A stretch of 64,000 nt of DNA, from assembly GCA_014163555.1 (NCBI GenBank), contig JACJGO010000001.1, forward strand, positions 248,001-312,000, written 5' to 3'. The notes beneath the pieces were generated by a model, which worked only from the letters and a program-made list of their open reading frames with translations, had not been told where the DNA came from and searched no databases. This document shows positions 1 to 64,000 of this stretch, one piece after another. Made by a program: the position numbers and the translations under genes. The DNA is from Flavisolibacter longurius. Lineage in GTDB: Bacteria; Bacteroidota; Bacteroidia; Chitinophagales; Chitinophagaceae. Positions within the stretch are counted from its first letter, which is position 1, and each line of letters begins with the position of its first letter.

Positions 1-1101
1 GCCGGCCACAAGCCCTATGCCCTGGTGGGCGGTGCTACCGGAATGGTGGGTGATCCCAGCTTTAAAAGCAGCGAACGGGTAATGCTGGGCGAAGAAGAAC
101 TGCAGAAAAACGTGGAAGGCATCCAAAAGCAATTGATGAAATACCTTGACTTCACCCCCGGGCCGACAGCGGCTGAAATGGTGAATAACTATGATTGGTT
201 TAAAGACATCAGCTTCCTGGATTTTATCCGCGATGTGGGCAAGCACATTACCGTGAACTACATGATGAGCAAGGACAGTGTTCGCAAGCGCATAGAGGGA
301 GAATCGGGTATTTCTTTCACGGAGTTTACTTACCAGTTGATACAGGGTTATGATTTTTACTGGCTCTACAAAAACAAAGGCTGCAAGCTGCAAATGGGTG
401 GCAGCGACCAGTGGGGTAACATTACAACGGGTACTGAAATCATTCGCCGCAAGGCCGGTGGTGAAGCCTTTGCTTTTACCTGTCCCCTGCTGACCAAAAG
501 CGATGGCGGAAAGTTTGGCAAGTCCGAAGGCGGTAATGTGTGGCTCGATCCGCAACGCACCACACCATATCAGTTTTACCAGTTCTGGGTGAATGCTGCC
601 GATGCTGACGCAGAAAAATGGATCAGGATCTTTACGTTTCTTCCCGCTGAAGAAATTGAGAGCCTGATTGCAGAACACCGACAGGATGCATCCAAAAGGG
701 TACTGCAAAAGCGCCTGGCGCAGGAAGTCACCGTTTTTGTACACGGTGAAGAAGAATACCGCAACGCTATTGAAACCACCGAAAAATTGTTTGCGCAGCA
801 AAACGCTTCCGCTGATTCACTGAGTGCTGAGGACCTTGAAGGCATGCAGGGTATCATTAAATTGCCCTATGCCTTAAATGCTTTGCAGGCTGGCGTTAAT
901 GTGGTGAACCTGGTAACGGAAACAGGCATTTTCCCTAGCAAAGGCGAAGCCCGAAAACTGATCCAGAACGGAGGGCTCAGCATCAACCGCGAGAAAGTTA
1001 CAGATGCCCAACTGCAGGTGGACAGCAGCCACTTACTTCACAACAAATACATTTTGTTGCAAAAAGGAAAGAAGAATTATTACCTGGTAATTGCGGAATA
1101 A
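1..1101 (+). CDS. tyrS: Tyrosine--tRNA ligase, 5'-truncated by window edge
   Basis: Class I aminoacyl-tRNA synthetase that charges tRNA-Tyr in the cytoplasm. The reading frame is open from base 1, so the N-terminus (including the HIGH-type motif) lies outside the window; the visible part begins [14 protein letters not shown]. Seen: the tyrosine-binding stretch [11 protein letters not shown], the KMSKS-type loop as KFGKSEG, and a C-terminal S4 RNA-binding domain ([15 protein letters not shown]). A hairpin terminator follows about 20 bases after the stop. Identification is secure; the true start cannot be seen. Confidence 0.97.
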
Positions 1102-1116
1102 ATCAAGACAAAAGTT

Positions 1117-1157
1117 GAAAAGGGGAGCCCGGTAATTGCGTGGTTCCCCTTTTTATT
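1117..1157 (+). terminator. Rho-independent terminator of tyrS
   Basis: An AAGGGGAGCC arm pairs with GGTTCCCCTT (one mismatch) and is followed by a T-rich run. It lies just after tyrS and before the convergent aminotransferase gene. Confidence 0.7.
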
Positions 1158-1165
1158 TTCAGTTA

Positions 1166-2464
1166 TCAGGAAGCACCTCGGGCAAATGCCCGGATCCCTT
1201 CCACCAGTTTGTCCAACTGGTCAGTGGTAGTGTAAACGTTGGGTGTAATGCGAACGCCATGGATATTTTCCCACTCAATGCTAGTAGCGTGAATTTTATG
1301 CCGGTTGAAAAGAAAACTGTCCAGTTCACCCGGCTTTTTCCCTTCTACCGACACTAACCCGATGGCACAGCTCCAGGCCGGGTGCAGAGAGGTGTGCAAT
1401 TTCACCTTGGGCTCGTCTTTTACCTTTTCCATCCAGTAATTCTTAAGATAATGCAGCCGTTTCTGCTTGCGTTCACTGCCAATCATCTGGTGAAACTCTA
1501 TCGCCTTGCCAATGGCCTGTTCAATAAAAAACGGGCGGGTACCCAGGTGCTCAAACTTGCGAATATCATCCTTGAGCGGGTCATCGCTGGCAAACAGGGG
1601 ATATATGTTTTTAATCTTTTCTTTTTTTACATACAACAAACCGCTGCCGATGGGTGCATACAACCATTTGTGCAGGCTGGTGGCAAAATAATCCGCTCCC
1701 AGGTCGGGAATCGCAAACTGCAAATGCGCAAAACTATGGGCGCCGTCTACCAAAACTTCGATGCCTCGTTTATGGGCTTCATCCGCAATTTTACGCACAG
1801 GCAAAACCTGTCCATTCCAGTTAATGATATGCGTTATGTTCACCACCTTCGTCCGGGGTGAAAACGCAGAAACAAACTTCTTAACCAGGTAGGCTTCATT
1901 CTCCGAAGGCAATTCAAGGTTTACCCATACTACTTTAATCCCATCCCGCTTTTCCCGCTGCTTCCAGGCATTCACCACGTTGGGATAATCCTGCTTAGAA
2001 GCCACTACTTCATCCCCCGCTTGTAAGGGCAGGCCAAAGATCACCGTCTCCAAACCTTCTGAAGAATTTCGGTTGATGGCGATCTCCCCATCGCTGCAAC
2101 CGGCAAGGGTTGCAAGGTTTGTGCGCAGCGTTTCACGGCCCTGGTCAAGGATGCGCCACATAAAGTAGCTCGGCGCTTCGTTGCTGAAATCGTAATAACG
2201 CTTCATGGCATCCTGTACCGTTTTTGGCGCCGGCGAAACGCCCCCATTGTTCAGATTAATAAGAGAGGAAGTTACAGTGAACGATTGTTGAATAAAATAC
2301 CAAAAGTCCTCGTCACTAGCCAGTTCATCAGGTGGAATGGAAGCCGCCTGTCGCAAGGCTTTTTCCAGGTTGCGGCTCCAGGCCGGCTGAAAAAGCCCGG
2401 AGACCAGGGCAAAAGCGGAAGCAGCTCCGGCTTTTTGCAGAAAGTTTCTACGGTTGAACGGCAT
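1166..2464 (-). CDS. Tat-exported class V aminotransferase-like protein
   Basis: PLP-dependent fold type I enzyme of the class V (isopenicillin-N epimerase/cysteine desulfurase-like) group; substrate unknown. The ATG at 2464 is preferred over one 39 bases upstream because it puts a twin-arginine signal (NRRNFLQKAG then a hydrophobic stretch to about residue 30) at the N-terminus. Visible PLP features in the 432-residue product are the Asp of VDGAHS (about residue 240) and the Lys of TSLHKW (about 266), expected to form the Schiff base. The twin-Arg leader implies export with cofactor bound. It stands alone between terminators. The family is clear, the reaction is not. Confidence 0.85.
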   Translation of the reverse strand: MPFNRRNFLQKAGAASAFALVSGLFQPAWSRNLEKALRQAASIPPDELASDEDFWYFIQQSFTVTSSLINLNNGGVSPAPKTVQDAMKRYYDFSNEAPSYFMWRILDQGRETLRTNLATLAGCSDGEIAINRNSSEGLETVIFGLPLQAGDEVVASKQDYPNVVNAWKQREKRDGIKVVWVNLELPSENEAYLVKKFVSAFSPRTKVVNITHIINWNGQVLPVRKIADEAHKRGIEVLVDGAHSFAHLQFAIPDLGADYFATSLHKWLYAPIGSGLLYVKKEKIKNIYPLFASDDPLKDDIRKFEHLGTRPFFIEQAIGKAIEFHQMIGSERKQKRLHYLKNYWMEKVKDEPKVKLHTSLHPAWSCAIGLVSVEGKKPGELDSFLFNRHKIHATSIEWENIHGVRITPNVYTTTDQLDKLVEGIRAFARGAS

Positions 2465-2518
2465 GAAACGCACAATTTTTATAAATGTAGGAAGAAGGCG
2501 CAAGAAGGGCAGTTAAAA

Positions 2519-2545
2519 AAAATGCCGCACCGGCGGCATTTTCAT
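2519..2545 (-). terminator. Hairpin terminator after small hydrophilic gene
   Basis: Perfect 8-bp stem AATGCCGC/GCGGCATT with a 4-base loop, flanked by A and T runs, so it may work in both directions. It lies between the 3' end of the small gene at 2568 and the start of the aminotransferase-like gene. Confidence 0.7.
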
Positions 2546-2567
2546 CTTTTAAAAAAGACAACTGTGG

Positions 2568-2771
2568 TTACCTGTCGCCTTCCCTGTTTGACTTTTCCTG
2601 GTTGCGGGCCGATGATTTTTCCTGGTTGGGAATGCCACGGCTATCCTCTTCTCTTATCTGCGGATAGTGCAGGTCATCGCCATGTGGCGTCGGCTGATCT
2701 TCATTACCCTGCGTACCAATGGTTACTCCCTGGCTTTGCTGCTGACTTTCCTGCTGTTTACTTTTCGACAT
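2568..2771 (-). CDS. Small hydrophilic Q/S-rich protein, unknown
   Basis: A 67-residue product starting MSKSKQQESQQQ when the ATG at 2771 is used; a 90-residue version from 2840 is possible. It is very rich in Gln, Ser, Glu and Arg, has no hydrophobic segment and no recognisable domain, and is probably disordered. A terminator lies downstream. Small proteins of this composition (SKQQESQQQ... NQEKS) are common in Bacteroidota and have no assigned role. No function is proposed. Confidence 0.5.
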   Translation of the reverse strand: MSKSKQQESQQQSQGVTIGTQGNEDQPTPHGDDLHYPQIREEDSRGIPNQEKSSARNQEKSNREGDR

Positions 2772-2881
2772 AAAAAACAATTTTTCAGTGAACCGATCGG
2801 ATATACGTTTACTATAGTCAACAAGAATATTGCCATTCACTGAAATACGTTTAGTTTATTGAGAAGTCCAAAGGCAGGCAG

Positions 2882-4501
2882 CTACCTACTGGCCGCCTTT
2901 TCCAGATAAAGATACCGGCCCCGGTTTTGCTCCGGATGCAACTGCGATTTTACATTGATATGCATAACCGGTACATCGGCCGACTGGTTGGCAACTTTCC
3001 ATTGCGGCAACCCGGGCCCGTTTGGATTTCCGTTTTTGATAAAGTTGACAAAATAGCCCTGCAGTGTACGGGAAACTTTATAGTCCTCTTCCGTCCAGGC
3101 AAATACTTTATTGGTAGAAAGATTGCCCATGGCGTATTCAATCTCGGCCGAATGCACTGCCCCTTTTGCCGGCGGCTGTGGTTGTCCACCTCTTTGCACG
3201 CCACCTGCCAGCCCGGGACTAGCATCACCCATTTCCGGCACCATAGGAGGCCGTGGCTTTTCGTACAGGTACCGAAACACCGCCTGCCCGCTCGTTTTTC
3301 CATGCAGTTCCGCCCAGCGCCAGGTACTAAACGAGATAAACCGGTCGCCGGCCAGGTCGGTGGCTACCTGCTCCACCTCGGCATCGGTGGCAGGGTTATA
3401 CCATTTCAGTACCTCACTGGCTTCGGTGCCATATAAACGCCTGACAGCTTTTTCAAAATTTTCTTTTGTGGGTTTGTCATTTCCCAGTACAGCCTTGTAA
3501 TTCATCTCCTCGTTATTCCAGCCCACCAGCAGGGGCACTTTTGCCTGTTGGCCATCAGCAAAAACCCTGGCCGGATCTTCGGGGAAAAACAAGCCGTCGA
3601 TAGTGCGGGGAAAACGAAATAGGCCAAATCGTGCCGAAGCGCTCAGAATCGAATCGGCAGAAAGTGATCGCAGTTCTGCCAGTGATTTTGCACCGATGAT
3701 TTTGGCAAACTCCTCTCCCACTTTTTCGCCCTCTGCCAGCGGCACGGCCGGCAATGCACCCAGGATGGAACCGCTTTCGCCAATGGCACCGGCGATTAAG
3801 TCTTTTGCCAGGGGCGAGGCCATTTGCGCACTGACAGCAATGGATCCTGCCGACTCACCGGCGATGGTTACCCGGGCCGGGTCACCGCCAAAAGCCGCAA
3901 TATTTTCTTTGACCCATTGCAGCGCCGCAGCCTGGTCCAACAAGCCATAATTTCCGGAGGCATTCCGACCGGATTCTTTCGACAATTCCGGGTGCGCCAT
4001 GAAACCGAATACGCCTAACCGGTAGTTCACAGTCAGGGCAACAATTCCTTTCGTAGCCATGCTTTCGCCGTCGTACCGCGGCTCGGAGCCGTCACCGGCC
4101 ACAAAGCCACCGCCGTAGAAATAAACCAGCACAGGCAAGAGCGTTTTTCCTTTTGTAGCCGGTGCCCACACATTCAGGTAAAGACAGTTTTCGCTCACGC
4201 CATCAGACCGAAAATTCATGTCGCCAAAAATTGGGGTCTGCATCGCCCGGGGACCAAACTTTTCGGCCTTTAATATGCCTGTCCAGGCCTGAACAGGCTG
4301 CGGTGCTTTCCACCGCAGGTCTCCAATAGGCGGAGCGGCAAACGGAATGCCTTTAAAGGAGCGAATGCCGGATTTTTCCAGCACACCTTCTACGATGCCC
4401 CTGTCTGTTTTTACCCGTAGTCTCGACGCGTCTTTCTGTTGTGCCCACAATGCAAAAACGGCAAAAAAGCCTGCGAAAAAGAGTACGATTGTCTTACCCA
4501 T
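2882..4501 (-). CDS. Secreted type B carboxylesterase
   Basis: Alpha/beta-hydrolase of the carboxylesterase/para-nitrobenzyl esterase family, which hydrolyses ester bonds; substrate unknown. The ATG at 4501 gives 539 residues with a Sec signal (GKTIVLFFAGFFAVFALWAQQ); the upstream ATG at 4525 would only lengthen the n-region. Seen: the nucleophile elbow GESAGS with Ser at about residue 217, the conserved block SENCLYLNVW, and an oxyanion-loop segment YFYGGGF where the usual His is Tyr. The length is normal for the family. It is monocistronic by spacing. Confidence 0.9.
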   Translation of the reverse strand: MGKTIVLFFAGFFAVFALWAQQKDASRLRVKTDRGIVEGVLEKSGIRSFKGIPFAAPPIGDLRWKAPQPVQAWTGILKAEKFGPRAMQTPIFGDMNFRSDGVSENCLYLNVWAPATKGKTLLPVLVYFYGGGFVAGDGSEPRYDGESMATKGIVALTVNYRLGVFGFMAHPELSKESGRNASGNYGLLDQAAALQWVKENIAAFGGDPARVTIAGESAGSIAVSAQMASPLAKDLIAGAIGESGSILGALPAVPLAEGEKVGEEFAKIIGAKSLAELRSLSADSILSASARFGLFRFPRTIDGLFFPEDPARVFADGQQAKVPLLVGWNNEEMNYKAVLGNDKPTKENFEKAVRRLYGTEASEVLKWYNPATDAEVEQVATDLAGDRFISFSTWRWAELHGKTSGQAVFRYLYEKPRPPMVPEMGDASPGLAGGVQRGGQPQPPAKGAVHSAEIEYAMGNLSTNKVFAWTEEDYKVSRTLQGYFVNFIKNGNPNGPGLPQWKVANQSADVPVMHINVKSQLHPEQNRGRYLYLEKAASR

Positions 4502-4722
4502 AATTTCCCGATTAGAAAGACACAAAATAGGAAAAGCCGGTAAAATGGCTTTCGCCTTTCTTTATATGAAGATTGACTTCGGTAAGGGCAATAGAGGTCC
4601 ACCCCTGTTTATTTCCAAAACAGGCAAAGGCAAAACAAACGTTGTTAGGGCAAGCAAACCAGGGAAAAAGCACCAGAATGAGACAGCCAGGATTTATAGC
4701 TGAGGGTGCATTTTACAAAGAG

Positions 4723-4772
4723 CAGAACAACAGGAAACTGGTATGCTTATCGCATTGCCTCCTGTTGTTCTG
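4723..4772 (-). terminator. 12-bp inverted repeat downstream of CBM48-like gene
   Basis: CAGAACAACAGG (4723-4734) and CCTGTTGTTCTG (4761-4772) are perfect inverted repeats around a 26-base loop, 27 bases after the stop of the minus-strand gene at 4800. It lacks a good T tract on the minus strand, so it may be a transcript-end stabiliser rather than a classical terminator. Confidence 0.45.
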
Positions 4773-4799
4773 TTAATATAAAATTGAGGGGAAACCAGC

Positions 4800-5099
4800 T
4801 TACAGAACGATAACGCTGTTGCTGGTACCAAATTCGTTTTTCTTTTGTTTATCAGCTTCCGGCTCGTTCAACCACTCAGATTCATTTACCAGGTACTTGA
4901 ACTCGTGTACGGATTCTTTGGGAAGGGAAACTTCTGCTGTAAAGGTTCCATCTTTTTTCTTGCTCATGGTGATCAGGTTTTTCCAGTCGCTGTTCAAACC
5001 GGCAATGGCTACTGTCTCTACGGCTTCGGCATTCTCAGGTTTCAAGGTGAATTTTACTTTACAGTAATCTTTTGTCTTGAAATATGTTTTTTGGATCAT
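4800..5099 (-). CDS. Stand-alone CBM48/AMPK-type glycogen-binding-like domain
   Basis: A 99-residue cytoplasmic protein made of a single early-set/isoamylase-N-type beta-sandwich. The recognisable pattern is CKVKFTL, VAIAGLNSDW, a loop KKKDGTFTAEVSL and VHEFKYLVNESEW, which follows the glycogen-binding/CBM48 fold (the N-x-W and F-K-Y-x-V positions). There is no catalytic domain attached and no signal peptide. It may bind alpha-glucan or serve as a small adaptor; no sugar enzyme is adjacent (the trehalose synthase lies 22 kb away). Confidence 0.7.
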   Translation of the reverse strand: MIQKTYFKTKDYCKVKFTLKPENAEAVETVAIAGLNSDWKNLITMSKKKDGTFTAEVSLPKESVHEFKYLVNESEWLNEPEADKQKKNEFGTSNSVIVL

Positions 5100-5362
5100 T
5101 TTGATGAATAATTTGGTTCTTAATACAAATTAAAGAAAAAGGTAACCCTTGACAAGCGGCCTTTGCCGTATTGTCAGCGATCAACACTTGGCCAGAGTTT
5201 TCAATATATCAGTGACGAAAAATTGTTTTTAAACAGGAAAATCAGGCCAGCAGCAGATTTTCAGCTTGCTAGCAGGATTAGTTCTCCTGTCAAGATTGCA
5301 CTCTTATCAATTTGTTAAACGGGCTGAAGAGAGGTGTGTGAAGGATTGCAGCCAGGTTTTTA
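5100..5362. other. Non-coding gap
   Basis: About 260 bases between two minus-strand genes. No gene, RNA or convincing hairpin was seen. It presumably carries the terminator of the small membrane gene at 5363 and the promoter of the CBM48-like gene. Confidence 0.4.
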
Positions 5363-5560
5363 TCAGCGTTCCATGAACCGGCGAAAGCCGTCATAGGTCA
5401 CCACCTTATACGCCAGCCACACAATACCAATTACCTTCAGTAAGGTAGCGAGAATGAACAAAACCTGCCCCTCACTGCGGTGCATGATCCGCGACAGCGA
5501 ACCAATGTATTCCAGACAAAAACCGAGGGCAATCAAAAGGATGGTGTGCTTTGCTTTCAT
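5363..5560 (-). CDS. Small two-helix membrane protein, unknown
   Basis: A 65-residue product from the ATG at 5560 (a TTG three codons upstream is also open). Two hydrophobic helices (TILLIALGFCLEYIGSL and VLFILATLLKVIGIVWLAYKVV) are separated by a short polar loop, and the end is basic (FRRFMER). It resembles the small GldL-N-like or transporter-associated membrane proteins found throughout Bacteroidota, but I cannot assign a family. Confidence 0.6.
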   Translation of the reverse strand: MKAKHTILLIALGFCLEYIGSLSRIMHRSEGQVLFILATLLKVIGIVWLAYKVVTYDGFRRFMER

Positions 5561-5713
5561 GAACGTCAAAATCGGCTTAAAGATAATTGCCGTTCACGTT
5601 TTGGCTTACTAGATAAGCAAGATTATCCCAGCCATCCCTGTTTAATGGATTTGATTTGAAACGATCAGTTTCTCCCTCAACTTCAATGTAAATGGGAAAA
5701 CGCTTAGCGGAAC

Positions 5714-7126
5714 TTAACCCGTTATCGTGCTGTCTTCGTTTTTACCCGGTACTATAATGCGGGTTTCCTTGCCGGAGATAACAGATGCCAGGGCGGCATC
5801 AGGCACCGGTGATTCTTTTTTAAACGACTGCTTTTCTCCATACGTCAGGCTGCGCCAAACCCATTCGAGCGGACCAAAGCGATAATACCGGAGCCAGACA
5901 TTGCTGAAAATGATCTGAACCACCCAAACGGCAGCCACTACGTAATAAGTTTCGTATCGCTGCAACTTTCCATACAACCCAAAACCTACTCCATAAAAAA
6001 CGAGCCCGCAAAAAACAGATTGCATCAGGTAATTGGTGAATGCCATTTGCCCAACCCCGGCCAGCCAGCGCCACAGCATTTTCAAAACCCCTGCTTTAAA
6101 AAGCAGGATCACCAGGCTGAGATGCCCAAGGGCCAGAGCGGTTCTTCTTATCTGGTAAAAGTTGACGCCAAAGCGTTCAAACAATAGCGAACTGTCGAAA
6201 CGAACGACTACTGCTGTAGAATGCTCCCAATAGCTTAAGGGCAGCCCTACACCATAACAAAGCAAAACCATCCAAAGGTAAAAACGGCGGCTTCGTTGTC
6301 CAGTAATCACACCCCATTTAAACAGGGCCATGCCCAGAAAAAACATAGACATGGCATCAAAAAACCGACTGTGATACAAGGCTTTGCTTTGCAGCATGGC
6401 GTTGATTCCACTGAAGTAGGCCATAAGGCCGAAATAAGACCCACTGGAAACAGTCTCCGTCTCCTTTATGGCTTCTTTTTGTTTGTTTTCGGGCCTGGAT
6501 CGATCCTGATAACCCAGCCATTTTTCTTTTGCTTCTTTTTGCTTTTCACTGAGTATTTGCTTGTTTTTTTCCAGCAACAGGGCCTTCTCTCCTTCTACCC
6601 GCGTTGAATGCGACTGGTACATGCGATAGGTTCCCTGCATGGTGGCGAACAACAAAAATGCAAGAGAAAACAGCAACAGGAATTTTGGTTTCATCTTCCG
6701 GAAGGGAAACAGGAACAACCCGCAGATGGCATAGGTATATAAAATGTCGCCGGGCCAAAGCAGCACAAAGGCATTGATCAGCCCAAACAAAAAAAGCCAG
6801 AGCAGGCGGCGGTAATAAATATCGGCTGGATTTATGTCACTGCTTTTATTTTCCAGTTTCGTCAGCAGCAAAATGGCCCCGGCGCCAAACAGCATCGAAA
6901 AAGTAGCCCGCATGGTTCCTTCAAAAAGCCCGTTTACCACCCACCAGGTATAAAAATTAGGACCGCTGTATTCGCCCCAAACATTCAGGTTTTCGGCTGC
7001 CACTTCCGGGGTAGAGAAGTAAGGAATGTTCATCAGCAAAATACCCAGCAGGGCCATGCCCCGAAGAGTATCAATCACCTGAATGCGTTGCGCCGGTTGC
7101 ACGGGAACAGAAAGCGGTTGGTTCAT
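5714..7126 (-). CDS. DUF418 family multi-pass membrane protein
   Basis: A 470-residue integral membrane protein of the DUF418 (YeiB-like) family, related to membrane acyltransferases. Seen: the family start RIQVIDTLRGMALLGILLMN, the PxFYTWWxxxxLFEGTMRATFSMLFGAGA block, and the C-terminal DUF418 domain ending in LRYYRFGPLEWVWRSLTYG. About ten hydrophobic helices are interrupted by a charged cytoplasmic-type loop (LLEKNKQILSEKQKEAKEKW). The function of the family is unsettled. It appears monocistronic. Confidence 0.88.
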   Translation of the reverse strand: MNQPLSVPVQPAQRIQVIDTLRGMALLGILLMNIPYFSTPEVAAENLNVWGEYSGPNFYTWWVVNGLFEGTMRATFSMLFGAGAILLLTKLENKSSDINPADIYYRRLLWLFLFGLINAFVLLWPGDILYTYAICGLFLFPFRKMKPKFLLLFSLAFLLFATMQGTYRMYQSHSTRVEGEKALLLEKNKQILSEKQKEAKEKWLGYQDRSRPENKQKEAIKETETVSSGSYFGLMAYFSGINAMLQSKALYHSRFFDAMSMFFLGMALFKWGVITGQRSRRFYLWMVLLCYGVGLPLSYWEHSTAVVVRFDSSLLFERFGVNFYQIRRTALALGHLSLVILLFKAGVLKMLWRWLAGVGQMAFTNYLMQSVFCGLVFYGVGFGLYGKLQRYETYYVVAAVWVVQIIFSNVWLRYYRFGPLEWVWRSLTYGEKQSFKKESPVPDAALASVISGKETRIIVPGKNEDSTITG

Positions 7127-7226
7127 ACGTTTGGTATAAAAAAGTAAATGGACAGAGAGGAAAGTTAGAGATTATTAGCATATAAATTATACCACATATG
7201 AGTGATGGAGCCATTGGAGAATAATA

Positions 7227-7255
7227 AAAGGCAAGCCTTAAGACTTGCCTTTTTC
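7227..7255 (-). terminator. Terminator of the TonB-C-like protein gene
   Basis: AAAGGCAAG/CTTGCCTTT stem with an 8-base loop and flanking A and T runs, about 25 bases past the stop of the minus-strand gene at 7278. Confidence 0.7.
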
Positions 7256-7277
7256 AAGAATTTATGATCGAATCCTG

Positions 7278-8006
7278 CTATTCTTTCACCAGTGTAAAAT
7301 TGTATTTTTTGTTCACCTTGCGGGCCTTGCCACTGCTGGATAGAACCGGGTTCAGCTTGGGTGTTTCCAGTGCCAGCCTTTCCTTTATTTGCTTTTGCAT
7401 AAAGTCGTTTTCCGGCGATACAAAAACATCGGTGATGTTTAACTGGCCATCGGTTTCAATGGCATAGGAAACCAGTACATAATAGCTGCCGTCTTTTACT
7501 TTTTTTGACGAAAGCACTTCGGATTTCAACGTGGTAATAATTCCTTCCATATATGCTTTTAGCAGCGCATTGTTATCTTTTGGATCAACAGCTTTTTCTG
7601 CCGGCGCTTCGCCTTCATTTGGTTCTTCGGCAGTTTCACTGGGCGCTGCGGTAGCACTGTTTTGTGAAACGGAACTGGAGGCAACCGGCTTGTTGTCAGC
7701 CAAGCCTGCGCTCATTGCCGAATCGGTGGGCAAAGCCGTTGTAACAACGGTTCCCGAATCAGCCAGGCGGGCAGAATCAGCTGCCAGCACCGCCAGTGCT
7801 TTTGTTACCGAATCGGCCCGAAGCGAGTCTATTATTTTCTGTTCGGATTCCCGCTTTTCTGCTTCCAGTTTGGCCAGGTCATCGCCTTTACGGACAACAG
7901 TACCCGGCTGGTTTTTCAGCTTGCCGCCATACAGGGCATCTTTCAGCGACTGGGCATCGGCAAAGAGGGAACTTATCAGGAGGAGGAGGAGAATTCCTTT
8001 TTTCAT
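7278..8006 (-). CDS. Secreted protein with TonB-C-like C-terminus
   Basis: A 242-residue exported protein with a Sec signal MKKGILLLLLISSLFADAQ. The middle is a low-complexity Ala/Ser/Asp/Glu linker (residues about 60-140). The last 100 residues have the layout of a TonB C-terminal domain (ALLKAYMEGIITTLK, YAIETDGQLNITDVFVSPEN, LETPKLNPVLSSSGKARKVNKKYNFTLV). There is no N-terminal anchor helix, so it is probably a periplasmic or envelope TonB-like protein rather than an energy transducer. A terminator follows. Confidence 0.65.
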   Translation of the reverse strand: MKKGILLLLLISSLFADAQSLKDALYGGKLKNQPGTVVRKGDDLAKLEAEKRESEQKIIDSLRADSVTKALAVLAADSARLADSGTVVTTALPTDSAMSAGLADNKPVASSSVSQNSATAAPSETAEEPNEGEAPAEKAVDPKDNNALLKAYMEGIITTLKSEVLSSKKVKDGSYYVLVSYAIETDGQLNITDVFVSPENDFMQKQIKERLALETPKLNPVLSSSGKARKVNKKYNFTLVKE

Positions 8007-8129
8007 ATGCGTTTGCGTGTTTTTGGAAAGTTAAGGAGTGAATGTGTTACGGTGTTCTTAAATCATCCAGCACCGAAGGAGCAAAAAACAAGCCTGAATT
8101 CACACCTTCCTTGCTGCTGATTACAACGT

Positions 8130-8160
8130 AAAAAGCCCCGCTTTGTTGCGGGGCTCCTTT
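8130..8160 (-). terminator. Terminator of clpB
   Basis: AGCCCCGC/GCGGGGCT stem with the loop TTTGTT, followed on the minus strand by a T run, about 25 bases after the clpB stop. Confidence 0.8.
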
Positions 8161-8183
8161 TATTCTTCAAAACACATCGTCTA

Positions 8184-10799
<2,616 letters not shown>

Positions 10800-10868
10800 A
10801 CAATTAACGTTATTTGAGTTCGTTGTATCAATTATCAAACCACAGTCCATCCTAAATTTACCGTAATT

Positions 10869-11912
10869 ATGTCAGCTATTTTCAAGAAGAACTGCCTCAA
10901 AGCCAGTCTGGTAGCGGTTTTCATGCTATTTCTTCAGGCGGCCTTCACCCAGGGTTCATTTTCAGCACTGGACCAGGCACTGGAGGAAAACAAAAAGCTT
11001 CTGGGAAAGGACGTGAGTGTAGTAGTAGCCAATCCTGATACGGTTTTATACCAGAAAAATATCGGCGATGTACAACCGAAAACACCTTTCCCGATCGGCG
11101 CCAGCAGCCAGTGGCTGACCACGGCCCTGATTATGCAATTGGTGGATGAAGGAAAGGTGTCGCTGGACGATAAAATCAGTAACTACCTGCCCATCTTTGA
11201 CAGTTACCGGAAGGGATACATTACAATCCGCATGTGTCTTTCACACCAGACCGGTATTGGAAGGGATGGTTTTAAAGTAGCTTCTCTCCTGGAGAAAACG
11301 CGGTACAATACACTGGAGGAAGCGGTACCGGACATTGCCAAAAAAGACATCCATGCCAATGCGGGAGAACAGTTTCGCTTTAGCAATTTTGGAATGGTCA
11401 TCGTGGCCCGCATTGCCGAAATCGTTACCAAAAAACGCTTTGAGCAATTGATGCGCACCAAAATCTTTGTGCCGCTGGGCATGCGCAATACAACTTTTGT
11501 TACCGATGACGGATCAGCACCCAATCCCGGCAATGGCGCCAAATCCACGGCTGCCGATTACACGAAATTCCTGCAGATGCTGCTCAATGGAGGAAAAGCC
11601 GGCGGCAAACAAATCCTGAGCGAAGCAGCCGTGCAGGAAATGCGCAAAGTGCAAATCAGGACCGAACAGATTTCCCAATTGCCTCTGACCACACAAGGGT
11701 TTACATTTTCCTTAGGAAGTTGGGCAGTAGATAACAATACAGCACCCGGAAGTGCGGCCACTGTTTTAACCCTTCCCAATTTTGAAGGAGCCTGGCCGAT
11801 GATTGACTTTTCCCGCAAAGTTACCCTGGTGGTGCTGGCAAAAGGCTTTTCGGGTGACCAACGTCCTGAGCCCTATTTCAATCTGAAAAACATTGTAGAC
11901 AAGCAGCGGTAG
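10869..11912 (+). CDS. Beta-lactamase-fold protein lacking all three catalytic residues
   Basis: A 347-residue exported protein (signal peptide to about residue 28) with the fold of class C beta-lactamase/penicillin-binding serine hydrolases: the D-x-x-L-x-x LVDEGKVSLDDKISNYLP block, ITIRMCLSHQTGIG, and IFVPLGMRNTTF all align with the family. The S-x-x-K motif, normally IGSxxK, reads IGASSQ (Ser to Ala at 78, Lys to Gln at 81). The Tyr of the Y-x-N motif is Phe (FSN, residues 171-173), and no H-x-G motif is visible near the C-terminus. It is therefore probably a non-enzymatic binding or scaffold protein. The frame is intact, arguing against simple decay. A heptamer repeat array begins right after the stop codon. 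Confidence 0.85.
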   Translation: MSAIFKKNCLKASLVAVFMLFLQAAFTQGSFSALDQALEENKKLLGKDVSVVVANPDTVLYQKNIGDVQPKTPFPIGASSQWLTTALIMQLVDEGKVSLDDKISNYLPIFDSYRKGYITIRMCLSHQTGIGRDGFKVASLLEKTRYNTLEEAVPDIAKKDIHANAGEQFRFSNFGMVIVARIAEIVTKKRFEQLMRTKIFVPLGMRNTTFVTDDGSAPNPGNGAKSTAADYTKFLQMLLNGGKAGGKQILSEAAVQEMRKVQIRTEQISQLPLTTQGFTFSLGSWAVDNNTAPGSAATVLTLPNFEGAWPMIDFSRKVTLVVLAKGFSGDQRPEPYFNLKNIVDKQR

Positions 11913-12077
11913 GTGAGTGGTGAATGGTCAGTGGTGAGTGGGTGTCTCCTGTTTCATCAAACTTTATATTAAAAAAACCTCCAGATCATTCAGGAGGTTT
12001 TTTTGATATCTTGGTTATCCGCATTTGCTGTCTATTGCCTACTGCCTACTCACCACTCACCATTGACCGCTCACGAT
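11913..12077. repeat. Mirrored heptamer array A with embedded terminator
   Basis: Immediately after the TAG stop there are four heptamers GTGAGTG, GTGAATG, GTCAGTG, GTGAGTG (11913-11940). A second arm of seven heptamers in the opposite sense (TGTCTAT, TGCCTAC x2, TCACCAC, TCACCAT, TGACCGC, TCACGAT) spans 12029-12077. The arms could pair into an imperfect long hairpin around a strong terminator at 11971-12003. The same period and GAGT-type core recur at 22378, 23604 and 44946. Confidence 0.8.
11971..12003 (+). terminator. Rho-independent terminator inside array A
   Basis: AAAAAACCTCC/GGAGGTTTTTT stem, 10-base loop and a T run. It ends the beta-lactamase-fold gene transcript before queG. Confidence 0.85.
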
Positions 12078-12133
12078 TTTCACATCTTGCATTGTTCAAA
12101 AAGCGCAATTTTGCAGGTTTACATTCCTGCAAT

Positions 12134-13057
12134 TTGTTATCAGAACAACATACCCGACTTGTAAAGGCTACTGCGGCCCGCTTTGGCTTTGATCATTGCG
12201 GCATTGCCCGGGCAGAGCCGTTGGAGGAAGATGCCCGGCGGCTGGAAGCCTGGTTGAACAAAGGGCTTCATGGTAAGATGCAGTACATGGAAAACTATTT
12301 TGACCTGCGCATCGATCCCTCCAAATTAGTGCCCGGGGCCAAATCGGTGATCACGCTGCTGAAAAACTATTACCCGGAACAAACGGCACAAATGGATCTT
12401 AAGATCTCCAAGTATGCTTATGGTACCGATTATCATACCATCATCAAAGGCCAGTTGCGGAGTATGATGGCGGAACTGCAGGATCAGATCGGGCAGTTCA
12501 GCGGAAGAGGATTTGTGGATTCAGCACCGGTATTGGAGCGGGCATGGGCGCAACGCAGTGGACTCGGATGGATTGGCAAAAATGGAAACCTGATCACGAA
12601 AGGAAGTGGTTCGTTTTATTTTATTGCTACCCTTATTACCGACCTGGAACTGCAGCCCGATGATCCCTTTGCAAGGGATTATTGCGGCAGTTGCCGCAAG
12701 TGCATTGATGCCTGTCCTACAGAAGCCATCAGTGAAGGGAAAGTGATAAATGGCAGCCGGTGCATTTCTTATTTTACCATCGAACTGAAAGATGAGATCA
12801 TCCCGGATGAAATGAAGGGTAAATTCAACGACTGGATGTTTGGCTGCGATGTTTGCCAGGATGTATGTCCATGGAACCGCTTTAGCCAGCCGCACCAGGA
12901 AGAAGGCTTCTCTCCCATTCCTGAAATTCTGAACCTCTCTACCCGGGAATGGGAAGGGCTAAGTGAAGAAGCGTTCCGAAAAATTTTCAAACACTCTCCG
13001 CTTAGCCGTTCCAAATACAAAGGCATTCAGCGCAACATTAAATTCTTAAAACCGTAA
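12134..13057 (+). CDS. queG: Epoxyqueuosine reductase QueG
   Basis: Cobalamin- and Fe-S-dependent reductase that makes queuosine from epoxyqueuosine in tRNA, the last step of queuosine synthesis. The frame is open from 11924, but its first 70 codons run through the repeat array and a terminator and look non-coding. Homology-like sequence starts at [20 protein letters not shown], so the TTG at 12134 is chosen (308 residues); no ATG is available there. Seen: the cofactor-domain block [11 protein letters not shown] and two ferredoxin-type clusters [12 protein letters not shown] and [10 protein letters not shown]. The 3' end overlaps the convergent gene by 12 bases. Confidence 0.92.
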
Positions 13058-13606
13058 GCCCATTTGCATGCTCAGGCGACGCAGGTTGTAATCCAGCGTT
13101 GTACGCTGTCCGTTGGGGTATGGATAGGGCCAGATATCAATAAAATAACTCTCAGTGTGGGAAACACTAAAAGTCTTTTGTGAGAAGCCCAACGTAAAAA
13201 ATAAGGCGGATGTTTTCATAACCGGCACCTGGTATCCAACACCCACATCATAATACACCCCCCCTTCGGCTTCGCTTTCGCTCCAGATTTTATCCTGTTG
13301 TCTTAGCCAGGGAAAATGATACCCGCCATTAACGTAAACAAACGGAGATTTTACACCATTGACAAATGATTTTCGTACGGAAAGAAAGAGCGGAATGGTA
13401 CGGGTATGGTAATAATCCAGCCCGGCACCAACTCCCGCAAACCAAGTTTTGTGTTGAAGCCCGTTAACGGTTTGCAGTTGAAACGCACTGCCTATTTCGC
13501 CTTCCAGCAGGCCTACCTGCACACTGCTTTTAAAAGAAAACGGTTTGTTTTGTGCTGACGCCTGGACACAAAGAATCAGCAGGGCCAATTGAAATATTGT
13601 TCGCAT
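13046..13606 (-). CDS. Outer-membrane beta-barrel-like protein, unknown
   Basis: A 186-residue exported protein (signal [19 protein letters not shown]). The rest is alternating amphipathic strands rich in aromatic residues ([40 protein letters not shown]) and ends in the C-terminal Phe typical of outer-membrane barrels (MQMGLRF). About eight strands can be imagined, so a small barrel is likely. It is separated from the LVIVD lipoprotein gene upstream by only 6 bases and is probably co-transcribed with it. Confidence 0.7.
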
Positions 13607-13612
13607 GGTTGG

Positions 13613-14884
13613 TTATTTAGTATTTTTTTGAATGGCCAGTTTGCTGATCTGCGAAATGTTGTTGCCGCTGGAATAATCAAACTGGTACAGGCCATCTTTT
13701 GCCACAACGATCGCCCTTCCGCCCATGGCAATCACATCAACGGTTTCCAGTCCCTGTACCTGCTGTACCAGTTTCGGGGCCACCGGTGTGGATACATCAT
13801 ACAACTTCAATCCTGCAGTGCCATCACAGATAAAAAGTTTATCGCCATCTTTTGAGAGACCATGCGGGTTAGACATCATGACCGTTTTTTTCAGCGACGG
13901 TGCAGAAAGATTGCTTACATCCAATATATCCAGTTGGTTGATGTTTCCGGCGCAGGTGGTGCCGGTGCGCAGTGTTACATAGGCATACTTATCATCGGCA
14001 ATTACCGGGTCGCAACTGGTGGCATGCGTAAACTGGCTAAGTTGTGTAGGGCTGCTAGGATTTGACAAACTATAGATAAACATACCGGTGCGGGAACCAA
14101 TAAACAACCGGTCTTTGAACGGGTAAATGGTTTCAATATTCCAGCCCATATTTTTAGTGGAAGTCAGTTGCGGATTGTCGCCGGTAGCAATGCTGATGGC
14201 ATACAACTCACTGTTGGAAACAGCGTACATATAGTCGTTCACAATGGTAAAGCGGGAAGTACTGCCACCCACCCCGGTTTTTGGCGCTGACGTGGAAAAA
14301 AATGTATTCAGATCGGCAGAAGCATACATACAACTGGGACAACTGTTCCAGCGCCGGTACTGTGTTCCGGACACGGTTGTATCCCTTGCGATATAATCCA
14401 CCACCACTTTAATGGAATCGGCATTGGTCTGGTTGTTTACCCAATAACGGTTCTTTTCACGAATTACGTTATCAAGGAATTTTACGGGGCGTACATTGGT
14501 GGGCTCTGAAATGTCAAACACTACAATGTCGGAGTAAGAATCCGCATAGAGATACCTGCCTTTTACGGCAAGATCCATGTTGTTGGGAATGGAAATAAAG
14601 GCGATGTTTTTGGGTGAAGCCGGGTTGGTGTTATCAATAATGTGAATGCCCTCATTTATTTCGTTCAGGAAGATGTAGTTCCCGAAAATATTCAGCTTGC
14701 CTGTGTTAACCAGAGGTTGTGCCGGTCCGCCTTTCATGTTGGCTCGTACTTCGGTAAGCGATTTATATACCGGCATGTAGATGGTATAAGTTTCGCGGTA
14801 GGTGTCTTTTAAACAGCCTTGCAGCACAAAAAGAAGTGCGATGCAACAACTGGCTGCGGCAGAAAAGCGAAGCGATTTTTTCAT
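13613..14884 (-). CDS. LVIVD-repeat lipoprotein
   Basis: A 423-residue surface or periplasmic lipoprotein; the lipobox is in LLFVLQGCLKD (Cys about residue 24). It contains repeated LVIVD-type beta-propeller blades: LNIFGNYIFLNEINEGIHIID, YLYADSYSDIVVFDI, RLFIGSRTGMFIYSL, YAYVTLRTG, NQLDILDVSNLSAPSL and KLFICDGTAGLKLYDVS. A C-x-x-C (SCPSCMYA) sits in a loop. The family is common in Bacteroidota and its role is unknown. It lies in a probable operon with the barrel protein at 13046. Confidence 0.85.
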   Translation of the reverse strand: MKKSLRFSAAASCCIALLFVLQGCLKDTYRETYTIYMPVYKSLTEVRANMKGGPAQPLVNTGKLNIFGNYIFLNEINEGIHIIDNTNPASPKNIAFISIPNNMDLAVKGRYLYADSYSDIVVFDISEPTNVRPVKFLDNVIREKNRYWVNNQTNADSIKVVVDYIARDTTVSGTQYRRWNSCPSCMYASADLNTFFSTSAPKTGVGGSTSRFTIVNDYMYAVSNSELYAISIATGDNPQLTSTKNMGWNIETIYPFKDRLFIGSRTGMFIYSLSNPSSPTQLSQFTHATSCDPVIADDKYAYVTLRTGTTCAGNINQLDILDVSNLSAPSLKKTVMMSNPHGLSKDGDKLFICDGTAGLKLYDVSTPVAPKLVQQVQGLETVDVIAMGGRAIVVAKDGLYQFDYSSGNNISQISKLAIQKNTK

Positions 14885-14961
14885 ACAGTTTAGTTTGCGT
14901 TAGAATTGTGTAAACAGTTATCCTTCTGACAACGAGGTTTTGATTTTCGTTGCACGAAGGT

Positions 14962-16404
14962 TTAAAAACGTATAGAGGATTGCAGACCGGCAAAAAACAA
15001 TTTTGGTTTCGAACTGTTTTTTTGCAGGCCCGAAAGATGATATTGCACCACAGGGCCTGCCTCAAATTGCCAGGAACCCTTGTTGATGAAAGCAAATTGC
15101 AAGGAAGCAAAACCGGCAAAAATATTTTTTCGTGCGGATGCTTTATCGGAATAATAAATATTCGCCCAGCGGTCGTATTGCAGGGAATTGGAATGCAGCA
15201 ATCTTCCATAAGAAGCGCCTGCAGAAAGCGTCAGCGGAAGACGGGACAGCGGCTTAAAGCCAATGCTAAGGGGCAATTCAAGGAAACCGTAACACATGGT
15301 AAAGTCACGCAGGTTTGCATTGCTGTAGTAACCTTCCAACGCAATTTTACCGTCGGAGGTCATAACAGCGGTATCAATGGTTTTGTAGGTACCCACTTTT
15401 GTTTGGGTACTGTAATAGGCATACTGCAATCCGATGGCTACGTTCCAGCGAGGGTGAATGTCTTTCGACAAGCCGATTCCCACCTGGAAGGCAGCGCCTT
15501 TTTTAGCCGGGTTAGGATTTCCGGCTATACCGTTGTAATAACCGGGAGCAGGCGAAGAACTAAGGTCGGCCTGCACCAGATTACTGCCCAATATCCCATC
15601 CGAAAACCGGCTCCAGCCACCCTTTACCGTGACCACTTTCTGCCAGCCTTTTTTCGCCGCCGCTACCTTGGTTTTTTGTCCCGCAGAATCTATTTTCCCA
15701 GGTAGAGAAAGTAGAACGCTATCGGTTGTTTTTGCGGTTGAAGAATCAGCGGCCAATGTATTTTCCGCCGGCTCATTGACTAGCGGCTGTTGCTCGGTTT
15801 GCGAAGCATTTTCTTTTGAGGGTTGCGACAGGACATCCGGCTGCGCTGGCAGTTTATCGTGAAGAATAGTATTGTTCACATTCGACTCGTTCCCTGTTTG
15901 ACCTATTGATGATTTTTCTGTTGCCGCTTTACCAGTACCATGAAGAAGTAATCTCATTGATGTGATACCTGAATGTGATCCTGCTTCGGCGTTTTGATTA
16001 GGCAAAACCGTATTTGGTTTACCAGTCTCGTTTTTGCTGTTGTTTGTATAATCAGTTGAAGTTATAATGGCCTTCGGAGAAGAAGTTTCTGTTGTATTTG
16101 ATTGATCTGTTTTTCTTTCTTCTATTCTATCCGCTTCTGGAATGGCTTGCGTTTCTGTTTCTTTGTTTGCACCGGATGCTGTTGTTATTCCGGTCGAAAC
16201 AGCTGTATCTTCTTCACCACCGTTTTGCAGCAACCACCAGGTAGTGCCACCCAGTAAAACAATAATAAAGGGAATCCAAAACGGAAACCGGCGCCGTTTT
16301 TCCGGCTTCAGCTCTTTCTCGATGGCCTTCCAAACAGGTTCCGATGGCGTGAGCCGCAGCTCATCCAGTTTTTCCTGAACCTTTTTTTCAAAACTACCTT
16401 GCAT
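14962..16404 (-). CDS. Membrane-anchored protein with C-terminal beta-barrel, ECF partner
   Basis: A 480-residue product from the ATG at 16404, which overlaps the end of the sigma factor gene by 11 bases (translational coupling). The N-terminal 45 residues are a charged cytoplasmic segment (VQEKLDELRLTPSEPVWKAI) followed by one helix (FWIPFIIVLLGGTTWWLL), the layout of an anti-sigma/FecR-like anchor. Next is a Ser/Thr/Asn/Glu-rich linker (about 70-245), then a barrel-like C-terminal half ending LQSSIRF. A regulatory partner for the adjacent ECF sigma factor is inferred from the overlap; direct anti-sigma activity is not shown. Confidence 0.75.
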   Translation of the reverse strand: MQGSFEKKVQEKLDELRLTPSEPVWKAIEKELKPEKRRRFPFWIPFIIVLLGGTTWWLLQNGGEEDTAVSTGITTASGANKETETQAIPEADRIEERKTDQSNTTETSSPKAIITSTDYTNNSKNETGKPNTVLPNQNAEAGSHSGITSMRLLLHGTGKAATEKSSIGQTGNESNVNNTILHDKLPAQPDVLSQPSKENASQTEQQPLVNEPAENTLAADSSTAKTTDSVLLSLPGKIDSAGQKTKVAAAKKGWQKVVTVKGGWSRFSDGILGSNLVQADLSSSPAPGYYNGIAGNPNPAKKGAAFQVGIGLSKDIHPRWNVAIGLQYAYYSTQTKVGTYKTIDTAVMTSDGKIALEGYYSNANLRDFTMCYGFLELPLSIGFKPLSRLPLTLSAGASYGRLLHSNSLQYDRWANIYYSDKASARKNIFAGFASLQFAFINKGSWQFEAGPVVQYHLSGLQKNSSKPKLFFAGLQSSIRF

Positions 16405-16951
16405 ATGTTCCGTTTTTAACGTCGCTGTTGTGTTTTTCAATCCATTGAATCAGCAAAGCCCTCGCCCTGGCATACTGGCTTCGCGATGTGCTTTCTTTTA
16501 TGCCCAGCATCTGCCCGATCTCTACATGCGTATATCCTTCCACCGCATGCAGGTTAAAAATGGTTTGGTAACCAGCCGGCAACTGGCGGATCAATTCGGC
16601 CAGCTCTTTAGCTTCCAAGTGCATATGGGGTTCGTACGACGAAACCGCATGCAACGGCTCATCGCCAAAAACAAGATCGGTTTGATAACGGCTTTCTTTT
16701 TTCAGAAAATTAATGGCTGAAGTAACCATAATGCGGCGCAGCCATCCACCCAGGTTGCCCTCGCCTTTAAATTGCTGCATATTTCGAAAGGCCTTGATAA
16801 ACCCTTCCTGCAACACGTCTTCGGCATCGGCCAGGGATTTGGTATAGCGATAGCACACCGCCAGCATTACCGGGGCAAACTGCTCATAGAACTGCTTTTG
16901 CGCAGCACTGTTCCCTCTCAGGCATTCCCTAACCAGCCAGTGATCATCCAT
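16394..16951 (-). CDS. ECF RNA polymerase sigma factor
   Basis: A 185-residue sigma-70 family factor of the extracytoplasmic type. Region 2 is visible as FYEQFAPVMLAVCYRYTKSLADAEDVLQEGFIKAF, and region 4 as LPAGYQTIFNLHAVEGYTHVEIGQMLGIKESTSRSQ with the usual helix-turn-helix. The ATG at 16951 is preferred over a TTG five codons upstream. It forms a coupled pair with the membrane-anchored protein gene at 14962. No target promoter can be named; the Sus-type genes next to it are separated by a terminator. Confidence 0.93.
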   Translation of the reverse strand: MDDHWLVRECLRGNSAAQKQFYEQFAPVMLAVCYRYTKSLADAEDVLQEGFIKAFRNMQQFKGEGNLGGWLRRIMVTSAINFLKKESRYQTDLVFGDEPLHAVSSYEPHMHLEAKELAELIRQLPAGYQTIFNLHAVEGYTHVEIGQMLGIKESTSRSQYARARALLIQWIEKHNSDVKNGTYAR

Positions 16952-17080
16952 TTTGTGTTCTTGCAAGGTGTTGACAACAAAGGGAAGCGTAACGTTGCAG
17001 AAGCGAAAAAATATTTTTCAGCAGCCAGGCTTTGCCCGGTTGCAACATTACACATTCAGGTGGATTCAGGAGCCAAAGAA

Positions 17081-17106
17081 AAAGGCCGTCAGTTTTGACG
17101 GCCTTT
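17081..17106 (-). terminator. Terminator of the SusC/SusD operon
   Basis: AAAGGCCGTCA/TGACGGCCTTT perfect stem with a 4-base loop, directly after the stop of the SusD-like gene on the minus strand. Confidence 0.85.
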
Positions 17107-17110
17107 TGTG

Positions 17111-18409
17111 CTAGAATGCAGGATCAGCAGGCGTATTGGTATTGTTGTCCCGCTCCAGGAAAGGATACGGCAGGAAGTTGCGACGTCGTTCGGCTACGGG
17201 TCGGTCAAAGCGACGCATGTCTTCCAGTCGCAGACCGCTCATAAAAAGCTCAATGCTTCGTTGCCGGTAGATTTCGTTTAAAATCTCCTGTTGAGTCAGC
17301 GGTCCGGCTAACGGTGGCAGGTCCGCCCCAATATCGGAAGGATTGGTTGCCGGTTTTTTGGTGACAACTTTGTTTAATTCAATAAGGGCATTGGAGAGAT
17401 CCGGAGGATTCATCCGTGCATAAGCCTCTGCTTTGATCAAAATGATCTCACCGGGCAGGTAAATGGGATAAGCTGAAGATGACGTGGCTGCAAATCCGGC
17501 GATCCTGGACGCATAAGCTGTCGTCGTATAAAACGATAATCGTTTGTCAGCAGTATTGGGTTGTAAACCTGCCGGTAGGCCAAGCGTTGCTACATCGCTG
17601 ATGCCATACACATTGTTGGTGGAAGTTGCCGTTTCGAAAATCGGGTTCAGGTTGACGTTGTTGAAATTAAAGTTGGATCGTTTCGACAGGTCAACCGCAT
17701 TGGCAGCCGTTAACGCCTGCTGGTAATTTCCCAGGAAAAGGGAATACCGGGCTTTTAGGGCATGCAAGGTGTTTACAATGTCAATACCCGCCGGAATATT
17801 CAACAAAAAAGTAGATGAAATAGGATCCGCATTGATGGCCGTGAGGGCCGCATCAATCGCGGTAATGGCACGGGTAAAGCCTTCGGTTCTGGTGACAAAC
17901 TGCACATTGTTTCCGATCGTGGCCGGCACCTGCTGCCAGAACATGGCCAGGTCACCAAGGGCAAGCGCCTTGAAAATGGTCGTATAGCCAATCAACCCAC
18001 TGGCGTAAGATTTATCCGGCAGCGTATTGGCAGCGGCCAGCACCTTATCGGCATCGTACAAAATCTTGTTGCTCGACGTCCATAACCCACCAAGGATGGT
18101 ATTTGTGCCATCAACCGAACCAGCCCCCAATTGCAACTGGTATTCGGATGTGTTCCCTTGGTTGATTACAAACAGTTCGTTTGTCAACAAACCTGTCAGG
18201 GCAATTTTGTTGTAAAGCGAGCTGGCCCTGCCGGCTGTATACAGTCGCTGCAAGCCGGTGGCTATGCCAGTTAATCCCTGGGCAGAACGAAAGGCCTGGT
18301 CCTCTGTAGCCGCATTGGGATTTTGATAATTTTTAGTACAGGCCGTCTGCAGCAGCAAGAGAGCCAGGAAAAAACGAAACGCTTTTATTGAATAGGAATG
18401 CAATTTCAT
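17111..18409 (-). CDS. SusD/RagB-like substrate-binding lipoprotein
   Basis: A 432-residue outer-membrane lipoprotein that caps a SusC-type channel. The start is the ATG at 18409: signal peptide with lipobox LLLLQTACTKNY. SusD features are the TPR-like helices (FKALALGDLAMFWQQVP, HALKARYSLFLGNYQQALTAANAV), the block LPGEIILIKAEAYARMN, and the C-terminal IYRQRSIELFMSGLRLEDMRRF. It is shorter than the usual 500-600 residue SusD, as in SusD-like/RagB relatives of peptide or other non-starch systems. It is co-transcribed with the SusC gene 16 bases upstream. The cargo is unknown; no glycosidase is nearby. Confidence 0.9.
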   Translation of the reverse strand: MKLHSYSIKAFRFFLALLLLQTACTKNYQNPNAATEDQAFRSAQGLTGIATGLQRLYTAGRASSLYNKIALTGLLTNELFVINQGNTSEYQLQLGAGSVDGTNTILGGLWTSSNKILYDADKVLAAANTLPDKSYASGLIGYTTIFKALALGDLAMFWQQVPATIGNNVQFVTRTEGFTRAITAIDAALTAINADPISSTFLLNIPAGIDIVNTLHALKARYSLFLGNYQQALTAANAVDLSKRSNFNFNNVNLNPIFETATSTNNVYGISDVATLGLPAGLQPNTADKRLSFYTTTAYASRIAGFAATSSSAYPIYLPGEIILIKAEAYARMNPPDLSNALIELNKVVTKKPATNPSDIGADLPPLAGPLTQQEILNEIYRQRSIELFMSGLRLEDMRRFDRPVAERRRNFLPYPFLERDNNTNTPADPAF

Positions 18410-18425
18410 GTTGTAAGCTTTAAGA

Positions 18426-21400
18426 TTAAAAACGGGCATTGATACCAAGACGATAGGTACGGGGAATGGGCACAGCACCAAAATCGATTCCCCGCAACAG
18501 GGTGCTTTGGCCGGCAGCATTTACTTCCGGGTCATAGCCTTTGTAGTTGTCCCAGGAGATAAGGTTTCGTCCACTCAAACTGATGGTCAGGTCATTGAAG
18601 AACTTTATTTTGCCCAGCGAGTAGCCAAGCGAGACCTCCCGCAGCTTCACAAACGAGCCATCATCGACACGCCATTCTTCTATCTGGTAAACACTGTTAA
18701 TGTATCCTCTTGGCAATTGCCCCCGGTGCTCCTGTTCCGCCACGGTGCCGTTGCCCACACCTTGCCGCGTTCTGAAGTCGGCATTAAACACATCCACACC
18801 CTGAACGGCATCCAACTGCATCCGCAGACTGAGTTTTTTGTAGCTCAGTTCATTTACCAGCGAAGCGGTATAATCAGGGTTTGGATCACCAATTACTTTT
18901 CGCAAGGTGGTACCAGTGGGAAGACCGCTGTTGTCACGCTGTGGTGTGTAAATGAACGGGCTTCCTGGATTGCTGGCGTTGCCCTGAATGCCTCTTTCGA
19001 TCTGGGGGAAACCGGTTGCATTCTTGATCTGGTTGCCACTGCCGTCGGTTGCAAAAAAGGTCCCGAAGAAAACCCCAACCGGGTACCCCTCCAAAAGCGC
19101 TATTGGCGCCCCACCATTGGTAGATAACAATGTAAGTGAAGGACCGGTTTCCAGCACCTTGTTACGGTTACGGTTAAAGATGGCCGTTATCGTCCAGTTT
19201 AAATTTGTGTTGGTTATAGGCGAACCATTCAGCACAACTTCAATCCCCCTGTTTTCGAGCCGGCCAAAATTATCCAGCACCGAAGAAAAGCCTGTCGTTG
19301 GCGCCACCTGGCGACTGATGTTGATGTTGTCAACATTTTTTTTGTACCAGTTAAACGTAAGACCAATGCGGTTGTTCAGGAAAGACAGGTCTGTACCGAT
19401 TTCCAATTCTTTTTGTCGCTCCGGCCCGATGTTTTCGTTAGCCCGCTGGCTGCTCGATTGCAGGGCCGCTCTTTCCAGGTAAGCGTTGGAGCTATACACA
19501 TTGAAGCGTGAATAGGCACCAATACCCGTCAGGTTGCCGCTCTCCCCATACGCTGCCCGCAACTTGAAGGTATTCCACCAGGGAATGCTTTTTTGCCAGA
19601 AGCCTTCTTCCGACAGCAGGTAACTGGCGCTGGCCTTATAATACATCTGGTTGCGCTGATCTTCACTAAATACAGAAGATCCATCCCGACGCACCGCACC
19701 GGTTAAGAACAATTTGTTCAGGATGCGGAAATTCTGTTGCAGGTAAACACCGGAGATCGATACTTCTGTCCGTTCATCAATGCCAGGAAGAATGGTGCTG
19801 GCGCCGTTAACCGTTTCCACAATCGGACTAAGCCCCCTGCCCTGTAGCAAGGAATAACGGTTTCGTTCATACTGTACCGAATAGCCTACCTGGGTTGTAG
19901 AGCCAATGTCGTTGGTAATGTTAAATTGGTAGTTAGCATTCAGCTCATTGTTGATCTGGAAAAAATAGTTGTTGCCCGTGCTGGCATACCCATTCAGCGT
20001 TGGGTTGAGCGTAGGTCCTCCACCAAAGAATGCCGTGCTTACGTTGTACGGGAATGGCGGCATAAACGTCGTCCCGTTTTGCGAGTAATTGTCGATACCC
20101 AGCGTATAGTCAAAGGTGAAGCCGGTGAACGGACGAAGTTTAGCGCCAAGGCTGGCGATGATGCGGTTTGTTTCCTGCCGCTGTTTGAAATCTTCAATCA
20201 CCGATACAGGATTTACACGGCCTCTTTCTCCTACTGCTTTTGCATTTCCCAGGGCATCCCTTTCGAAAATATTATGAAAGTTGCCAAGGATGGTCACACT
20301 GTTCAGCGGCGAGAAGAAGGAGTTGCCGTTTGGCTTTTCATTGGCCGCACTGTTGTTATAATTCAACCCCATGGTTACGCTGAAAACATTGTTGAACGTA
20401 TGGTCGAAATTGGAGCGGAAATTATAGCGCCTGAAGTCGGTATTTTGCACTATTCCCTGGTTGAAAAAATAGGCACCTGATAAATAATACCGCGTTTTTT
20501 CCGAACCGCCGCTTACCGAAACTGCATTGTCGGTACCGATGCCGGTGCGGAAAATATAATCCTGGTAATCATACCGGGTGACCGGCGTGGTATTGGTGGG
20601 TAATGCTGGTGGTGTTCCTATTACCGAAATAATATCCTGTGTTAAGGCTCCGGGACCATCGGTAGGGCCACCAAATTTTACAGGTGCCTGGTTGACCTCT
20701 AATTTTTTCCGGAGTTCATTTACCAAAACAGAAGTAGAGAAACTGACCAAAGGAGCCCCGCTGCGCCCCCGTTTGGTAAAGATCTGGATCACTCCGGCAT
20801 TGGCCCTGGATCCATAGATAGCTGCCGCCGCAGCACCGTTCAGCACTTCTATTCGTTCGATGTCATTGGGGTTGATATCCACCATACGGTTCTGGCCAAT
20901 GTTCCCTACAAAATTGTTCCCGTCGTAACTGTTCTGTGTATTCGTAACGCGGTTGGTAGCGTTATTGACAATCACACCATCTACGATATACAAGGGTTCA
21001 GAGGAAGAAGCGATTGAACTGATGCCCCGAAGTCGCACCGAAATACCGCCACCCGGATCGCCGGAATTTTGAATGATCTGGGCACCGGCTGTTTTGCCCT
21101 GCAGCGCCGCCAGCACATCGCCGGTAGCGCCTTTTGTCAGTTCGTCGGCCCTTACAGTTCCAACATAGCTTCCCAGTTGTCGCCGTGTGGTTCCTGCCGA
21201 TGTACCGGTTACCACTACTTCATCCATCTTCAGGGCGTCTTCCTCCAGTTGGGCATCAACAGTAGCAGTGGCATTGGCTGAAACCTGCACCGGTTGCGTA
21301 AAGGCCTTGAAGCCGATGCCGGTAAAACGAAGCTGGTAAGACCCGGGCGAAAGCGGCGCCGTTAACGTATAGTTACCACCGTTATCTGTACTGGTAGCAT

Positions 21401-21569
21401 AAGTGGTGTTAACCACCTGAACGGTGATGCCGCCAAGGCCAGCGTTTTGCGGACCGGTTACCCGTCCGCTGATGCGTGATTGCGCAAAGGCAGCCAAGGT
21501 GAAAAGCTGAAACAGGAGAAGCCCCAAAATCCTCCCGGACCTTGTGGGCAGAAGCGTTACTTTCGTCAT
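18426..21569 (-). CDS. SusC/RagA TonB-dependent outer-membrane receptor
   Basis: A 1047-residue TonB-dependent transporter. Order: signal peptide (LLLFQLFTLAAFAQS), CarboxypepD_reg-like domain (ISGRVTGPQNAGLGGITVQV), the MDEVVVTGTSAGTTRRQLG TonB-box region, plug domain with the SusC signature (LRGISSIASSSEPLYIVDG), and a long barrel ending PRTYRLGINARF. The length is typical. It is paired with the SusD-like lipoprotein downstream and with an SRPBCC-like gene upstream on the same strand (72 bases). The substrate is not apparent. Confidence 0.95.
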   Translation of the reverse strand: MTKVTLLPTRSGRILGLLLFQLFTLAAFAQSRISGRVTGPQNAGLGGITVQVVNTTYATSTDNGGNYTLTAPLSPGSYQLRFTGIGFKAFTQPVQVSANATATVDAQLEEDALKMDEVVVTGTSAGTTRRQLGSYVGTVRADELTKGATGDVLAALQGKTAGAQIIQNSGDPGGGISVRLRGISSIASSSEPLYIVDGVIVNNATNRVTNTQNSYDGNNFVGNIGQNRMVDINPNDIERIEVLNGAAAAAIYGSRANAGVIQIFTKRGRSGAPLVSFSTSVLVNELRKKLEVNQAPVKFGGPTDGPGALTQDIISVIGTPPALPTNTTPVTRYDYQDYIFRTGIGTDNAVSVSGGSEKTRYYLSGAYFFNQGIVQNTDFRRYNFRSNFDHTFNNVFSVTMGLNYNNSAANEKPNGNSFFSPLNSVTILGNFHNIFERDALGNAKAVGERGRVNPVSVIEDFKQRQETNRIIASLGAKLRPFTGFTFDYTLGIDNYSQNGTTFMPPFPYNVSTAFFGGGPTLNPTLNGYASTGNNYFFQINNELNANYQFNITNDIGSTTQVGYSVQYERNRYSLLQGRGLSPIVETVNGASTILPGIDERTEVSISGVYLQQNFRILNKLFLTGAVRRDGSSVFSEDQRNQMYYKASASYLLSEEGFWQKSIPWWNTFKLRAAYGESGNLTGIGAYSRFNVYSSNAYLERAALQSSSQRANENIGPERQKELEIGTDLSFLNNRIGLTFNWYKKNVDNINISRQVAPTTGFSSVLDNFGRLENRGIEVVLNGSPITNTNLNWTITAIFNRNRNKVLETGPSLTLLSTNGGAPIALLEGYPVGVFFGTFFATDGSGNQIKNATGFPQIERGIQGNASNPGSPFIYTPQRDNSGLPTGTTLRKVIGDPNPDYTASLVNELSYKKLSLRMQLDAVQGVDVFNADFRTRQGVGNGTVAEQEHRGQLPRGYINSVYQIEEWRVDDGSFVKLREVSLGYSLGKIKFFNDLTISLSGRNLISWDNYKGYDPEVNAAGQSTLLRGIDFGAVPIPRTYRLGINARF

Positions 21570-21641
21570 AAAAGCAGTGATTTAAATATGTAAGTTGGGG
21601 ATTATTTGGCAAAGCACCTAACCGCTTATCCCAACAATCAT

Positions 21642-22103
21642 TTACTGCACCATCTGCTCTTTAAAATTGGCAAGGCCTTTTTCCATCATCGTACCATAGG
21701 TCCTTTCAAAAAACAGGGAGCTGAATTTTTCCCAGGGATACCAGGAGAGAGTGAAATCCATATACCATTGGAGTGTCAGCGAATCAGACTGCGGCGTTCC
21801 GTACACTTGCCAGCCGCTGGTGACGGGTTTGCGTCCTTCCTGCTGCAATTGAATCACAAACGTGGAGTCGGTTTGTGCAATCGTTTTTCGGCCCATGGTT
21901 GTAATGGCTATTCGCGAAGCGGAATCCTGGTAAGCAGGATGCCAGGCTTCTTCATTTTTCAATAGTGAAAAGATTTGCGGTTTGTTATTGGGCAGATTGG
22001 TAGCTCTCGATAAGCGTATCTCCGACGGAAACAAAATTGAGATCAGCGTGATAAGAAGAAACAGAAACCCAAATGAGATCAATCCAAGTTTTATAATGCG
22101 CAT
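21642..22103 (-). CDS. Membrane-anchored SRPBCC-like protein
   Basis: A 153-residue protein with an N-terminal helix (LGLISFGFLFLLITLISILF) followed by a START/SRPBCC-like fold: SRATNLPNNKPQIFSLLKNEEAWHPAYQD, TFVIQLQQEGRKPVTSGWQVYG, LTLQWYMDFTLSWYPWEKFSSLFFERTYG and a long final helix. Relatives are often annotated polyketide cyclase/dehydrase-like and bind hydrophobic ligands. The ligand is unknown. It lies upstream of the SusC gene on the same strand. Confidence 0.75.
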   Translation of the reverse strand: MRIIKLGLISFGFLFLLITLISILFPSEIRLSRATNLPNNKPQIFSLLKNEEAWHPAYQDSASRIAITTMGRKTIAQTDSTFVIQLQQEGRKPVTSGWQVYGTPQSDSLTLQWYMDFTLSWYPWEKFSSLFFERTYGTMMEKGLANFKEQMVQ

Positions 22104-22377
22104 GAAAAAATAGTATTTGTTTTTGTTACCAGCGACTGCAAGTCAATTCATCGTCTGTTGCGTCGCACTCGTGTACGTTCTGTAATTCTACTCAGCTATT
22201 TTTTTGAACCACAGGGGCACAGAGCGGCACTGTGATTCTCCGTGTTCGCCGTGGGGCTGTGGTTCAGAAAACACGTGGCTCCTTCGGAGCCGGTTTTCTC
22301 ATTACAATCCTTTCTATAAACACAGTACTCCTTCAAAGTAAATAAAGAACGATCTGTTTCTATCTTCAAAAGTTTAT
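22104..22377. other. Intergenic region with two hairpins
   Basis: GAACCACAG (22206-22214) and CTGTGGTTC (22257-22265) form a perfect 9-bp inverted repeat whose sequence (ACCACAG-GGGCACAGAG) resembles dispersed intergenic repeats of environmental bacteria. A GGCTCC-TTC-GGAGCC hairpin follows at 22277-22291 with a T run after it. No gene or transposase is present. Confidence 0.5.
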
Positions 22378-23603
<1,226 letters not shown>

Positions 23604-23697
23604 GATGAGTAATGAGTAATGAGTGATCAGTAATGAATGACGGATAATAAGTATAGACCCTGTGGACCCTACTCACTGCTCATCATTCATCACTCAT
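23604..23697. repeat. Mirrored heptamer array C between sppA and the permease gene
   Basis: Heptamers GATGAGT, AATGAGT x2, GATCAGT, AATGAAT, GACGGAT, AATAAGT run from the permease start (23604-23652). An opposite arm TACTCAC, TGCTCAT, CATTCAT, CACTCAT (23670-23697) runs into the sppA stop codon, whose TGA is part of the repeat. The arms can pair imperfectly. The array fills the whole spacer, including the permease leader. Confidence 0.8.
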
Positions 23698-25445
23698 CAC
23701 CTGAATATGATTTCAAACGGAAGTCTTGCCTGCACCGATCCGGTCATGGCCTTAATCTTTCTTACCTGCTCAAACACTTTGTAATTTTCTTCTCCAAGCT
23801 GTTCACGGATCATTGCGGATGGCTCGGGCTTTTTGCGGTTCAGTAATTCATCAATCCAGCTTTCCTCTTCTGGATATTCTTTCAATCCGTAATCAGATAG
23901 TTTGGCCATTCGGGCTGCAGACGCAATCGCTTCCCGGAGGCCACCCAACCGGTGAACCAGGCCGATACGTACTGCATCGGCTCCGCTCCACACACGGCCT
24001 TGTGCAATGGTTTCAACATAAGCAGTATCGCGGTTGATGCCCGCTGCTACCCGCTGCTTGAACTGGGCATATACCCTGTCAACACCCCGCTGCACCAGTT
24101 GCTTTTCTTTTTCATCCAGCGGCTTTACAACAGATGGCGCATCTGCATAAGGCGCTGTCGTCACACCGTCGAACGTAACACCCAGCTTTTCATCGAAAAA
24201 GCCCTGCATATTGGGAATAATACCAAAAACGCCAATAGAACCCGTAATGGTATTGGGGTGGGCAAAGATGCTGTCGGCACCACTGGCTATGTAATAACCG
24301 CCGGAAGCTGCCACATCGCCCATGCTCACCACAACGGGTTTTTTATCTTCTTCGCGGGCCATGCGCAGTTCCCGCCAGATAATGTCAGAGGCCAGTGCGC
24401 TGCCACCGCCTGAGTTCACCCGCAACACGATTGCCTTTACATCTTTATCCAGCCTGGCTTTGCGAATCATTGCGCGGAAGGTTTCGCCACCGATCTGTGT
24501 GTTATCACCGTCACCATCCACAATATCACCTTCAGCATAAATGACGGCAATTTTATCCCGTCCGCCTTTGCGTACGCTTACCGCATCGGCATAGGTGTTG
24601 ACTGGAACCAGATTCAATTTATCGGTGCGGCCAATGTCCAGGCGTCTTTTGATCTCGGCTCTTACTTCATCATCATATTTTACAGCATCAACCAGCTTTG
24701 CATTGACAGCATCCAGTGGTGTTTGAATGGCAGCGGTGGATGCCAGTTGAAAAAGAGTGGCCGTATCTACCTTTCGAACAGCTGCTGTTTGTTGCAAAAA
24801 ATAACTGTAAATATCACCCAGCCAGTCGGCAGTTTGTTCGCGGTTCTCCGGTGTCATTTGGGTAGTGCGGAAAATTTCTGTTGCACTTTTGAATTTACCG
24901 GCATAAAAGATCTGTGTTTCAATATTCAGTTTTTCCAGGGTGCCTTTAATAAAAGGAAGCGTAACGCTGAAACCCTGCCAGGCAAAATTGCCCAGCGGAT
25001 GTACATAAACCTTGTCGGCCACACTGCCTACAAAATAGGCATCCTCCGAAACGGAATTGCCGTAGGCAAAAACAAATTTTTTACTCGTTTTAAAATCCTG
25101 AATAGCGTTCCGCAATTCGTTGGAAGCCGCATAGCCATTGGCATTCCCATCCATTGTAATGTAGATGCCCGCGATGTTGTCATCGGTTTTGGCATGCTGT
25201 ATCAGCCGCACCACTTCAAATAAGGTTGGTTGCGACCCACCTTGAATTGCAGCCATAAAATCCGGGTTGTCACGTTCGGGATAGAGTTTACTCAGGTCCA
25301 GGCTCAGTACGGAATTTGCCTCTATCTCCGGCTGGTCTTTTTTGGCAAGGCTGCCGGCAAGGCCTGCCAGCAGAAAAAAGGCAACGAGTGAGAAAATGGC
25401 TAGGGCAAGAAATGAAGCAAAAAATATCTTGAAAAAACTTCGCAT
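23697..25445 (-). CDS. sppA: Signal peptide peptidase SppA, 67K type
   Basis: Inner-membrane serine protease with a Ser-Lys dyad that degrades leftover signal peptides. 582 residues, the long form with two tandem ClpP-like domains. Seen: one N-terminal helix (FFASFLALAIFSLVAFFLLAG), the N-terminal domain with GIYITMDGNANGYAASNELR and the conserved FKTSKKFVFAYG (Lys candidate), and the C-terminal domain with VLRVNSGGGSALASDIIWRE and GDVAASGGYYIAS (Ser nucleophile). It is probably co-transcribed with the permease gene, separated only by repeat array C. Confidence 0.95.
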   Translation of the reverse strand: MRSFFKIFFASFLALAIFSLVAFFLLAGLAGSLAKKDQPEIEANSVLSLDLSKLYPERDNPDFMAAIQGGSQPTLFEVVRLIQHAKTDDNIAGIYITMDGNANGYAASNELRNAIQDFKTSKKFVFAYGNSVSEDAYFVGSVADKVYVHPLGNFAWQGFSVTLPFIKGTLEKLNIETQIFYAGKFKSATEIFRTTQMTPENREQTADWLGDIYSYFLQQTAAVRKVDTATLFQLASTAAIQTPLDAVNAKLVDAVKYDDEVRAEIKRRLDIGRTDKLNLVPVNTYADAVSVRKGGRDKIAVIYAEGDIVDGDGDNTQIGGETFRAMIRKARLDKDVKAIVLRVNSGGGSALASDIIWRELRMAREEDKKPVVVSMGDVAASGGYYIASGADSIFAHPNTITGSIGVFGIIPNMQGFFDEKLGVTFDGVTTAPYADAPSVVKPLDEKEKQLVQRGVDRVYAQFKQRVAAGINRDTAYVETIAQGRVWSGADAVRIGLVHRLGGLREAIASAARMAKLSDYGLKEYPEEESWIDELLNRKKPEPSAMIREQLGEENYKVFEQVRKIKAMTGSVQARLPFEIIFR

Positions 25446-25507
25446 GCTTTAGAAAAATTTCAATCGTCAAAAATACAGGATATTTGACGCCACAGGCCGT
25501 TATAGCG

Positions 25508-25990
25508 ATGAATACAGCATATTTACTGATCGGCAGCAATATGGGCAACAGGCAGGAAGTACTGCAAAAGGCTGGAAACATGATTGAAGATTCCTGCGGC
25601 GTCATACAACAGCAATCGGCCATTTACCAAACCGCAGCCTGGGGATTGGAAGCGCAGGATGATTTTTTAAACCAAGTTCTCCGGATCGACACAAAGCTTG
25701 ATGCGCAATTGCTACTGCGAGAAGTACAGGCCATCGAAGATAGCCTGGGACGGAAACGATCAATCCTGTACGGGCCACGCATAATTGATATTGACATCCT
25801 GTTTTTTAATGATGAAATTATCCGTGATGAGAACCTCAACATTCCGCATCCGCAAATCCAGAATAGGCGTTTTGTACTCGTTCCACTGGCAGAAATAACC
25901 CCGGCGTTGATGCATCCCGTGTTGCAGAAACCTGTTGCACAATTACTGGCGGAGTGCCCCGACACACTGGCTGTGCAAAAGTTTCAATAA
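25508..25990 (+). CDS. folK: HPPK, folate biosynthesis pyrophosphokinase
   Basis: 2-amino-4-hydroxy-6-hydroxymethyldihydropteridine diphosphokinase, transferring pyrophosphate from ATP to the pterin in folate synthesis. The ATG at 25508 gives MNTAYLLIGSNMGNR, the standard start. Family blocks seen: YQTAAWG, FLNQVLRIDT, SLGRKR, and the catalytic GPRIIDIDILFFND with its metal-binding Asp pair, then IPHPQIQNRRFVLVPLAEI. 160 residues, normal length. It lies 38 bases upstream of the deoxynucleoside kinase gene on the same strand. Confidence 0.96.
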   Translation: MNTAYLLIGSNMGNRQEVLQKAGNMIEDSCGVIQQQSAIYQTAAWGLEAQDDFLNQVLRIDTKLDAQLLLREVQAIEDSLGRKRSILYGPRIIDIDILFFNDEIIRDENLNIPHPQIQNRRFVLVPLAEITPALMHPVLQKPVAQLLAECPDTLAVQKFQ

Positions 25991-26028
25991 GCAATTGCGT
26001 CAACATCTTTTATTTTGCCGGCTCTAAA

Positions 26029-26661
26029 ATGAAATATTCATTTATCACGATAGAAGGCAATATCGGGGCCGGCAAAACCACGTTATCCAACCTGCTGGCA
26101 AAGCATTACAATGCCCGCCTGATCCTGGAGCAGTTTGCCGACAATCCGTTTTTACCCAAGTTTTACGAAAACCCAAAACAATATGCGTTTCCGCTGGAGC
26201 TGTTTTTTATGGCTGAACGCTTCAAGCAGTTGAAGGAATTGATCCAGCAAAAAGACCTGTTTCAAACCGTTACCATCTCGGATTATCTTTTTACCAAATG
26301 CCTGCTTTTTGCCAAGGTAAATTTGCCCGATGATGAATTCCGGCTTTACCAGCGCCTGTTTGAGATCATTCACCAGCAGTTGTTGCAACCCGACATCCTG
26401 ATCTACCTGCATGCCCCGGTTAATCGCCTGCAGCAAAACATTCGCAAACGGGGCAGACAATATGAGCAAAGGATTCCGGATGATTACCTGTTCAGTATCC
26501 AGGAAACCTATACGCATTACATCAAGCAGCATAACCTGAAAACGCTTTTTGTAGATGCCTCGAATGCCGATTTTTTGGGTAATGAAAAACACCTGCAGGT
26601 GATCACAGATGCATTGGAAAAGGAGTATGACGCCGGCCAGCACTACCTGACCTTGCCGTGA
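26029..26661 (+). CDS. Deoxynucleoside kinase (dNK/dGK family)
   Basis: Salvage kinase phosphorylating deoxynucleosides with ATP. The ATG at 26029 gives MKYSFITIEGNIGAGKTTLS, with the P-loop at the extreme N-terminus. Other features: ILEQFADNPFLPKFYENP, the ERF motif (FMAERFKQLKEL), DRS-equivalent TISDYLFTKC, and the lid IRKRGRQYEQRIPDDYL. 210 residues, normal for the bacterial dAK/dGK group. Substrate preference cannot be read from sequence. It probably forms an operon with folK. Confidence 0.92.
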   Translation: MKYSFITIEGNIGAGKTTLSNLLAKHYNARLILEQFADNPFLPKFYENPKQYAFPLELFFMAERFKQLKELIQQKDLFQTVTISDYLFTKCLLFAKVNLPDDEFRLYQRLFEIIHQQLLQPDILIYLHAPVNRLQQNIRKRGRQYEQRIPDDYLFSIQETYTHYIKQHNLKTLFVDASNADFLGNEKHLQVITDALEKEYDAGQHYLTLP

Positions 26662-26751
26662 CCAAATAACCAAACAGCTGTTTACTGTTTTTTGGCTTTT
26701 TAATGATTTCACGCAATCACAACAGTTTGAGAAAGAATTTTCAAGAAAAAA

Positions 26752-26783
26752 TTTGGCTCGTTTTTCCTCTCCCTTTATTTTTG
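26752..26783 (+). promoter_or_regulatory. Bacteroidota-type promoter of tRNA-Gln
   Basis: TTTG (26752-26755) and TATTTTTG (26776-26783) match the -33 TTTG / -7 TAnnTTTG consensus of Bacteroidota with a 20-base spacer, 14 bases before the tRNA. Confidence 0.7.
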
Positions 26784-26797
26784 CACTCCTTTCGGAT

Positions 26798-26868
26798 TGA
26801 GCTATGGTGTAACGGTAGCACTACAGATTTTGGTTCTGTCTGTCTAGGTTCGAATCCTAGTAGCTCAA
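26798..26868 (+). tRNA. tRNA-Gln (anticodon UUG)
   Basis: 71 bases fold as a cloverleaf: acceptor TGAGCTA/TAGCTCA, D arm with GTAACGGTAGC, anticodon arm ACAGA-TTTTGGT-TCTGT with anticodon TTG, and T arm CTAGG-TTCGAAT-CCTAG. The discriminator is A and the 3' CCA is not encoded. A terminator follows at once. Confidence 0.95.
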
Positions 26869-26870
26869 CA

Positions 26871-26899
26871 AGCCCCGCTTCGGCGGGGTTTTTCTTTTT
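26871..26899 (+). terminator. Terminator of tRNA-Gln
   Basis: CCCCGC-TTCG-GCGGGG stem-tetraloop followed by a T-rich run. Confidence 0.85.
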
Positions 26900-26995
26900 T
26901 AATCGTCCCTTTCTCGACATAAATCCTAACCTTTACCTTTTCCCTTCCTCCTTTGGCACATTAATTATGCGAATTGGAAACACAAGAAATGGCAT

Positions 26996-29900
26996 ATGGT
27001 TTTAGACGATAAACTGCACTGGTATAAAGACGCAATCATTTACGAACTCCACATTAAAGCATTTTACGACAGCAACGGCGACGGCATTGGTGATTTTGGC
27101 GGCCTTCTGCAAAAGCTCGACTACCTGCAAGACCTGGGCGTGACTGCTATCTGGCTCCTGCCTTTTTATCCTTCGCCCCTGAGGGATGACGGCTACGACA
27201 TTGCCGACTATTATTCCATCAATCCACGCTATGGCAATATTGAGGAATTACGGCAACTGTTGCAGGAGGCCCACAAACGCAACCTGAAAGTGATAACAGA
27301 GCTGGTCGTGAACCACACGTCCGACCAGCATCCCTGGTTTCAGCGGGCACGGCGGGCACCCAAAGGTTCGCCGGAACGGGATTATTATGTTTGGAGTGAT
27401 GACCCGACAAAATACAAGGATGTGCGGATCATTTTCACCGACTATGAAGCATCCAACTGGACTTGGGACCCGGTGGCCCAGCAATATTACTGGCACCGCT
27501 TTTTCCATCATCAGCCCGACCTGAACTACGACAGCCCACATGTACAGGAAGAAATTATCAAGGTCTTGGACTATTGGTGCGAGATGGGTGTGGACGGCTT
27601 TCGGCTGGATGCCATTCCTTACCTTTTTGAACGCGAAGGTACCAATGGTGAAAACCTGCCCGAAACCCATGCCTATTTAAAAAAGCTACGGGCTCATATC
27701 GATAAGCATCATCCCGGCATTTGTTTCCTGGCCGAGGCCAATATGTGGCCTGAGGATTCGGCTTCTTATTTTGGCGATGGTGATGAGTGCCACATGAACT
27801 ATCACTTTCCGGTGATGCCCCGCATGTTCATGGCCCTGCAGCGGGAAGACCGTCACCCCATCACCGATATTTTTGACCAAACACCTCCGATTCCTGACAA
27901 TTGCCAATGGGCTATTTTCCTGCGCAACCACGATGAGTTAACCCTGGAGATGGTGACCGACGAAGAGCGGGACTACATGTACAAAGTATATGCAAAAGAC
28001 CCCAAAGCAAGAATCAACCTCGGCATCCGGCACCGCCTGGCGCCATTGATGGATAACGACCGGCGGCGGATTGAGCTGATGAATTCACTGTTGTTCTCCC
28101 TGCCCGGCACACCCGTTATTTATTACGGCGATGAGATTGGCATGGGTGACAACTTTTACCTGGGTGACCGGGATGGCGTTCGTACTCCCATGCAATGGTC
28201 ACCCGATCGGAATGCCGGTTTTTCCAATACCAATCCGCAGCGGTTATACCTTCCGGTTATCCTGGATCCGCAATACCATTACGAGTCGGTAAATGTGGAA
28301 ACGCAACGGGCCAATACGTCATCGCTCTTCTGGTTTATGAAGCGCATCATCAACATGCGCAAAAAGCACAAGGCATTTAGCCGGGGTGAGATGACCTTTC
28401 TGCATGTGGACAATCCGAAAATTCTTGCGTTCACACGGGAGTACGAGGATGAAAAGCTGCTGATCATCGTTAATCTTTCGAAGTATTCGCAGCCGGCCGA
28501 GATCGATCTTTCTCAATACAAAGGCTATCTGCCCACAGAAGCCTTCAGCAAAAACAATTTCCCGGTAATCAGGGAAGACCAGCCATATTTCTTTACCCTG
28601 GGCCCCTACGATTACCAGTGGTTTGTGCTTAAAAAATCAGCACAGGAAGTTCGGTCCGAAAGAAGACTTCCCCATTTGCAGGTGGCCCAATGGGAAGAAG
28701 TAGTCACTGGTGAAACAATGGAGGTGCTGCAAAACCTGATTCTGCCGGATTATGTGCAAAGAGCAAATTGGTTTGTCAGCAAGGATAAAACGATATACAG
28801 CACCAGCATTCCAACCTATACGGCGCTGCCAATAGACGGAAAAGATGCGCAACTGCTTTTAATTGAAGTGGCCTTTGAAAGCGGCCTGCCGGAATACTAC
28901 CAGTTGCCGCTGGTTTTTGTGGACGAAGAGGAAGGCCGCAAACTGCAGGAAACACATGCCGCGGCAGTGCTGGCCCAACTGACCATAAACGGTGAGCCGG
29001 GTTTCCTGTGTGATGGTATCTACATCACAAGTTTCCAGCAAGCTTTGATTCAATTCATGGCGGCCCGGAAACGGTTTATGGCAAGAGGTGAAGTATTGTT
29101 CCAGGGAAAGGAAGAATTAAAAGAGTATGCAGCCAATACGGTGGAAATAAAAGCAAGGGTTCATCGCACAACCGAACTGCACACCTCCGTCCTATACGAC
29201 AACCATTATTTTCTTAAGTTCTATCGCAAGGTGGACAAAGGCATTCACCCCGACGTGGAGATCACCCGTTATCTCTCCGAAGACCTGGCATACTCCAACA
29301 CTACCCGCTATATCGGGAGCATTGAGTGGCACCTGGGAAGCTCTGTTTTACAACTGGGCATGCTGGAGACCTTGCTGGAGAACCATGGCGATGGTTACCA
29401 TTACATGCTGGAACGGGTGAACAATTTTATCGAACGGATTTTAGCAAGGGACAGAACCGTGCTTGCTGCCTATCCAAAACTGGGTTCACTAACCGAACCG
29501 GTTTCCTTTGATAGTCTTCCCGAGGAGGTAAAAGAATTTATCGGTGGCAATGCTGCGGAAATGGCGAGACTGATTGGTGAACGCACTGCTGAAGTTCACC
29601 TGGCCCTGGCAGAAAATATAAGCCGTGAATTTCAACCCGAGGAGTTTTCGCTGCATTACCAGCGGTCGCTGTTTTCTTCGTTTACCTCGCTGGTCAGGGA
29701 AACCTGGCAAAACATTGACAAAACCCTACAGGATGTTCCGGACGATCTGCAACCATCTATAAAGGGCTTCCGGGAAAAGCGGGAGCAGATTCTTTCCATG
29801 CTGAAGCGCATCTACAGCAAAAAGCTTGATGTGCACAAAACCCGTATACATGGAAACTTTGGCCTTTCACAAATTTTGCTTACCGGCAAGGACATTGTTC

Positions 29901-30289
29901 TGCACGACTTTGGTGGTAATCCTGCCAAGGCTTTCAGTGAGCGGCGGCTGAAGCGGTCACCTTTGCGTGACGCCGCTGCCATGATCCGATCGATCTATTA
30001 TGTTGCATACGAAGGTTTCTTCACCACAACGCATGTGCAGAACAATGAGGTAGAAGAATTGCTTCCCTTTGCCGATTTCTGGGCACAATATATCAGCGGG
30101 TTCTTCTTAAAAGCGTATGTTGACAAAGTGCAGGGCCACCGGTTTGTGCCCGAATCAAAAGAAGATTTTGAGATGCTGTTGCAAACCTATCTGATTGAAA
30201 ATGCCTTACAGTTTCTGAATACGGAATTGCTTTCATCTCCCAGGCAGGCGGTTATACCGTTGCGCATCCTGCAAACCATTGTTCCCTAA
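26996..30289 (+). CDS. treS: Trehalose synthase/maltokinase fusion (TreS-Mak)
   Basis: A bifunctional cytoplasmic enzyme. The N-terminal half (about 1-560) is a GH13 trehalose synthase that interconverts maltose and trehalose: DGYDIADYYSINPRYG, nucleophile Asp205 in GFRLDA, acid/base Glu247 in FLAEAN, and Asp313 in LRNHDEL. The C-terminal half (about 640-1097) is a maltokinase-like domain: HTSVLYDNHYFLKFYRKV, TAEVHLAL, and the catalytic HGNFGLSQILLTGKDIVLHDFGG. Together they turn trehalose into maltose-1-phosphate, the donor for GlgE glucan synthesis; glgE is not in the window. 1097 residues, as in other fused forms. It is monocistronic with its own terminator. Confidence 0.95.
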   Translation: MVLDDKLHWYKDAIIYELHIKAFYDSNGDGIGDFGGLLQKLDYLQDLGVTAIWLLPFYPSPLRDDGYDIADYYSINPRYGNIEELRQLLQEAHKRNLKVITELVVNHTSDQHPWFQRARRAPKGSPERDYYVWSDDPTKYKDVRIIFTDYEASNWTWDPVAQQYYWHRFFHHQPDLNYDSPHVQEEIIKVLDYWCEMGVDGFRLDAIPYLFEREGTNGENLPETHAYLKKLRAHIDKHHPGICFLAEANMWPEDSASYFGDGDECHMNYHFPVMPRMFMALQREDRHPITDIFDQTPPIPDNCQWAIFLRNHDELTLEMVTDEERDYMYKVYAKDPKARINLGIRHRLAPLMDNDRRRIELMNSLLFSLPGTPVIYYGDEIGMGDNFYLGDRDGVRTPMQWSPDRNAGFSNTNPQRLYLPVILDPQYHYESVNVETQRANTSSLFWFMKRIINMRKKHKAFSRGEMTFLHVDNPKILAFTREYEDEKLLIIVNLSKYSQPAEIDLSQYKGYLPTEAFSKNNFPVIREDQPYFFTLGPYDYQWFVLKKSAQEVRSERRLPHLQVAQWEEVVTGETMEVLQNLILPDYVQRANWFVSKDKTIYSTSIPTYTALPIDGKDAQLLLIEVAFESGLPEYYQLPLVFVDEEEGRKLQETHAAAVLAQLTINGEPGFLCDGIYITSFQQALIQFMAARKRFMARGEVLFQGKEELKEYAANTVEIKARVHRTTELHTSVLYDNHYFLKFYRKVDKGIHPDVEITRYLSEDLAYSNTTRYIGSIEWHLGSSVLQLGMLETLLENHGDGYHYMLERVNNFIERILARDRTVLAAYPKLGSLTEPVSFDSLPEEVKEFIGGNAAEMARLIGERTAEVHLALAENISREFQPEEFSLHYQRSLFSSFTSLVRETWQNIDKTLQDVPDDLQPSIKGFREKREQILSMLKRIYSKKLDVHKTRIHGNFGLSQILLTGKDIVLHDFGGNPAKAFSERRLKRSPLRDAAAMIRSIYYVAYEGFFTTTHVQNNEVEELLPFADFWAQYISGFFLKAYVDKVQGHRFVPESKEDFEMLLQTYLIENALQFLNTELLSSPRQAVIPLRILQTIVP

Positions 30290-30295
30290 AAAACA

Positions 30296-30325
30296 AGCCC
30301 CGGCTAAATAGCCGGGGCTTTTTAA
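30296..30325 (+). terminator. Terminator of treS
   Basis: AGCCCCGGCT-AAAT-AGCCGGGGCT perfect 10-bp stem followed by TTTTT. Confidence 0.9.
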
Positions 30326-30360
30326 CAAGCAATCATTAGACAGAGACACGAATATAGGAG

Positions 30361-31737
30361 TTAAATGGCTTTACTAAAAATTGGTTTTCCACTTTGTTTG
30401 CCTCGCTGCAGGTACAGGTCAAAAGCACTGCACACAACACGAATAAAATAGTGTCCCTGCTCTGTAAGTTTTACGCCTTTTTTATCACGAATCACCAGTC
30501 CATCAGCAGCAAGGTTGTCCAGTATCGGAAAGGTATAAGCCTTCAACAAAGGCAGGTGCTCATCGGCAAATGTGGTAATGCCTTTGCAGCTGATATCAAG
30601 AATATATTTTTTAAAGGCAATATCTTCTTCACTCAACACATAGCCTTTTTTAATGGCAAGACGGTTGCTGTTTACGGCCGCGTAATAGTCATGCAACGCT
30701 TTTTCATTCTGCGCAAAAGCATCGCCGGTATCAGAGATGCTGGATACGCCCAGCCCAAGCAACATGCCGGTGTTCTGCGTGGTATATCCCATAAAATTCC
30801 GGTGAAGCCTTCCGGCATTTCTTGCCAGGTAAAGTTCATCGTGCGGCAGGGCAAAATGGTCCATACCAATATCGGCATAACCCGCCTGCGTGAACAGTTC
30901 TTTGCCTTTCAGGTAGAGTTGGATCTTTGTATCAGGATCCGGCAAATCATTTTCATCAAAAAGCCGCTGCGCCTTGCTGGTCCAGGGCACGTGGGCATAA
31001 CTGTAAAATGCAATGCGATCGGGTTTTAACTCAATCACTTCGTTGATGGTGCGTTCAATGCTTTCCAGCGTTTGCAACGGCAGGCCATAAATAAGGTCGT
31101 AGTTGACGGAAGTAAATCCAACAGCCCGGGCCTCTTCGGTAGCTCTTTTTACATTCGCCAGGGGCTGTATGCGGTTGATCACCCGTTGCACCTTTGGATC
31201 GTTGTCCTGCACACCAAAGCTGATGCGACGGAATCCGAGGTTGTAAAGCGTTTTTAAATGCTCATACGTGGTATTGTTGGGATGTCCTTCGATACTGAAC
31301 TCATGCCGCGGATGCACGATGCTGTTTTTCAGGATCGTCGTCAGCAGGCGCTTCAGGTTTTTTGGCGAGAAAAAAGTTGGCGTGCCGCCGCCAAGGTGCA
31401 GTTCGCGGATAACAGGTGTCTGCTTCATTAACTGGCGGTACAACTTCCATTCTTTTTCAATGGCCAGCAGGTATTCTTCTTCAACCGAGTGGTTGGTGGT
31501 AATTTTTTTATTGCAACCGCAATACGTACAGAGCGATTCGCAAAAAGGAAGATGTATATAAAGGCTGATGCCATTTACATGGTTCTGCTCGGCAAACTTC
31601 TTCACAAAGTTGCTTTTCCACACATCTACATCCAGTTTTTCATTCCAAACAGGAACGGTTGGATAGCTAGTGTAGCGTGGCAGTGGAAGATTGTACTTCC
31701 GCACCAACAAAGGATTCACGGTCTCATTTGGCATCAT
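30361..31737 (-). CDS. hemN: Oxygen-independent coproporphyrinogen III oxidase HemN
   Basis: Radical SAM enzyme making protoporphyrinogen IX in anaerobic haem synthesis. The ATG at 31737 gives MMPNETVNPLLVRKYNLPLPRYTSYP, the standard HemN start; 458 residues is the normal length. Seen: the radical SAM cluster CESLCTYCGC (C-x3-C-x2-C plus the HemN-specific fourth Cys), the glycine block HLGGGTPTFF, and the HemN C-terminal domain. Its place at the head of a nitrous oxide/NO cluster fits a need for haem without oxygen. A short palindrome GACACTTGTC lies about 60 bases upstream. Confidence 0.96.
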   Translation of the reverse strand: MMPNETVNPLLVRKYNLPLPRYTSYPTVPVWNEKLDVDVWKSNFVKKFAEQNHVNGISLYIHLPFCESLCTYCGCNKKITTNHSVEEEYLLAIEKEWKLYRQLMKQTPVIRELHLGGGTPTFFSPKNLKRLLTTILKNSIVHPRHEFSIEGHPNNTTYEHLKTLYNLGFRRISFGVQDNDPKVQRVINRIQPLANVKRATEEARAVGFTSVNYDLIYGLPLQTLESIERTINEVIELKPDRIAFYSYAHVPWTSKAQRLFDENDLPDPDTKIQLYLKGKELFTQAGYADIGMDHFALPHDELYLARNAGRLHRNFMGYTTQNTGMLLGLGVSSISDTGDAFAQNEKALHDYYAAVNSNRLAIKKGYVLSEEDIAFKKYILDISCKGITTFADEHLPLLKAYTFPILDNLAADGLVIRDKKGVKLTEQGHYFIRVVCSAFDLYLQRGKQSGKPIFSKAI

Positions 31738-31795
31738 AAACCGAAAGTAGAATTTTGAGAAAGCGAAAAATATGAGGAAAATTAGAAAACAGGGG

Positions 31796-31805
31796 GACAC
31801 TTGTC
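31796..31805. promoter_or_regulatory. Short palindrome upstream of hemN
   Basis: GACACTTGTC resembles the GACAT-N2-ATGTC boxes at the nosZ and cytochrome promoters but is two bases shorter. A weak FNR-like TGACAAAACTCA lies nearby at 31854-31865. Both are suggestive only. Confidence 0.3.
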
Positions 31806-31909
31806 AGTTGAGAAGCTGGCTTTTTGCAGGCGGCCGGAAATCATTGTAATACCTGACAAAACTCAACCCGATTGAAGGGTTTCTTTACCAGATTCACATA
31901 CAAAACAAA

Positions 31910-32743
31910 ATGAGCATGAAACGGTTTCTTCGTTTTTACGCTCTTGCCTGTCTTCTTTCATGGCTGATCTGGATTCCTCTGTTCCTGCCGGCGTTGGGGA
32001 TTAACATAACGCTGCAAATTCCCTACAACCATGCTTTGGGCGGATTGGGTCCGCTGCTGGCCGCTTTTATTATTGTTTTTTGGGAAAATGGCCGTTGTGG
32101 TGTCAAAAGTCTTTTGAAAAGGATGACCCGCGTTCGTCCGCTGAAATGGCTGGCCCTTTCTTTTTTCAGTCCGTTTATATTGCTGCTGATGGCCGGTTTT
32201 CTTCAGGCCCTTTTCAATGATCGTTTTTTGTCTGTAGGTCAGATGTTCACATCCAAGGAATTCCCACAGTTTTCATTCCTTTTGTTTTTCCTGTATAACC
32301 TTATTTTCTTTGGTTTTGGCGAAGAATCCGGGTGGGCAGGTTATGGTGTTCCGGTTTTGCAACAGCGTTTTTCGCCCCTTTCCGCAGCCTTTATTTTTAC
32401 CGGTTTTTGGGCGATTTGGCACCTGCCCTTGTTTTTCTACCGGCCAGGCTACAGCAGCATGGATGTGACAGGTATTATTGGCTGGACGCTCAGCCTCCTC
32501 ACCGGCCGTGTCCTTCTATCCTGGTTTCAAAATGCATCCCACGGCAGCATTTTTATCTGCGCTGTTTTTCATGCCACCATCGATATGGCGTTTACATCGG
32601 CGGCCACTACGGAGCAGCTTTCCGTTTATACCGGTATGCTGGTAACGGTGTGGGGAATAACAATGCTGATCCCGCTGCAAAGAAAAAGGCTTTCCAAAAA
32701 AGGAAAGCCTGAAACCGATTATGCAATACGCTCCCCTGCTTAG
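31910..32743 (+). CDS. CPBP-family membrane protein with altered EExxxR motif
   Basis: A 277-residue multi-pass membrane protein of the CPBP/Abi (CAAX-protease-like) family; about eight helices. The family motifs are visible: GEESGWAGYGVPVLQQRF (Glu138, Glu139), FWAIWHLPLFF (His171) and FHATIDMAF. In active members the first motif is EExxxR; here the Arg position is Ala (EESGWA), so protease activity is uncertain. The gene may start at 31910 or 31916. Its 3' end overlaps the convergent regulator gene by 4 bases and contains that gene's terminator. Confidence 0.85.
   Translation: MSMKRFLRFYALACLLSWLIWIPLFLPALGINITLQIPYNHALGGLGPLLAAFIIVFWENGRCGVKSLLKRMTRVRPLKWLALSFFSPFILLLMAGFLQALFNDRFLSVGQMFTSKEFPQFSFLLFFLYNLIFFGFGEESGWAGYGVPVLQQRFSPLSAAFIFTGFWAIWHLPLFFYRPGYSSMDVTGIIGWTLSLLTGRVLLSWFQNASHGSIFICAVFHATIDMAFTSAATTEQLSVYTGMLVTVWGITMLIPLQRKRLSKKGKPETDYAIRSPA
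32688..32709 (-). terminator. Terminator of the REC-Crp regulator gene, inside a coding region
   Basis: Read on the minus strand: AGGCTTTCC-TTTTTT-GGAAAGCCT followed by TTTTTC. It lies about 30 bases after the regulator stop and wholly inside the C-terminal codons of the convergent CPBP gene. Confidence 0.75.
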
Positions 32744-33798
32744 TACAACAGGTTTTTCAGCTTATCCAGATTGATGATGGAAATCTTGCCGCTTTTTATT
32801 TCAATCAATCCCTCGCTTTTGAAATCGCTCAGAGTGCGTATCAGCGATTCTGTTGCCGTGCCCACATATTGCGCAATGTCTTCCCTGGAAAATTCAATCA
32901 GGCTTTTTTGTCCGTCTTTGTTGAATTTTTCATGAATATCTACCAGGGCCTTTGCTACCCGCTTCCGCAAAGAGCTGTAAGCCAGGTTCAGCAGCCGCTC
33001 TTCTTTTTCTTTTACATTTTGGGTAACGATGCGTATAAACTTGGTAGCAATATTGATATCGCTGTAGATCATGCCCAGAAATTCTTCACGCGGTATTTGC
33101 ATGATCTCGGCATCTTCCAGGATAGTAGCGCTGTCGTCGTAGTTTTTATCTTCAATCAGCGCAGAATACCCGATAAAATCACCGGCGCTGAAAAGGTCGG
33201 TGATGTATTCTTTCCCATCCTCGTGGGTTTTGTAGGCCTTTACTTTTCCGCTAACGAGGTAATAAAGAAAACGCGGACGTTTGCTCTCTTGGTAAAGCGT
33301 TTGTTTTTTATTGAAGCTTTCCACGGCGTACTGATCGGATAAATGCTTTAGCAAGCCGGTGTCTTTTACATCTCTTACAAACTGTGAAAGGCCTTGTGGT
33401 GTAGAGGCATAATTCTGTTGCAGCACTTCGGCCTTTTTCAGCCGTACTTCAATTGCATTCAGCAGTTCAATATCCTCAAATGGCTTGGTCACATAATCAT
33501 CGGCGCCCATTTCCATGCCTTTGCGGAAATCGCTTCGCTCCGTTTTGGCCGTTAAAAAAATGAAAGGGATGTTTTGCGTGTCCGCATTTTTGCGCAGCAG
33601 GTGCAGCACGCCGTAACCGTCGAGCTCCGGCATCATGATATCACATACAATTACATCGGGTTTTTCTTTGGTGGCCACTTCCACGCCCCGCTTGCCGTTT
33701 TCGGCCGTGAGTGTTTTATAGCCTGCCAGGTCTAAAATTTCAGCCGTGTTTTCGCGTAAATCGTTGTTGTCGTCAATGACCAGAATTGTCTTCGCCAT
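32740..33798 (-). CDS. Response regulator fused to Crp/Fnr transcription factor
   Basis: A 352-residue hybrid: receiver domain (1-125; phospho-acceptor Asp53 in VIVCDIMMPELDG, Lys in VTKPFED), cyclic-nucleotide-binding-like domain (about 150-260, LYYLVSGKVKAYKTHEDGKEYI) and a Crp-type helix-turn-helix (about 290-352, FSREDIAQYVGTATESLIRTLSDF). The recognition helix keeps the Glu and Arg that read the TGA half-site in Crp/Fnr proteins; no N-terminal Fe-S cysteines are present. It overlaps the histidine kinase start by 26 bases, so the pair is coupled. It is the natural candidate for the FNR-like boxes found in this region (inference). Confidence 0.92.
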   Translation of the reverse strand: MAKTILVIDDNNDLRENTAEILDLAGYKTLTAENGKRGVEVATKEKPDVIVCDIMMPELDGYGVLHLLRKNADTQNIPFIFLTAKTERSDFRKGMEMGADDYVTKPFEDIELLNAIEVRLKKAEVLQQNYASTPQGLSQFVRDVKDTGLLKHLSDQYAVESFNKKQTLYQESKRPRFLYYLVSGKVKAYKTHEDGKEYITDLFSAGDFIGYSALIEDKNYDDSATILEDAEIMQIPREEFLGMIYSDINIATKFIRIVTQNVKEKEERLLNLAYSSLRKRVAKALVDIHEKFNKDGQKSLIEFSREDIAQYVGTATESLIRTLSDFKSEGLIEIKSGKISIINLDKLKNLLY

Positions 33799-35356
33799 GT
33801 TGATTCTCGTTTATGGGGATTGTTACGGTTACCGTGGTGCCTTCCCCCAAGGCACTCTTCAAATTTATAGAACCCCCGATTAATTCGGTGTATCGTTTTA
33901 CAATATGCAGTCCCAGGCCGGTTCCCTGGATGTTGATGGCGTTTTTGCCACGAAAGAAAGAACTGAAAAGGTGCTCCTGGTCTTCTTCTGAAATACCGAT
34001 ACCCTTGTCTGTTACCCGGATGTTGGCCACGCCTTCCTGCACTTCGCTGCCCACCTCCACGGTGGCATCTTCCGGAGAAAATTTCAATGCGTTGGAGATA
34101 AGATTGATCAGGATATTCTTCAGCAGTTTTTTGTCGCTGTACACCTCATCGGGACCGTTGTGATCGTATTTAATTTCCTGCCCGTTGCGAACCATACCCC
34201 TTACTTCGTCTATGGTATCATGAATGGTTTCAGATAAAAGAAACTCTCCTTTTTGCGCACCGATCTTGCCTTCGTCCAGCTTACCCAGGCTCAGGAAATC
34301 TTCCAACAGGTCGTTGAGGTGTTTTACACTTTCCCGGATCCGCTTTACATGTTTGTCCCGGTTAGGCTGCTGTTCGGTGGTGGTATATTTTGCAATCAAT
34401 GAAGCAGAAGAAAGCACGGAACTCAACGGGGTACGGAACTCATGCGAGGCCATGGAAACAAAACGGCTTTTGATTTCATTGAGCTGCCGCTCTTTGTCCA
34501 GGGCTTCGCTCAACTCAGCTTGCGACTGCTCCAGCCGTTGCAGGGCTTCTTTCAGAATTATGGTCCGCTCTTCCACCTTGGCTTCCAGTTCGGTGTTCAT
34601 GCGGCGCACATCGTTGGTCACTTTTTCAAGCTGCTTTTGTTGCTGCAGCATGCTGCGTTCAATTTCTTTACGATGCGTGATATCCACCACAAAAGCAATC
34701 ACGTACTGCCTGTCGTTTTGCCGGTAAGAGCTCAGGCTCACTTCCACAGGGAAATTGCTGCCGTCTTTTTTCTGCCCGAAAAGATCGCGGCCCGAACCCA
34801 TTTCCCGGTTTGACGGGTGTTCGTAAAAACCATCCCGCAACTGTACATGGCCTGCCCGATACCTTGTAGGCAACAACACTTCCACTTTCTGTCCCACCAG
34901 TTCCTGCGCATTGTACCCAAACATGTTGCAGGCTGATGGATTCACCAGCACAATCGAGGCCGTTTGGTCGGCCAGGATGATACCTTCCGTGGCGTTTTCA
35001 AAAAGAGAAGTCATGTGCGATTTATCAAACTGCATGCTTCGGAGCAGCCCTTTGATATAAAGCACAATCAGGGTAGAAAACAGGATCAGGACAAAGAGGA
35101 AAATGTATTCAGCCCAGGAAGTTTCCGTGCCTCGTCCAAGTTTGTTCCAGAACAAAAATCCAAAAACAATGGCACTGCTGCCAACACCGGCAATGAGGGT
35201 TGAACTGTGCGTGGGCACGAAAACCGAAAAGAAAATGACAACCAGCAATCCGCTGAGCGTAATGCTGTAGCCGGGCATAAAAAAGGCAAGCGCAATGGTT
35301 AAAATAAACACCAGCACCGCGTAAATCGTAGCTCTGCGACGGGAAAGTTGTGGCAT
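33773..35356 (-). CDS. Membrane histidine kinase with FixL-type PAS domain
   Basis: A 527-residue sensor kinase from the ATG at 35356 (a GTG two codons upstream is also open). Order: about four membrane helices (10-105), a PAS domain (about 112-228), a coiled coil (about 234-295), a HisKA domain with the phospho-acceptor in MASHEFRTPLSS (about residue 305), and HATPase_c with NLISNALKF, DKGIGI and GTGLGLHIV. The PAS domain follows the FixL pattern: LLPTRYRAGH (His about 170, the place of the haem-ligating His), then MGSGRDLFGQKKDGSNFPVEV. Haem binding is possible, but many haem-free relatives share these residues. It is partnered with the overlapping regulator gene. Confidence 0.92.
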   Translation of the reverse strand: MPQLSRRRATIYAVLVFILTIALAFFMPGYSITLSGLLVVIFFSVFVPTHSSTLIAGVGSSAIVFGFLFWNKLGRGTETSWAEYIFLFVLILFSTLIVLYIKGLLRSMQFDKSHMTSLFENATEGIILADQTASIVLVNPSACNMFGYNAQELVGQKVEVLLPTRYRAGHVQLRDGFYEHPSNREMGSGRDLFGQKKDGSNFPVEVSLSSYRQNDRQYVIAFVVDITHRKEIERSMLQQQKQLEKVTNDVRRMNTELEAKVEERTIILKEALQRLEQSQAELSEALDKERQLNEIKSRFVSMASHEFRTPLSSVLSSASLIAKYTTTEQQPNRDKHVKRIRESVKHLNDLLEDFLSLGKLDEGKIGAQKGEFLLSETIHDTIDEVRGMVRNGQEIKYDHNGPDEVYSDKKLLKNILINLISNALKFSPEDATVEVGSEVQEGVANIRVTDKGIGISEEDQEHLFSSFFRGKNAINIQGTGLGLHIVKRYTELIGGSINLKSALGEGTTVTVTIPINENQHGEDNSGH

Positions 35357-35398
35357 GGTCACAAATGAATCGCTTTGCGCAAACTTAAGGGAGATAGT

Positions 35399-36121
35399 TT
35401 ATAGTTGCAGCAAGCTCTTTTCCATTTCCAATACCCGCGGGAAAAGGATGTTATTTTCAAGGTGCTTGTGCTGCACCAGATCCGCGTCAAATTCTTTCAT
35501 TTTGTTATACAACACCTGGTAATTGGTACAGGCATCGGAGTTGTAGGTATACTGATCTGTCAGCTCCCGCAGGTGCTTTAAATGCGTGGCAATCCGGCCG
35601 TGTTCCACCTTCACCGTTTCAGCCAGGGGCTTGCTCATGGTGCGTACAAACAAATTCCCGTACACCTCTTTGCGGTTGTAGGTATTCACAATTTGCTTTA
35701 CATACGGAAAGATGCTTTCTTCCTCCCGGTCCGTGTGCTCTTCCACTTCGGAAACGAGGTGGTTGAAGGTTTCGTGAACAGCCGCCAGGTGCGGGAACTT
35801 TTTCAGGTGACCGGGCACATAGCTGTTCATGAATGCTTTCAGCGGTGGCAGCACCTCGCGGATATAACCGTGATGAACATGTGTAATGTAATCGATAAGA
35901 AAAGCCATGGGCCATTGCGCAAAGGCGGTGGAACTGGGCAGGTTAAAATTCCGGGTAGCCTGCTGCAGGTCTTCCTCTAACTTGACTTTGTCAACTTTCT
36001 GCAGAGCACAAGCCTCTTCCAGTGGAAGGTCGCCACCGCAACAGTAGTTGATGCCATATTTCTTGAATACGTCCGCCGTACGGTAATCATTGCGAACAAT
36101 CTGTGATACTGTTTTCGTCAT
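35399..36121 (-). CDS. ric: Iron-sulfur cluster repair di-iron protein Ric (ScdA/YtfE)
   Basis: Cytoplasmic di-iron protein that repairs Fe-S clusters damaged by nitric oxide or peroxide. 240 residues: an N-terminal DUF542 (ScdA-N) domain with TADVFKKYGINYCCGG carrying the Cys pair, then a hemerythrin-like domain with the metal-binding His/Glu set (THVHHGYIREVLP, VEEHTDREEESIFP, EHGRIATHLKHLRELTDQY, QHKHLENNILFPRV). It lies 26 bases downstream of the Rrf2 regulator gene on the same strand, a pairing typical of NO-stress operons. Confidence 0.95.
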   Translation of the reverse strand: MTKTVSQIVRNDYRTADVFKKYGINYCCGGDLPLEEACALQKVDKVKLEEDLQQATRNFNLPSSTAFAQWPMAFLIDYITHVHHGYIREVLPPLKAFMNSYVPGHLKKFPHLAAVHETFNHLVSEVEEHTDREEESIFPYVKQIVNTYNRKEVYGNLFVRTMSKPLAETVKVEHGRIATHLKHLRELTDQYTYNSDACTNYQVLYNKMKEFDADLVQHKHLENNILFPRVLEMEKSLLQL

Positions 36122-36147
36122 GGTGCTTACTGGTTAAACCTGTATGG

Positions 36148-36603
36148 TTAGATGATCGGTTGATAATGTGTGGTAATACTTTCCAGGAAATCAGCCTTAT
36201 CGCCTTTCAGCAAGTCGCCAATGGTTGTATTGGATAAAACCTGGCGCAATTGCTGCTTTACGCCTTCCATTTGCCCGTGCAGCGGACAAGGATTGGCATG
36301 ATGGCAAGCCTGCATGCGCATCGAACAGTTCCGGAACGTATCCGGGCCATCCGTCAGGTTAAAAATTTCAATCAGTTGTATGGTCTCTGTTTCCGGCATC
36401 AGTGCAAAGCCCCCCGTTTTGCCTTTAGAAGAAGACAACACGCCGGCCTTGGCCAGCTTTTTCAGCGTCTTGCTCATAAAATGCCGGGGCACAACCAGCT
36501 TTTCCGAAATTTCTTCCGCTTGCACAAATCGTCTTGTATCCTCCAACATGGCGATATACAAAACTCCCCGCACTGCATAACCAAACGATTTGGAAAAGAT
36601 CAT
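36148..36603 (-). CDS. Rrf2-family Fe-S regulator, NsrR-like
   Basis: A 151-residue winged-helix regulator. HTH region FGYAVRGVLYIAMLEDTRRFVQAEEISEKLVVPRHFMSKTL. Three Cys (93, 100, 106 in RNCSMRMQACHHANPCPLHG) sit where NsrR/IscR bind their cluster; C-x6-C-x5-C spacing matches this class. Co-transcribed with ric, so NO sensing (NsrR role) is the likely function rather than IscR. A possible operator lies in its leader (GAC...GTC around 36611-36633, weak). It is divergent from the membrane protein gene at 36762. Confidence 0.9.
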   Translation of the reverse strand: MIFSKSFGYAVRGVLYIAMLEDTRRFVQAEEISEKLVVPRHFMSKTLKKLAKAGVLSSSKGKTGGFALMPETETIQLIEIFNLTDGPDTFRNCSMRMQACHHANPCPLHGQMEGVKQQLRQVLSNTTIGDLLKGDKADFLESITTHYQPII

Positions 36604-36654
36604 ACCTGTCCACGATAAGGGACAAACATAGTCAGGCGCTGCTTTTCAGAAATA

Positions 36655-36666
36655 TGATTTTCATCA
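36655..36666. promoter_or_regulatory. FNR-like box TGATTTTCATCA
   Basis: Perfect TGAT-N4-ATCA palindrome in the divergent spacer between the rrf2-like and membrane protein genes. The identical 12-mer lies in front of the paralogous membrane protein gene at 47254. A TACTTCCT element about 20 bases on could be the -7 region for the plus-strand gene. Confidence 0.6.
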
Positions 36667-36761
36667 GGTTGGTTTTTGATTTTACTTCCTGCCTGGAAAA
36701 AGGCTGGGACAGAACTTGCAGCCGATTCTTAAATTGACCACAAACAGCAGGAACCCATGGA

Positions 36762-38039
36762 ATGTTTCTTGCTTTCAACCCTGGTAACATGCAACGGAAA
36801 AAAAGCTTCTGGATTGGTTTAAGCCTGCTGAACTTATCTCTGATTGCCCTTTTCGGGTTGTTGATGCGCAGCAAAATACTTTTCCCGATTCCGGTTTTGG
36901 ATTACCGTAACCTGCTTAGCGCCCATTCGCATTTTGCCTTTGGCGGATGGGCCGGACTGGCCCTCCTTACATTTTTGATTTACGAAGTGCTACCTGCCGA
37001 AAAAGGAAGTAAAAAGATTTACCAGACTATTCTGTGGGGGATCGAGATCAGTTCGCTGGGCATGGCAGCCACCTTTCCTTTTTGGGGATACACGGCGGTG
37101 TCCATTGGTTTTTCTTCGCTGTACATAATTGTCACGTATGTTTTCGGATGGGTATACTGGAAAGATATGCGACACCAACAATTGGACCCTGTGATCAAAA
37201 TGACAAGCCTGGGTGCGGTTGCTTCCTTACTGTTATCGGCAATCGGGCCTGCAATTTTATCCTACATACTTATTACCCACTCTACCAATTCACTGCTCTA
37301 CCGCGATGCGATTTATACCTTTTTGCATTTCCAGTACAATGGGTTTTTCACCCTGGCCATCTTTGCCACACTCTTTTCGTATTGGTTGAAAAAAGGCCAT
37401 CACCTATCCCCTACGGCAAAACGTTTTTCAGTCTTTCTTCTTTTATCACTGATACCTTCTCTTTGCCTGGCCCTGCTCTGGCATAACATGATCATCTTTT
37501 ATGTTCTGGGAGCTTTTGGCTGCCTGTGCATTTTGATTAGTGTTTGCTACTTTATTCCGCTGTACAGGGAAAGTTTACAGAATAAGCTTTTTCCCCAATC
37601 AACAGCCCGACTTTTATGGTCAGCTGCTGCCATTTCATTTATTCTGAAAATGATCCTGACGATAGGCACCATTTATCCGCCGCTGGGCAATGCTGTGTAT
37701 GGAGCCCGACCAGTTATTATCGGGTTTTTACACCTGGTGTTCCTGGGCTTTGTTTCGTTTTTTATTTTAAGCACTGCAATTGAAGATGGTTACTTTACCC
37801 GTAACCAAAAAACTATTGTGTGGCCGTTTTACCTTTTTGGCCTGGGGGTTCTGTTCAACGAAGTTTTTTTAATGCTTCAAGGGCTGGAGATTCTGTTGAA
37901 AACAAATTCACCCGTTTATTATTGGCTGTTATGGATTGGAGCCATACTTCTTTTCCTGGGATCGTTTTCCCTGGCTATTGCATTTTATTCGAACCGCACC
38001 CTACAAAAAAAAGCCGCGGCAACAGCCACGGCTTCTTAA
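36762..38039 (+). CDS. His-rich ~12-helix membrane protein, unknown (copy 1)
   Basis: A 425-residue (416 from the ATG at 36789) integral membrane protein with about 12 hydrophobic helices. Not recognised as a named family. It is a clear paralogue of the gene at 45935. Residues conserved in both: HSHFAFGGW (His55, His57), FPxxGYxAVSIxFS, DAIYTFLHFQYNGFF (His189), LLWH (His241) and GFLHLVFLGFV (His324). Five helix-borne His in this order recall haem-copper oxidase subunit I or NnrS, and the HxH...GW block resembles a cbb3-type helix. The context (Rrf2, ric, nos genes, FNR-like box) points to a haem/copper protein acting on NO or in electron transfer. This is inference. Confidence 0.7.
   Translation: MFLAFNPGNMQRKKSFWIGLSLLNLSLIALFGLLMRSKILFPIPVLDYRNLLSAHSHFAFGGWAGLALLTFLIYEVLPAEKGSKKIYQTILWGIEISSLGMAATFPFWGYTAVSIGFSSLYIIVTYVFGWVYWKDMRHQQLDPVIKMTSLGAVASLLLSAIGPAILSYILITHSTNSLLYRDAIYTFLHFQYNGFFTLAIFATLFSYWLKKGHHLSPTAKRFSVFLLLSLIPSLCLALLWHNMIIFYVLGAFGCLCILISVCYFIPLYRESLQNKLFPQSTARLLWSAAAISFILKMILTIGTIYPPLGNAVYGARPVIIGFLHLVFLGFVSFFILSTAIEDGYFTRNQKTIVWPFYLFGLGVLFNEVFLMLQGLEILLKTNSPVYYWLLWIGAILLFLGSFSLAIAFYSNRTLQKKAAATATAS
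38011..38034 (-). terminator. Terminator of the cytochrome c gene, inside a coding region
   Basis: On the minus strand AAGCCGTGG...CCGCGGCTT with one mismatch, followed by a T run. It lies downstream of the cytochrome stop, within the last codons of the convergent membrane protein gene. Confidence 0.6.
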
Positions 38040-38058
38040 ATCAAACAAACAATCCAAA

Positions 38059-38550
38059 TTAGTTTTTCCCGTCGTTCTTGCGCATAAACTCCAGCACGCC
38101 GCGGGCATCGGCATCGCTGAGGCTTTGGTTGGGCATACGCACCAAACACTCCTCCAGCATCTTTTGCGCAGCCGGATCTTTGTCAATCATTTCTTCGGTA
38201 TTGGTTACAAAGTTCATGATCCACTCAGGCGTTCTGCGGTCGGTAACCTTTGCAAAACCGGGGCCAACCAGTCGTTCTTCCGTTAGCTTATGACAAGAGG
38301 CACATTTTACCTCGTAAACATTTTTACCTGTTGCCACCATGCTTTCATCGAGCGGGTGGGTCAGCTCAACATTCTGGAATTTACCAATCCCTTTATCACT
38401 GGATTGGTTAGTTGCAGCCGAATTATCGGTTGTTGTTGTTTCCGTGCTGGTGGTAGCATCTGTACTGCCGGCGTTTTCGCCACTGTTACAAGCTACCAGG
38501 CCAGCAAAGGCTGCTACCATAAAAAACGATACAAAGCGCTTTTGATTCAT
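38059..38550 (-). CDS. Monohaem cytochrome c lipoprotein
   Basis: A 163-residue lipoprotein from the ATG at 38550: lipobox in AAFAGLVACNSGE (Cys21), then a Ser/Thr-rich linker to about residue 55, then a class I cytochrome c domain with C-x-x-C-H (CASCH, 83-87), GPGFAKVTDRRTPEWIMNFV, and a candidate axial Met in RMPNQ. It closely resembles the cytochrome at 53439 (GPALAGVDQRRSMDWIVNFV). A likely electron donor to NosZ, judging from its place. It has both an FNR-like and a GACAT box upstream. Confidence 0.93.
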   Translation of the reverse strand: MNQKRFVSFFMVAAFAGLVACNSGENAGSTDATTSTETTTTDNSAATNQSSDKGIGKFQNVELTHPLDESMVATGKNVYEVKCASCHKLTEERLVGPGFAKVTDRRTPEWIMNFVTNTEEMIDKDPAAQKMLEECLVRMPNQSLSDADARGVLEFMRKNDGKN

Positions 38551-38627
38551 AACTGTCAATTTTGAGGTCAATAATAAGCTGTTGTTAAAATGCGATAAAA
38601 TTGTGCCAATCGCTGAGGTGAAAAAAC

Positions 38628-38639
38628 TGACGAAAATCA
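38628..38639. promoter_or_regulatory. FNR-like box upstream of cytochrome c gene
   Basis: TGACGAAAATCA, which reads TGATTTTCGTCA on the minus strand: one base different from the boxes at 36655 and 47254. It is centred about 84 bases before the start codon. Confidence 0.5.
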
Positions 38640-38657
38640 CATTCCTCCCTGAAAAAA

Positions 38658-38669
38658 GACATAAATGTC
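38658..38669. promoter_or_regulatory. GACAT-N2-ATGTC palindrome upstream of cytochrome c gene
   Basis: GACATAAATGTC, a perfect 5+5 bp inverted repeat; on the minus strand it continues CTTTT toward the gene. It shares its core and 3' CTT with the boxes at 39165 and 48373. Confidence 0.5.
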
Positions 38670-38724
38670 TTTTATTCCGCAAATTCCTCTCAGTTTTCTA
38701 TCAAGCTCACACTATCATTTGTAT

Positions 38725-38958
38725 TTATTGCCCTCTTTGGATTGAATCGCTACTACCCACCTGCGACCCATTTCCAGGTGTTACATCCGGCACAATCACA
38801 GAATCATTCACCAGTTTCGTTGAGTCCGGTATGGCTTCTGATGGAGGGTGCACTACGGCCGGATCTTTTAATTCGGCGTCCGTCTGGTTGCTGTTGTTTC
38901 CGCAGGAAGAAAAAACTCCTGCCATAAAAACAAAAACAAGTAAGAATTTATAACGCAT
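38725..38958 (-). CDS. Small lipoprotein, unknown
   Basis: A 77-residue product with signal and lipobox (FLLVFVFMAGVFSSCGNN), followed by a short polar, Asp/Ser/Pro-rich tail with no further Cys or His. Probably a periplasm-facing lipoprotein of 58 residues. It sits between the cytochrome c and nosZ genes. No function can be read from it. Confidence 0.65.
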   Translation of the reverse strand: MRYKFLLVFVFMAGVFSSCGNNSNQTDAELKDPAVVHPPSEAIPDSTKLVNDSVIVPDVTPGNGSQVGSSDSIQRGQ

Positions 38959-39218
38959 ACTATTCTATTATTGTAGTGGTGAGACAAAAAATCCATGCCA
39001 ATGAAAGGAATGGTTTTCATAGATAAGGCTATTATTGAGCTCTTAAAAATTGCGAAAAACCAAGCGTATCGAGCAGCCAAAACGTATTCCTGAGTAATAT
39101 CATCTCTTCTTCTGACAGCCATCAATTCAAGCGCATCGGTAGCCTGATACATTTGTGTTTTACGGACATAGATGTCTTAATTAAATTTCTTATTACGCAC
39201 ATTTTTAAATCAACCTAT
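38959..39218. other. nosZ upstream region
   Basis: 260 bases with no gene. It holds the small-lipoprotein promoter on one strand and, for nosZ, a TACATTTG element (39148-39155) matching TAnnTTTG, followed at the expected transcription start by the GACAT palindrome at 39165. Confidence 0.5.
39148..39176 (+). promoter_or_regulatory. nosZ promoter -7 element with overlapping operator
   Basis: TACATTTG (39148-39155) fits the Bacteroidota -7 consensus. GACATAGATGTC (39165-39176), a perfect GACAT-N2-ATGTC palindrome followed by TTAA, falls just around the predicted start point, where a repressor would block transcription. A clear -33 TTTG is not seen. Confidence 0.55.
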
Positions 39219-41240
39219 ATGTACATCTCACTTCCAAAACTCATGGCCTCAGTAGCATTCACCGCCGTTACGGCGGGGGCCTTGTTTAGTTGCAAACCTA
39301 AAGGCGCTGAAGCAGCTGTCAGCGGTGATGCAGCGGCAAAAGCTTATGTGGCTCCGGGTAAGTACGATGAATTCTATAATATCGTTTCCGGCGGTTTCAA
39401 CGGCCAGATTGGTATTTATGGCATCCCTTCGGGCCGCTTATTCCGTATCGTTCCTGTTTTTTCTGTCAGCCCCGAAAGTGGCTATGGTTATTCCGAAGAA
39501 ACCAAGCCGATGCTCAACACATCGCATGGTTTTGTTCCCTGGGACGATCTGCACCACATTGCCCTTTCGCAAACCAATGGTGAACATGATGGCCGCTGGG
39601 CATTTGCCAACGGTAACAACACACCCCGCCTGGCCCGTATCGACCTTTCTACGTTCCGCACGTCAGAGATCATCGAGATCCCGAACAGTGCCGGTAACCA
39701 CGCCTCTCCTTTTATCACACAGGGTTCTGAGTACGTTGTAGCGGCAACACGTTTTTCCGTTCCGCTGGAACAAAATGCAGATGTTCCGATTAACACCTAC
39801 AAAGAGAATTTTAAAGGCTCTGTTTCTTTTATCTCTGTTGATCAGCAATCGGGCCAAATGAACCTGGCCTTCCAGATCCGCACTCCGGGTGTGAACTTTG
39901 ACCTTTCCCGTGCCGGTAAAGGAAAATCGCATGGCTGGTTTTTCTTTAGCTGCTACAACTCTGAAAAAGCCAACACCCTGCTGGAAGTAAATGCTTCTGC
40001 CAAGGATAAGGACTTTATCATGGCTGTAAACTGGAAGAAAGCAGAAGAGTACCTGCGTGCCGGTAAAGCCAAAAAAGAGGCGGTAAAGTATGCGCACAAT
40101 GTGTATGACGAAAATTCACACACAGCAACGTCTACCATCAAAACTGAAGTCCTCGTGTTAGATCCAAAAGATTGTCCTGATATGGTGTACATGATCCCTT
40201 GTCCCAAGTCGCCACATGGTACCGATGTAGACCCGTCAGGTGAATACATTGTGGGTTCAGGTAAACTGGCCGCCCTGATTCCTGTTTTCTCGTTTACAAA
40301 ATTCCAGCAAGCCATTGCCAACAAAAGCTTTGACGGCAACTACGATGGCATTCCTGTAATCAAGTACGAAGCTGCTCTGCATGGCGAAGTGCAGAAGCCA
40401 GGCCTCGGACCTTTGCACACTGAATTTGACGCTAACGGCAATGCTTACACCTCTTTCTTTGTTTCGTCTGAAATTGTAAAATGGAGCTTAAAAGACCTGA
40501 AAGTGCTGGACCGTGTACCCACGTACTACTCTATCGGTCACCTGTCAGTACCGGGTGGACCTACCAGCAAGCCCCACGGTAAATACGTGATTGCTTACAA
40601 CAAGATCACCAAAGACCGTTACCTGCCCACTGGTCCCGAGCTGACACAAAGTGCACAACTGTATTCGATCGATGGCGACAAGATGAAGCTTATACTTGAC
40701 TTCCCCACGACAGGCGAACCGCACTATGCTGAAGCCATTCCGGCCAGCCTGCTGAGAGACAAGCAAAGGAAAATCTATAAAATCGAGGAGAACACGCACC
40801 CCTACGCCGCCAAAGGCGAAGGTCAGGCCAAGGTGGTACGCGAAGGCAACAAAGTGCATGTGTACATGACGGCCATCCGTTCGCACCTCACACCGGACAA
40901 TATTGAAGGTGTTCGCCTGGGAGATGAAGTATACTTCCACGTTACCAACCTTGAGCAGGACTGGGATGTACCGCATGGTTTTGCCATCAAAGGCGCCAAC
41001 AATGCAGAAACCCTGGTAATGCCGGGTGAAACACAAACCATCAAGTTTGTTCCGGACAGAGTGGGTATGTACCCCTTCTATTGCACCGACTTCTGCTCTG
41101 CACTGCACCAGGAAATGCAGGGATATCTCAGGGTTTCACCAGCCGGCAGCAATATACCGCTTGCTTTTAGCACAGGCACCAACAAACCTGCTGCTGCAAC
41201 AGCTGGCGACACGAGCAAAAAAGCTACAACCAAACCATAA
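39219..41240 (+). CDS. nosZ: Nitrous oxide reductase NosZ, clade II (Sec-type)
   Basis: Periplasmic copper enzyme reducing N2O to N2, the last denitrification step. The ATG at 39219 gives 673 residues with a Sec-type leader ending in a possible lipobox (AVTAGALFSCKPKG) and no twin-Arg, the mark of clade II enzymes. The N-terminal seven-bladed propeller carries the CuZ His set (DDLHHIALSQTNGEHDGRW, NSAGNHASPF, SPHGTDVDPSG, GPLHTEFD, SKPHGKY). The C-terminal cupredoxin domain carries CuA: FYCTDFCSALHQEM (C-x3-C-x3-H-x2-M, about 620-635). It is first in a plus-strand nos gene series ending with nosY. Confidence 0.98.
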   Translation: MYISLPKLMASVAFTAVTAGALFSCKPKGAEAAVSGDAAAKAYVAPGKYDEFYNIVSGGFNGQIGIYGIPSGRLFRIVPVFSVSPESGYGYSEETKPMLNTSHGFVPWDDLHHIALSQTNGEHDGRWAFANGNNTPRLARIDLSTFRTSEIIEIPNSAGNHASPFITQGSEYVVAATRFSVPLEQNADVPINTYKENFKGSVSFISVDQQSGQMNLAFQIRTPGVNFDLSRAGKGKSHGWFFFSCYNSEKANTLLEVNASAKDKDFIMAVNWKKAEEYLRAGKAKKEAVKYAHNVYDENSHTATSTIKTEVLVLDPKDCPDMVYMIPCPKSPHGTDVDPSGEYIVGSGKLAALIPVFSFTKFQQAIANKSFDGNYDGIPVIKYEAALHGEVQKPGLGPLHTEFDANGNAYTSFFVSSEIVKWSLKDLKVLDRVPTYYSIGHLSVPGGPTSKPHGKYVIAYNKITKDRYLPTGPELTQSAQLYSIDGDKMKLILDFPTTGEPHYAEAIPASLLRDKQRKIYKIEENTHPYAAKGEGQAKVVREGNKVHVYMTAIRSHLTPDNIEGVRLGDEVYFHVTNLEQDWDVPHGFAIKGANNAETLVMPGETQTIKFVPDRVGMYPFYCTDFCSALHQEMQGYLRVSPAGSNIPLAFSTGTNKPAAATAGDTSKKATTKP

Positions 41241-41306
41241 TCAATTATCAAAGCATCCCGTTGTCGTTAAGCCGGGCAGCGGGACTGCTTCTTTAAAAGC
41301 TGTTTT

Positions 41307-41864
41307 ATGAAAAAAATATTTGTATTTGGAATCGCCTCTCTCCTCTTGTGGGCCTGCAATTCTGGCAACACAGAAGCTACGACGTCAACAGAAACCGAAG
41401 CTGCTGTAGGTGGTGGACAATCTGCCGTAGTAGATGATGAATCGGCAAAAGACGTGGTAAAAGTTGCAGCCGGCTCACCCGATCATACAACACTTGTAGC
41501 TGCAGTTAAAAAAGCAGAACTGGTGGATGCACTTTCCAATGCAGGACCGTTTACCGTGTTTGCCCCGGTGAATGCAGCCTTTGATAAATTACCGGCCGGA
41601 ACGGTTGACGACCTGATGAAGCCGGAGAACAAAGAGAAACTGCAGGACATTTTGCAGTATCATGTATATGTAGGCAGTTTGAATACAAACCTGATGCAGG
41701 ATGGCCAAACGCTGAACCAGGTGAATGGCGGCAACATCACCATTAGTAAAGACGCGGAAGGCAAAATAAAAATCAACAACAGTGCTACAGTAGTAGCCAG
41801 TATCCCGGCCTCGAATGGCATCATTCATGTGATAGATGCTGTTTTATTGCCGCCGGCGAAATAA
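41307..41864 (+). CDS. Fasciclin-domain lipoprotein
   Basis: A 185-residue lipoprotein (lipobox SLLLWACNSGN) with one FAS1 domain: VKVAAGSPDHTTLVAAVKKAELVDALSNAGPFTVFAPVNAAFDKLP, LQYHVYVG and NGIIHVIDAVLLPP. FAS1 domains mediate adhesion or protein contacts. Its place between nosZ and the nosL-containing gene suggests an accessory role at the N2O reductase, but that is inference. A strong terminator-like hairpin follows it. Confidence 0.9.
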   Translation: MKKIFVFGIASLLLWACNSGNTEATTSTETEAAVGGGQSAVVDDESAKDVVKVAAGSPDHTTLVAAVKKAELVDALSNAGPFTVFAPVNAAFDKLPAGTVDDLMKPENKEKLQDILQYHVYVGSLNTNLMQDGQTLNQVNGGNITISKDAEGKIKINNSATVVASIPASNGIIHVIDAVLLPPAK

Positions 41865-41871
41865 CCTAACC

Positions 41872-41906
41872 AAACAATCCGGGGCTAACTGCTCCGGATT
41901 GTTTTA
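41872..41906 (+). terminator. Intra-cluster terminator between fasciclin and nosL genes
   Basis: AAACAATCCGG/CCGGATTGTTT 11-bp stem with an 11-base loop and a T run. It divides the nos cluster into nosZ-fasciclin and nosL-nosD-nosF-nosY, probably letting only part of the transcription through. Confidence 0.75.
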
Positions 41907-41919
41907 AAAACCCGATAGC

Positions 41920-42957
41920 ATGAAAAAGATGAGCACGATTTCAAGGACATTAATAGCAGTTGCATCGGCAGGCATGATTGCAGTTTTTTTCTTACCTGTA
42001 TGGGCCATTTACCTCATAGCACCCCAATACCCCGAAGGACTGGAAATGAACATCTGGCTGACAAAGATTACCGGTCAGGTTGACATTATCAATGGATTAA
42101 ACCACTACATCGGTATGAAGCACATTAGTGCTGACATGTTTCCCGAGTTTGGTTATATGAAATACATCCTTGCCGGCTTTATCGTGTATGGATTGCTGGT
42201 AGCCGTCATCGGCAGCCGTAAGTTCTTACTTTCTCTTCTTGTGTTAACCGTTCTCCTGGCTGGTGCCGCCCTTTACGATTTCTACCAGTGGGGCTACGAT
42301 TATGGTCACAACCTCGACCCTAACGCCGCTATTAAAGTACCCGGCTTCAGCTACCAACCACCCGTTATTGGCCATAAAACCTTACTGAATTTTGACGCTT
42401 ACTCCTACCCCGACACAGGTGGATGGATCATCACCATTGCCGGTGCCGTTTTCTTTCTGGTTTATTTTTATGAGTGGTATAAAAACAGAAAGCTTGTGCA
42501 AACAACAAAAGGATCAAAACAAGTTGCATCGTCCAAAATGGCTGTTGCTGCTCTGGCAGTAGTCATGCTTTCTTCCTGCAATACAGAACCGGAACCATTT
42601 GCCATTGGTAAGGACCTTTGCGAAGATTGCAAGATGACGATCATGGAGCCGCAGTTTGGCGCGGAGATTATCACCAACAAAGGAAGAATCTTTAAATTTG
42701 ACGACCTGCACTGCGTAGTCAATTACATCAACAAAGAAAAAATAGCCCAGAGCGATATAAAACAAACGGTTGCTATTGACTACAACAATGCCAACCAGTT
42801 TGTAAATGTTACAGAAGCGGCGTTTGTAACCAGCCCGCAATTAAAAAGCCCGATGAACAGCAACACAGCAGCCTTTGCCACTAAAGATGCAGCGGAGAAA
42901 ATAGCTGCCCAAACCGGTGGGACACTGAAAGACTGGAACGCTGTTTTGAAACCCTAA
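41920..42957 (+). CDS. nosL: Membrane protein-NosL fusion, copper delivery to NosZ
   Basis: A 345-residue fusion. Residues 1-200 are a membrane part with four helices (about 10-33, 82-97, 102-120, 168-185) and a periplasmic loop with NHYIGMKHIS. Residues 207-345 are a NosL copper chaperone: MAVAALAVVMLSSCNTEP looks exactly like a lipoprotein signal with lipobox Cys220, then CEDCKM (Cys234, Cys237, Met239), FGAEIITNKGRIFKFDDLHCVVNYI. The lipobox now lies inside the chain; no good leader precedes the internal ATG. It is followed 15 bases on by nosD. Confidence 0.9.
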   Translation: MKKMSTISRTLIAVASAGMIAVFFLPVWAIYLIAPQYPEGLEMNIWLTKITGQVDIINGLNHYIGMKHISADMFPEFGYMKYILAGFIVYGLLVAVIGSRKFLLSLLVLTVLLAGAALYDFYQWGYDYGHNLDPNAAIKVPGFSYQPPVIGHKTLLNFDAYSYPDTGGWIITIAGAVFFLVYFYEWYKNRKLVQTTKGSKQVASSKMAVAALAVVMLSSCNTEPEPFAIGKDLCEDCKMTIMEPQFGAEIITNKGRIFKFDDLHCVVNYINKEKIAQSDIKQTVAIDYNNANQFVNVTEAAFVTSPQLKSPMNSNTAAFATKDAAEKIAAQTGGTLKDWNAVLKP

Positions 42958-42972
42958 GAACCGGAGATACCA

Positions 42973-44205
42973 ATGAAACAGCTCCTGACCATACTCTTCT
43001 TTTTCTTTGTCCTGCCGGCCTGGTCACGAACAATCGTGGTTGGTCCTGCCGAAAGCATTAAAACGGTGAAGGGCGGATTTAGTGCTGCAGTAAACGGCGA
43101 CACGGTGCTGCTGAAAAAAGGCGTTTACAAAGAAGGCAACCTGCAACTGACCAAATCCATTTTTTTTATTGGTGAAGAAGGCGCTGTGCTGGATGGCGAG
43201 CATAAAAATGAGATCCTCACCATCAGCGGCGAAGGCATTGTTGTAAAAGGCATCCGGTTTCAATACTCCGGTTATTCCAGCATGAATGATTATGCATCTA
43301 TTAAACTGGTGGACGCCTCATTTGTGTTGCTGGAAAACAACGTGATCGACCAAGCTTATTTTGCCATCCACATTGCCAACTCCACTTATTGTGTGGTACG
43401 AAACAACACCATCACCGGACTCACAAAAACCGAACAAACATCGGGCAACGGCATTCACCTCTGGAAATGCGAGAACATGCTGGTGAAGGGAAACACTGTC
43501 CAGGGCCACCGCGACGGAATCTATTTTGAATTTGTCACCCACTCTACCATCGAAGACAACAACAGCTTTAACAACATCCGGTACGGCCTTCACTTTATGT
43601 TCTCCAACAACGACAGTTACATTGGCAACACCTTCACCGGAAATGGTGCCGGTGTGGCCGTGATGTATTCGCACCACGTACTGATGCACAGCAACCGCTT
43701 TGAGCAAAACTGGGGACCAAATGCCTACGGCCTGCTCCTGAAAGAGATCAACGACTCGCAAATCATCAGCAATACGTTTGATAAAAACACCGTGGGTGTG
43801 CTGATGGAAACCACCAACCGGATTGAAGTGGCAAACAACCAGTTCCGGAACAACGGCTGGGCCCTGCGCATTCAGGCCAGTTGCGATGACAACCTGGTGC
43901 AGCAAAATGATTTTGCCGCCAACACCTTTGATGTGGCAACCAACGGCAGCCTGACGCTGAATCGCTTTGTGCACAATTATTGGGACAAATATGACGGCTA
44001 CGATATGAACCGCGATGGTATTGGCGATGTGCCCTACCATCCGGTGAGTATGTACTCGATGGTGATAGAACAGAATCCGAATGCGGTGATCCTGATGCGA
44101 AGCTTTATGGTGACCTTGCTGGATAAGGCGGAAAAAGCCATTCCCAGCCTGACACCAGAAAACCTCGTGGATGAAGCACCGGTAATGAAAATGATTACAC
44201 GATGA
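42973..44205 (+). CDS. nosD: NosD, periplasmic CASH-repeat accessory protein
   Basis: A 410-residue exported protein (signal QLLTILFFFFVLPAWS) needed with NosF and NosY for CuZ maturation in NosZ. A right-handed beta-helix of carbohydrate-binding/sugar-hydrolase repeats is plain: ENNVIDQAYFAIHIANSTYCVVRNNTI, LVKGNTVQGHRDGIYFEF, STIEDNNSFNNIRYGLHFMFSNNDSYIGNTF and so on, ending with the NosD block HNYWDKYDGYDMNRDGIGD. Its stop overlaps the nosF start (ATGA). Confidence 0.97.
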   Translation: MKQLLTILFFFFVLPAWSRTIVVGPAESIKTVKGGFSAAVNGDTVLLKKGVYKEGNLQLTKSIFFIGEEGAVLDGEHKNEILTISGEGIVVKGIRFQYSGYSSMNDYASIKLVDASFVLLENNVIDQAYFAIHIANSTYCVVRNNTITGLTKTEQTSGNGIHLWKCENMLVKGNTVQGHRDGIYFEFVTHSTIEDNNSFNNIRYGLHFMFSNNDSYIGNTFTGNGAGVAVMYSHHVLMHSNRFEQNWGPNAYGLLLKEINDSQIISNTFDKNTVGVLMETTNRIEVANNQFRNNGWALRIQASCDDNLVQQNDFAANTFDVATNGSLTLNRFVHNYWDKYDGYDMNRDGIGDVPYHPVSMYSMVIEQNPNAVILMRSFMVTLLDKAEKAIPSLTPENLVDEAPVMKMITR

Positions 44206-44945
44206 TACACATAGAGAATCTGCAGAAGCGCTTTAAGAAGTTACAGGCCCTGCACAATATAACAGTGGACTTTCAGAAAGGACAGGTGATTTCACTGATT
44301 GGTCCAAACGGCTCGGGAAAGACCACGCTGATCAAAAGCATACTGGGACTGGTAAGGCCTGATAGCGGGAAAATAACCTTCAATGGTGTTCCGGTGGAGA
44401 AAGACATTGCCTACCGCCGCAACATTGGTTATATGCCGCAGATAGGCCGCTACCCCGACAACATGACCATCGGCCAGTTGTTCAGCATGATGAAAAACCT
44501 GCACAACGATCGCAAGCAACTGGATGAAGAACTTTTTCAGAGCTTCAAGCTGCACACCATGCTGGAAAAGCCCATGAAGGGGTTGTCGGGCGGTACGCGG
44601 CAGAAAGTAAGTGCAGCGCTGGCGTTTATGTTTGATGCGGAAGTTTTGATTCTGGACGAACCCACCGCCGGCCTCGATCCGCTGTCATCGGAAATCCTGA
44701 AAGAAAAAATCCTCAAAGAAAAACAGAAAGGAAAACTGATTCTGATTACATCGCATATCCTGACCGATCTGGAAGAGCTGACCACGGACGTGTTGTACCT
44801 GCAGGACGGACAGGTTGTGTTTTACAAATCGCTGCAGAATCTTTTCGCCCTTACCGGTGAAGACAAACTGGGTAAAGCCATCGCATACTTTATGCGGTAT
44901 GGCATCAAACCGAAAGAATTAAATCAATTGAAAATTGCAAAATAG
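44202..44945 (+). CDS. nosF: NosF, ABC transporter ATPase
   Basis: A 247-residue cytoplasmic ATPase of the NosDFY complex. Walker A IGPNGSGKTTLIKS, Q-loop YMPQIG, signature LSGGTRQKVSAAL, Walker B VLILDEPTAGLDP and H-loop ITSH are all intact. It overlaps nosD by 4 bases (coupled). A heptamer repeat array starts at the base after its TAG stop and separates it from nosY. Confidence 0.97.
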   Translation: MIHIENLQKRFKKLQALHNITVDFQKGQVISLIGPNGSGKTTLIKSILGLVRPDSGKITFNGVPVEKDIAYRRNIGYMPQIGRYPDNMTIGQLFSMMKNLHNDRKQLDEELFQSFKLHTMLEKPMKGLSGGTRQKVSAALAFMFDAEVLILDEPTAGLDPLSSEILKEKILKEKQKGKLILITSHILTDLEELTTDVLYLQDGQVVFYKSLQNLFALTGEDKLGKAIAYFMRYGIKPKELNQLKIAK

Positions 44946-45040
44946 TGAGTGGTGAATTGTGAATGGTGAGTAGTGAAGCCATTATTTTTAGAACAACATA
45001 CTCACGACTGACCACTGATCATTCACAACTCACAATCCAC
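44946..45040. repeat. Mirrored heptamer array D between nosF and nosY
   Basis: Starting directly after the nosF stop: TGAGTGG, TGAATTG, TGAATGG, TGAGTAG, TGAAGCC (44946-44980). An opposite arm TACTCAC, GACTGAC, CACTGAT, CATTCAC, AACTCAC, AATCCAC occupies 44999-45040, ending 14 bases before the nosY start. The arms can form a long imperfect hairpin within the operon. Confidence 0.8.
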
Positions 45041-45054
45041 AAAAATATTTCGTT

Positions 45055-45822
45055 ATGCTTAAGCTATCCAAATACGTCCTTTACGATATTCTCCGCAACA
45101 AAGTGGTGCTGGCCTATACGGCCTTCCTGTTGCTGGTTTCGTTTTCTCTTTTCCAAATGGAAGAAAACAGCAGCAAAGCGGTATTGAGCCTGCTGAACAT
45201 TGTGCTGATTGTTGTACCGCTGGTGAGCATGGTGTTTTCCACTATTCACTGGTACAACTCCTATGAATTCATTGAACTGATGCTGACGCAACCTGTGAGC
45301 AGACGAAATGTTTTGCTCAGCGAATTTGCAGGCATTGGATCTTCCCTTGTTACAGCCTATCTGGTGGGTGTGGGCATACCCGTGCTCCTTTATAATTTCG
45401 ACAGTACGGGCATGGCGCTGCTCCTGATTGGCGCCCTTCTTACGCTTGTCTTTACGGCGATAGCTTTTTTCGCCTCCATCAAGTCAAGAGACAAGGCCCG
45501 TGGCATTGGTGCCGCCCTCCTGCTATGGTTTTATTTTGCGCTGATCTTCGATGGCCTGCTCCTGCTGGTGTTGTTTACATTTTCCGATTATCCGCTGGAA
45601 AAGATCATCCTCTTCCTTTCTTCTTTCAATCCCATTGACCTTGGACGAATTTACCTCATGCTGCAGATGGATGTAAGCGCTTTGATGGGATATACCGGCG
45701 CCGTGTACAAAGACTTTTTCGGTGGCCAGGCTGGCCTGTTTTACACGCTGGGAATCCTGTTGCTCTGGATCGCAGTGCCGCTTTTACTTTCTATCCGGTC
45801 TTTCAACAAAAAAGATTTGTAA
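45055..45822 (+). CDS. nosY: NosY, ABC transporter permease
   Basis: A 255-residue inner-membrane permease with six helices, partner of NosF. Family pattern: KYVLYDILRNKVVLAYTAFLLLVSFSLF, YNSYEFIELMLTQPVSRRNVLLSEFAG (ABC-2 type), and FSDYPLEKIILFLSSFNPIDLGRIYLMLQMD, typical of NosY. It ends the nos series; the next gene is convergent. Confidence 0.95.
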   Translation: MLKLSKYVLYDILRNKVVLAYTAFLLLVSFSLFQMEENSSKAVLSLLNIVLIVVPLVSMVFSTIHWYNSYEFIELMLTQPVSRRNVLLSEFAGIGSSLVTAYLVGVGIPVLLYNFDSTGMALLLIGALLTLVFTAIAFFASIKSRDKARGIGAALLLWFYFALIFDGLLLLVLFTFSDYPLEKIILFLSSFNPIDLGRIYLMLQMDVSALMGYTGAVYKDFFGGQAGLFYTLGILLLWIAVPLLLSIRSFNKKDL

Positions 45823-45934
45823 TTCGACAGTTACCGTTCCAATAGGTACAAGATCATTAAAAGGAAAGTAAGCCTGTTCTCAGATCAATCCTGACCGGAA
45901 TCTATTGCTGCTTTCTGTACCAATTTATTTCAGA

Positions 45935-47197
45935 CTACCCGATTGTGAAAGGCGCCGATTCTTCCAGCCTTTGGCTTACGCTTCTTCCGGAAAAAGGCTT
46001 TTTTGCTAGCAGAGAGCGGAGTATAAAGATAATCCCCAGCGGAAAGAACACACTGAAAGCTATCAAACATTCCGTGTAAAATGGGATTCGAAATGAAAAG
46101 ACCGCACCGGCTGCCTGCAGCACTAACAGGGTTTCGGTTGTAAAAAAGGAGAAAAGAAAAAAGCCCAATCCTTGTTTGGATGATCTTCTATCGGGCAGCA
46201 CGCTGGCAAAAACAAAAAGTGTAACAAATCCCAGTAACACCAAGTGCAGGTAAGCAATCACCAGGTTGCGTTGTTCATAAGCCAATTGCGCCACCGCCGG
46301 AAATGCACTAAAAACCTGCAGCAGGCTTTTCAGCACCAGGGCTGAGAGCGAAAGATACAGGAGAAAAGATTTGTTCAAACCCGCTCTGACAACATCTTTC
46401 AGGAGATAGAAAACAGCCGCAAGTTGCAATAGGGCTGCGGCACCGCCTAGCCAATTGAACAAGACAGAAGGTTGATGCCAAAGGATGGAAAGTGCATACG
46501 CTGGTACAAGGGCTGTGTTCAATAAGAAAAACACTTTATTACCGTAAACCGTCTTCCCCCTTTTCTCTAGCATGCGATACAAAAGAGCCAGTACAAAAAA
46601 GGTAAAAAAGCCATTGTACTGAAAGTGCAGGTAGAAGTAGATAGCATCAAAATAAAGCGGGCTACCGCTTTTGCCCATCGCCATCAGGGGGCCCAATGCA
46701 AACGGTCCGAGAGAAGACAGGCAGGCATAAAACAGTCCCCATGTTATAAACCGGTATGATGTGGTTGTTGGCAGCGTTGATACCACTTTGGCAACAACAA
46801 CAGTGAGATAGACCGTAGCCACAATTGCCACCGTGGAAAAAGAAATACTCACGGCTTTGTATCCCTGCAGGGGAAAAGCGATCAGCATGCCGTAAGCCGA
46901 CAACAGGATCAGCGCCGCCGTATTTCGCCAATGACGATACGGGATTTTTTCCCCGATGCCGGGAAAGCACTTCATGAGCAGCACAAACAACACCAGCATC
47001 ACCCAGCCTGTAAATGCAAAATGCGAATGGCCGTGCAAAATATTTTTATAGGTAAAAGGGAAAGAAGAAAGCAGCGGAAAGGCCCGCAGCAAAACGCCCA
47101 GCAAGGCAACTACCAGCAGGTTTACAAAAGACAGCAACAACAATCGTCGTTGCAAGATGTCCTTTTTTGTCTTCTCGATGCTGGCGGTAAAGGGCAT
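45935..47197 (-). CDS. His-rich ~12-helix membrane protein, unknown (copy 2)
   Basis: 420 residues from the ATG at 47197 (a TTG two codons upstream is open). Paralogue of the gene at 36762 with the same helix layout and conserved motifs: HGHSHFAFTGW (His57, His59), FPLQGYKAVSISFS, DAIYFYLHFQYNGFF (His191), ILWH (His241) and AYLHLVLLGFV (His318). The N-terminus carries a charged cytoplasmic segment (IEKTKKDILQRR). Possible haem/copper ligands at the helix His; function unknown. It is transcribed toward nosY and has an FNR-like box identical to that of copy 1. Confidence 0.7.
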   Translation of the reverse strand: MPFTASIEKTKKDILQRRLLLLSFVNLLVVALLGVLLRAFPLLSSFPFTYKNILHGHSHFAFTGWVMLVLFVLLMKCFPGIGEKIPYRHWRNTAALILLSAYGMLIAFPLQGYKAVSISFSTVAIVATVYLTVVVAKVVSTLPTTTSYRFITWGLFYACLSSLGPFALGPLMAMGKSGSPLYFDAIYFYLHFQYNGFFTFFVLALLYRMLEKRGKTVYGNKVFFLLNTALVPAYALSILWHQPSVLFNWLGGAAALLQLAAVFYLLKDVVRAGLNKSFLLYLSLSALVLKSLLQVFSAFPAVAQLAYEQRNLVIAYLHLVLLGFVTLFVFASVLPDRRSSKQGLGFFLFSFFTTETLLVLQAAGAVFSFRIPFYTECLIAFSVFFPLGIIFILRSLLAKKPFSGRSVSQRLEESAPFTIG

Positions 47198-47253
47198 GCA
47201 CAAAGGTGCGGCTTACCAGTCGCCCACTTGCTTTTCTTTCTCAAAGCAATGGC

Positions 47254-47265
47254 TGATTTTCATCA
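47254..47265. promoter_or_regulatory. FNR-like box TGATTTTCATCA upstream of copy 2
   Basis: Identical to the 12-mer at 36655. It is centred about 62 bases before the start codon. A separate inverted repeat CATCG-N5-CGATG lies at 47285-47299. Confidence 0.6.
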
Positions 47266-47336
47266 GTATCTACCTTTTGCGAGACATCGTATTTCGATGA
47301 CGAGAACCTTTCTTTTCAGGTAGCTCTGATACTAAA

Positions 47337-47361
47337 AAAGGTCCCTGTTCGGGACCCTTTC
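47337..47361 (-). terminator. Terminator of YtxH-like gene
   Basis: AAGGTCCC-TGTTC-GGGACCCTT hairpin, flanked by A and T runs, just after the stop of the small gene at 47366. Confidence 0.75.
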
Positions 47362-47365
47362 CATT

Positions 47366-47548
47366 TTAAATAGCATCCGGCATTTCTTCACCGGAACGGC
47401 TAAAGCGTTCCTTTACTTTTCCTACGGTGTCATCGGCCTTTTCACGAATGTCATCAACCGTGTCCAGAAAACCTTCTTCGTCCATGAGATACCAAACGAC
47501 GCCGGCAACGGCGGCAGCCACCAGGGCGCCAACTAAAATTTTATTCAT
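47366..47548 (-). CDS. Small YtxH-like membrane protein
   Basis: A 60-residue protein from the ATG at 47548 (MNKILVGALVAAAVAGVVWYLM), with one N-terminal helix followed by a charged amphipathic region (DTVDDIREKADDTVGKVKERF). This is the general plan of YtxH/gas-vesicle-like small stress proteins. It is monocistronic with a terminator. Confidence 0.65.
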   Translation of the reverse strand: MNKILVGALVAAAVAGVVWYLMDEEGFLDTVDDIREKADDTVGKVKERFSRSGEEMPDAI

Positions 47549-47800
47549 TGTAATGGATTTGGGTGCGTTTATCAATTTCACCGGGCCAGAACCTCAACAT
47601 TGTTACTGTAAAAAATCGTGCCGTTGTGGTAAAGGCTGGTTGCGATTCCGCTTTTGGAAGATTGTTTCCAAAATCGTCGCATCTGTTCTAAACCGACAAG
47701 TGTACATTTTTCGCCTTACCGGCTCTGCCAGAATAATTTGTATTTCGGCAAAGGCTGCATTGTTTGCACATGACCATCATCGAAACAAACGGCAGTAAGC
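47549..47800. other. Non-coding gap
   Basis: About 250 bases without a supported gene, palindrome or hairpin. It should contain the promoter of the YtxH-like gene and the 3' end of the gene at 47801. Confidence 0.4.
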
Positions 47801-48274
47801 TTATTTCAGCTTTTCATAACTCCGGCGGTAATCGTATTGCAGGTCTTCGTGCATACTGTCGATAGCAGCATTAATTTTTTTTACCTGGTTGTAATAGATT
47901 TTCGACAACAGGGTACTCCGTTTCCAATCGAGCTTTAATCCCTGAAAATTGGTACAGAAGTGCAGCAATACTTCCGCTTCCACTGTTTTGTCGCCGGCAT
48001 ACCGGATGTAGCGATTGGCAGTTCGCAACGCTTTGCGGATCGTTTTTTTGGCAAAGAACACACTGCTCGTATTCACGGCAGAAAAGATCTCATCCAACTC
48101 TTCCTTTACACTGCTGATATAATGCGGCAGGTCATCCGACTCAAAAAGCAGGAACGTAAGCAGTTCCTTGTTTTCCTTTTTGTACCGGGAAAGCCGGAGA
48201 CAAAGATCCATCAGGTCTTTTTTGTCCAGGTCCTTTAACCGTTGCTTGATCTCGTTGGCTGATGCTGCTTTCAT
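47801..48274 (-). CDS. Conserved helical protein, unknown
   Basis: A 157-residue cytoplasmic protein from the ATG at 48274 (MKAASANEIKQRLKDLDKKDLMDLCLRL). Charged and predominantly helical, with no signal peptide or membrane segment and no motif I can name. Patterns such as LDWKRSTLLSKIYYNQVKKINAAIDS and DYRRSYEKLK look like a helical-repeat fold. Similar small proteins occur in Bacteroidota. Its divergent neighbour is the Cys-containing small protein at 48389. Confidence 0.6.
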   Translation of the reverse strand: MKAASANEIKQRLKDLDKKDLMDLCLRLSRYKKENKELLTFLLFESDDLPHYISSVKEELDEIFSAVNTSSVFFAKKTIRKALRTANRYIRYAGDKTVEAEVLLHFCTNFQGLKLDWKRSTLLSKIYYNQVKKINAAIDSMHEDLQYDYRRSYEKLK

Positions 48275-48315
48275 ATGGATTGCTTCACTCAAAAATAATC
48301 AGCCCTGTTGTATAG

Positions 48316-48327
48316 TGATAAAAATCA
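48316..48327. promoter_or_regulatory. FNR-like box TGATAAAAATCA upstream of the copper module
   Basis: Perfect TGAT-N4-ATCA. It is centred at 48321.5, about 39-40 bases before the start point predicted by the TAATCTTC element (48347-48354), the usual activator position for FNR. Confidence 0.6.
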
Positions 48328-48372
48328 GGAATGACCTTGAGAAAGGTAATCTTCAACCCAACACGCAAAAAG

Positions 48373-48384
48373 GACATTTGTGTC
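48373..48384. promoter_or_regulatory. GACAT-type box in the leader of the copper module
   Basis: GACATTTGTGTC followed by TTAA, lying between the predicted transcription start and the ATG at 48389. It matches the nosZ and cytochrome boxes with one arm mismatch. Confidence 0.5.
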
Positions 48385-48388
48385 TTAA

Positions 48389-48778
48389 ATGAAACTGGTT
48401 GTTGTTTCCATATTAATTCTTCTAATGGCCACCCAGGCATTCAGCAAATGGGTGATCCTGCTGGAATTTAACCGCAACAGGGATTATATAGCGCAGAATC
48501 TTTGCGAAAACAGGACAAAGCCCTTGGTCAAATGTGGGGGCAAATGCCAGTTGACAAAAGCCCTCGAAAAAGATGAAAAGGGCTCTTCGTCTTCGCAAAC
48601 CGCTAAATCGGGCTTTGTTGAAATATTGTTTTTACAGGCAGGTTCTGACGAACAAGGTCCTCTGCTTACCACCTCATTATCCGGCCAATGGCCACCGTTT
48701 CAAATGCAGCTTGCCGTTCTTCCACCACACGCCATCTTTCATCCCCCGGCTTCGGTAACCGATTCCATTGCCTCTTAG
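48389..48778 (+). CDS. Small exported Cys-containing protein preceding TonB receptor
   Basis: A 129-residue protein with a signal peptide (LVVVSILILLMATQAFS). A conserved-looking core NRDYIAQNLCENRTKPLVKCGGKCQLTKALEK contains three Cys (C-x9-C-x3-C), followed by a low-complexity middle and a Pro/His tail (LPPHAIFHPPAS). Such proteins are found in front of TonB receptor genes in Bacteroidota; a metal-binding role is likely but unproven. The end may overlap an alternative upstream start of the receptor gene. Confidence 0.7.
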   Translation: MKLVVVSILILLMATQAFSKWVILLEFNRNRDYIAQNLCENRTKPLVKCGGKCQLTKALEKDEKGSSSSQTAKSGFVEILFLQAGSDEQGPLLTTSLSGQWPPFQMQLAVLPPHAIFHPPASVTDSIAS

Positions 48779-48812
48779 TTCCGTTCATTCATTGTTCATC
48801 GAAACGTTTACC

Positions 48813-51146
48813 ATGTCATACCTAGTCAGGGTACTGGCAGTAGTGCTTTTTCTACTGGCAGTTCCTACCCTTTTTGCCCAGAAAACCGTAAAAGGAAAAA
48901 TCATTGATGCCGTTACAAAAGAACCGATCAGCGGCGCCACCATCCAATGCTCCGGTGCCGACTGCCAATGCGGTTGCGCCACATCGGCCACTGGTGATTT
49001 TGAAATGCATTGCAGGAACTGCAAAACACTTACGGTCTCGTTTATTGGTTACCAGCCGCAAATAATTTCTGTTGAAGCCGACAATAGCCTCGTAGCACTG
49101 GTGCCGGCCGCATCGCTGCTGAATGAGGTGGTGATCTCCTCCAGCCGCCAGCCGGTACGCCGCGCCGAAGCCCCTGTTGCCATTGCTACCATCAGCACCA
49201 AAACCATTATGGACGCAAAACCCACCACCGTTGACCAGGTGCTGAACAAAGTAAGCGGCGTTTACATGGTGAATCTTGGCAACGAGCAACACCAGATGAG
49301 CATTCGTCAGCCCATGACCACAAAAGGGTTGTTTCTCTACCTTGAAGATGGCATCCCGTTGCGTACAACAGGTTTATTCAACCACAATGCCTTGCTGGAA
49401 ATGAATATGGCGGCCGTAAAAACCATTGAAGTGATCAAAGGCCCTTCTTCCTCGCTGTACGGCAGTGAGGCCATTGGTGGCGTAGTGAATTTTATCATGG
49501 CTTCGCCTACTGCCGTACCGGTAGCAAAGCTTTCGGCACAGGCTAACAGTCTTGGTTACACGAGAACAGATCTGCAGAGCAGCGCTACCAGTGGAAAATT
49601 TGGCGTAGCGGTGAGCGGTTATTATGCGCAACGCAGAAATGGGTTTATTGAATACAGTGATTTTACAAAGGCTACGTTCACGGTTCGTATGAATTATGCT
49701 ATTTCCCAGGCAACTACCCTCGCCAACAGCCTCACCTGGATGCAATACAGGAGCGATATGGGTGGGAGCATCGACAGCAGCCGCTTTGCCAACCGCTCCT
49801 TTACCAGCCAGCAAACATTTACTTACCGCAATGTTGATGCCCTGCGCTACCGGTCTACACTAAGCCATAGCTGGAATGAAAAAAGCAAATCCGCCGTTTC
49901 ATTAGTTTATCGCGACAATAGCATTGCACAAAATCCAGCCTATGGAATCAAAAATGATTACAGACGCGTAAGCAGCGGCGCATGGACTGGAAATAAAGCC
50001 TTGGCGCATGGTGAGATCAACAGCAGCACCTTTAACAGTTATGCTATAGTGGCGCAGCACAAACAGGCCTTTGCCTGGAAGAATGCCGTGGTGATTGGCG
50101 GTATCAGCGCCGATTTCAGTCCTTCCCTGTATCGTGCAAATTATATCCGCATCCAGGTTGATTCCGTACGCAATAAATATATCGGCTACTCGGAGGCCGA
50201 CAGTGTGCTGACTTATTATAAAAATGGCGTAAACAATTACGCAGCCTTTGCCAACGTTGAATTTTCACCAGTAAAAACATTGCGCATTGTTGCTTCGCTG
50301 CGCTACGACCTGTTCCGGTATAACTTTGACAATTACCTGAAACCGTCTTCCTTTAGCGGTTCGGCTGACACCGTAAATACCTTTTATGCAGTAAGCCCAA
50401 AACTTGGCTTTACCTACAATTTTTCTTCCCGCACCGGATTGTACGTCAATTACAGCCAGGGTTTTGTCCCTCCGCAGGTAACCGAAATGTACCGCGGTGT
50501 AAGAGTTCCTACCCTGGCGCCTTCCGTTTTTCATAATTACGAAATGGGTGGCTGGGCAGAGATCATCAAAAACAGGTTATCGGGTGATATCAGCATTTAC
50601 GAACTAAGAGGAACCAACGAGATTGTTTCTGTTCGCCTGGACGATGGCTCTACCGAGAACCGGAATACCGGCAAAACCTTACACCGTGGAATTGAGCTGG
50701 GACTGCAGGCCACACCCGTGAAAGATCTGAGTGTTCGATTTACCGGGGCGTACAGCCAGCACCGCTTTACTGCCTTTGTAGAAAAGGGAATTGATTATGG
50801 TGGAAAAGAAATGAACGGCGCTCCTGCCTGGATGCACAACGCGGAGGTTTGGTACAAACCATCATTTGTAAAAGGGTTACGGATTGGTGCCGAGTGGCAG
50901 AAACTGGGTGCTTATTTTATGGATCCTGCCAATACAACAACCTATGAAGGATTCAACGCTCTACACCTGCGTGCCGGTTACCAATGGAAGGCTACAGAAC
51001 TGTGGGTGAATGTATTGAATGCTACCAACCAGTACTACGCATTTGCGGCCAGTCGCAGCAACTCCGGGTACAGTTATACTCCCGCTGAGCCTCGAAATAT
51101 TACGGTGGGCGTTGCCTTTGATTTTGGCAAGCTGATAAAAAACTAA
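48813..51146 (+). CDS. TonB-dependent receptor with Cys-rich N-terminal domain
   Basis: 777 residues from the ATG at 48813: signal peptide, CarboxypepD_reg-like domain, plug (VDQVLNKVSGVYMVNLGN, IEVIKGPSSSLYGSEAIGGVVNF) and barrel ending ITVGVAFDFGK. The N-terminal domain is unusual in carrying six Cys: Cys46, 51, 53, 55 and 67, 70, with His66, in the CSGADCQCGC and HCRNC stretches. That suggests soft-metal binding. With the PepSY and SCO genes behind it, copper uptake for NosZ is the best guess; haem or siderophore uptake are alternatives. Confidence 0.9.
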   Translation: MSYLVRVLAVVLFLLAVPTLFAQKTVKGKIIDAVTKEPISGATIQCSGADCQCGCATSATGDFEMHCRNCKTLTVSFIGYQPQIISVEADNSLVALVPAASLLNEVVISSSRQPVRRAEAPVAIATISTKTIMDAKPTTVDQVLNKVSGVYMVNLGNEQHQMSIRQPMTTKGLFLYLEDGIPLRTTGLFNHNALLEMNMAAVKTIEVIKGPSSSLYGSEAIGGVVNFIMASPTAVPVAKLSAQANSLGYTRTDLQSSATSGKFGVAVSGYYAQRRNGFIEYSDFTKATFTVRMNYAISQATTLANSLTWMQYRSDMGGSIDSSRFANRSFTSQQTFTYRNVDALRYRSTLSHSWNEKSKSAVSLVYRDNSIAQNPAYGIKNDYRRVSSGAWTGNKALAHGEINSSTFNSYAIVAQHKQAFAWKNAVVIGGISADFSPSLYRANYIRIQVDSVRNKYIGYSEADSVLTYYKNGVNNYAAFANVEFSPVKTLRIVASLRYDLFRYNFDNYLKPSSFSGSADTVNTFYAVSPKLGFTYNFSSRTGLYVNYSQGFVPPQVTEMYRGVRVPTLAPSVFHNYEMGGWAEIIKNRLSGDISIYELRGTNEIVSVRLDDGSTENRNTGKTLHRGIELGLQATPVKDLSVRFTGAYSQHRFTAFVEKGIDYGGKEMNGAPAWMHNAEVWYKPSFVKGLRIGAEWQKLGAYFMDPANTTTYEGFNALHLRAGYQWKATELWVNVLNATNQYYAFAASRSNSGYSYTPAEPRNITVGVAFDFGKLIKN

Positions 51147-51149
51147 ACA

Positions 51150-52715
51150 ATGTCCCTCAAAAAATATTTTCGCCGGCATGTCTATCGCTGGCACCGTATC
51201 ACCAGCCTGCTGGTTGCTGTTCCCATTTTGTTATGGACCATCAGCGGATTTCTCCATCCTGTGATGGGACTTTTAAAACCGTATGTCCCTAACAGCTATT
51301 TACCCGGGGCATCGCTTGATTCCGCCCGGTTAACTGTGCCTTTACAATCAGCCCTGAAACAAAATGGAATCAACACTTTTCGCAAGGTTCGCATGGTAAA
51401 GTTGTACAAGGGATATTATTACCAGGTGGCGCAGGCAGGTATCGATTCACTAACATATGTAAACTGTGAAAGCGGCCGTTTGCTTAAGAATGGCGACAGG
51501 TTGTATGCAGGCTACCTTGCGCAGCGTTACCTATTTGAAAAAAACGTTTCGCAAAAGGAAAACGGCCACCGCCATCACCAACAAGGCTTTCATCAAATGA
51601 GCCTTACCAGACCTGATTTGGTTTCAACAAAACGGTCTACACCAGAGAATTACAAAATCACCGCCACTATCCTGTTGACTTCTTTTACCAGATATTATAA
51701 AAAAAGTAACAAGCTCCTCCCGGTGTATGAAGTAGCTTTTGACAGGGAAGACGGTATTCGTTTGTATATCGAAACCGCCTCCGACCGACTGGCCCTGGCT
51801 TCAGATCATAACAAGCGGAGGTTTACAACTTTTTTTGCCGTTACACATAGCTGGAGTTTTCTGGACAACTGGGGAAAAGCAAAGTCTGTTGTTCTGGGAA
51901 GCTTTTCAACGCTTTGTTTTCTCTCCTGCGTGTTTGGCTTTGCCGTGTACAATGTCCTGAACAAAAAAAAGCCATCCGCCAACGCCAGCAAACGCTGGCA
52001 CCGGTGGCTTGGCAATGTGTTCCTGGTAACCACACTGCTCTATGCATTCAGTGGTGCCTGGCATGCGTTTGCCAAAATACCGGAAAAACCTACAACAAGC
52101 AATAAAGCTGTATCAGCGTTATGGCAGAGCAGCGAACTGGCTGGAAGCATTTCCCCAAAAACACTGTTTGCAGGAGAAGAAAAAATTACGGGATTGTCAC
52201 TGGTAAAAATTAATGAGAACAAGTACTGGCGGGTTATTTTTCAAAAAGGGAAAGAAAAAAGCTGCCGTTATATTTCTTTGACATCGGATGATGAATTGAA
52301 AAATGGTGATGAAACATACGCCAGGGAACTTGCTTGTGCATGGAAGGGCGTTTCGCCGGCTTCTGTTGTGAAAACAACTCGCCTTACCTCCTTTACGAAT
52401 CGTTACAGCATGATGAACAAACGCCTGCCGGTTTGGGAAACAGCCTTTACCGACGGTACGAATTATTATGTGGAAACAGCAACAACAAGTCTTGCAGCGG
52501 TATCAATGCCTTCTGACGGCGCAGAGCGTTTTAGCTTCAGCAACCTGCACATGCATCATTACTGGGAAATGTGGCTTGGGAAAGAGACCGGAAAACAGGT
52601 AAAAAATTTGGTGATGTTTTCATCCACACTAGGACTGTTGCTGCTGACCCTTACTGGTATACTGCTTTACCTGTCGAAAAAACAGGGCAAGCGGCCAATG
52701 GTTTCAAAAACCTGA
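51150..52715 (+). CDS. PepSY-associated membrane protein
   Basis: A 521-residue inner-membrane protein of the PepSY_TM group: helix 1 (WHRITSLLVAVPILLWTISGFLHP), a PepSY-like periplasmic domain, HSWSFLDNW, two central helices (SFSTLCFLSCVFGFAVYNVL; WHRWLGNVFLVTTLLYAFSGAWHAF), a second periplasmic domain and a last helix (LGLLLLTLTGILLYL). A His patch (NGHRHHQQGFH) lies in the first loop. Relatives partner TonB receptors for iron or copper reduction/transfer. It starts 3 bases after the receptor stop. Confidence 0.88.
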   Translation: MSLKKYFRRHVYRWHRITSLLVAVPILLWTISGFLHPVMGLLKPYVPNSYLPGASLDSARLTVPLQSALKQNGINTFRKVRMVKLYKGYYYQVAQAGIDSLTYVNCESGRLLKNGDRLYAGYLAQRYLFEKNVSQKENGHRHHQQGFHQMSLTRPDLVSTKRSTPENYKITATILLTSFTRYYKKSNKLLPVYEVAFDREDGIRLYIETASDRLALASDHNKRRFTTFFAVTHSWSFLDNWGKAKSVVLGSFSTLCFLSCVFGFAVYNVLNKKKPSANASKRWHRWLGNVFLVTTLLYAFSGAWHAFAKIPEKPTTSNKAVSALWQSSELAGSISPKTLFAGEEKITGLSLVKINENKYWRVIFQKGKEKSCRYISLTSDDELKNGDETYARELACAWKGVSPASVVKTTRLTSFTNRYSMMNKRLPVWETAFTDGTNYYVETATTSLAAVSMPSDGAERFSFSNLHMHHYWEMWLGKETGKQVKNLVMFSSTLGLLLLTLTGILLYLSKKQGKRPMVSKT

Positions 52716-52728
52716 CAAAAATCAGGTT
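52709..52728. promoter_or_regulatory. Palindrome with FNR-like core upstream of SCO1 gene
   Basis: AACCTGA-N6-TCAGGTT, a perfect 7+7 bp inverted repeat with inner TGACAAAAATCA (52714-52725), which reads TGATTTTTGTCA on the other strand. It overlaps the end of the PepSY gene and could be either an operator or a weak terminator. Confidence 0.4.
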
Positions 52729-52834
52729 CCGGGTGAAGACACATCATGTACTGACTTTTTTGTGACAAATACTTTTACCCAACAAACGGTTCACAACCAC
52801 AAGACAACAAACAAACGGCAACGCCGGTATAAAC

Positions 52835-53449
52835 ATGCTGAAAAAATATTCCATATCGCTGATTATCGCCGTCGTTCTGATCACACCCATTACAGTGTTT
52901 GCCATTGTAAATTGGATTGAAAACAAAGGACGTGCCCTGCCCGTTTATGAGGGAGAAAATCATAAGATCACCAACTTCAAGTTAACGAACCAGAACGGCG
53001 ATACGGTAACGCTGCAAAACTGGAAGAACAAGATTGTCGTGGCTGATTTCTTTTTTACGCATTGCCCGCTTATTTGTCCCAAAATGACAAGCAACCTGAA
53101 AAAGGTGCAGGCAGCTTTTCCCGATAAAGAAAACTTACAGTTCACTTCATTTTCTGTAGATCCTGTCAGAGACTCGGTGCCCCAGTTAAAAGTTTTTGCA
53201 AACAGGTTTGGCATCACCGGCAACTGGCATCTTCTCACCGGTGACAAGGTTGCCATTTACAATCTGGCGCGGAAAAGTTTTGCGGTGGACGCAAGCAAAG
53301 GCGATGGCGGCAGACACGATTTTATTCACAGCGATAAACTCGTGCTTCTCGATGCCGATCACCGCATCCGTGGCTATTACAGCGGCACCACTGACAAAGA
53401 CGTTCTTCAATTAATCAACGACATAAAAAAACTATACAATGAAAGGTAG
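52835..53449 (+). CDS. SCO1/SenC-family copper chaperone
   Basis: A 204-residue thioredoxin-fold protein anchored by one N-terminal helix (SISLIIAVVLITPITVFAIV). The copper site is complete: CPLIC (C-x3-C in FFTHCPLICPKM) and the distal His in GGRHDFIHSDKLVLLD. SCO proteins load copper into CuA sites, so delivery to NosZ or an oxidase is plausible. It overlaps the cytochrome gene by 11 bases. Confidence 0.95.
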   Translation: MLKKYSISLIIAVVLITPITVFAIVNWIENKGRALPVYEGENHKITNFKLTNQNGDTVTLQNWKNKIVVADFFFTHCPLICPKMTSNLKKVQAAFPDKENLQFTSFSVDPVRDSVPQLKVFANRFGITGNWHLLTGDKVAIYNLARKSFAVDASKGDGGRHDFIHSDKLVLLDADHRIRGYYSGTTDKDVLQLINDIKKLYNER

Positions 53450-53963
53450 ATTCTTATTTTTTGCTTTGATCACATCACTCCTGTTGCAGGCGGCACCGCC
53501 CGTGGAAGAAGGAAAGACCATCTTTACGTCGCGTTGCGCCGGTTGCCACAATGTAAACAAACAGGTGCTGGGCCCGGCCCTGGCAGGAGTTGATCAACGG
53601 CGGAGCATGGATTGGATCGTCAATTTTGTTCAGTCCTCGCAGGCCTTGATCCAAAGCGGAGATAAAGATGCCGTGGCCCTTTTCAAGCAGTTCAACAACA
53701 TTCCGATGCCGGACCACAAAGACCTGACGGCCGATCAGATTAAAAACGTGGTTTCCTATATTCAGGCAGAATCCCAGGCTGCAACCGTTGTAAAAAAAGA
53801 TGAACAGCCCAAAAACCAACCGGCACCAACCTTACTTTCAGTTATTGGCAGCAGTCCAAGCCTGATTGCCGTTTTTTCCATTCTTGCCGTTATGCTGGCC
53901 AGTGTGCTGTTGTTTGCCTATAAGGTAAAACAATACCAACGCAGCATTGCTGCTGGAAAATAA
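53439..53963 (+). CDS. Membrane-anchored cytochrome c
   Basis: A 174-residue protein: signal peptide, class I cytochrome c domain with CAGCH (33-37), GPALAGVDQRRSMDWIVNFV and candidate axial Met in NIPMPDH, then a Lys/Pro linker and a C-terminal helix (LIAVFSILAVMLASVLLFAY). It is related to the lipoprotein cytochrome at 38059, with a different anchor. Coupled to the SCO1 gene by overlap. A possible electron carrier for NosZ. Confidence 0.94.
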   Translation: MKGRFLFFALITSLLLQAAPPVEEGKTIFTSRCAGCHNVNKQVLGPALAGVDQRRSMDWIVNFVQSSQALIQSGDKDAVALFKQFNNIPMPDHKDLTADQIKNVVSYIQAESQAATVVKKDEQPKNQPAPTLLSVIGSSPSLIAVFSILAVMLASVLLFAYKVKQYQRSIAAGK

Positions 53964-53998
53964 ATCTTGTTTTTTTCGTATTCGATTCAGTGTACAAG

Positions 53999-54018
53999 GC
54001 CCCGGAAGCGGGGCTTTT
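53999..54018. terminator. Terminator between cytochrome c and sensor kinase genes
   Basis: GCCCCG-GAAG-CGGGGC hairpin with a following T run. It lies between convergent genes and may serve both. Confidence 0.8.
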
Positions 54019-54019
54019 G

Positions 54020-55654
54020 TTATGCCGGCACCGGACTTTGTGCCGCGATAAAAAGCTTTTGAGAAACGGGTAGGTTCAACTGAAACTTTGCACCCTCGCC
54101 AAAAATGCTTTGTGCCGAGATGGTGCCATGGTGAATGTCCACTATTTTTTTGCAGATGGCAAGACCAATGCCTGTTCCCTGCACCTGCTGTTGGCTGTGC
54201 AGGCGCTGAAAGATTTCAAAGATTTGTTCTGCATAGGTTTGGTCGAAGCCAATGCCGTTATCCGTTATTTCCACCTGCACAAATTGCTCACGGCTCCAGT
54301 TATACGTAAATCCCCGCATGGCGAGCATGGTCTCATCTTTCAGGTTATAATTTTCAATGTCATCAACGCCTACCATTTTACAGCTAATGCTGATTTGTGG
54401 CGCTTCGCCATTTTTTCCAAATTTGATGGCATTGCTGATCAGGTTTTGGAAAAGCTGTTCCATCTGCGACGGAACGGCATCAATCACCGGTAGTTTATCC
54501 AGTTGAATAGAAGCACCAGTTTCTTCAATGGCGACTTCCATGTCGGAGATCACCTGCTTTACAATCGTATTCAGGTCGGTTGGCACAAACGCTTCGTTGG
54601 AAACACGCAGGCTCGAAAAGGCAAGAATGTCATCGATAAGCCGCTGCATACGGCCAGCCGATTGCACAATTTTATCCATATACAAGCTGCCCTTTTCATT
54701 CAGGCTACCGTTGGCTTCTTTTTCCAGCAACGAAGCAAAGGTTACGATCTTCCGCAGGGGCTCCTGCAAATCATGCGAGGTGACATACGCAAACCGCTGT
54801 AGTTCCGCATTGGACGTTTCCAGTGCATGCGTTCTTTCCACCAGTTGCTGTTGCGCTTTTTGAATTTCAGTAATATCCTGCCCTGTACCCATCATGCGAA
54901 CCACCACATCATTTTCATCCAGTTGTACCTCTCCTCTTGCCTGCACTACTTTTTCAGAACCATCTTCAAATAGAATACGGTGCGTATAAGAAGGAAACTT
55001 CTTTTCCGCAAAGGCTTTTTCCACTGCTGCATTGACAAAATCGCGGTCATCCGGATGTACCTTTTGCAGGTAGCTTTCGTAAGACATTTCATTTACCGGA
55101 ATCCCGTACATCTTACACAGTTCATTCGACCAGGTAACCTTGTTGGCAACAACATCCCACTGCCAATGTCCCAGCTTTGCAATTTCTTGGGCCGCATTGA
55201 GCTGCTCATTGGCCACTACCAGGTCACCTTCCACTCTTTTACGTTCAGTAATTTCCTTTTCCAGTTCGGCATGGCTGCGCAAAGAGTTGGCAACCGGCAA
55301 AATTTTAATCAGATAAAGAACCGTTGCCCAACTCACGACACCTGTAACGAAGCGTACTAACGCATTCAGGCGATAGGCAGGAAACCAAAAAGTAACGGCA
55401 TCCAGAAAATGCGTAGTGCCACAGGCAAGGATAAAGGCTGCGAACAGAAAATAAGCCCGAACGAATTTTGCATCGTGTCGTCGGGAAATAAACCGGAGAA
55501 TGGTGATGGGAATGGCAAAATATGCCGACCAAATCAGGAGATCGCTAATGATATAAAGCCATCCGTGAAAATCTGTCCAGTTGCCGCAGTACCAGCGGGG
55601 TGGCCAGTCGGCCGTATCAAAAAGTTTGCTGAAAAAATCGAGTAGCGTTTGCAT
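54020..55654 (-). CDS. Histidine kinase with ethylene-receptor-like membrane domain
   Basis: A 544-residue sensor kinase. Residues 30-120 form three helices that match plant ETR1: ISDLLIWSAYFAIPITIL and ILACGTTHFLDAVTFW. The copper/ethylene ligand residues are present with exact spacing: Asp38, Tyr45, Cys78, His82 against ETR1 Asp25, Tyr32, Cys65, His69. Then come a coiled coil, a PAS domain (about 150-265, KLGHWQWDVVANKVTWSNELCKMYGIP), a HisKA domain with SHDLQEPLRKI and HATPase_c (NLISNAIKFG, DNGIGFD, GTGIGLAICKK). No response regulator is adjacent. It sits beside copper genes, which may or may not be meaningful. Confidence 0.93.
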   Translation of the reverse strand: MQTLLDFFSKLFDTADWPPRWYCGNWTDFHGWLYIISDLLIWSAYFAIPITILRFISRRHDAKFVRAYFLFAAFILACGTTHFLDAVTFWFPAYRLNALVRFVTGVVSWATVLYLIKILPVANSLRSHAELEKEITERKRVEGDLVVANEQLNAAQEIAKLGHWQWDVVANKVTWSNELCKMYGIPVNEMSYESYLQKVHPDDRDFVNAAVEKAFAEKKFPSYTHRILFEDGSEKVVQARGEVQLDENDVVVRMMGTGQDITEIQKAQQQLVERTHALETSNAELQRFAYVTSHDLQEPLRKIVTFASLLEKEANGSLNEKGSLYMDKIVQSAGRMQRLIDDILAFSSLRVSNEAFVPTDLNTIVKQVISDMEVAIEETGASIQLDKLPVIDAVPSQMEQLFQNLISNAIKFGKNGEAPQISISCKMVGVDDIENYNLKDETMLAMRGFTYNWSREQFVQVEITDNGIGFDQTYAEQIFEIFQRLHSQQQVQGTGIGLAICKKIVDIHHGTISAQSIFGEGAKFQLNLPVSQKLFIAAQSPVPA

Positions 55655-55723
55655 AAGCGGTTCCCAAAATACTGTTTTCCGCTGTTGCAGTCAATGGATT
55701 CAGAAAATTTCTAACCCGCTAAA

Positions 55724-56605
55724 TCAATTATGTGAAGCTGCTGTTTTCAGCTTCTGCAGACAGGCCTGAAGGCTTTCCTGCCAGGGTTTCAGCACGATTC
55801 CATAGACTGAAACGATCTTGCTTTTATCCATTACAGAATAGGCCGGACGTTTAGCCGGTGTGGGGTATTGTTCGGTAGTAATACGCTGAACGTTACAGGC
55901 GCTGCCGGACAGTTTCCGGATTTCATCAGCAAGCTGTGCCCAGGTGATAACTCCCTCGTTGCTGTAATGGTAGATTCCCGGCTGCCAGTTGCGGCTTTCA
56001 ATGATGTGAAGTATGGCTTCAGCCAGGTCAGCAGCATAGGTTGGCGAGCCCCATTGGTCGGCCACCACGCCGACGCTTTCTTTTTCCGCCATAAGGCGAA
56101 GCATGGTTTTTACAAAATTCTTTCCGTAGAACGAGTAGACCCAGGAGGTGCGGATAATTATGCTCTCCGTATTTTCTTTCTGCGCTTCTTCTTCACCCTT
56201 CAATTTGGTAGCGCCATAAAAATTAACCGGGGCCACAGGGGCATCTTCGCGGAGTGGTTCCCGGCTCGTACCGTCAAACACATAATCGGTGGACACATGA
56301 ACGAATTTTGCACTGTATTTTTTTGAAGCCTTCGCCAGCATGCCAACCGCAGTAGCATTTACCGCCATGGCCTGATCTTGTTCGGCTTCGGCTTTATCCA
56401 CTGCTGTATAGGCCGCACAGTTGATAACGTATTGCGGATGCAGCAGCGCAAAGGCTCTTTCCACTTCTTCGCCGTTTTCGATGGCCAGTTCCGACCGGGA
56501 GAAAAAAACAAATTTGTATTGTGGGAAGCTTGGAGCCAATTCTCTGAGTTCGCTGCCCAGCTGCCCGTTGCTGCCCGTAACAAGGATGACAGGGTTCTTT
56601 GTCAT
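55724..56605 (-). CDS. rfbD: dTDP-4-dehydrorhamnose reductase
   Basis: NADPH-dependent SDR enzyme, last step of dTDP-L-rhamnose synthesis. 293 residues. Rossmann start VTGSNGQLGSELREL, NCAAYTAVDKAE, catalytic STDYVFDG and Y-x3-K in NFYGATKLKGE. It overlaps the rfbC gene by 4 bases and ends the minus-strand series. rfbA and rfbB are not in the window. Confidence 0.95.
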   Translation of the reverse strand: MTKNPVILVTGSNGQLGSELRELAPSFPQYKFVFFSRSELAIENGEEVERAFALLHPQYVINCAAYTAVDKAEAEQDQAMAVNATAVGMLAKASKKYSAKFVHVSTDYVFDGTSREPLREDAPVAPVNFYGATKLKGEEEAQKENTESIIIRTSWVYSFYGKNFVKTMLRLMAEKESVGVVADQWGSPTYAADLAEAILHIIESRNWQPGIYHYSNEGVITWAQLADEIRKLSGSACNVQRITTEQYPTPAKRPAYSVMDKSKIVSVYGIVLKPWQESLQACLQKLKTAASHN

Positions 56606-57165
56606 TTCTGTAGATATTCAAACGTGTTTTTGCAATCGACAAAGAGCGGCAGCGCCAGGTCTTTTTCCGAAACAGTGGCTTTCTCTTTAGCAATGCGCCA
56701 GTCAATCGCCAGGGCAGGATCATCAAAACAGATTCCACCTTCTGATTCCTTATTGTAAAACTGATCGCATTTGTAAAGAACAATGGCCGTTTCGCTCAGC
56801 ACCGAAAAGCCGTGGGCAAAGCCAGCAGGTATATACAATTGCTTTTTGTTTTCGGCAGAAAGTTCAACGGCAAAACATTTCCCGAATGTTGGAGAACCTT
56901 TGCGAATATCTACAGCCACATCCAATATAGCGCCTTCCAGTACACGAACGAGTTTGGTTTGCGCATACGGCGGCAACTGGTAGTGCAATCCGCGGATCAC
57001 ACCATGAGAAGAGCGGGATTGGTTGTCCTGCACAAAGCGAACATCCACACCTTCGTTCCGAAAAGTGTTTTCATTGTACGCTTCAAAAAAATAGCCCCGG
57101 CTGTCTTCAAACACCTTGGGTTCAAAAATGAGCAGGTCAGGTATGTTGGTTCGCTGAAACGGCAT
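56602..57165 (-). CDS. rfbC: dTDP-4-dehydrorhamnose 3,5-epimerase
   Basis: Cupin-fold epimerase of rhamnose synthesis. The start is the ATG at 57165 (MPFQRTNIPDLLIFEPKVF); a longer upstream start runs into the neighbouring gene. 187 residues. Family marks: DSRGYFFEAYNE, VRFVQDNQSRSSHGVIRGLHYQ with the catalytic His, LDVAVDIRKGSPTFGK, and IPAGFAHGFSVLSETA. It begins one base after the preceding gene's stop codon and overlaps rfbD. Confidence 0.95.
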   Translation of the reverse strand: MPFQRTNIPDLLIFEPKVFEDSRGYFFEAYNENTFRNEGVDVRFVQDNQSRSSHGVIRGLHYQLPPYAQTKLVRVLEGAILDVAVDIRKGSPTFGKCFAVELSAENKKQLYIPAGFAHGFSVLSETAIVLYKCDQFYNKESEGGICFDDPALAIDWRIAKEKATVSEKDLALPLFVDCKNTFEYLQK

Positions 57166-57166
57166 A

Positions 57167-58456
57167 TTAAAAGCTCCAGTAGTTTCTGTTTGTGATTTTG
57201 CCGCGGTACACACCTTTCAGGTCGGCAATCAAAGCATGCGGCTTGGTGATGGAAGCAAAATATTCATCACTGTATTCGGCATAGGGTTCGTGGCACACCG
57301 TAACCACCACGGCGTCGTAGTCGGTACCGGTTTTATCGGCAAGGCCAAAGCCATATTCATGATTCAACTCCTCTGTATCAGCATAGGGATCGACAACATC
57401 CACGTTGACATAAAACTCTTTCAGCTCCCTTACCACATCAGCCACTTTGGAGTTGCGTATGTCACTGACATTTTCTTTAAAGGTGGCACCCATCACCAAT
57501 ACTCTGGCCGCTTTTACATCGCTAACGTTGTTGATGATATGCCGTACCACTTTCCGGGCAACATAGTTCGACATGTTATCATTGATATAACGGCCGGCCA
57601 GGATTACCCGTGAATTGTATCCCAGTTCGCTGGCTTTGTAAGTAAGGTAATAGGGATCAACGCCAATGCAATGCCCGCCTACCAGGCCGGGACTGAATTT
57701 TAGAAAATTCCATTTGGTGCCTGCTGCTTCCAGAACTTCATACGTGTTGATGTCCATTTTATCAAAGATGATCGAAAGCTCGTTCATTAGGGCAATGTTC
57801 AGATCACGCTGGGTGTTTTCAATAATTTTTGCTGCTTCGGCGACTTTGATAGAAGAAGCACGATGCACACCGGCATCCACCACTAGTTCGTATGTTTTGG
57901 CAATTTCTTCCAGCGATTCTTCATCACAACCCGACGCCACTTTCACCACCGTGCGGATGGTATGTTTTTTATCACCAGGGTTAATGCGTTCGGGAGAATA
58001 TCCCAGCTTGAAATCAACCACGTTTTTCAACCCGGAAAGTTTCTCAATTATGGGCAGGCAATCCTCTTCGGTACAACCCGGATAAACCGTGGATTCAAAC
58101 ACCACGTAGTCGCCTTTTTTGATGACTTTGCCAATCGTTTCCGAGGCCTTCTTCACTGGTTTCAGATCCGGTACGTTGTGTTCATCTACCGGTGTGGGAA
58201 CGGCTACAATAAAAAACTTTGCCTGCCGCAGCACATCAAGTGATGAAGTGAACTCAATTTCGCAGCCGTTAAATGCTTCCGGCTCCAGCTCATTACTGGG
58301 GTCAATATGCTGACGCATCATGTCAATGCGCTTATCGTTGATATCAAAGCCGATTACGGAAATTTTGCGGGCAAATTCAAGGGCAATGGGAAGACCGACA
58401 TAGCCTAGGCCAATAACGGCTAGCTTTTCTTTTTTCTCAATGAGTTCCTGGTACAT
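57167..58456 (-). CDS. Nucleotide-sugar dehydrogenase, TviB/WbpA-like
   Basis: A 429-residue UDP-HexNAc-type dehydrogenase making a uronic acid for surface polysaccharide. NAD domain AVIGLGYVGLPIALEFA, the ESTVYPGCTEEDC block, GYSPERINPGD, the catalytic-domain GLVGGHCIGVDPYYLTYKA with the nucleophilic Cys, and VLVMGATFKENVSDIRNSK. These marks (VYPGCTEE, SPERINPGD) fit the TviB/WbpA (UDP-GlcNAc/GalNAc) group rather than UDP-glucose dehydrogenase. Spacing to rfbC is one base. Confidence 0.92.
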   Translation of the reverse strand: MYQELIEKKEKLAVIGLGYVGLPIALEFARKISVIGFDINDKRIDMMRQHIDPSNELEPEAFNGCEIEFTSSLDVLRQAKFFIVAVPTPVDEHNVPDLKPVKKASETIGKVIKKGDYVVFESTVYPGCTEEDCLPIIEKLSGLKNVVDFKLGYSPERINPGDKKHTIRTVVKVASGCDEESLEEIAKTYELVVDAGVHRASSIKVAEAAKIIENTQRDLNIALMNELSIIFDKMDINTYEVLEAAGTKWNFLKFSPGLVGGHCIGVDPYYLTYKASELGYNSRVILAGRYINDNMSNYVARKVVRHIINNVSDVKAARVLVMGATFKENVSDIRNSKVADVVRELKEFYVNVDVVDPYADTEELNHEYGFGLADKTGTDYDAVVVTVCHEPYAEYSDEYFASITKPHALIADLKGVYRGKITNRNYWSF

Positions 58457-58501
58457 TGGTTTTTTTGGAATTGAGGTGCAAATATAGGGAAGTGGGGATG
58501 G

Positions 58502-58543
58502 GATACAGATATCGGGATATTAGATATTGGATATTGGTTGAAC
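58502..58543. repeat. Short heptamer array E
   Basis: GATACAG, ATATCGG, GATATTA, GATATTG x2, GTTGAAC: period-7 repeats in the leader of the dehydrogenase gene. Sequence differs from arrays A-D but the unit length is the same. Confidence 0.6.
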
Positions 58544-58588
58544 GAACAACTTATCTTACAGAAGAACCACTGAAAGCGGGTATGCAAA

Positions 58589-58619
58589 CACAAAACCACC
58601 TTGTGGTGGTGATTTTGTG
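58589..58619 (-). terminator. Terminator after UDP-glucuronate decarboxylase gene
   Basis: CACAAAACCACC pairs with GGTGGT-GATTTTGTG, forming a stable hairpin about 30 bases past the stop of the gene at 58649. It separates two parts of the sugar cluster. Confidence 0.6.
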
Positions 58620-58648
58620 CTGTGTATTGTATTGGGTTATAAAACCTG

Positions 58649-59626
58649 CTATTTGCTTACAAATTCTTTTGGTTTTTTGCTCCATTCTTCTTCGGGCAGC
58701 GATTTGAAATATTCATAGGTTTTTTTCAGGCCTTCCGCTCTGCCCACGGTGGGCTCCCAATCCAAAATGGCTTTTGCTTTGGTGATGTCCGGCTTGCGCT
58801 GTTTGGGATCATCGGCCGGCAAGGGCTGATAGGAGATCTTTACGTTCTCACCGGTCAGTTTGAGCACTTCTTCGGCAAAATCCTTCAGCGAGATTTCATC
58901 GGGATTACCAATGTTTACCGGCAGGGCATAATCGCTTAACAGCAGGCGGTAAATGCCTTCCACCAGGTCATCCACATAACAAAAGGATCGGGTTTGTGAG
59001 CCGTCGCCAAACACGGTGAGGTCTTCACCACGCAGGGCCTGGCCAATGAAGGCCGGCAGGGCACGACCGTCGTTGAGGCGCATGCGGGGACCGTAGGTGT
59101 TAAAAATGCGGATAATCCTTGTTTCGACCCCATGGAAATTGTGGTACGCCATGGTAATGGACTCGAGATAGCGCTTGGCTTCATCATACACACCCCGCGG
59201 ACCCACAGGGTTTACGTTTCCCCAGTATTCTTCGGCTTGCGGGTGCACCAGCGGATCGCCATACACTTCGGAGGTAGAGGCTACCAGGATGCGGGCGCCT
59301 TTAGCTCTTGCCAACCCAAGACAGTTGTGCGTTCCCATCGCTCCCACCTTGAGGGTCTGGATCGGAATCTTCAGGTAGTCGATGGGGGAAGCCGGAGATG
59401 CAAAGTGCAGGATATAATCAAGTTTACCCGGTACATGGATAAATTTCGTTACATCGTGATGGTAAAACTCGAATTCTTTCAGCGGAAAAAGGTGTTCGAT
59501 ATTGCGCAGGTCACCAGTGATTAGATTATCCATGGCAATCACTTCGAAGCCTTCGCGGATATAGCGATCACAAAGGTGGGAGCCGAGAAACCCAGCCCCG
59601 CCTGTGATTAAGACTCTTTTCTTCAT
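58649..59626 (-). CDS. uxs: UDP-glucuronate decarboxylase (UDP-xylose synthase)
   Basis: A 325-residue SDR enzyme turning UDP-glucuronate into UDP-xylose. Seen: [55 protein letters not shown], catalytic Y-x3-K in [12 protein letters not shown], and [21 protein letters not shown], which distinguish UXS from other SDRs. It starts directly at the ugd stop codon, so the two steps (ugd then uxs) are coupled. Confidence 0.93.
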
Positions 59627-60952
59627 TTACACGAGTTTGGGTTGGTTGACCAATGGACGCCCAATGCTTTCGTAATGAAACCCTTTTTTCTCCATTTGTT
59701 CTACATCATATACATTGCGGCCATCAAAAATCACAGCATTTTTTAATGAAGAGAGCATTCTATCGAAATCAGGAGTTCGAAACTCATTCCATTCCGTGGC
59801 CACAATCAGAGCGTCTGCGCTTTCAAGACATTCGTACTGGCCCTCAGCAAAGTTAATCTGATTGCCCAAAATAGATTTTACATTGTCCATGGCTTCCGGG
59901 TCAAAAGCACTTACGGTAGCACCTGCGGAAAGCAACTCGCGAATAATCTCCAGGGCCGGGGCTTCGCGGATGTCATCAGTGTTGGGTTTAAAGGCCAGCC
60001 CCCAAACAGCAAAATGTTTTCCGGCGAGATCATTATTGTAATAGCGTTTGATCTTGTTTACAAGGTGTACCTTCTGCGCTTCGTTTACATCCGTAACCGC
60101 ATTTAGAATCTTAAACTCGTAGCCTACTTTGTTGGAAGAGTAAACCAAAGCTTTTACGTCTTTGGGGAAGCAGGAGCCACCATATCCGATACCAGGGAAC
60201 AGGAAACGCTTACCAATCCGCTCATCTGAACCGATGCCTTTGCGCACCATGTCCACATCAGCGCCCAGGCGCTCACAGATCTGAGCAATCTCGTTCATGA
60301 AAGAAATCTTAACAGCCAGAAAGGCATTGGCTGCATACTTAGTCAGTTCGGCAGAACGCTCATCCATAAAGATGATGGGATTTCCTTGGCGAACATAGGG
60401 TGTGTAGAGCTCCGTCAGCAGTTTCTGTGCTCTTTCCGACGTGGTGCCGATCACAATACGGTCGGGCTTCATAAAATCGTCCACCGCCACGCCTTCGCGA
60501 AGAAACTCGGGGTTAGATACCACATCAAATTCACCGTCGTAGTTGTTGGCAATGACTGTGTGTACCATTTCGGCGGTTCCTACTGGCACGGTGCTTTTGT
60601 CGATAATGATTTTATATTCGGTCAGGATCTTGCCGATGTTTTCGGCAACGCCCAATACATATTTCAGGTCGGCGGAACCGTCTTCTCCTGGGGGAGTTGG
60701 CAGTGCCAGAAAAATAATATCGCCATGTTTCACACCTTCTTCCAGCGACGTGGTAAAAGAGAGACGTGCCTCTTTTAAGTTGCGCTCAAAAATTTTTTCC
60801 AGCCCTGGCTCATAAATGGGCATTACTCCAGAGCGAAGCTTTTCAACCTTGCGCTGGTCAATATCCACACAGCAAACATCATTTCCAGTTTCGGCTAAGC
60901 ACGTACCAGTTACCAAACCCACATACCCTGTTCCAACAACTGTAATTTTCAT
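59627..60952 (-). CDS. ugd: UDP-glucose 6-dehydrogenase
   Basis: A 441-residue enzyme oxidising UDP-glucose to UDP-glucuronate with two NAD+. NAD domain ITVVGTGYVGLVTGTCLAE, DKSTVPVGTA, NPEFLREGVAVDDFMKPDRIVIG, catalytic GYGGSCFPKDVKAL with the Cys, and AVWGLAFKPNTDDIREAPA. It lies 11 bases after the aminotransferase gene and abuts the decarboxylase gene. Confidence 0.96.
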   Translation of the reverse strand: MKITVVGTGYVGLVTGTCLAETGNDVCCVDIDQRKVEKLRSGVMPIYEPGLEKIFERNLKEARLSFTTSLEEGVKHGDIIFLALPTPPGEDGSADLKYVLGVAENIGKILTEYKIIIDKSTVPVGTAEMVHTVIANNYDGEFDVVSNPEFLREGVAVDDFMKPDRIVIGTTSERAQKLLTELYTPYVRQGNPIIFMDERSAELTKYAANAFLAVKISFMNEIAQICERLGADVDMVRKGIGSDERIGKRFLFPGIGYGGSCFPKDVKALVYSSNKVGYEFKILNAVTDVNEAQKVHLVNKIKRYYNNDLAGKHFAVWGLAFKPNTDDIREAPALEIIRELLSAGATVSAFDPEAMDNVKSILGNQINFAEGQYECLESADALIVATEWNEFRTPDFDRMLSSLKNAVIFDGRNVYDVEQMEKKGFHYESIGRPLVNQPKLV

Positions 60953-60963
60953 TTGGATGGTAT

Positions 60964-62094
60964 TTATTGTTCGCTAAACGCTAAAATATTTGTTTTGATA
61001 AAGTTCAACTGCTCTTCATCCATTTCGGTATGCATTGGAAGCGATATTACCCGTTCTGTAAGCCAATCTGTAGTCACTAGTTGTATTGAAGAAGCATTAT
61101 AGTTCTCAAACATCTTTTGGCGATGGGCCGGTATGGGGTAATATATCATTGACGGAATATTACGGGCTGAAAGAAAGTCATGCAGGCCATTCCTATCAAG
61201 ACCATCCAAAATTAAAGTATACTGGTGAAAAACATGGGTGGAGTATTCGGCGCGGGCCGGAACCGTTATGTGCGGGTTACCAGCAAAGGCGTTATCGTAG
61301 TAATCGGCCACCTTCTGCCGGGCAGCAATATAATCATCAAGGTATTTCAGCTTTACCTCCAGCACGGCCGCCTGAAGGGTATCGAGACGGCTGTTGCAGC
61401 CCACCATATCGTGGTAATAGCGCTTGCTCTGTCCATGATTGGCAATCATTCTGATCTTTCCCGCCAAATCATCGTCGTTGGTCATAATGGCGCCGCCATC
61501 ACCATAGCCACCCAAATTTTTACTGGGGAAAAACGATGTCGTTCCAATGGTGCCGATCGCACCGGTTTTCTTCACGGTACCATCTGAAAAACGAACCTCG
61601 CAACCAATGGCCTGCGCATTGTCCTCAATCACCGCCAAGTTGTGTTTTGCCGCAATCTGCATGATGGCTTCCATATTGGCAGCCTGGCCATACAGGTGAA
61701 CAGGAACGATGGCTTTTGTTTTTGGTGTAATGGCTTTTTCAATGGCTTCCGGATCGATGCAGAAAGTTTTGGGATCCACTTCCACAAACACAGGGGTAAG
61801 CCGGAGAAGCGCAATGACTTCCGTGGTGGCGATATACGTAAAAGAAGGAGTGATCACTTCATCACCGGGCTGCAGGTCCAGCGCCATCATAGCAATCTGC
61901 AGGGCATCCGTGCCATTGGCGCAAGGGATCACATGTTTCACACCGTGGTAGCTGGCCAATGCCGCCGAAAACGACTGCACCTGCGGGCCATTGATAAACG
62001 CACTACTCTCCAGCACATTCATCACAGCGGTATCAATCTCGGATTTGATTTTTTGATACTGCTGCTTGAGGTCAACCATTTGTAGGGGACGCAT
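60964..62094 (-). CDS. DegT/DnrJ/EryC1-family sugar aminotransferase
   Basis: A 376-residue PLP-dependent aminotransferase acting on nucleotide keto-sugars. Visible: DLKQQYQKIKSEID, FINGPQVQSFSAALASYHGVKH, CANGTDALQIAMMALDLQPGDEVITPSFTY, VHLYGQAANMEAI, VIEDNAQAIGCE, the PLP Lys in SFFPSKNLGGYGDGGA, and GCNSRLDTLQAAVL. Start at 62094 or, 15 bases in, at MVDLKQQY. First gene of the minus-strand sugar operon. Its product, probably an amino sugar, cannot be fixed from sequence. Confidence 0.93.
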   Translation of the reverse strand: MRPLQMVDLKQQYQKIKSEIDTAVMNVLESSAFINGPQVQSFSAALASYHGVKHVIPCANGTDALQIAMMALDLQPGDEVITPSFTYIATTEVIALLRLTPVFVEVDPKTFCIDPEAIEKAITPKTKAIVPVHLYGQAANMEAIMQIAAKHNLAVIEDNAQAIGCEVRFSDGTVKKTGAIGTIGTTSFFPSKNLGGYGDGGAIMTNDDDLAGKIRMIANHGQSKRYYHDMVGCNSRLDTLQAAVLEVKLKYLDDYIAARQKVADYYDNAFAGNPHITVPARAEYSTHVFHQYTLILDGLDRNGLHDFLSARNIPSMIYYPIPAHRQKMFENYNASSIQLVTTDWLTERVISLPMHTEMDEEQLNFIKTNILAFSEQ

Positions 62095-62255
62095 CTTACT
62101 AAGTTTTATTTAAAATCTTTGATGAGGACATTCCGGTTAAGGGTTTGGCGGGCTTGTTTTCCGCGGCAACGGGGAAATCCTGCGCATCAGCGGCCGCAAA
62201 AATAGGAAAATATCATTAGGCGTTGGGGCTTAGATTTGCCGCTGAATCCAGCACT

Positions 62256-63515
62256 GTGCTTACGCTTTACAACCAGTTTATCCGTCTTTATTCGTTTGCA
62301 ATCCGGCAGGCTGCCCCCTGGAACAAAAAGGCAAAGGCCTGGCGGGATGGCCGCAAAGATATATTTACCCACCTTCAAAAAAATATTCTTCCCTCTGACA
62401 AAGTAATTTGGGTGCATTGTTCCTCCGCAGGGGAGTTTGAGCAGGGCAAGCCGGTGATTGAAGCACTAAAGAAGGACTATCCCCAAAAAAAGATTCTCGT
62501 CACTTTTTTTTCACCTTCAGGATACAGGGTTGCTAAAAATTACGCCTTTGCGGATGTTATTTCCTACCTGCCCCTTGACACCAGAAAAAATGCAGAACAG
62601 TTTTTCAGGCTTGTCCATCCCGAACTGGTGATTTTTGTAAAATATGAATTCTGGTACCATCACCTGGCAGTTGCAGCCTTTCATCATGTACCGATAGTAT
62701 TGATCAGCGCCACCTTCCGGAAAGAGCAGGTTTTCTTCCGCTCCTACGGCAGTTTTTTCCGGCAGATGCTGCACCTGTTCCGTCACCTGTTTGTGCAGGA
62801 TGAAGCTTCTATAGCCCTTTTGCAATCTGTGGGTATCTGTAATTGCAGCATCAGTGGCGATACACGTTTCGACCGGGTAGCAGCGATAGCAGAAAAAAAG
62901 GACGACATTCCGGCCGTTGATGCTTTTGTTGGGGGTAAAAAACTGATTGTTGCCGGCAGCACCTGGGAAGATGACGATGCCGTATTGGCTGCTTATGCAA
63001 GGGCAAATCTGCAAACAAAACTGATTATTGCCCCGCATGAAATAACGGCTGCGCACCTTGACAAACTAAAGCGGCTTTTTCCCAACTCTATTTTGTATTC
63101 CGGTGTTCAGCAAGGAAATGTTTCCGCATCGGACCTGGCAGGCGCACAGGTATTGGTGATTGATTCGGTTGGCCTTCTCTCCCGCCTTTATGCCTATGCA
63201 ACCGTTACCTATGTAGGCGGCGGTTTTACAAAGGACGGCATTCACAATATCCTGGAAGCAGCCGTTTGGGGAAAGCCGGTGATCTTTGGTTCGAATTACC
63301 GCAAATACCGCGAGGCAAAAGAATTGATTCTGGCAGGCGGCGCCTGCAGTGTAACCAATGCAGATGAATTTAAAAAAATAGCAGATGATCTTCTTTCAAA
63401 CGAAGGCCATCTGCAATCCTATGCTGCCAATGCAGGATTATATATTGAAAAAAATACCGGGGCTACCGAAATAATCATGAAGGCGATTCAGGAAAAACGT
63501 CTTCTCACCAACTGA
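62256..63515 (+). CDS. waaA: Kdo transferase WaaA
   Basis: 3-deoxy-D-manno-octulosonic acid transferase that adds Kdo to lipid A on the inner-membrane face. The open frame begins at a TTG (62223); the GTG at 62256 gives LTLYNQFIRLYSFAIRQAAPWNKKAKAW, the usual start, and 420 residues. Seen: WVHCSSAGEFEQGKPVIEAL (acceptor-side Glu), KILVTFFSPSGY, KYEFWYHHL, ISGDTRFDRV, and the donor-site block YVGGGFTKDGIHNILEAAVWGKPVIFG. It is divergent from the sugar cluster and overlaps the next, convergent gene by 28 bases. Confidence 0.93.
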   Translation: MLTLYNQFIRLYSFAIRQAAPWNKKAKAWRDGRKDIFTHLQKNILPSDKVIWVHCSSAGEFEQGKPVIEALKKDYPQKKILVTFFSPSGYRVAKNYAFADVISYLPLDTRKNAEQFFRLVHPELVIFVKYEFWYHHLAVAAFHHVPIVLISATFRKEQVFFRSYGSFFRQMLHLFRHLFVQDEASIALLQSVGICNCSISGDTRFDRVAAIAEKKDDIPAVDAFVGGKKLIVAGSTWEDDDAVLAAYARANLQTKLIIAPHEITAAHLDKLKRLFPNSILYSGVQQGNVSASDLAGAQVLVIDSVGLLSRLYAYATVTYVGGGFTKDGIHNILEAAVWGKPVIFGSNYRKYREAKELILAGGACSVTNADEFKKIADDLLSNEGHLQSYAANAGLYIEKNTGATEIIMKAIQEKRLLTN

Positions 63516-64000
63516 TAAAAATGTTGCACGGTAGTATTGTCCTCGTCCCAGCCCAATTTTAGTTTCAACTCGCGGCTCATCCAGTATTCGGCTTCAGAAT
63601 AGATGCCAAAGTTGTTGATGGTTTTAATGCTGCGTTCGTAGGCGGCATCGTCCCCACGAAACAGTTCTTTTACAAAAACAAACCGATCGTTAATGCCAAT
63701 CCCCTTGCGCAGGTCTTTGATCGGGGTTTCTTTCAGCACATGCGCCAGTTCTGTTTTTTCCTGCTTCAGGCGATCGTTGAGCGATTCTTTTTTTTCGGCA
63801 ATGCGCTCATGCACTTCGGCTGTTTTGTACTGCGATAGTGTGGGTACTTCCACCGTTGTTTCAAAAGCGCTGTTGAAAAGCTGCTGCGCTACATAGGTAG
63901 GCTTGGGTTCTTCCACCGGTTTTGAAGCTTCAAAGAAAAGTTCCTGAACGGGTGGCTTGCGCAGCATGTACTCCCGTGTATCTGGTGCAGGATTAATTAC
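63488..64000 (-). CDS. Unrecognised protein, 3' part only
   Basis: The frame is open to the window end, with VINPAPDTREY before the first ATG at 63967, so the gene probably begins outside. The visible 160-170 residues contain a charged coiled-coil-like stretch (HERIAEKKESLNDRLKQEKTELAHVLKET) followed by LRKGIGINDRFVFVKELFRGDDAAYERSIKTINNFGIYSEAEYWMSRELKLKLGW, a C-terminal block seen in uncharacterised Bacteroidota proteins. No function proposed. Confidence 0.7.
   Translation of the reverse strand, partial: VINPAPDTREYMLRKPPVQELFFEASKPVEEPKPTYVAQQLFNSAFETTVEVPTLSQYKTAEVHERIAEKKESLNDRLKQEKTELAHVLKETPIKDLRKGIGINDRFVFVKELFRGDDAAYERSIKTINNFGIYSEAEYWMSRELKLKLGWDEDNTTVQHFYQLVRRRFS

Follow-up and report, generated by a model that had tools for sequence, protein, structure and literature searches.

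A Bacteroidota protein family predicted to share the haem-copper oxidase subunit I fold flanks a nos cluster in Flavisolibacter longurius and may contribute to nitric oxide tolerance

Haem-copper oxidases are known as enzymes; their subunit I (PF00115) includes NorB, CcoN and CoxA. NnrS (PF05940) contains haem and copper and has an NO tolerance phenotype, according to the accessible text of PMC10256816, and NosB, according to that of PMC9697520, belongs to clade II nos clusters and is a polytopic membrane protein with the motifs LNHYIGM and YGHN. The window analysed here, a whole stretch of 64 kb from Flavisolibacter longurius, holds the genes nosZ-fasciclin-nosBL-D-F-Y, flanked by two others, designated FAM1 and FAM2, which the first-pass annotation had called paralogues. 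The features are as follows.

35399-36121, minus strand: ric/YtfE-type di-iron protein for iron-sulphur repair (190 bits with TIGR03652, whose cut-off is 205)
36148-36603, minus strand: Rrf2-family regulator (generic Rrf2 superfamily model over its cut-off; NsrR and IscR models below)
36655-36666, unstranded: FNR/DNR-like box TGATTTTCATCA, with the start of Rrf2 51 nt away on one side and ATG 36789 of FAM1 122 nt away on the other
36762-38039, plus strand: FAM1, 12-TM protein with predicted haem-copper oxidase fold; 425-aa ORF, probable start ATG 36789
38059-38682, minus strand: cytochrome c lipoprotein, convergent with FAM1, probable start 38550 (by eye)
38628-38639, minus strand: TGATTTTCGTCA, a copy of the box with one mismatch, some 78 nt upstream of that probable start
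39153-41240, plus strand: nosZ, Sec-dependent nitrous-oxide reductase (TIGR04246, 934 bits)
41307-41864, plus strand: fasciclin-domain lipoprotein inside the nos cluster (by eye)
41920-42957, plus strand: NosB-NosL fusion, with motifs LNHYIGM and YGHN
42973-44205, plus strand: nosD (named by eye and after an annotated relative)
44202-44945, plus strand: nosF ATPase (named by eye and after an annotated relative)
45055-45822, plus strand: nosY permease (named by eye and after an annotated relative), convergent with FAM2
45935-47203, minus strand: FAM2, ancient paralogue of FAM1 with the same predicted fold; 422-aa ORF, probable start ATG 47197
47254-47265, unstranded: identical copy of TGATTTTCATCA, 56 nt upstream of ATG 47197

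The ORF map confirms both reading frames and the layout described earlier, with FAM1 divergent from Rrf2-ric and FAM2 convergent with nosY, and alignment bears out the paralogy (34% identity, 1e-35). The starts ATG 36789 and ATG 47197 are suggested because the family alignment has Met at FAM1 residue 10 and FAM2 residue 3 in 62 of 98 rows. In a quick tree the FAM1 clade (32 rows) and the FAM2 clade (8 rows) are separate and both supported, which rules out a recent duplication. The view of the family as uncharacterised agrees with sequence searches, which gave no significant match for either protein in Pfam, NCBIfam or PDB sequences; only one of 69 family members matches PF00115, with E 0.025, and none exceeds its cut-off. 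A literature search, with subscription papers outside its scope, found no published description, and a relative in the only annotated record met, a plasmid, is labelled hypothetical. A search of 72,556 plasmid records returned one match, in Bacteroidota. When 84,980 species were scanned for close relatives, the 79 loci obtained among the best 80 of 117 all had Bacteroidota titles; the family is so far known from that phylum only.

The histidine order had been said to recall haem-copper oxidase subunit I or NnrS, with neither an obvious match; this stands for sequence and gives way for fold. AlphaFold models of FAM1 (pLDDT 94) and FAM2 (pLDDT 91) were built from alignments of 69 and 42 rows, respectively. 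The two models overlap in most alignment rows, 39 of the FAM2 rows also being present in the FAM1 alignment. The top Foldseek matches in PDB, 23 for FAM1 and 18 for FAM2, all share the fold of haem-copper oxidase subunit I, and the confident matches of both models are haem-copper oxidases only, led by NorB and cbb3; the best for FAM1 is the cytochrome c-dependent NorB 4xyd_A, with TM 0.76 by query length. Neither model has a confident non-oxidase match, in an unrelated transporter family or elsewhere, and an ordinary transporter is therefore ruled out.

Profile comparison agrees with both models. A 119-sequence family profile matched a combined NorB/CcoN profile end to end, with 387 columns in register (Prob 88.7, E 2.6e-6), a value below the usual 95% line and dependent on the combined profile. 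Controls gave 0.21 for the reversed profile and 0.07-0.52 for five other membrane families. Single oxidase subfamilies scored only 7-29. Bacteroidota NorB alone gave low scores with a different TM10 register; with canonical NOR or with CcoN by itself, the matches were only partial and shifted by helices. The mapping of haem ligands given below likewise derives from the combined profile. The predicted haem-copper oxidase subunit I fold of FAM1 and FAM2 is thus well supported. That they form an undescribed branch of this superfamily, taken jointly with a role in NO tolerance, has in our judgement close to an even chance.

Membership in NnrS fails. No PF05940 match was found in FAM1 or FAM2, nor in family members among 25 of the 30 families listed, and the family profile against 16 NnrS sequences gave Prob 0.15. 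A PF05940 search of 61 Bacteroidota genomes gave nothing over cut-off; that search had one match below it (E 9.9e-4) and no hit in 14 control genomes, which leaves its power unproved.

Conserved residues of FAM1 are R36, H55, H57, W63, H189, N193, K296, R316, H324 and E367. Of five histidines proposed as conserved, four hold in a 98-row alignment (H55, H189 and H324 in all rows, H57 in 97), whereas the LLWH/ILWH histidine is present in only 25 of 119 sequences. H55 in TM2 and H324 in TM10, which align with the low-spin haem ligands, occur in 119/119. The proximal histidine of the high-spin haem, at position 322 in TM10, occurs in none (Tyr 80, Phe 39), and the TM7 His-His ligands of CuB/FeB, positions 236/237, are mostly Leu/Ser, with His in 2/119 and 0/119, respectively. 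The TM6 histidine is retained in 116/119, and the position of the NorB TM6 glutamate, N193, is Asn in 114/119 and Glu in 2/119. Nearly invariant polar residues are H57, H189, Q191, N193, K296 and E367. The alignment supports well the apparent loss of the high-spin haem histidine and the TM7 pair, and on that account a working NO reductase by known chemistry is not supported. The earlier suggestion of an NO/N2O-linked haem or copper protein, possibly a divergent NO reductase, is accordingly split: oxidase likeness and linkage hold, and the reductase is not supported, with the catalytic ligands missing in 119/119 and Asn at the TM6 Glu position in 114/119.

The linkage recurs in other genomes. 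The family occurs in 90 of 392 Bacteroidota genomes, and nosZ is present in 70 of those 90 versus 143 of all 392 (p 5e-20, a value that ignores kinship); at 48 of 93 gene places nosZ is no more than 15 kb away. Fifteen strong-match genomes lack nosZ, and in 13 of these at least one of ric (12), nirK (9) and qNOR (8) stands beside the family gene, several having the order Rrf2-azurin-qNOR-ric-FAM. One plasmid carries Rrf2-ric-FAM-cytochrome c-nosZ, with ric and the family gene overlapping by 4 bases. The ORF cluster of the fasciclin-domain lipoprotein is found again in 27/80 loci, and a Crp or Rrf2 regulator adjoins 32/69 family genes against a background of 8%. At 31 of 79 genome-contig loci, some on short contigs, none of the tested N-oxide genes was found. 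NorB-type or qNOR genes accompany the family at part of the loci; NO removal therefore does not depend on these proteins alone.

The identical FNR-like box reported at both promoters is indeed there, TGATTTTCATCA occurring exactly at each. With up to one mismatch it has 5 sites in the window versus 0.63 expected, and exact copies number 5 across the genome. Inspection by eye puts 4 of them upstream of genes (Rrf2/FAM1, FAM2, hemA and a universal stress protein) and 1 inside an ORF. Upstream of family genes the core TGATN4ATCA is found in 20 of 97 stretches, versus 3.1% of random stretches; being found at 138 places in the genome, the bare core is too common to mark a specific regulon and is weak evidence by itself.

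The explanation we prefer, at nearly even odds, is a catalytically dismantled relative of the haem-copper oxidases that serves as an NO-tolerance factor in the membrane, carrying haem b, in the manner of NnrS. Computation gives the fold, the homology of the profiles, the kept and lost ligands, the linkage of genes and the box; haem b binding, NO handling, the electron partner and the placement of the other polar residues are inferred. The protein would keep the 12-helix fold and a bis-histidine low-spin haem b site (H55 in TM2, H324 in TM10), whereas Tyr/Phe would have replaced the ligand of the high-spin haem, and the TM7 His-His that binds the active-site metal would be gone; H57, H189, Q191, N193, K296 and E367 may line the emptied active-site side. 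Expressed, through FNR-like and Rrf2 regulation, in cells that produce or encounter NO, it would hold NO, or NO-damaged iron or haem, as NnrS would in Proteobacteria, and would trade electrons with a cytochrome c of the periplasm, an arrangement that would keep NosZ, NirK and iron-sulphur enzymes active. A broader claim, slightly less probable, is that in this branch the O2/NO-reducing centre was removed and the low-spin haem kept, leaving a dedicated NO-protection protein that stands in for NnrS throughout the phylum.

Cytochrome c is adjacent at 18/26 FAM1-like loci versus a 19% background, and many loci without N-oxide genes carry neighbouring cytochromes c instead, which favours an electron-transfer role; azurin and cytochromes also lie close to the family in other loci. 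With its low-spin haem site retained, the protein could thus be a membrane cytochrome b passing electrons between the quinol pool and a periplasmic cytochrome c or azurin that feeds NosZ, NirK or NorB, replacing NosR/NosGH-type donors. We consider this unlikely: outside FAM1-like loci, cytochrome c is adjacent at 6/43 and within three genes at 16/43, not above backgrounds of 19% and 35%; with one haem only, the protein would require a quinol site, here putative; and the family also adjoins qNOR, which draws electrons from quinol itself.

The same exact box at hemA, the linkage with several metalloenzymes, and the presence, next to some FAM2-type genes, of ORF clusters for a TonB-type receptor and for a small conserved protein would suit a haem or copper carrier or maturation factor serving NosZ, NirK or Nor, perhaps with the TM2 HxH and H189 as transfer path. 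Such a role is improbable, given partner metalloenzymes that differ between genomes and a haem-copper oxidase fold with no transporter among its confident matches. A working, rebuilt NO reductase, its new active site formed from H57, H189, K296 and E367, would be consistent with NorB and cbb3 as nearest folds, with the TM6 histidine in 116/119 and with the other nearly invariant polar residues; it is highly doubtful in view of the high-spin haem histidine and TM7 pair missing in 119/119 and the NorB-type or qNOR genes at part of the loci. A membrane NO/O2 sensor that passes its signal to the Crp or Rrf2 regulator next to it, a reading that those 32/69 genes would fit, is very improbable, as the FAM1 and FAM2 models have no visible extra signalling domain and regulators of these types are themselves soluble sensors.

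If the NO-tolerance reading is true, a widespread relative with a dismantled catalytic centre shows the haem-copper oxidase fold reused for another task, and Bacteroidota, many of which have nosZ (143/392 sampled), gain an NO-handling component so far labelled hypothetical. The family is a testable marker of NO metabolism beside nosZ, ric, nirK and qNOR, and bears on biological N2O sinks.

NosB, in the accessible text of PMC9697520, is likewise a polytopic membrane protein of a nos cluster; however, its motifs are absent by eye from FAM1 and FAM2, and the identity is rejected because NosB sits separately as the fusion at 41920-42957. Haem-copper oxidase subunit I shares with the family the 12-TM fold, the full-length profile match and, by alignment, the low-spin haem His pair of TM2/TM10 and the TM6 histidine; unlike it, the family lacks the high-spin haem histidine, the TM7 His-His and a PF00115 match over cut-off. 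The cytochrome c-dependent NorB is the closest FAM1 fold match and shares the position of the TM6 H-x3-(E/N)-G motif, whereas the family has Asn for the TM6 Glu, no active-site ligands and no constant NorC neighbour. NnrS, compared by sequence and gene company, differs in sequence and profile, and the analogy is one of gene company and hydropathy-based motif layout. Seven of 16 NnrS loci, from proteobacterial plasmids with mostly short flanks, have NO-type neighbours, those seen being nirK, DUF2249, hemerythrin, globin, Rrf2, NnrT/NnrU and pseudoazurin; the family, found among nirK, nor, ric, Rrf2 and Crp-type genes, shares part of this company, and also, as far as the accessible text of PMC1274295 goes, the kind of regulation. 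In hydropathy-based layout, both have an HxH opening a second hydrophobic stretch and an LH near a late one.

FAM1 and FAM2, two paralogous genes with 34% identity between their products, bracket the nos cluster of this 5.66 Mb genome, as the first-pass annotation had described. The run occupies 35.4-47.3 kb of the window:

within the run, minus strand: ric and Rrf2, both tested by HMM
36762-38039, plus strand: FAM1, an ORF
between FAM1 and nosZ, minus strand: cytochrome c, named by eye
within the run, plus strand: nosZ, tested by HMM
41307-41864, plus strand, after nosZ and inside the nos cluster: fasciclin-domain protein, by eye
after the fasciclin gene, plus strand: NosB-NosL fusion, following the motif description in PMC9697520
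after the fusion, plus strand: nosD, nosF and nosY in that order, by eye or from an annotated relative
45935-47203, minus strand, after nosY and last in the run: FAM2, an ORF

Two family matches occur in 10 of 18 same-genus genomes searched (our own counted, and one match being a partial ORF); six of the ten have both genes on one contig no more than 20 kb apart, three have them on separate contigs, and in one they are far apart. The fasciclin gene appears to encode a lipoprotein, and 27 of 80 loci contain members of its ORF cluster, usually adjoining nos or FAM genes. At 48389-52715, after FAM2, come genes for a small conserved protein and a TonB-type receptor, with one for a PepSY-like membrane protein third (all by eye), possibly for metal (copper) uptake; the first two also adjoin FAM2-type genes in two other FAM-bearing loci, L075 and L081.

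Neither haem-copper oxidase subunit I nor NnrS was an obvious match at first reading, and neither protein matches any model in Pfam or NCBIfam (best E 0.16, noise); FAM1 and the family profile likewise match no PDB sequence. The AlphaFold2 model of FAM1 (69 family rows; pLDDT 94.1, pTM 0.93) has twelve membrane helices, counted from the model. The first 23 PDB chains found with it by Foldseek are all haem-copper oxidases, judged by title and length, including NorB (4xyd_A, E 1.8e-6, TM 0.76), cbb3, bo3, aa3, qNOR, and ba3; the first non-oxidase fold appears at E 0.10. The FAM2 model, folded from 42 rows with near relatives of FAM1 excluded, has pLDDT 91.4 and finds haem-copper oxidases as its first 18 chains, with the next fold at E 0.42; because 39 of its rows are common to the FAM1 alignment, the two models are interdependent. 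The 119-row family profile aligns to a combined NorB/CcoN profile of 26 rows over 387 columns with Prob 88.7 (E 2.6e-6), versus 0.21 for a reversed profile and 0.07-0.52 for five other membrane families; a 98-row version scored 54.7. Scores against single subfamilies are weak (Bacteroidota NorB 6.7, canonical NOR 29, CcoN 7.9), and the TM10 register differs when Bacteroidota NorB is used alone, so that homology to haem-copper oxidases, the likeness first suspected for subunit I, is supported mainly by predicted fold and combined profile.

The combined alignment pairs H55 and H324 (FAM1 numbering) with the low-spin haem His residues of TM2 and TM10, W63 with a Trp, H189 with the TM6 metal His, N193 with the NOR Glu, L236/A237 with the TM7 His-His, and F322 with the high-spin haem His, these being the roles we take the oxidase positions to have. 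All 119 family sequences have R36, H55, W63, G194, and H324; nearly as constant are H57 and K296 (118 each), H189 and E367 (116 each), and N193 (114), and position 322 is Tyr in 80 and Phe in 39. Three distant members (L177, L178, L179) lack H189 and E367 and retain H55, H57, and H324; as read from the alignment, the low-spin pair is therefore the constant core of the family, and the catalytic centre is gone. A divergent NO reductase, as once proposed, does not fit proteins whose TM7 His-His and high-spin haem His positions are replaced, leaving no apparent catalytic site.

Two further groups of oxidase-like genes were noticed. Eleven loci (L042, L049, L051, L055, L062, L063, L066, L067, L071, L081, L088) encode Bacteroidota NorB-like proteins, ten adjoined by a NorC-like cytochrome (L051 ends at a contig edge). 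All eleven have H-(A/S)-M in place of H-x-H on TM10. In these proteins the TM6 metal His position aligns with Gly and TM7 His-His is retained, so they may be a variant of NO reductase in which Met serves as a haem ligand. A second uncharacterised oxidase-like protein, ORF cluster 38 (L034, L035, L037, L039, L087) with L113:24460-25833, matches COX1 weakly (E 5e-4, under cut-off) and aligns to the FAM profile with its helices shifted (Prob 50); its neighbours include ric and genes of DUF1858/DUF2249 type and of DUF59 type (by eye), and Rhizobium has a similar arrangement.

Among 392 Bacteroidota genomes the family (E 1e-10 or better) is present in 90 (51 at 1e-50) and nosZ (1e-60) in 143; both occur in 70 (Fisher p 5e-20, kinship ignored). 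At least 93 family places were found, and the expected linkage to nosZ holds in other genomes: 58 of those 93 are on a nosZ contig, 48 lie at most 15 kb from nosZ, and 55 at most 30 kb. Of the 20 family genomes lacking nosZ, 15 have strong family matches, and near FAM these carry ric (12), nirK (9), qNOR (8), or any of the three (13), the exceptions being L165 and L173. Several such loci share the order Rrf2, azurin, qNOR, ric, FAM, with nirK adjoining (HMM searches identified one each of azurin, NirK, and qNOR). The family is therefore not a nosZ-specific part; NO is what its settings have in common. Among the 79 loci that come from named genomes, some on short contigs, we found nosZ in 36, ric in 17, a NorB-type gene in 11, and a nirK-like gene in 5 (the one tested scored 176 bits, under the NirK cut-off of 296), with at least one of these in 48 and none in 31. 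A Tunicatimonas plasmid carries the run Rrf2-ric-FAM-cytochrome c-nosZ, in which FAM, annotated hypothetical, overlaps ric by 4 bases.

The box TGATTTTCATCA, first seen in identical form at both promoters, has five copies in the genome: before Rrf2/FAM1, FAM2, hemA (about 220 nt from divergent hemH), and a universal stress protein, and inside an ORF (names and starts by eye). Its core TGATN4ATCA is that of TTGATnnnnATCAA, given in PMC1274295 as the FNR/DNR box for nir, nor, and nos control. The bare core is common (138 sites). Of 97 family upstream stretches, each running from 350 nt ahead of the ORF start to 60 nt past it, 20 contain the core (one of 98 was too short); for random 410-nt stretches drawn from these loci the share is 3.1% (binomial p 2e-11, kinship ignored). 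By eye, window 32740-33798 encodes a fusion of a response-regulator receiver with a Crp-type domain, a candidate reader of TGATTTTCATCA; it overlaps a PAS histidine kinase gene (33773-35362) that adjoins ric.

We infer that the family comprises membrane haem b proteins for NO tolerance, because one haem site is conserved, the catalytic site is absent, many loci hold NO genes (ric, qNOR, NorB, nirK) and often nosZ too, and the regulation fits. The leading alternative, an electron-transfer cytochrome, is favoured by what lies beside the FAM1-like genes: 18 of 26 such loci (after dropping those >85% identical) have an adjacent cytochrome c, versus 19% for other long ORFs. Among 43 other loci cytochrome c is adjacent in 6, and a Crp or Rrf2 regulator in 26 versus 8%. 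Separately, six FAM1-clade loci (L043, L049, L052, L058, L061, L101) each encode a porin-like protein alongside at least one small cytochrome c (ORF clusters 15, 29, 30, by eye), and five of these have none of the tested N-oxide genes.

We found no description of this family in the literature searched. The haem-copper oxidase fold itself is already known; the dismantled catalytic state and NO-linked setting are, as far as we searched, new. For NO tolerance the comparison is with NnrS, which PMC10256816 describes as a membrane protein that contains haem and copper and relieves NO stress. PF05940 exceeded its cut-off in none of 61 Bacteroidota genomes (one weaker match, E 9.9e-4), and none of 14 control genomes matched either, which leaves the power of that search in doubt. 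The gene company of NnrS is similar, with NO-type neighbours at 7 of 16 plasmid loci and none seen at the other 9 (one unannotated), flanks being mostly short. In NnrS, too, an HxH (16 and 15 of 16) opens the hydrophobic stretch presumed to be TM2, and an invariant His lies near the presumed TM10, a layout that hints at a likeness to FAM.
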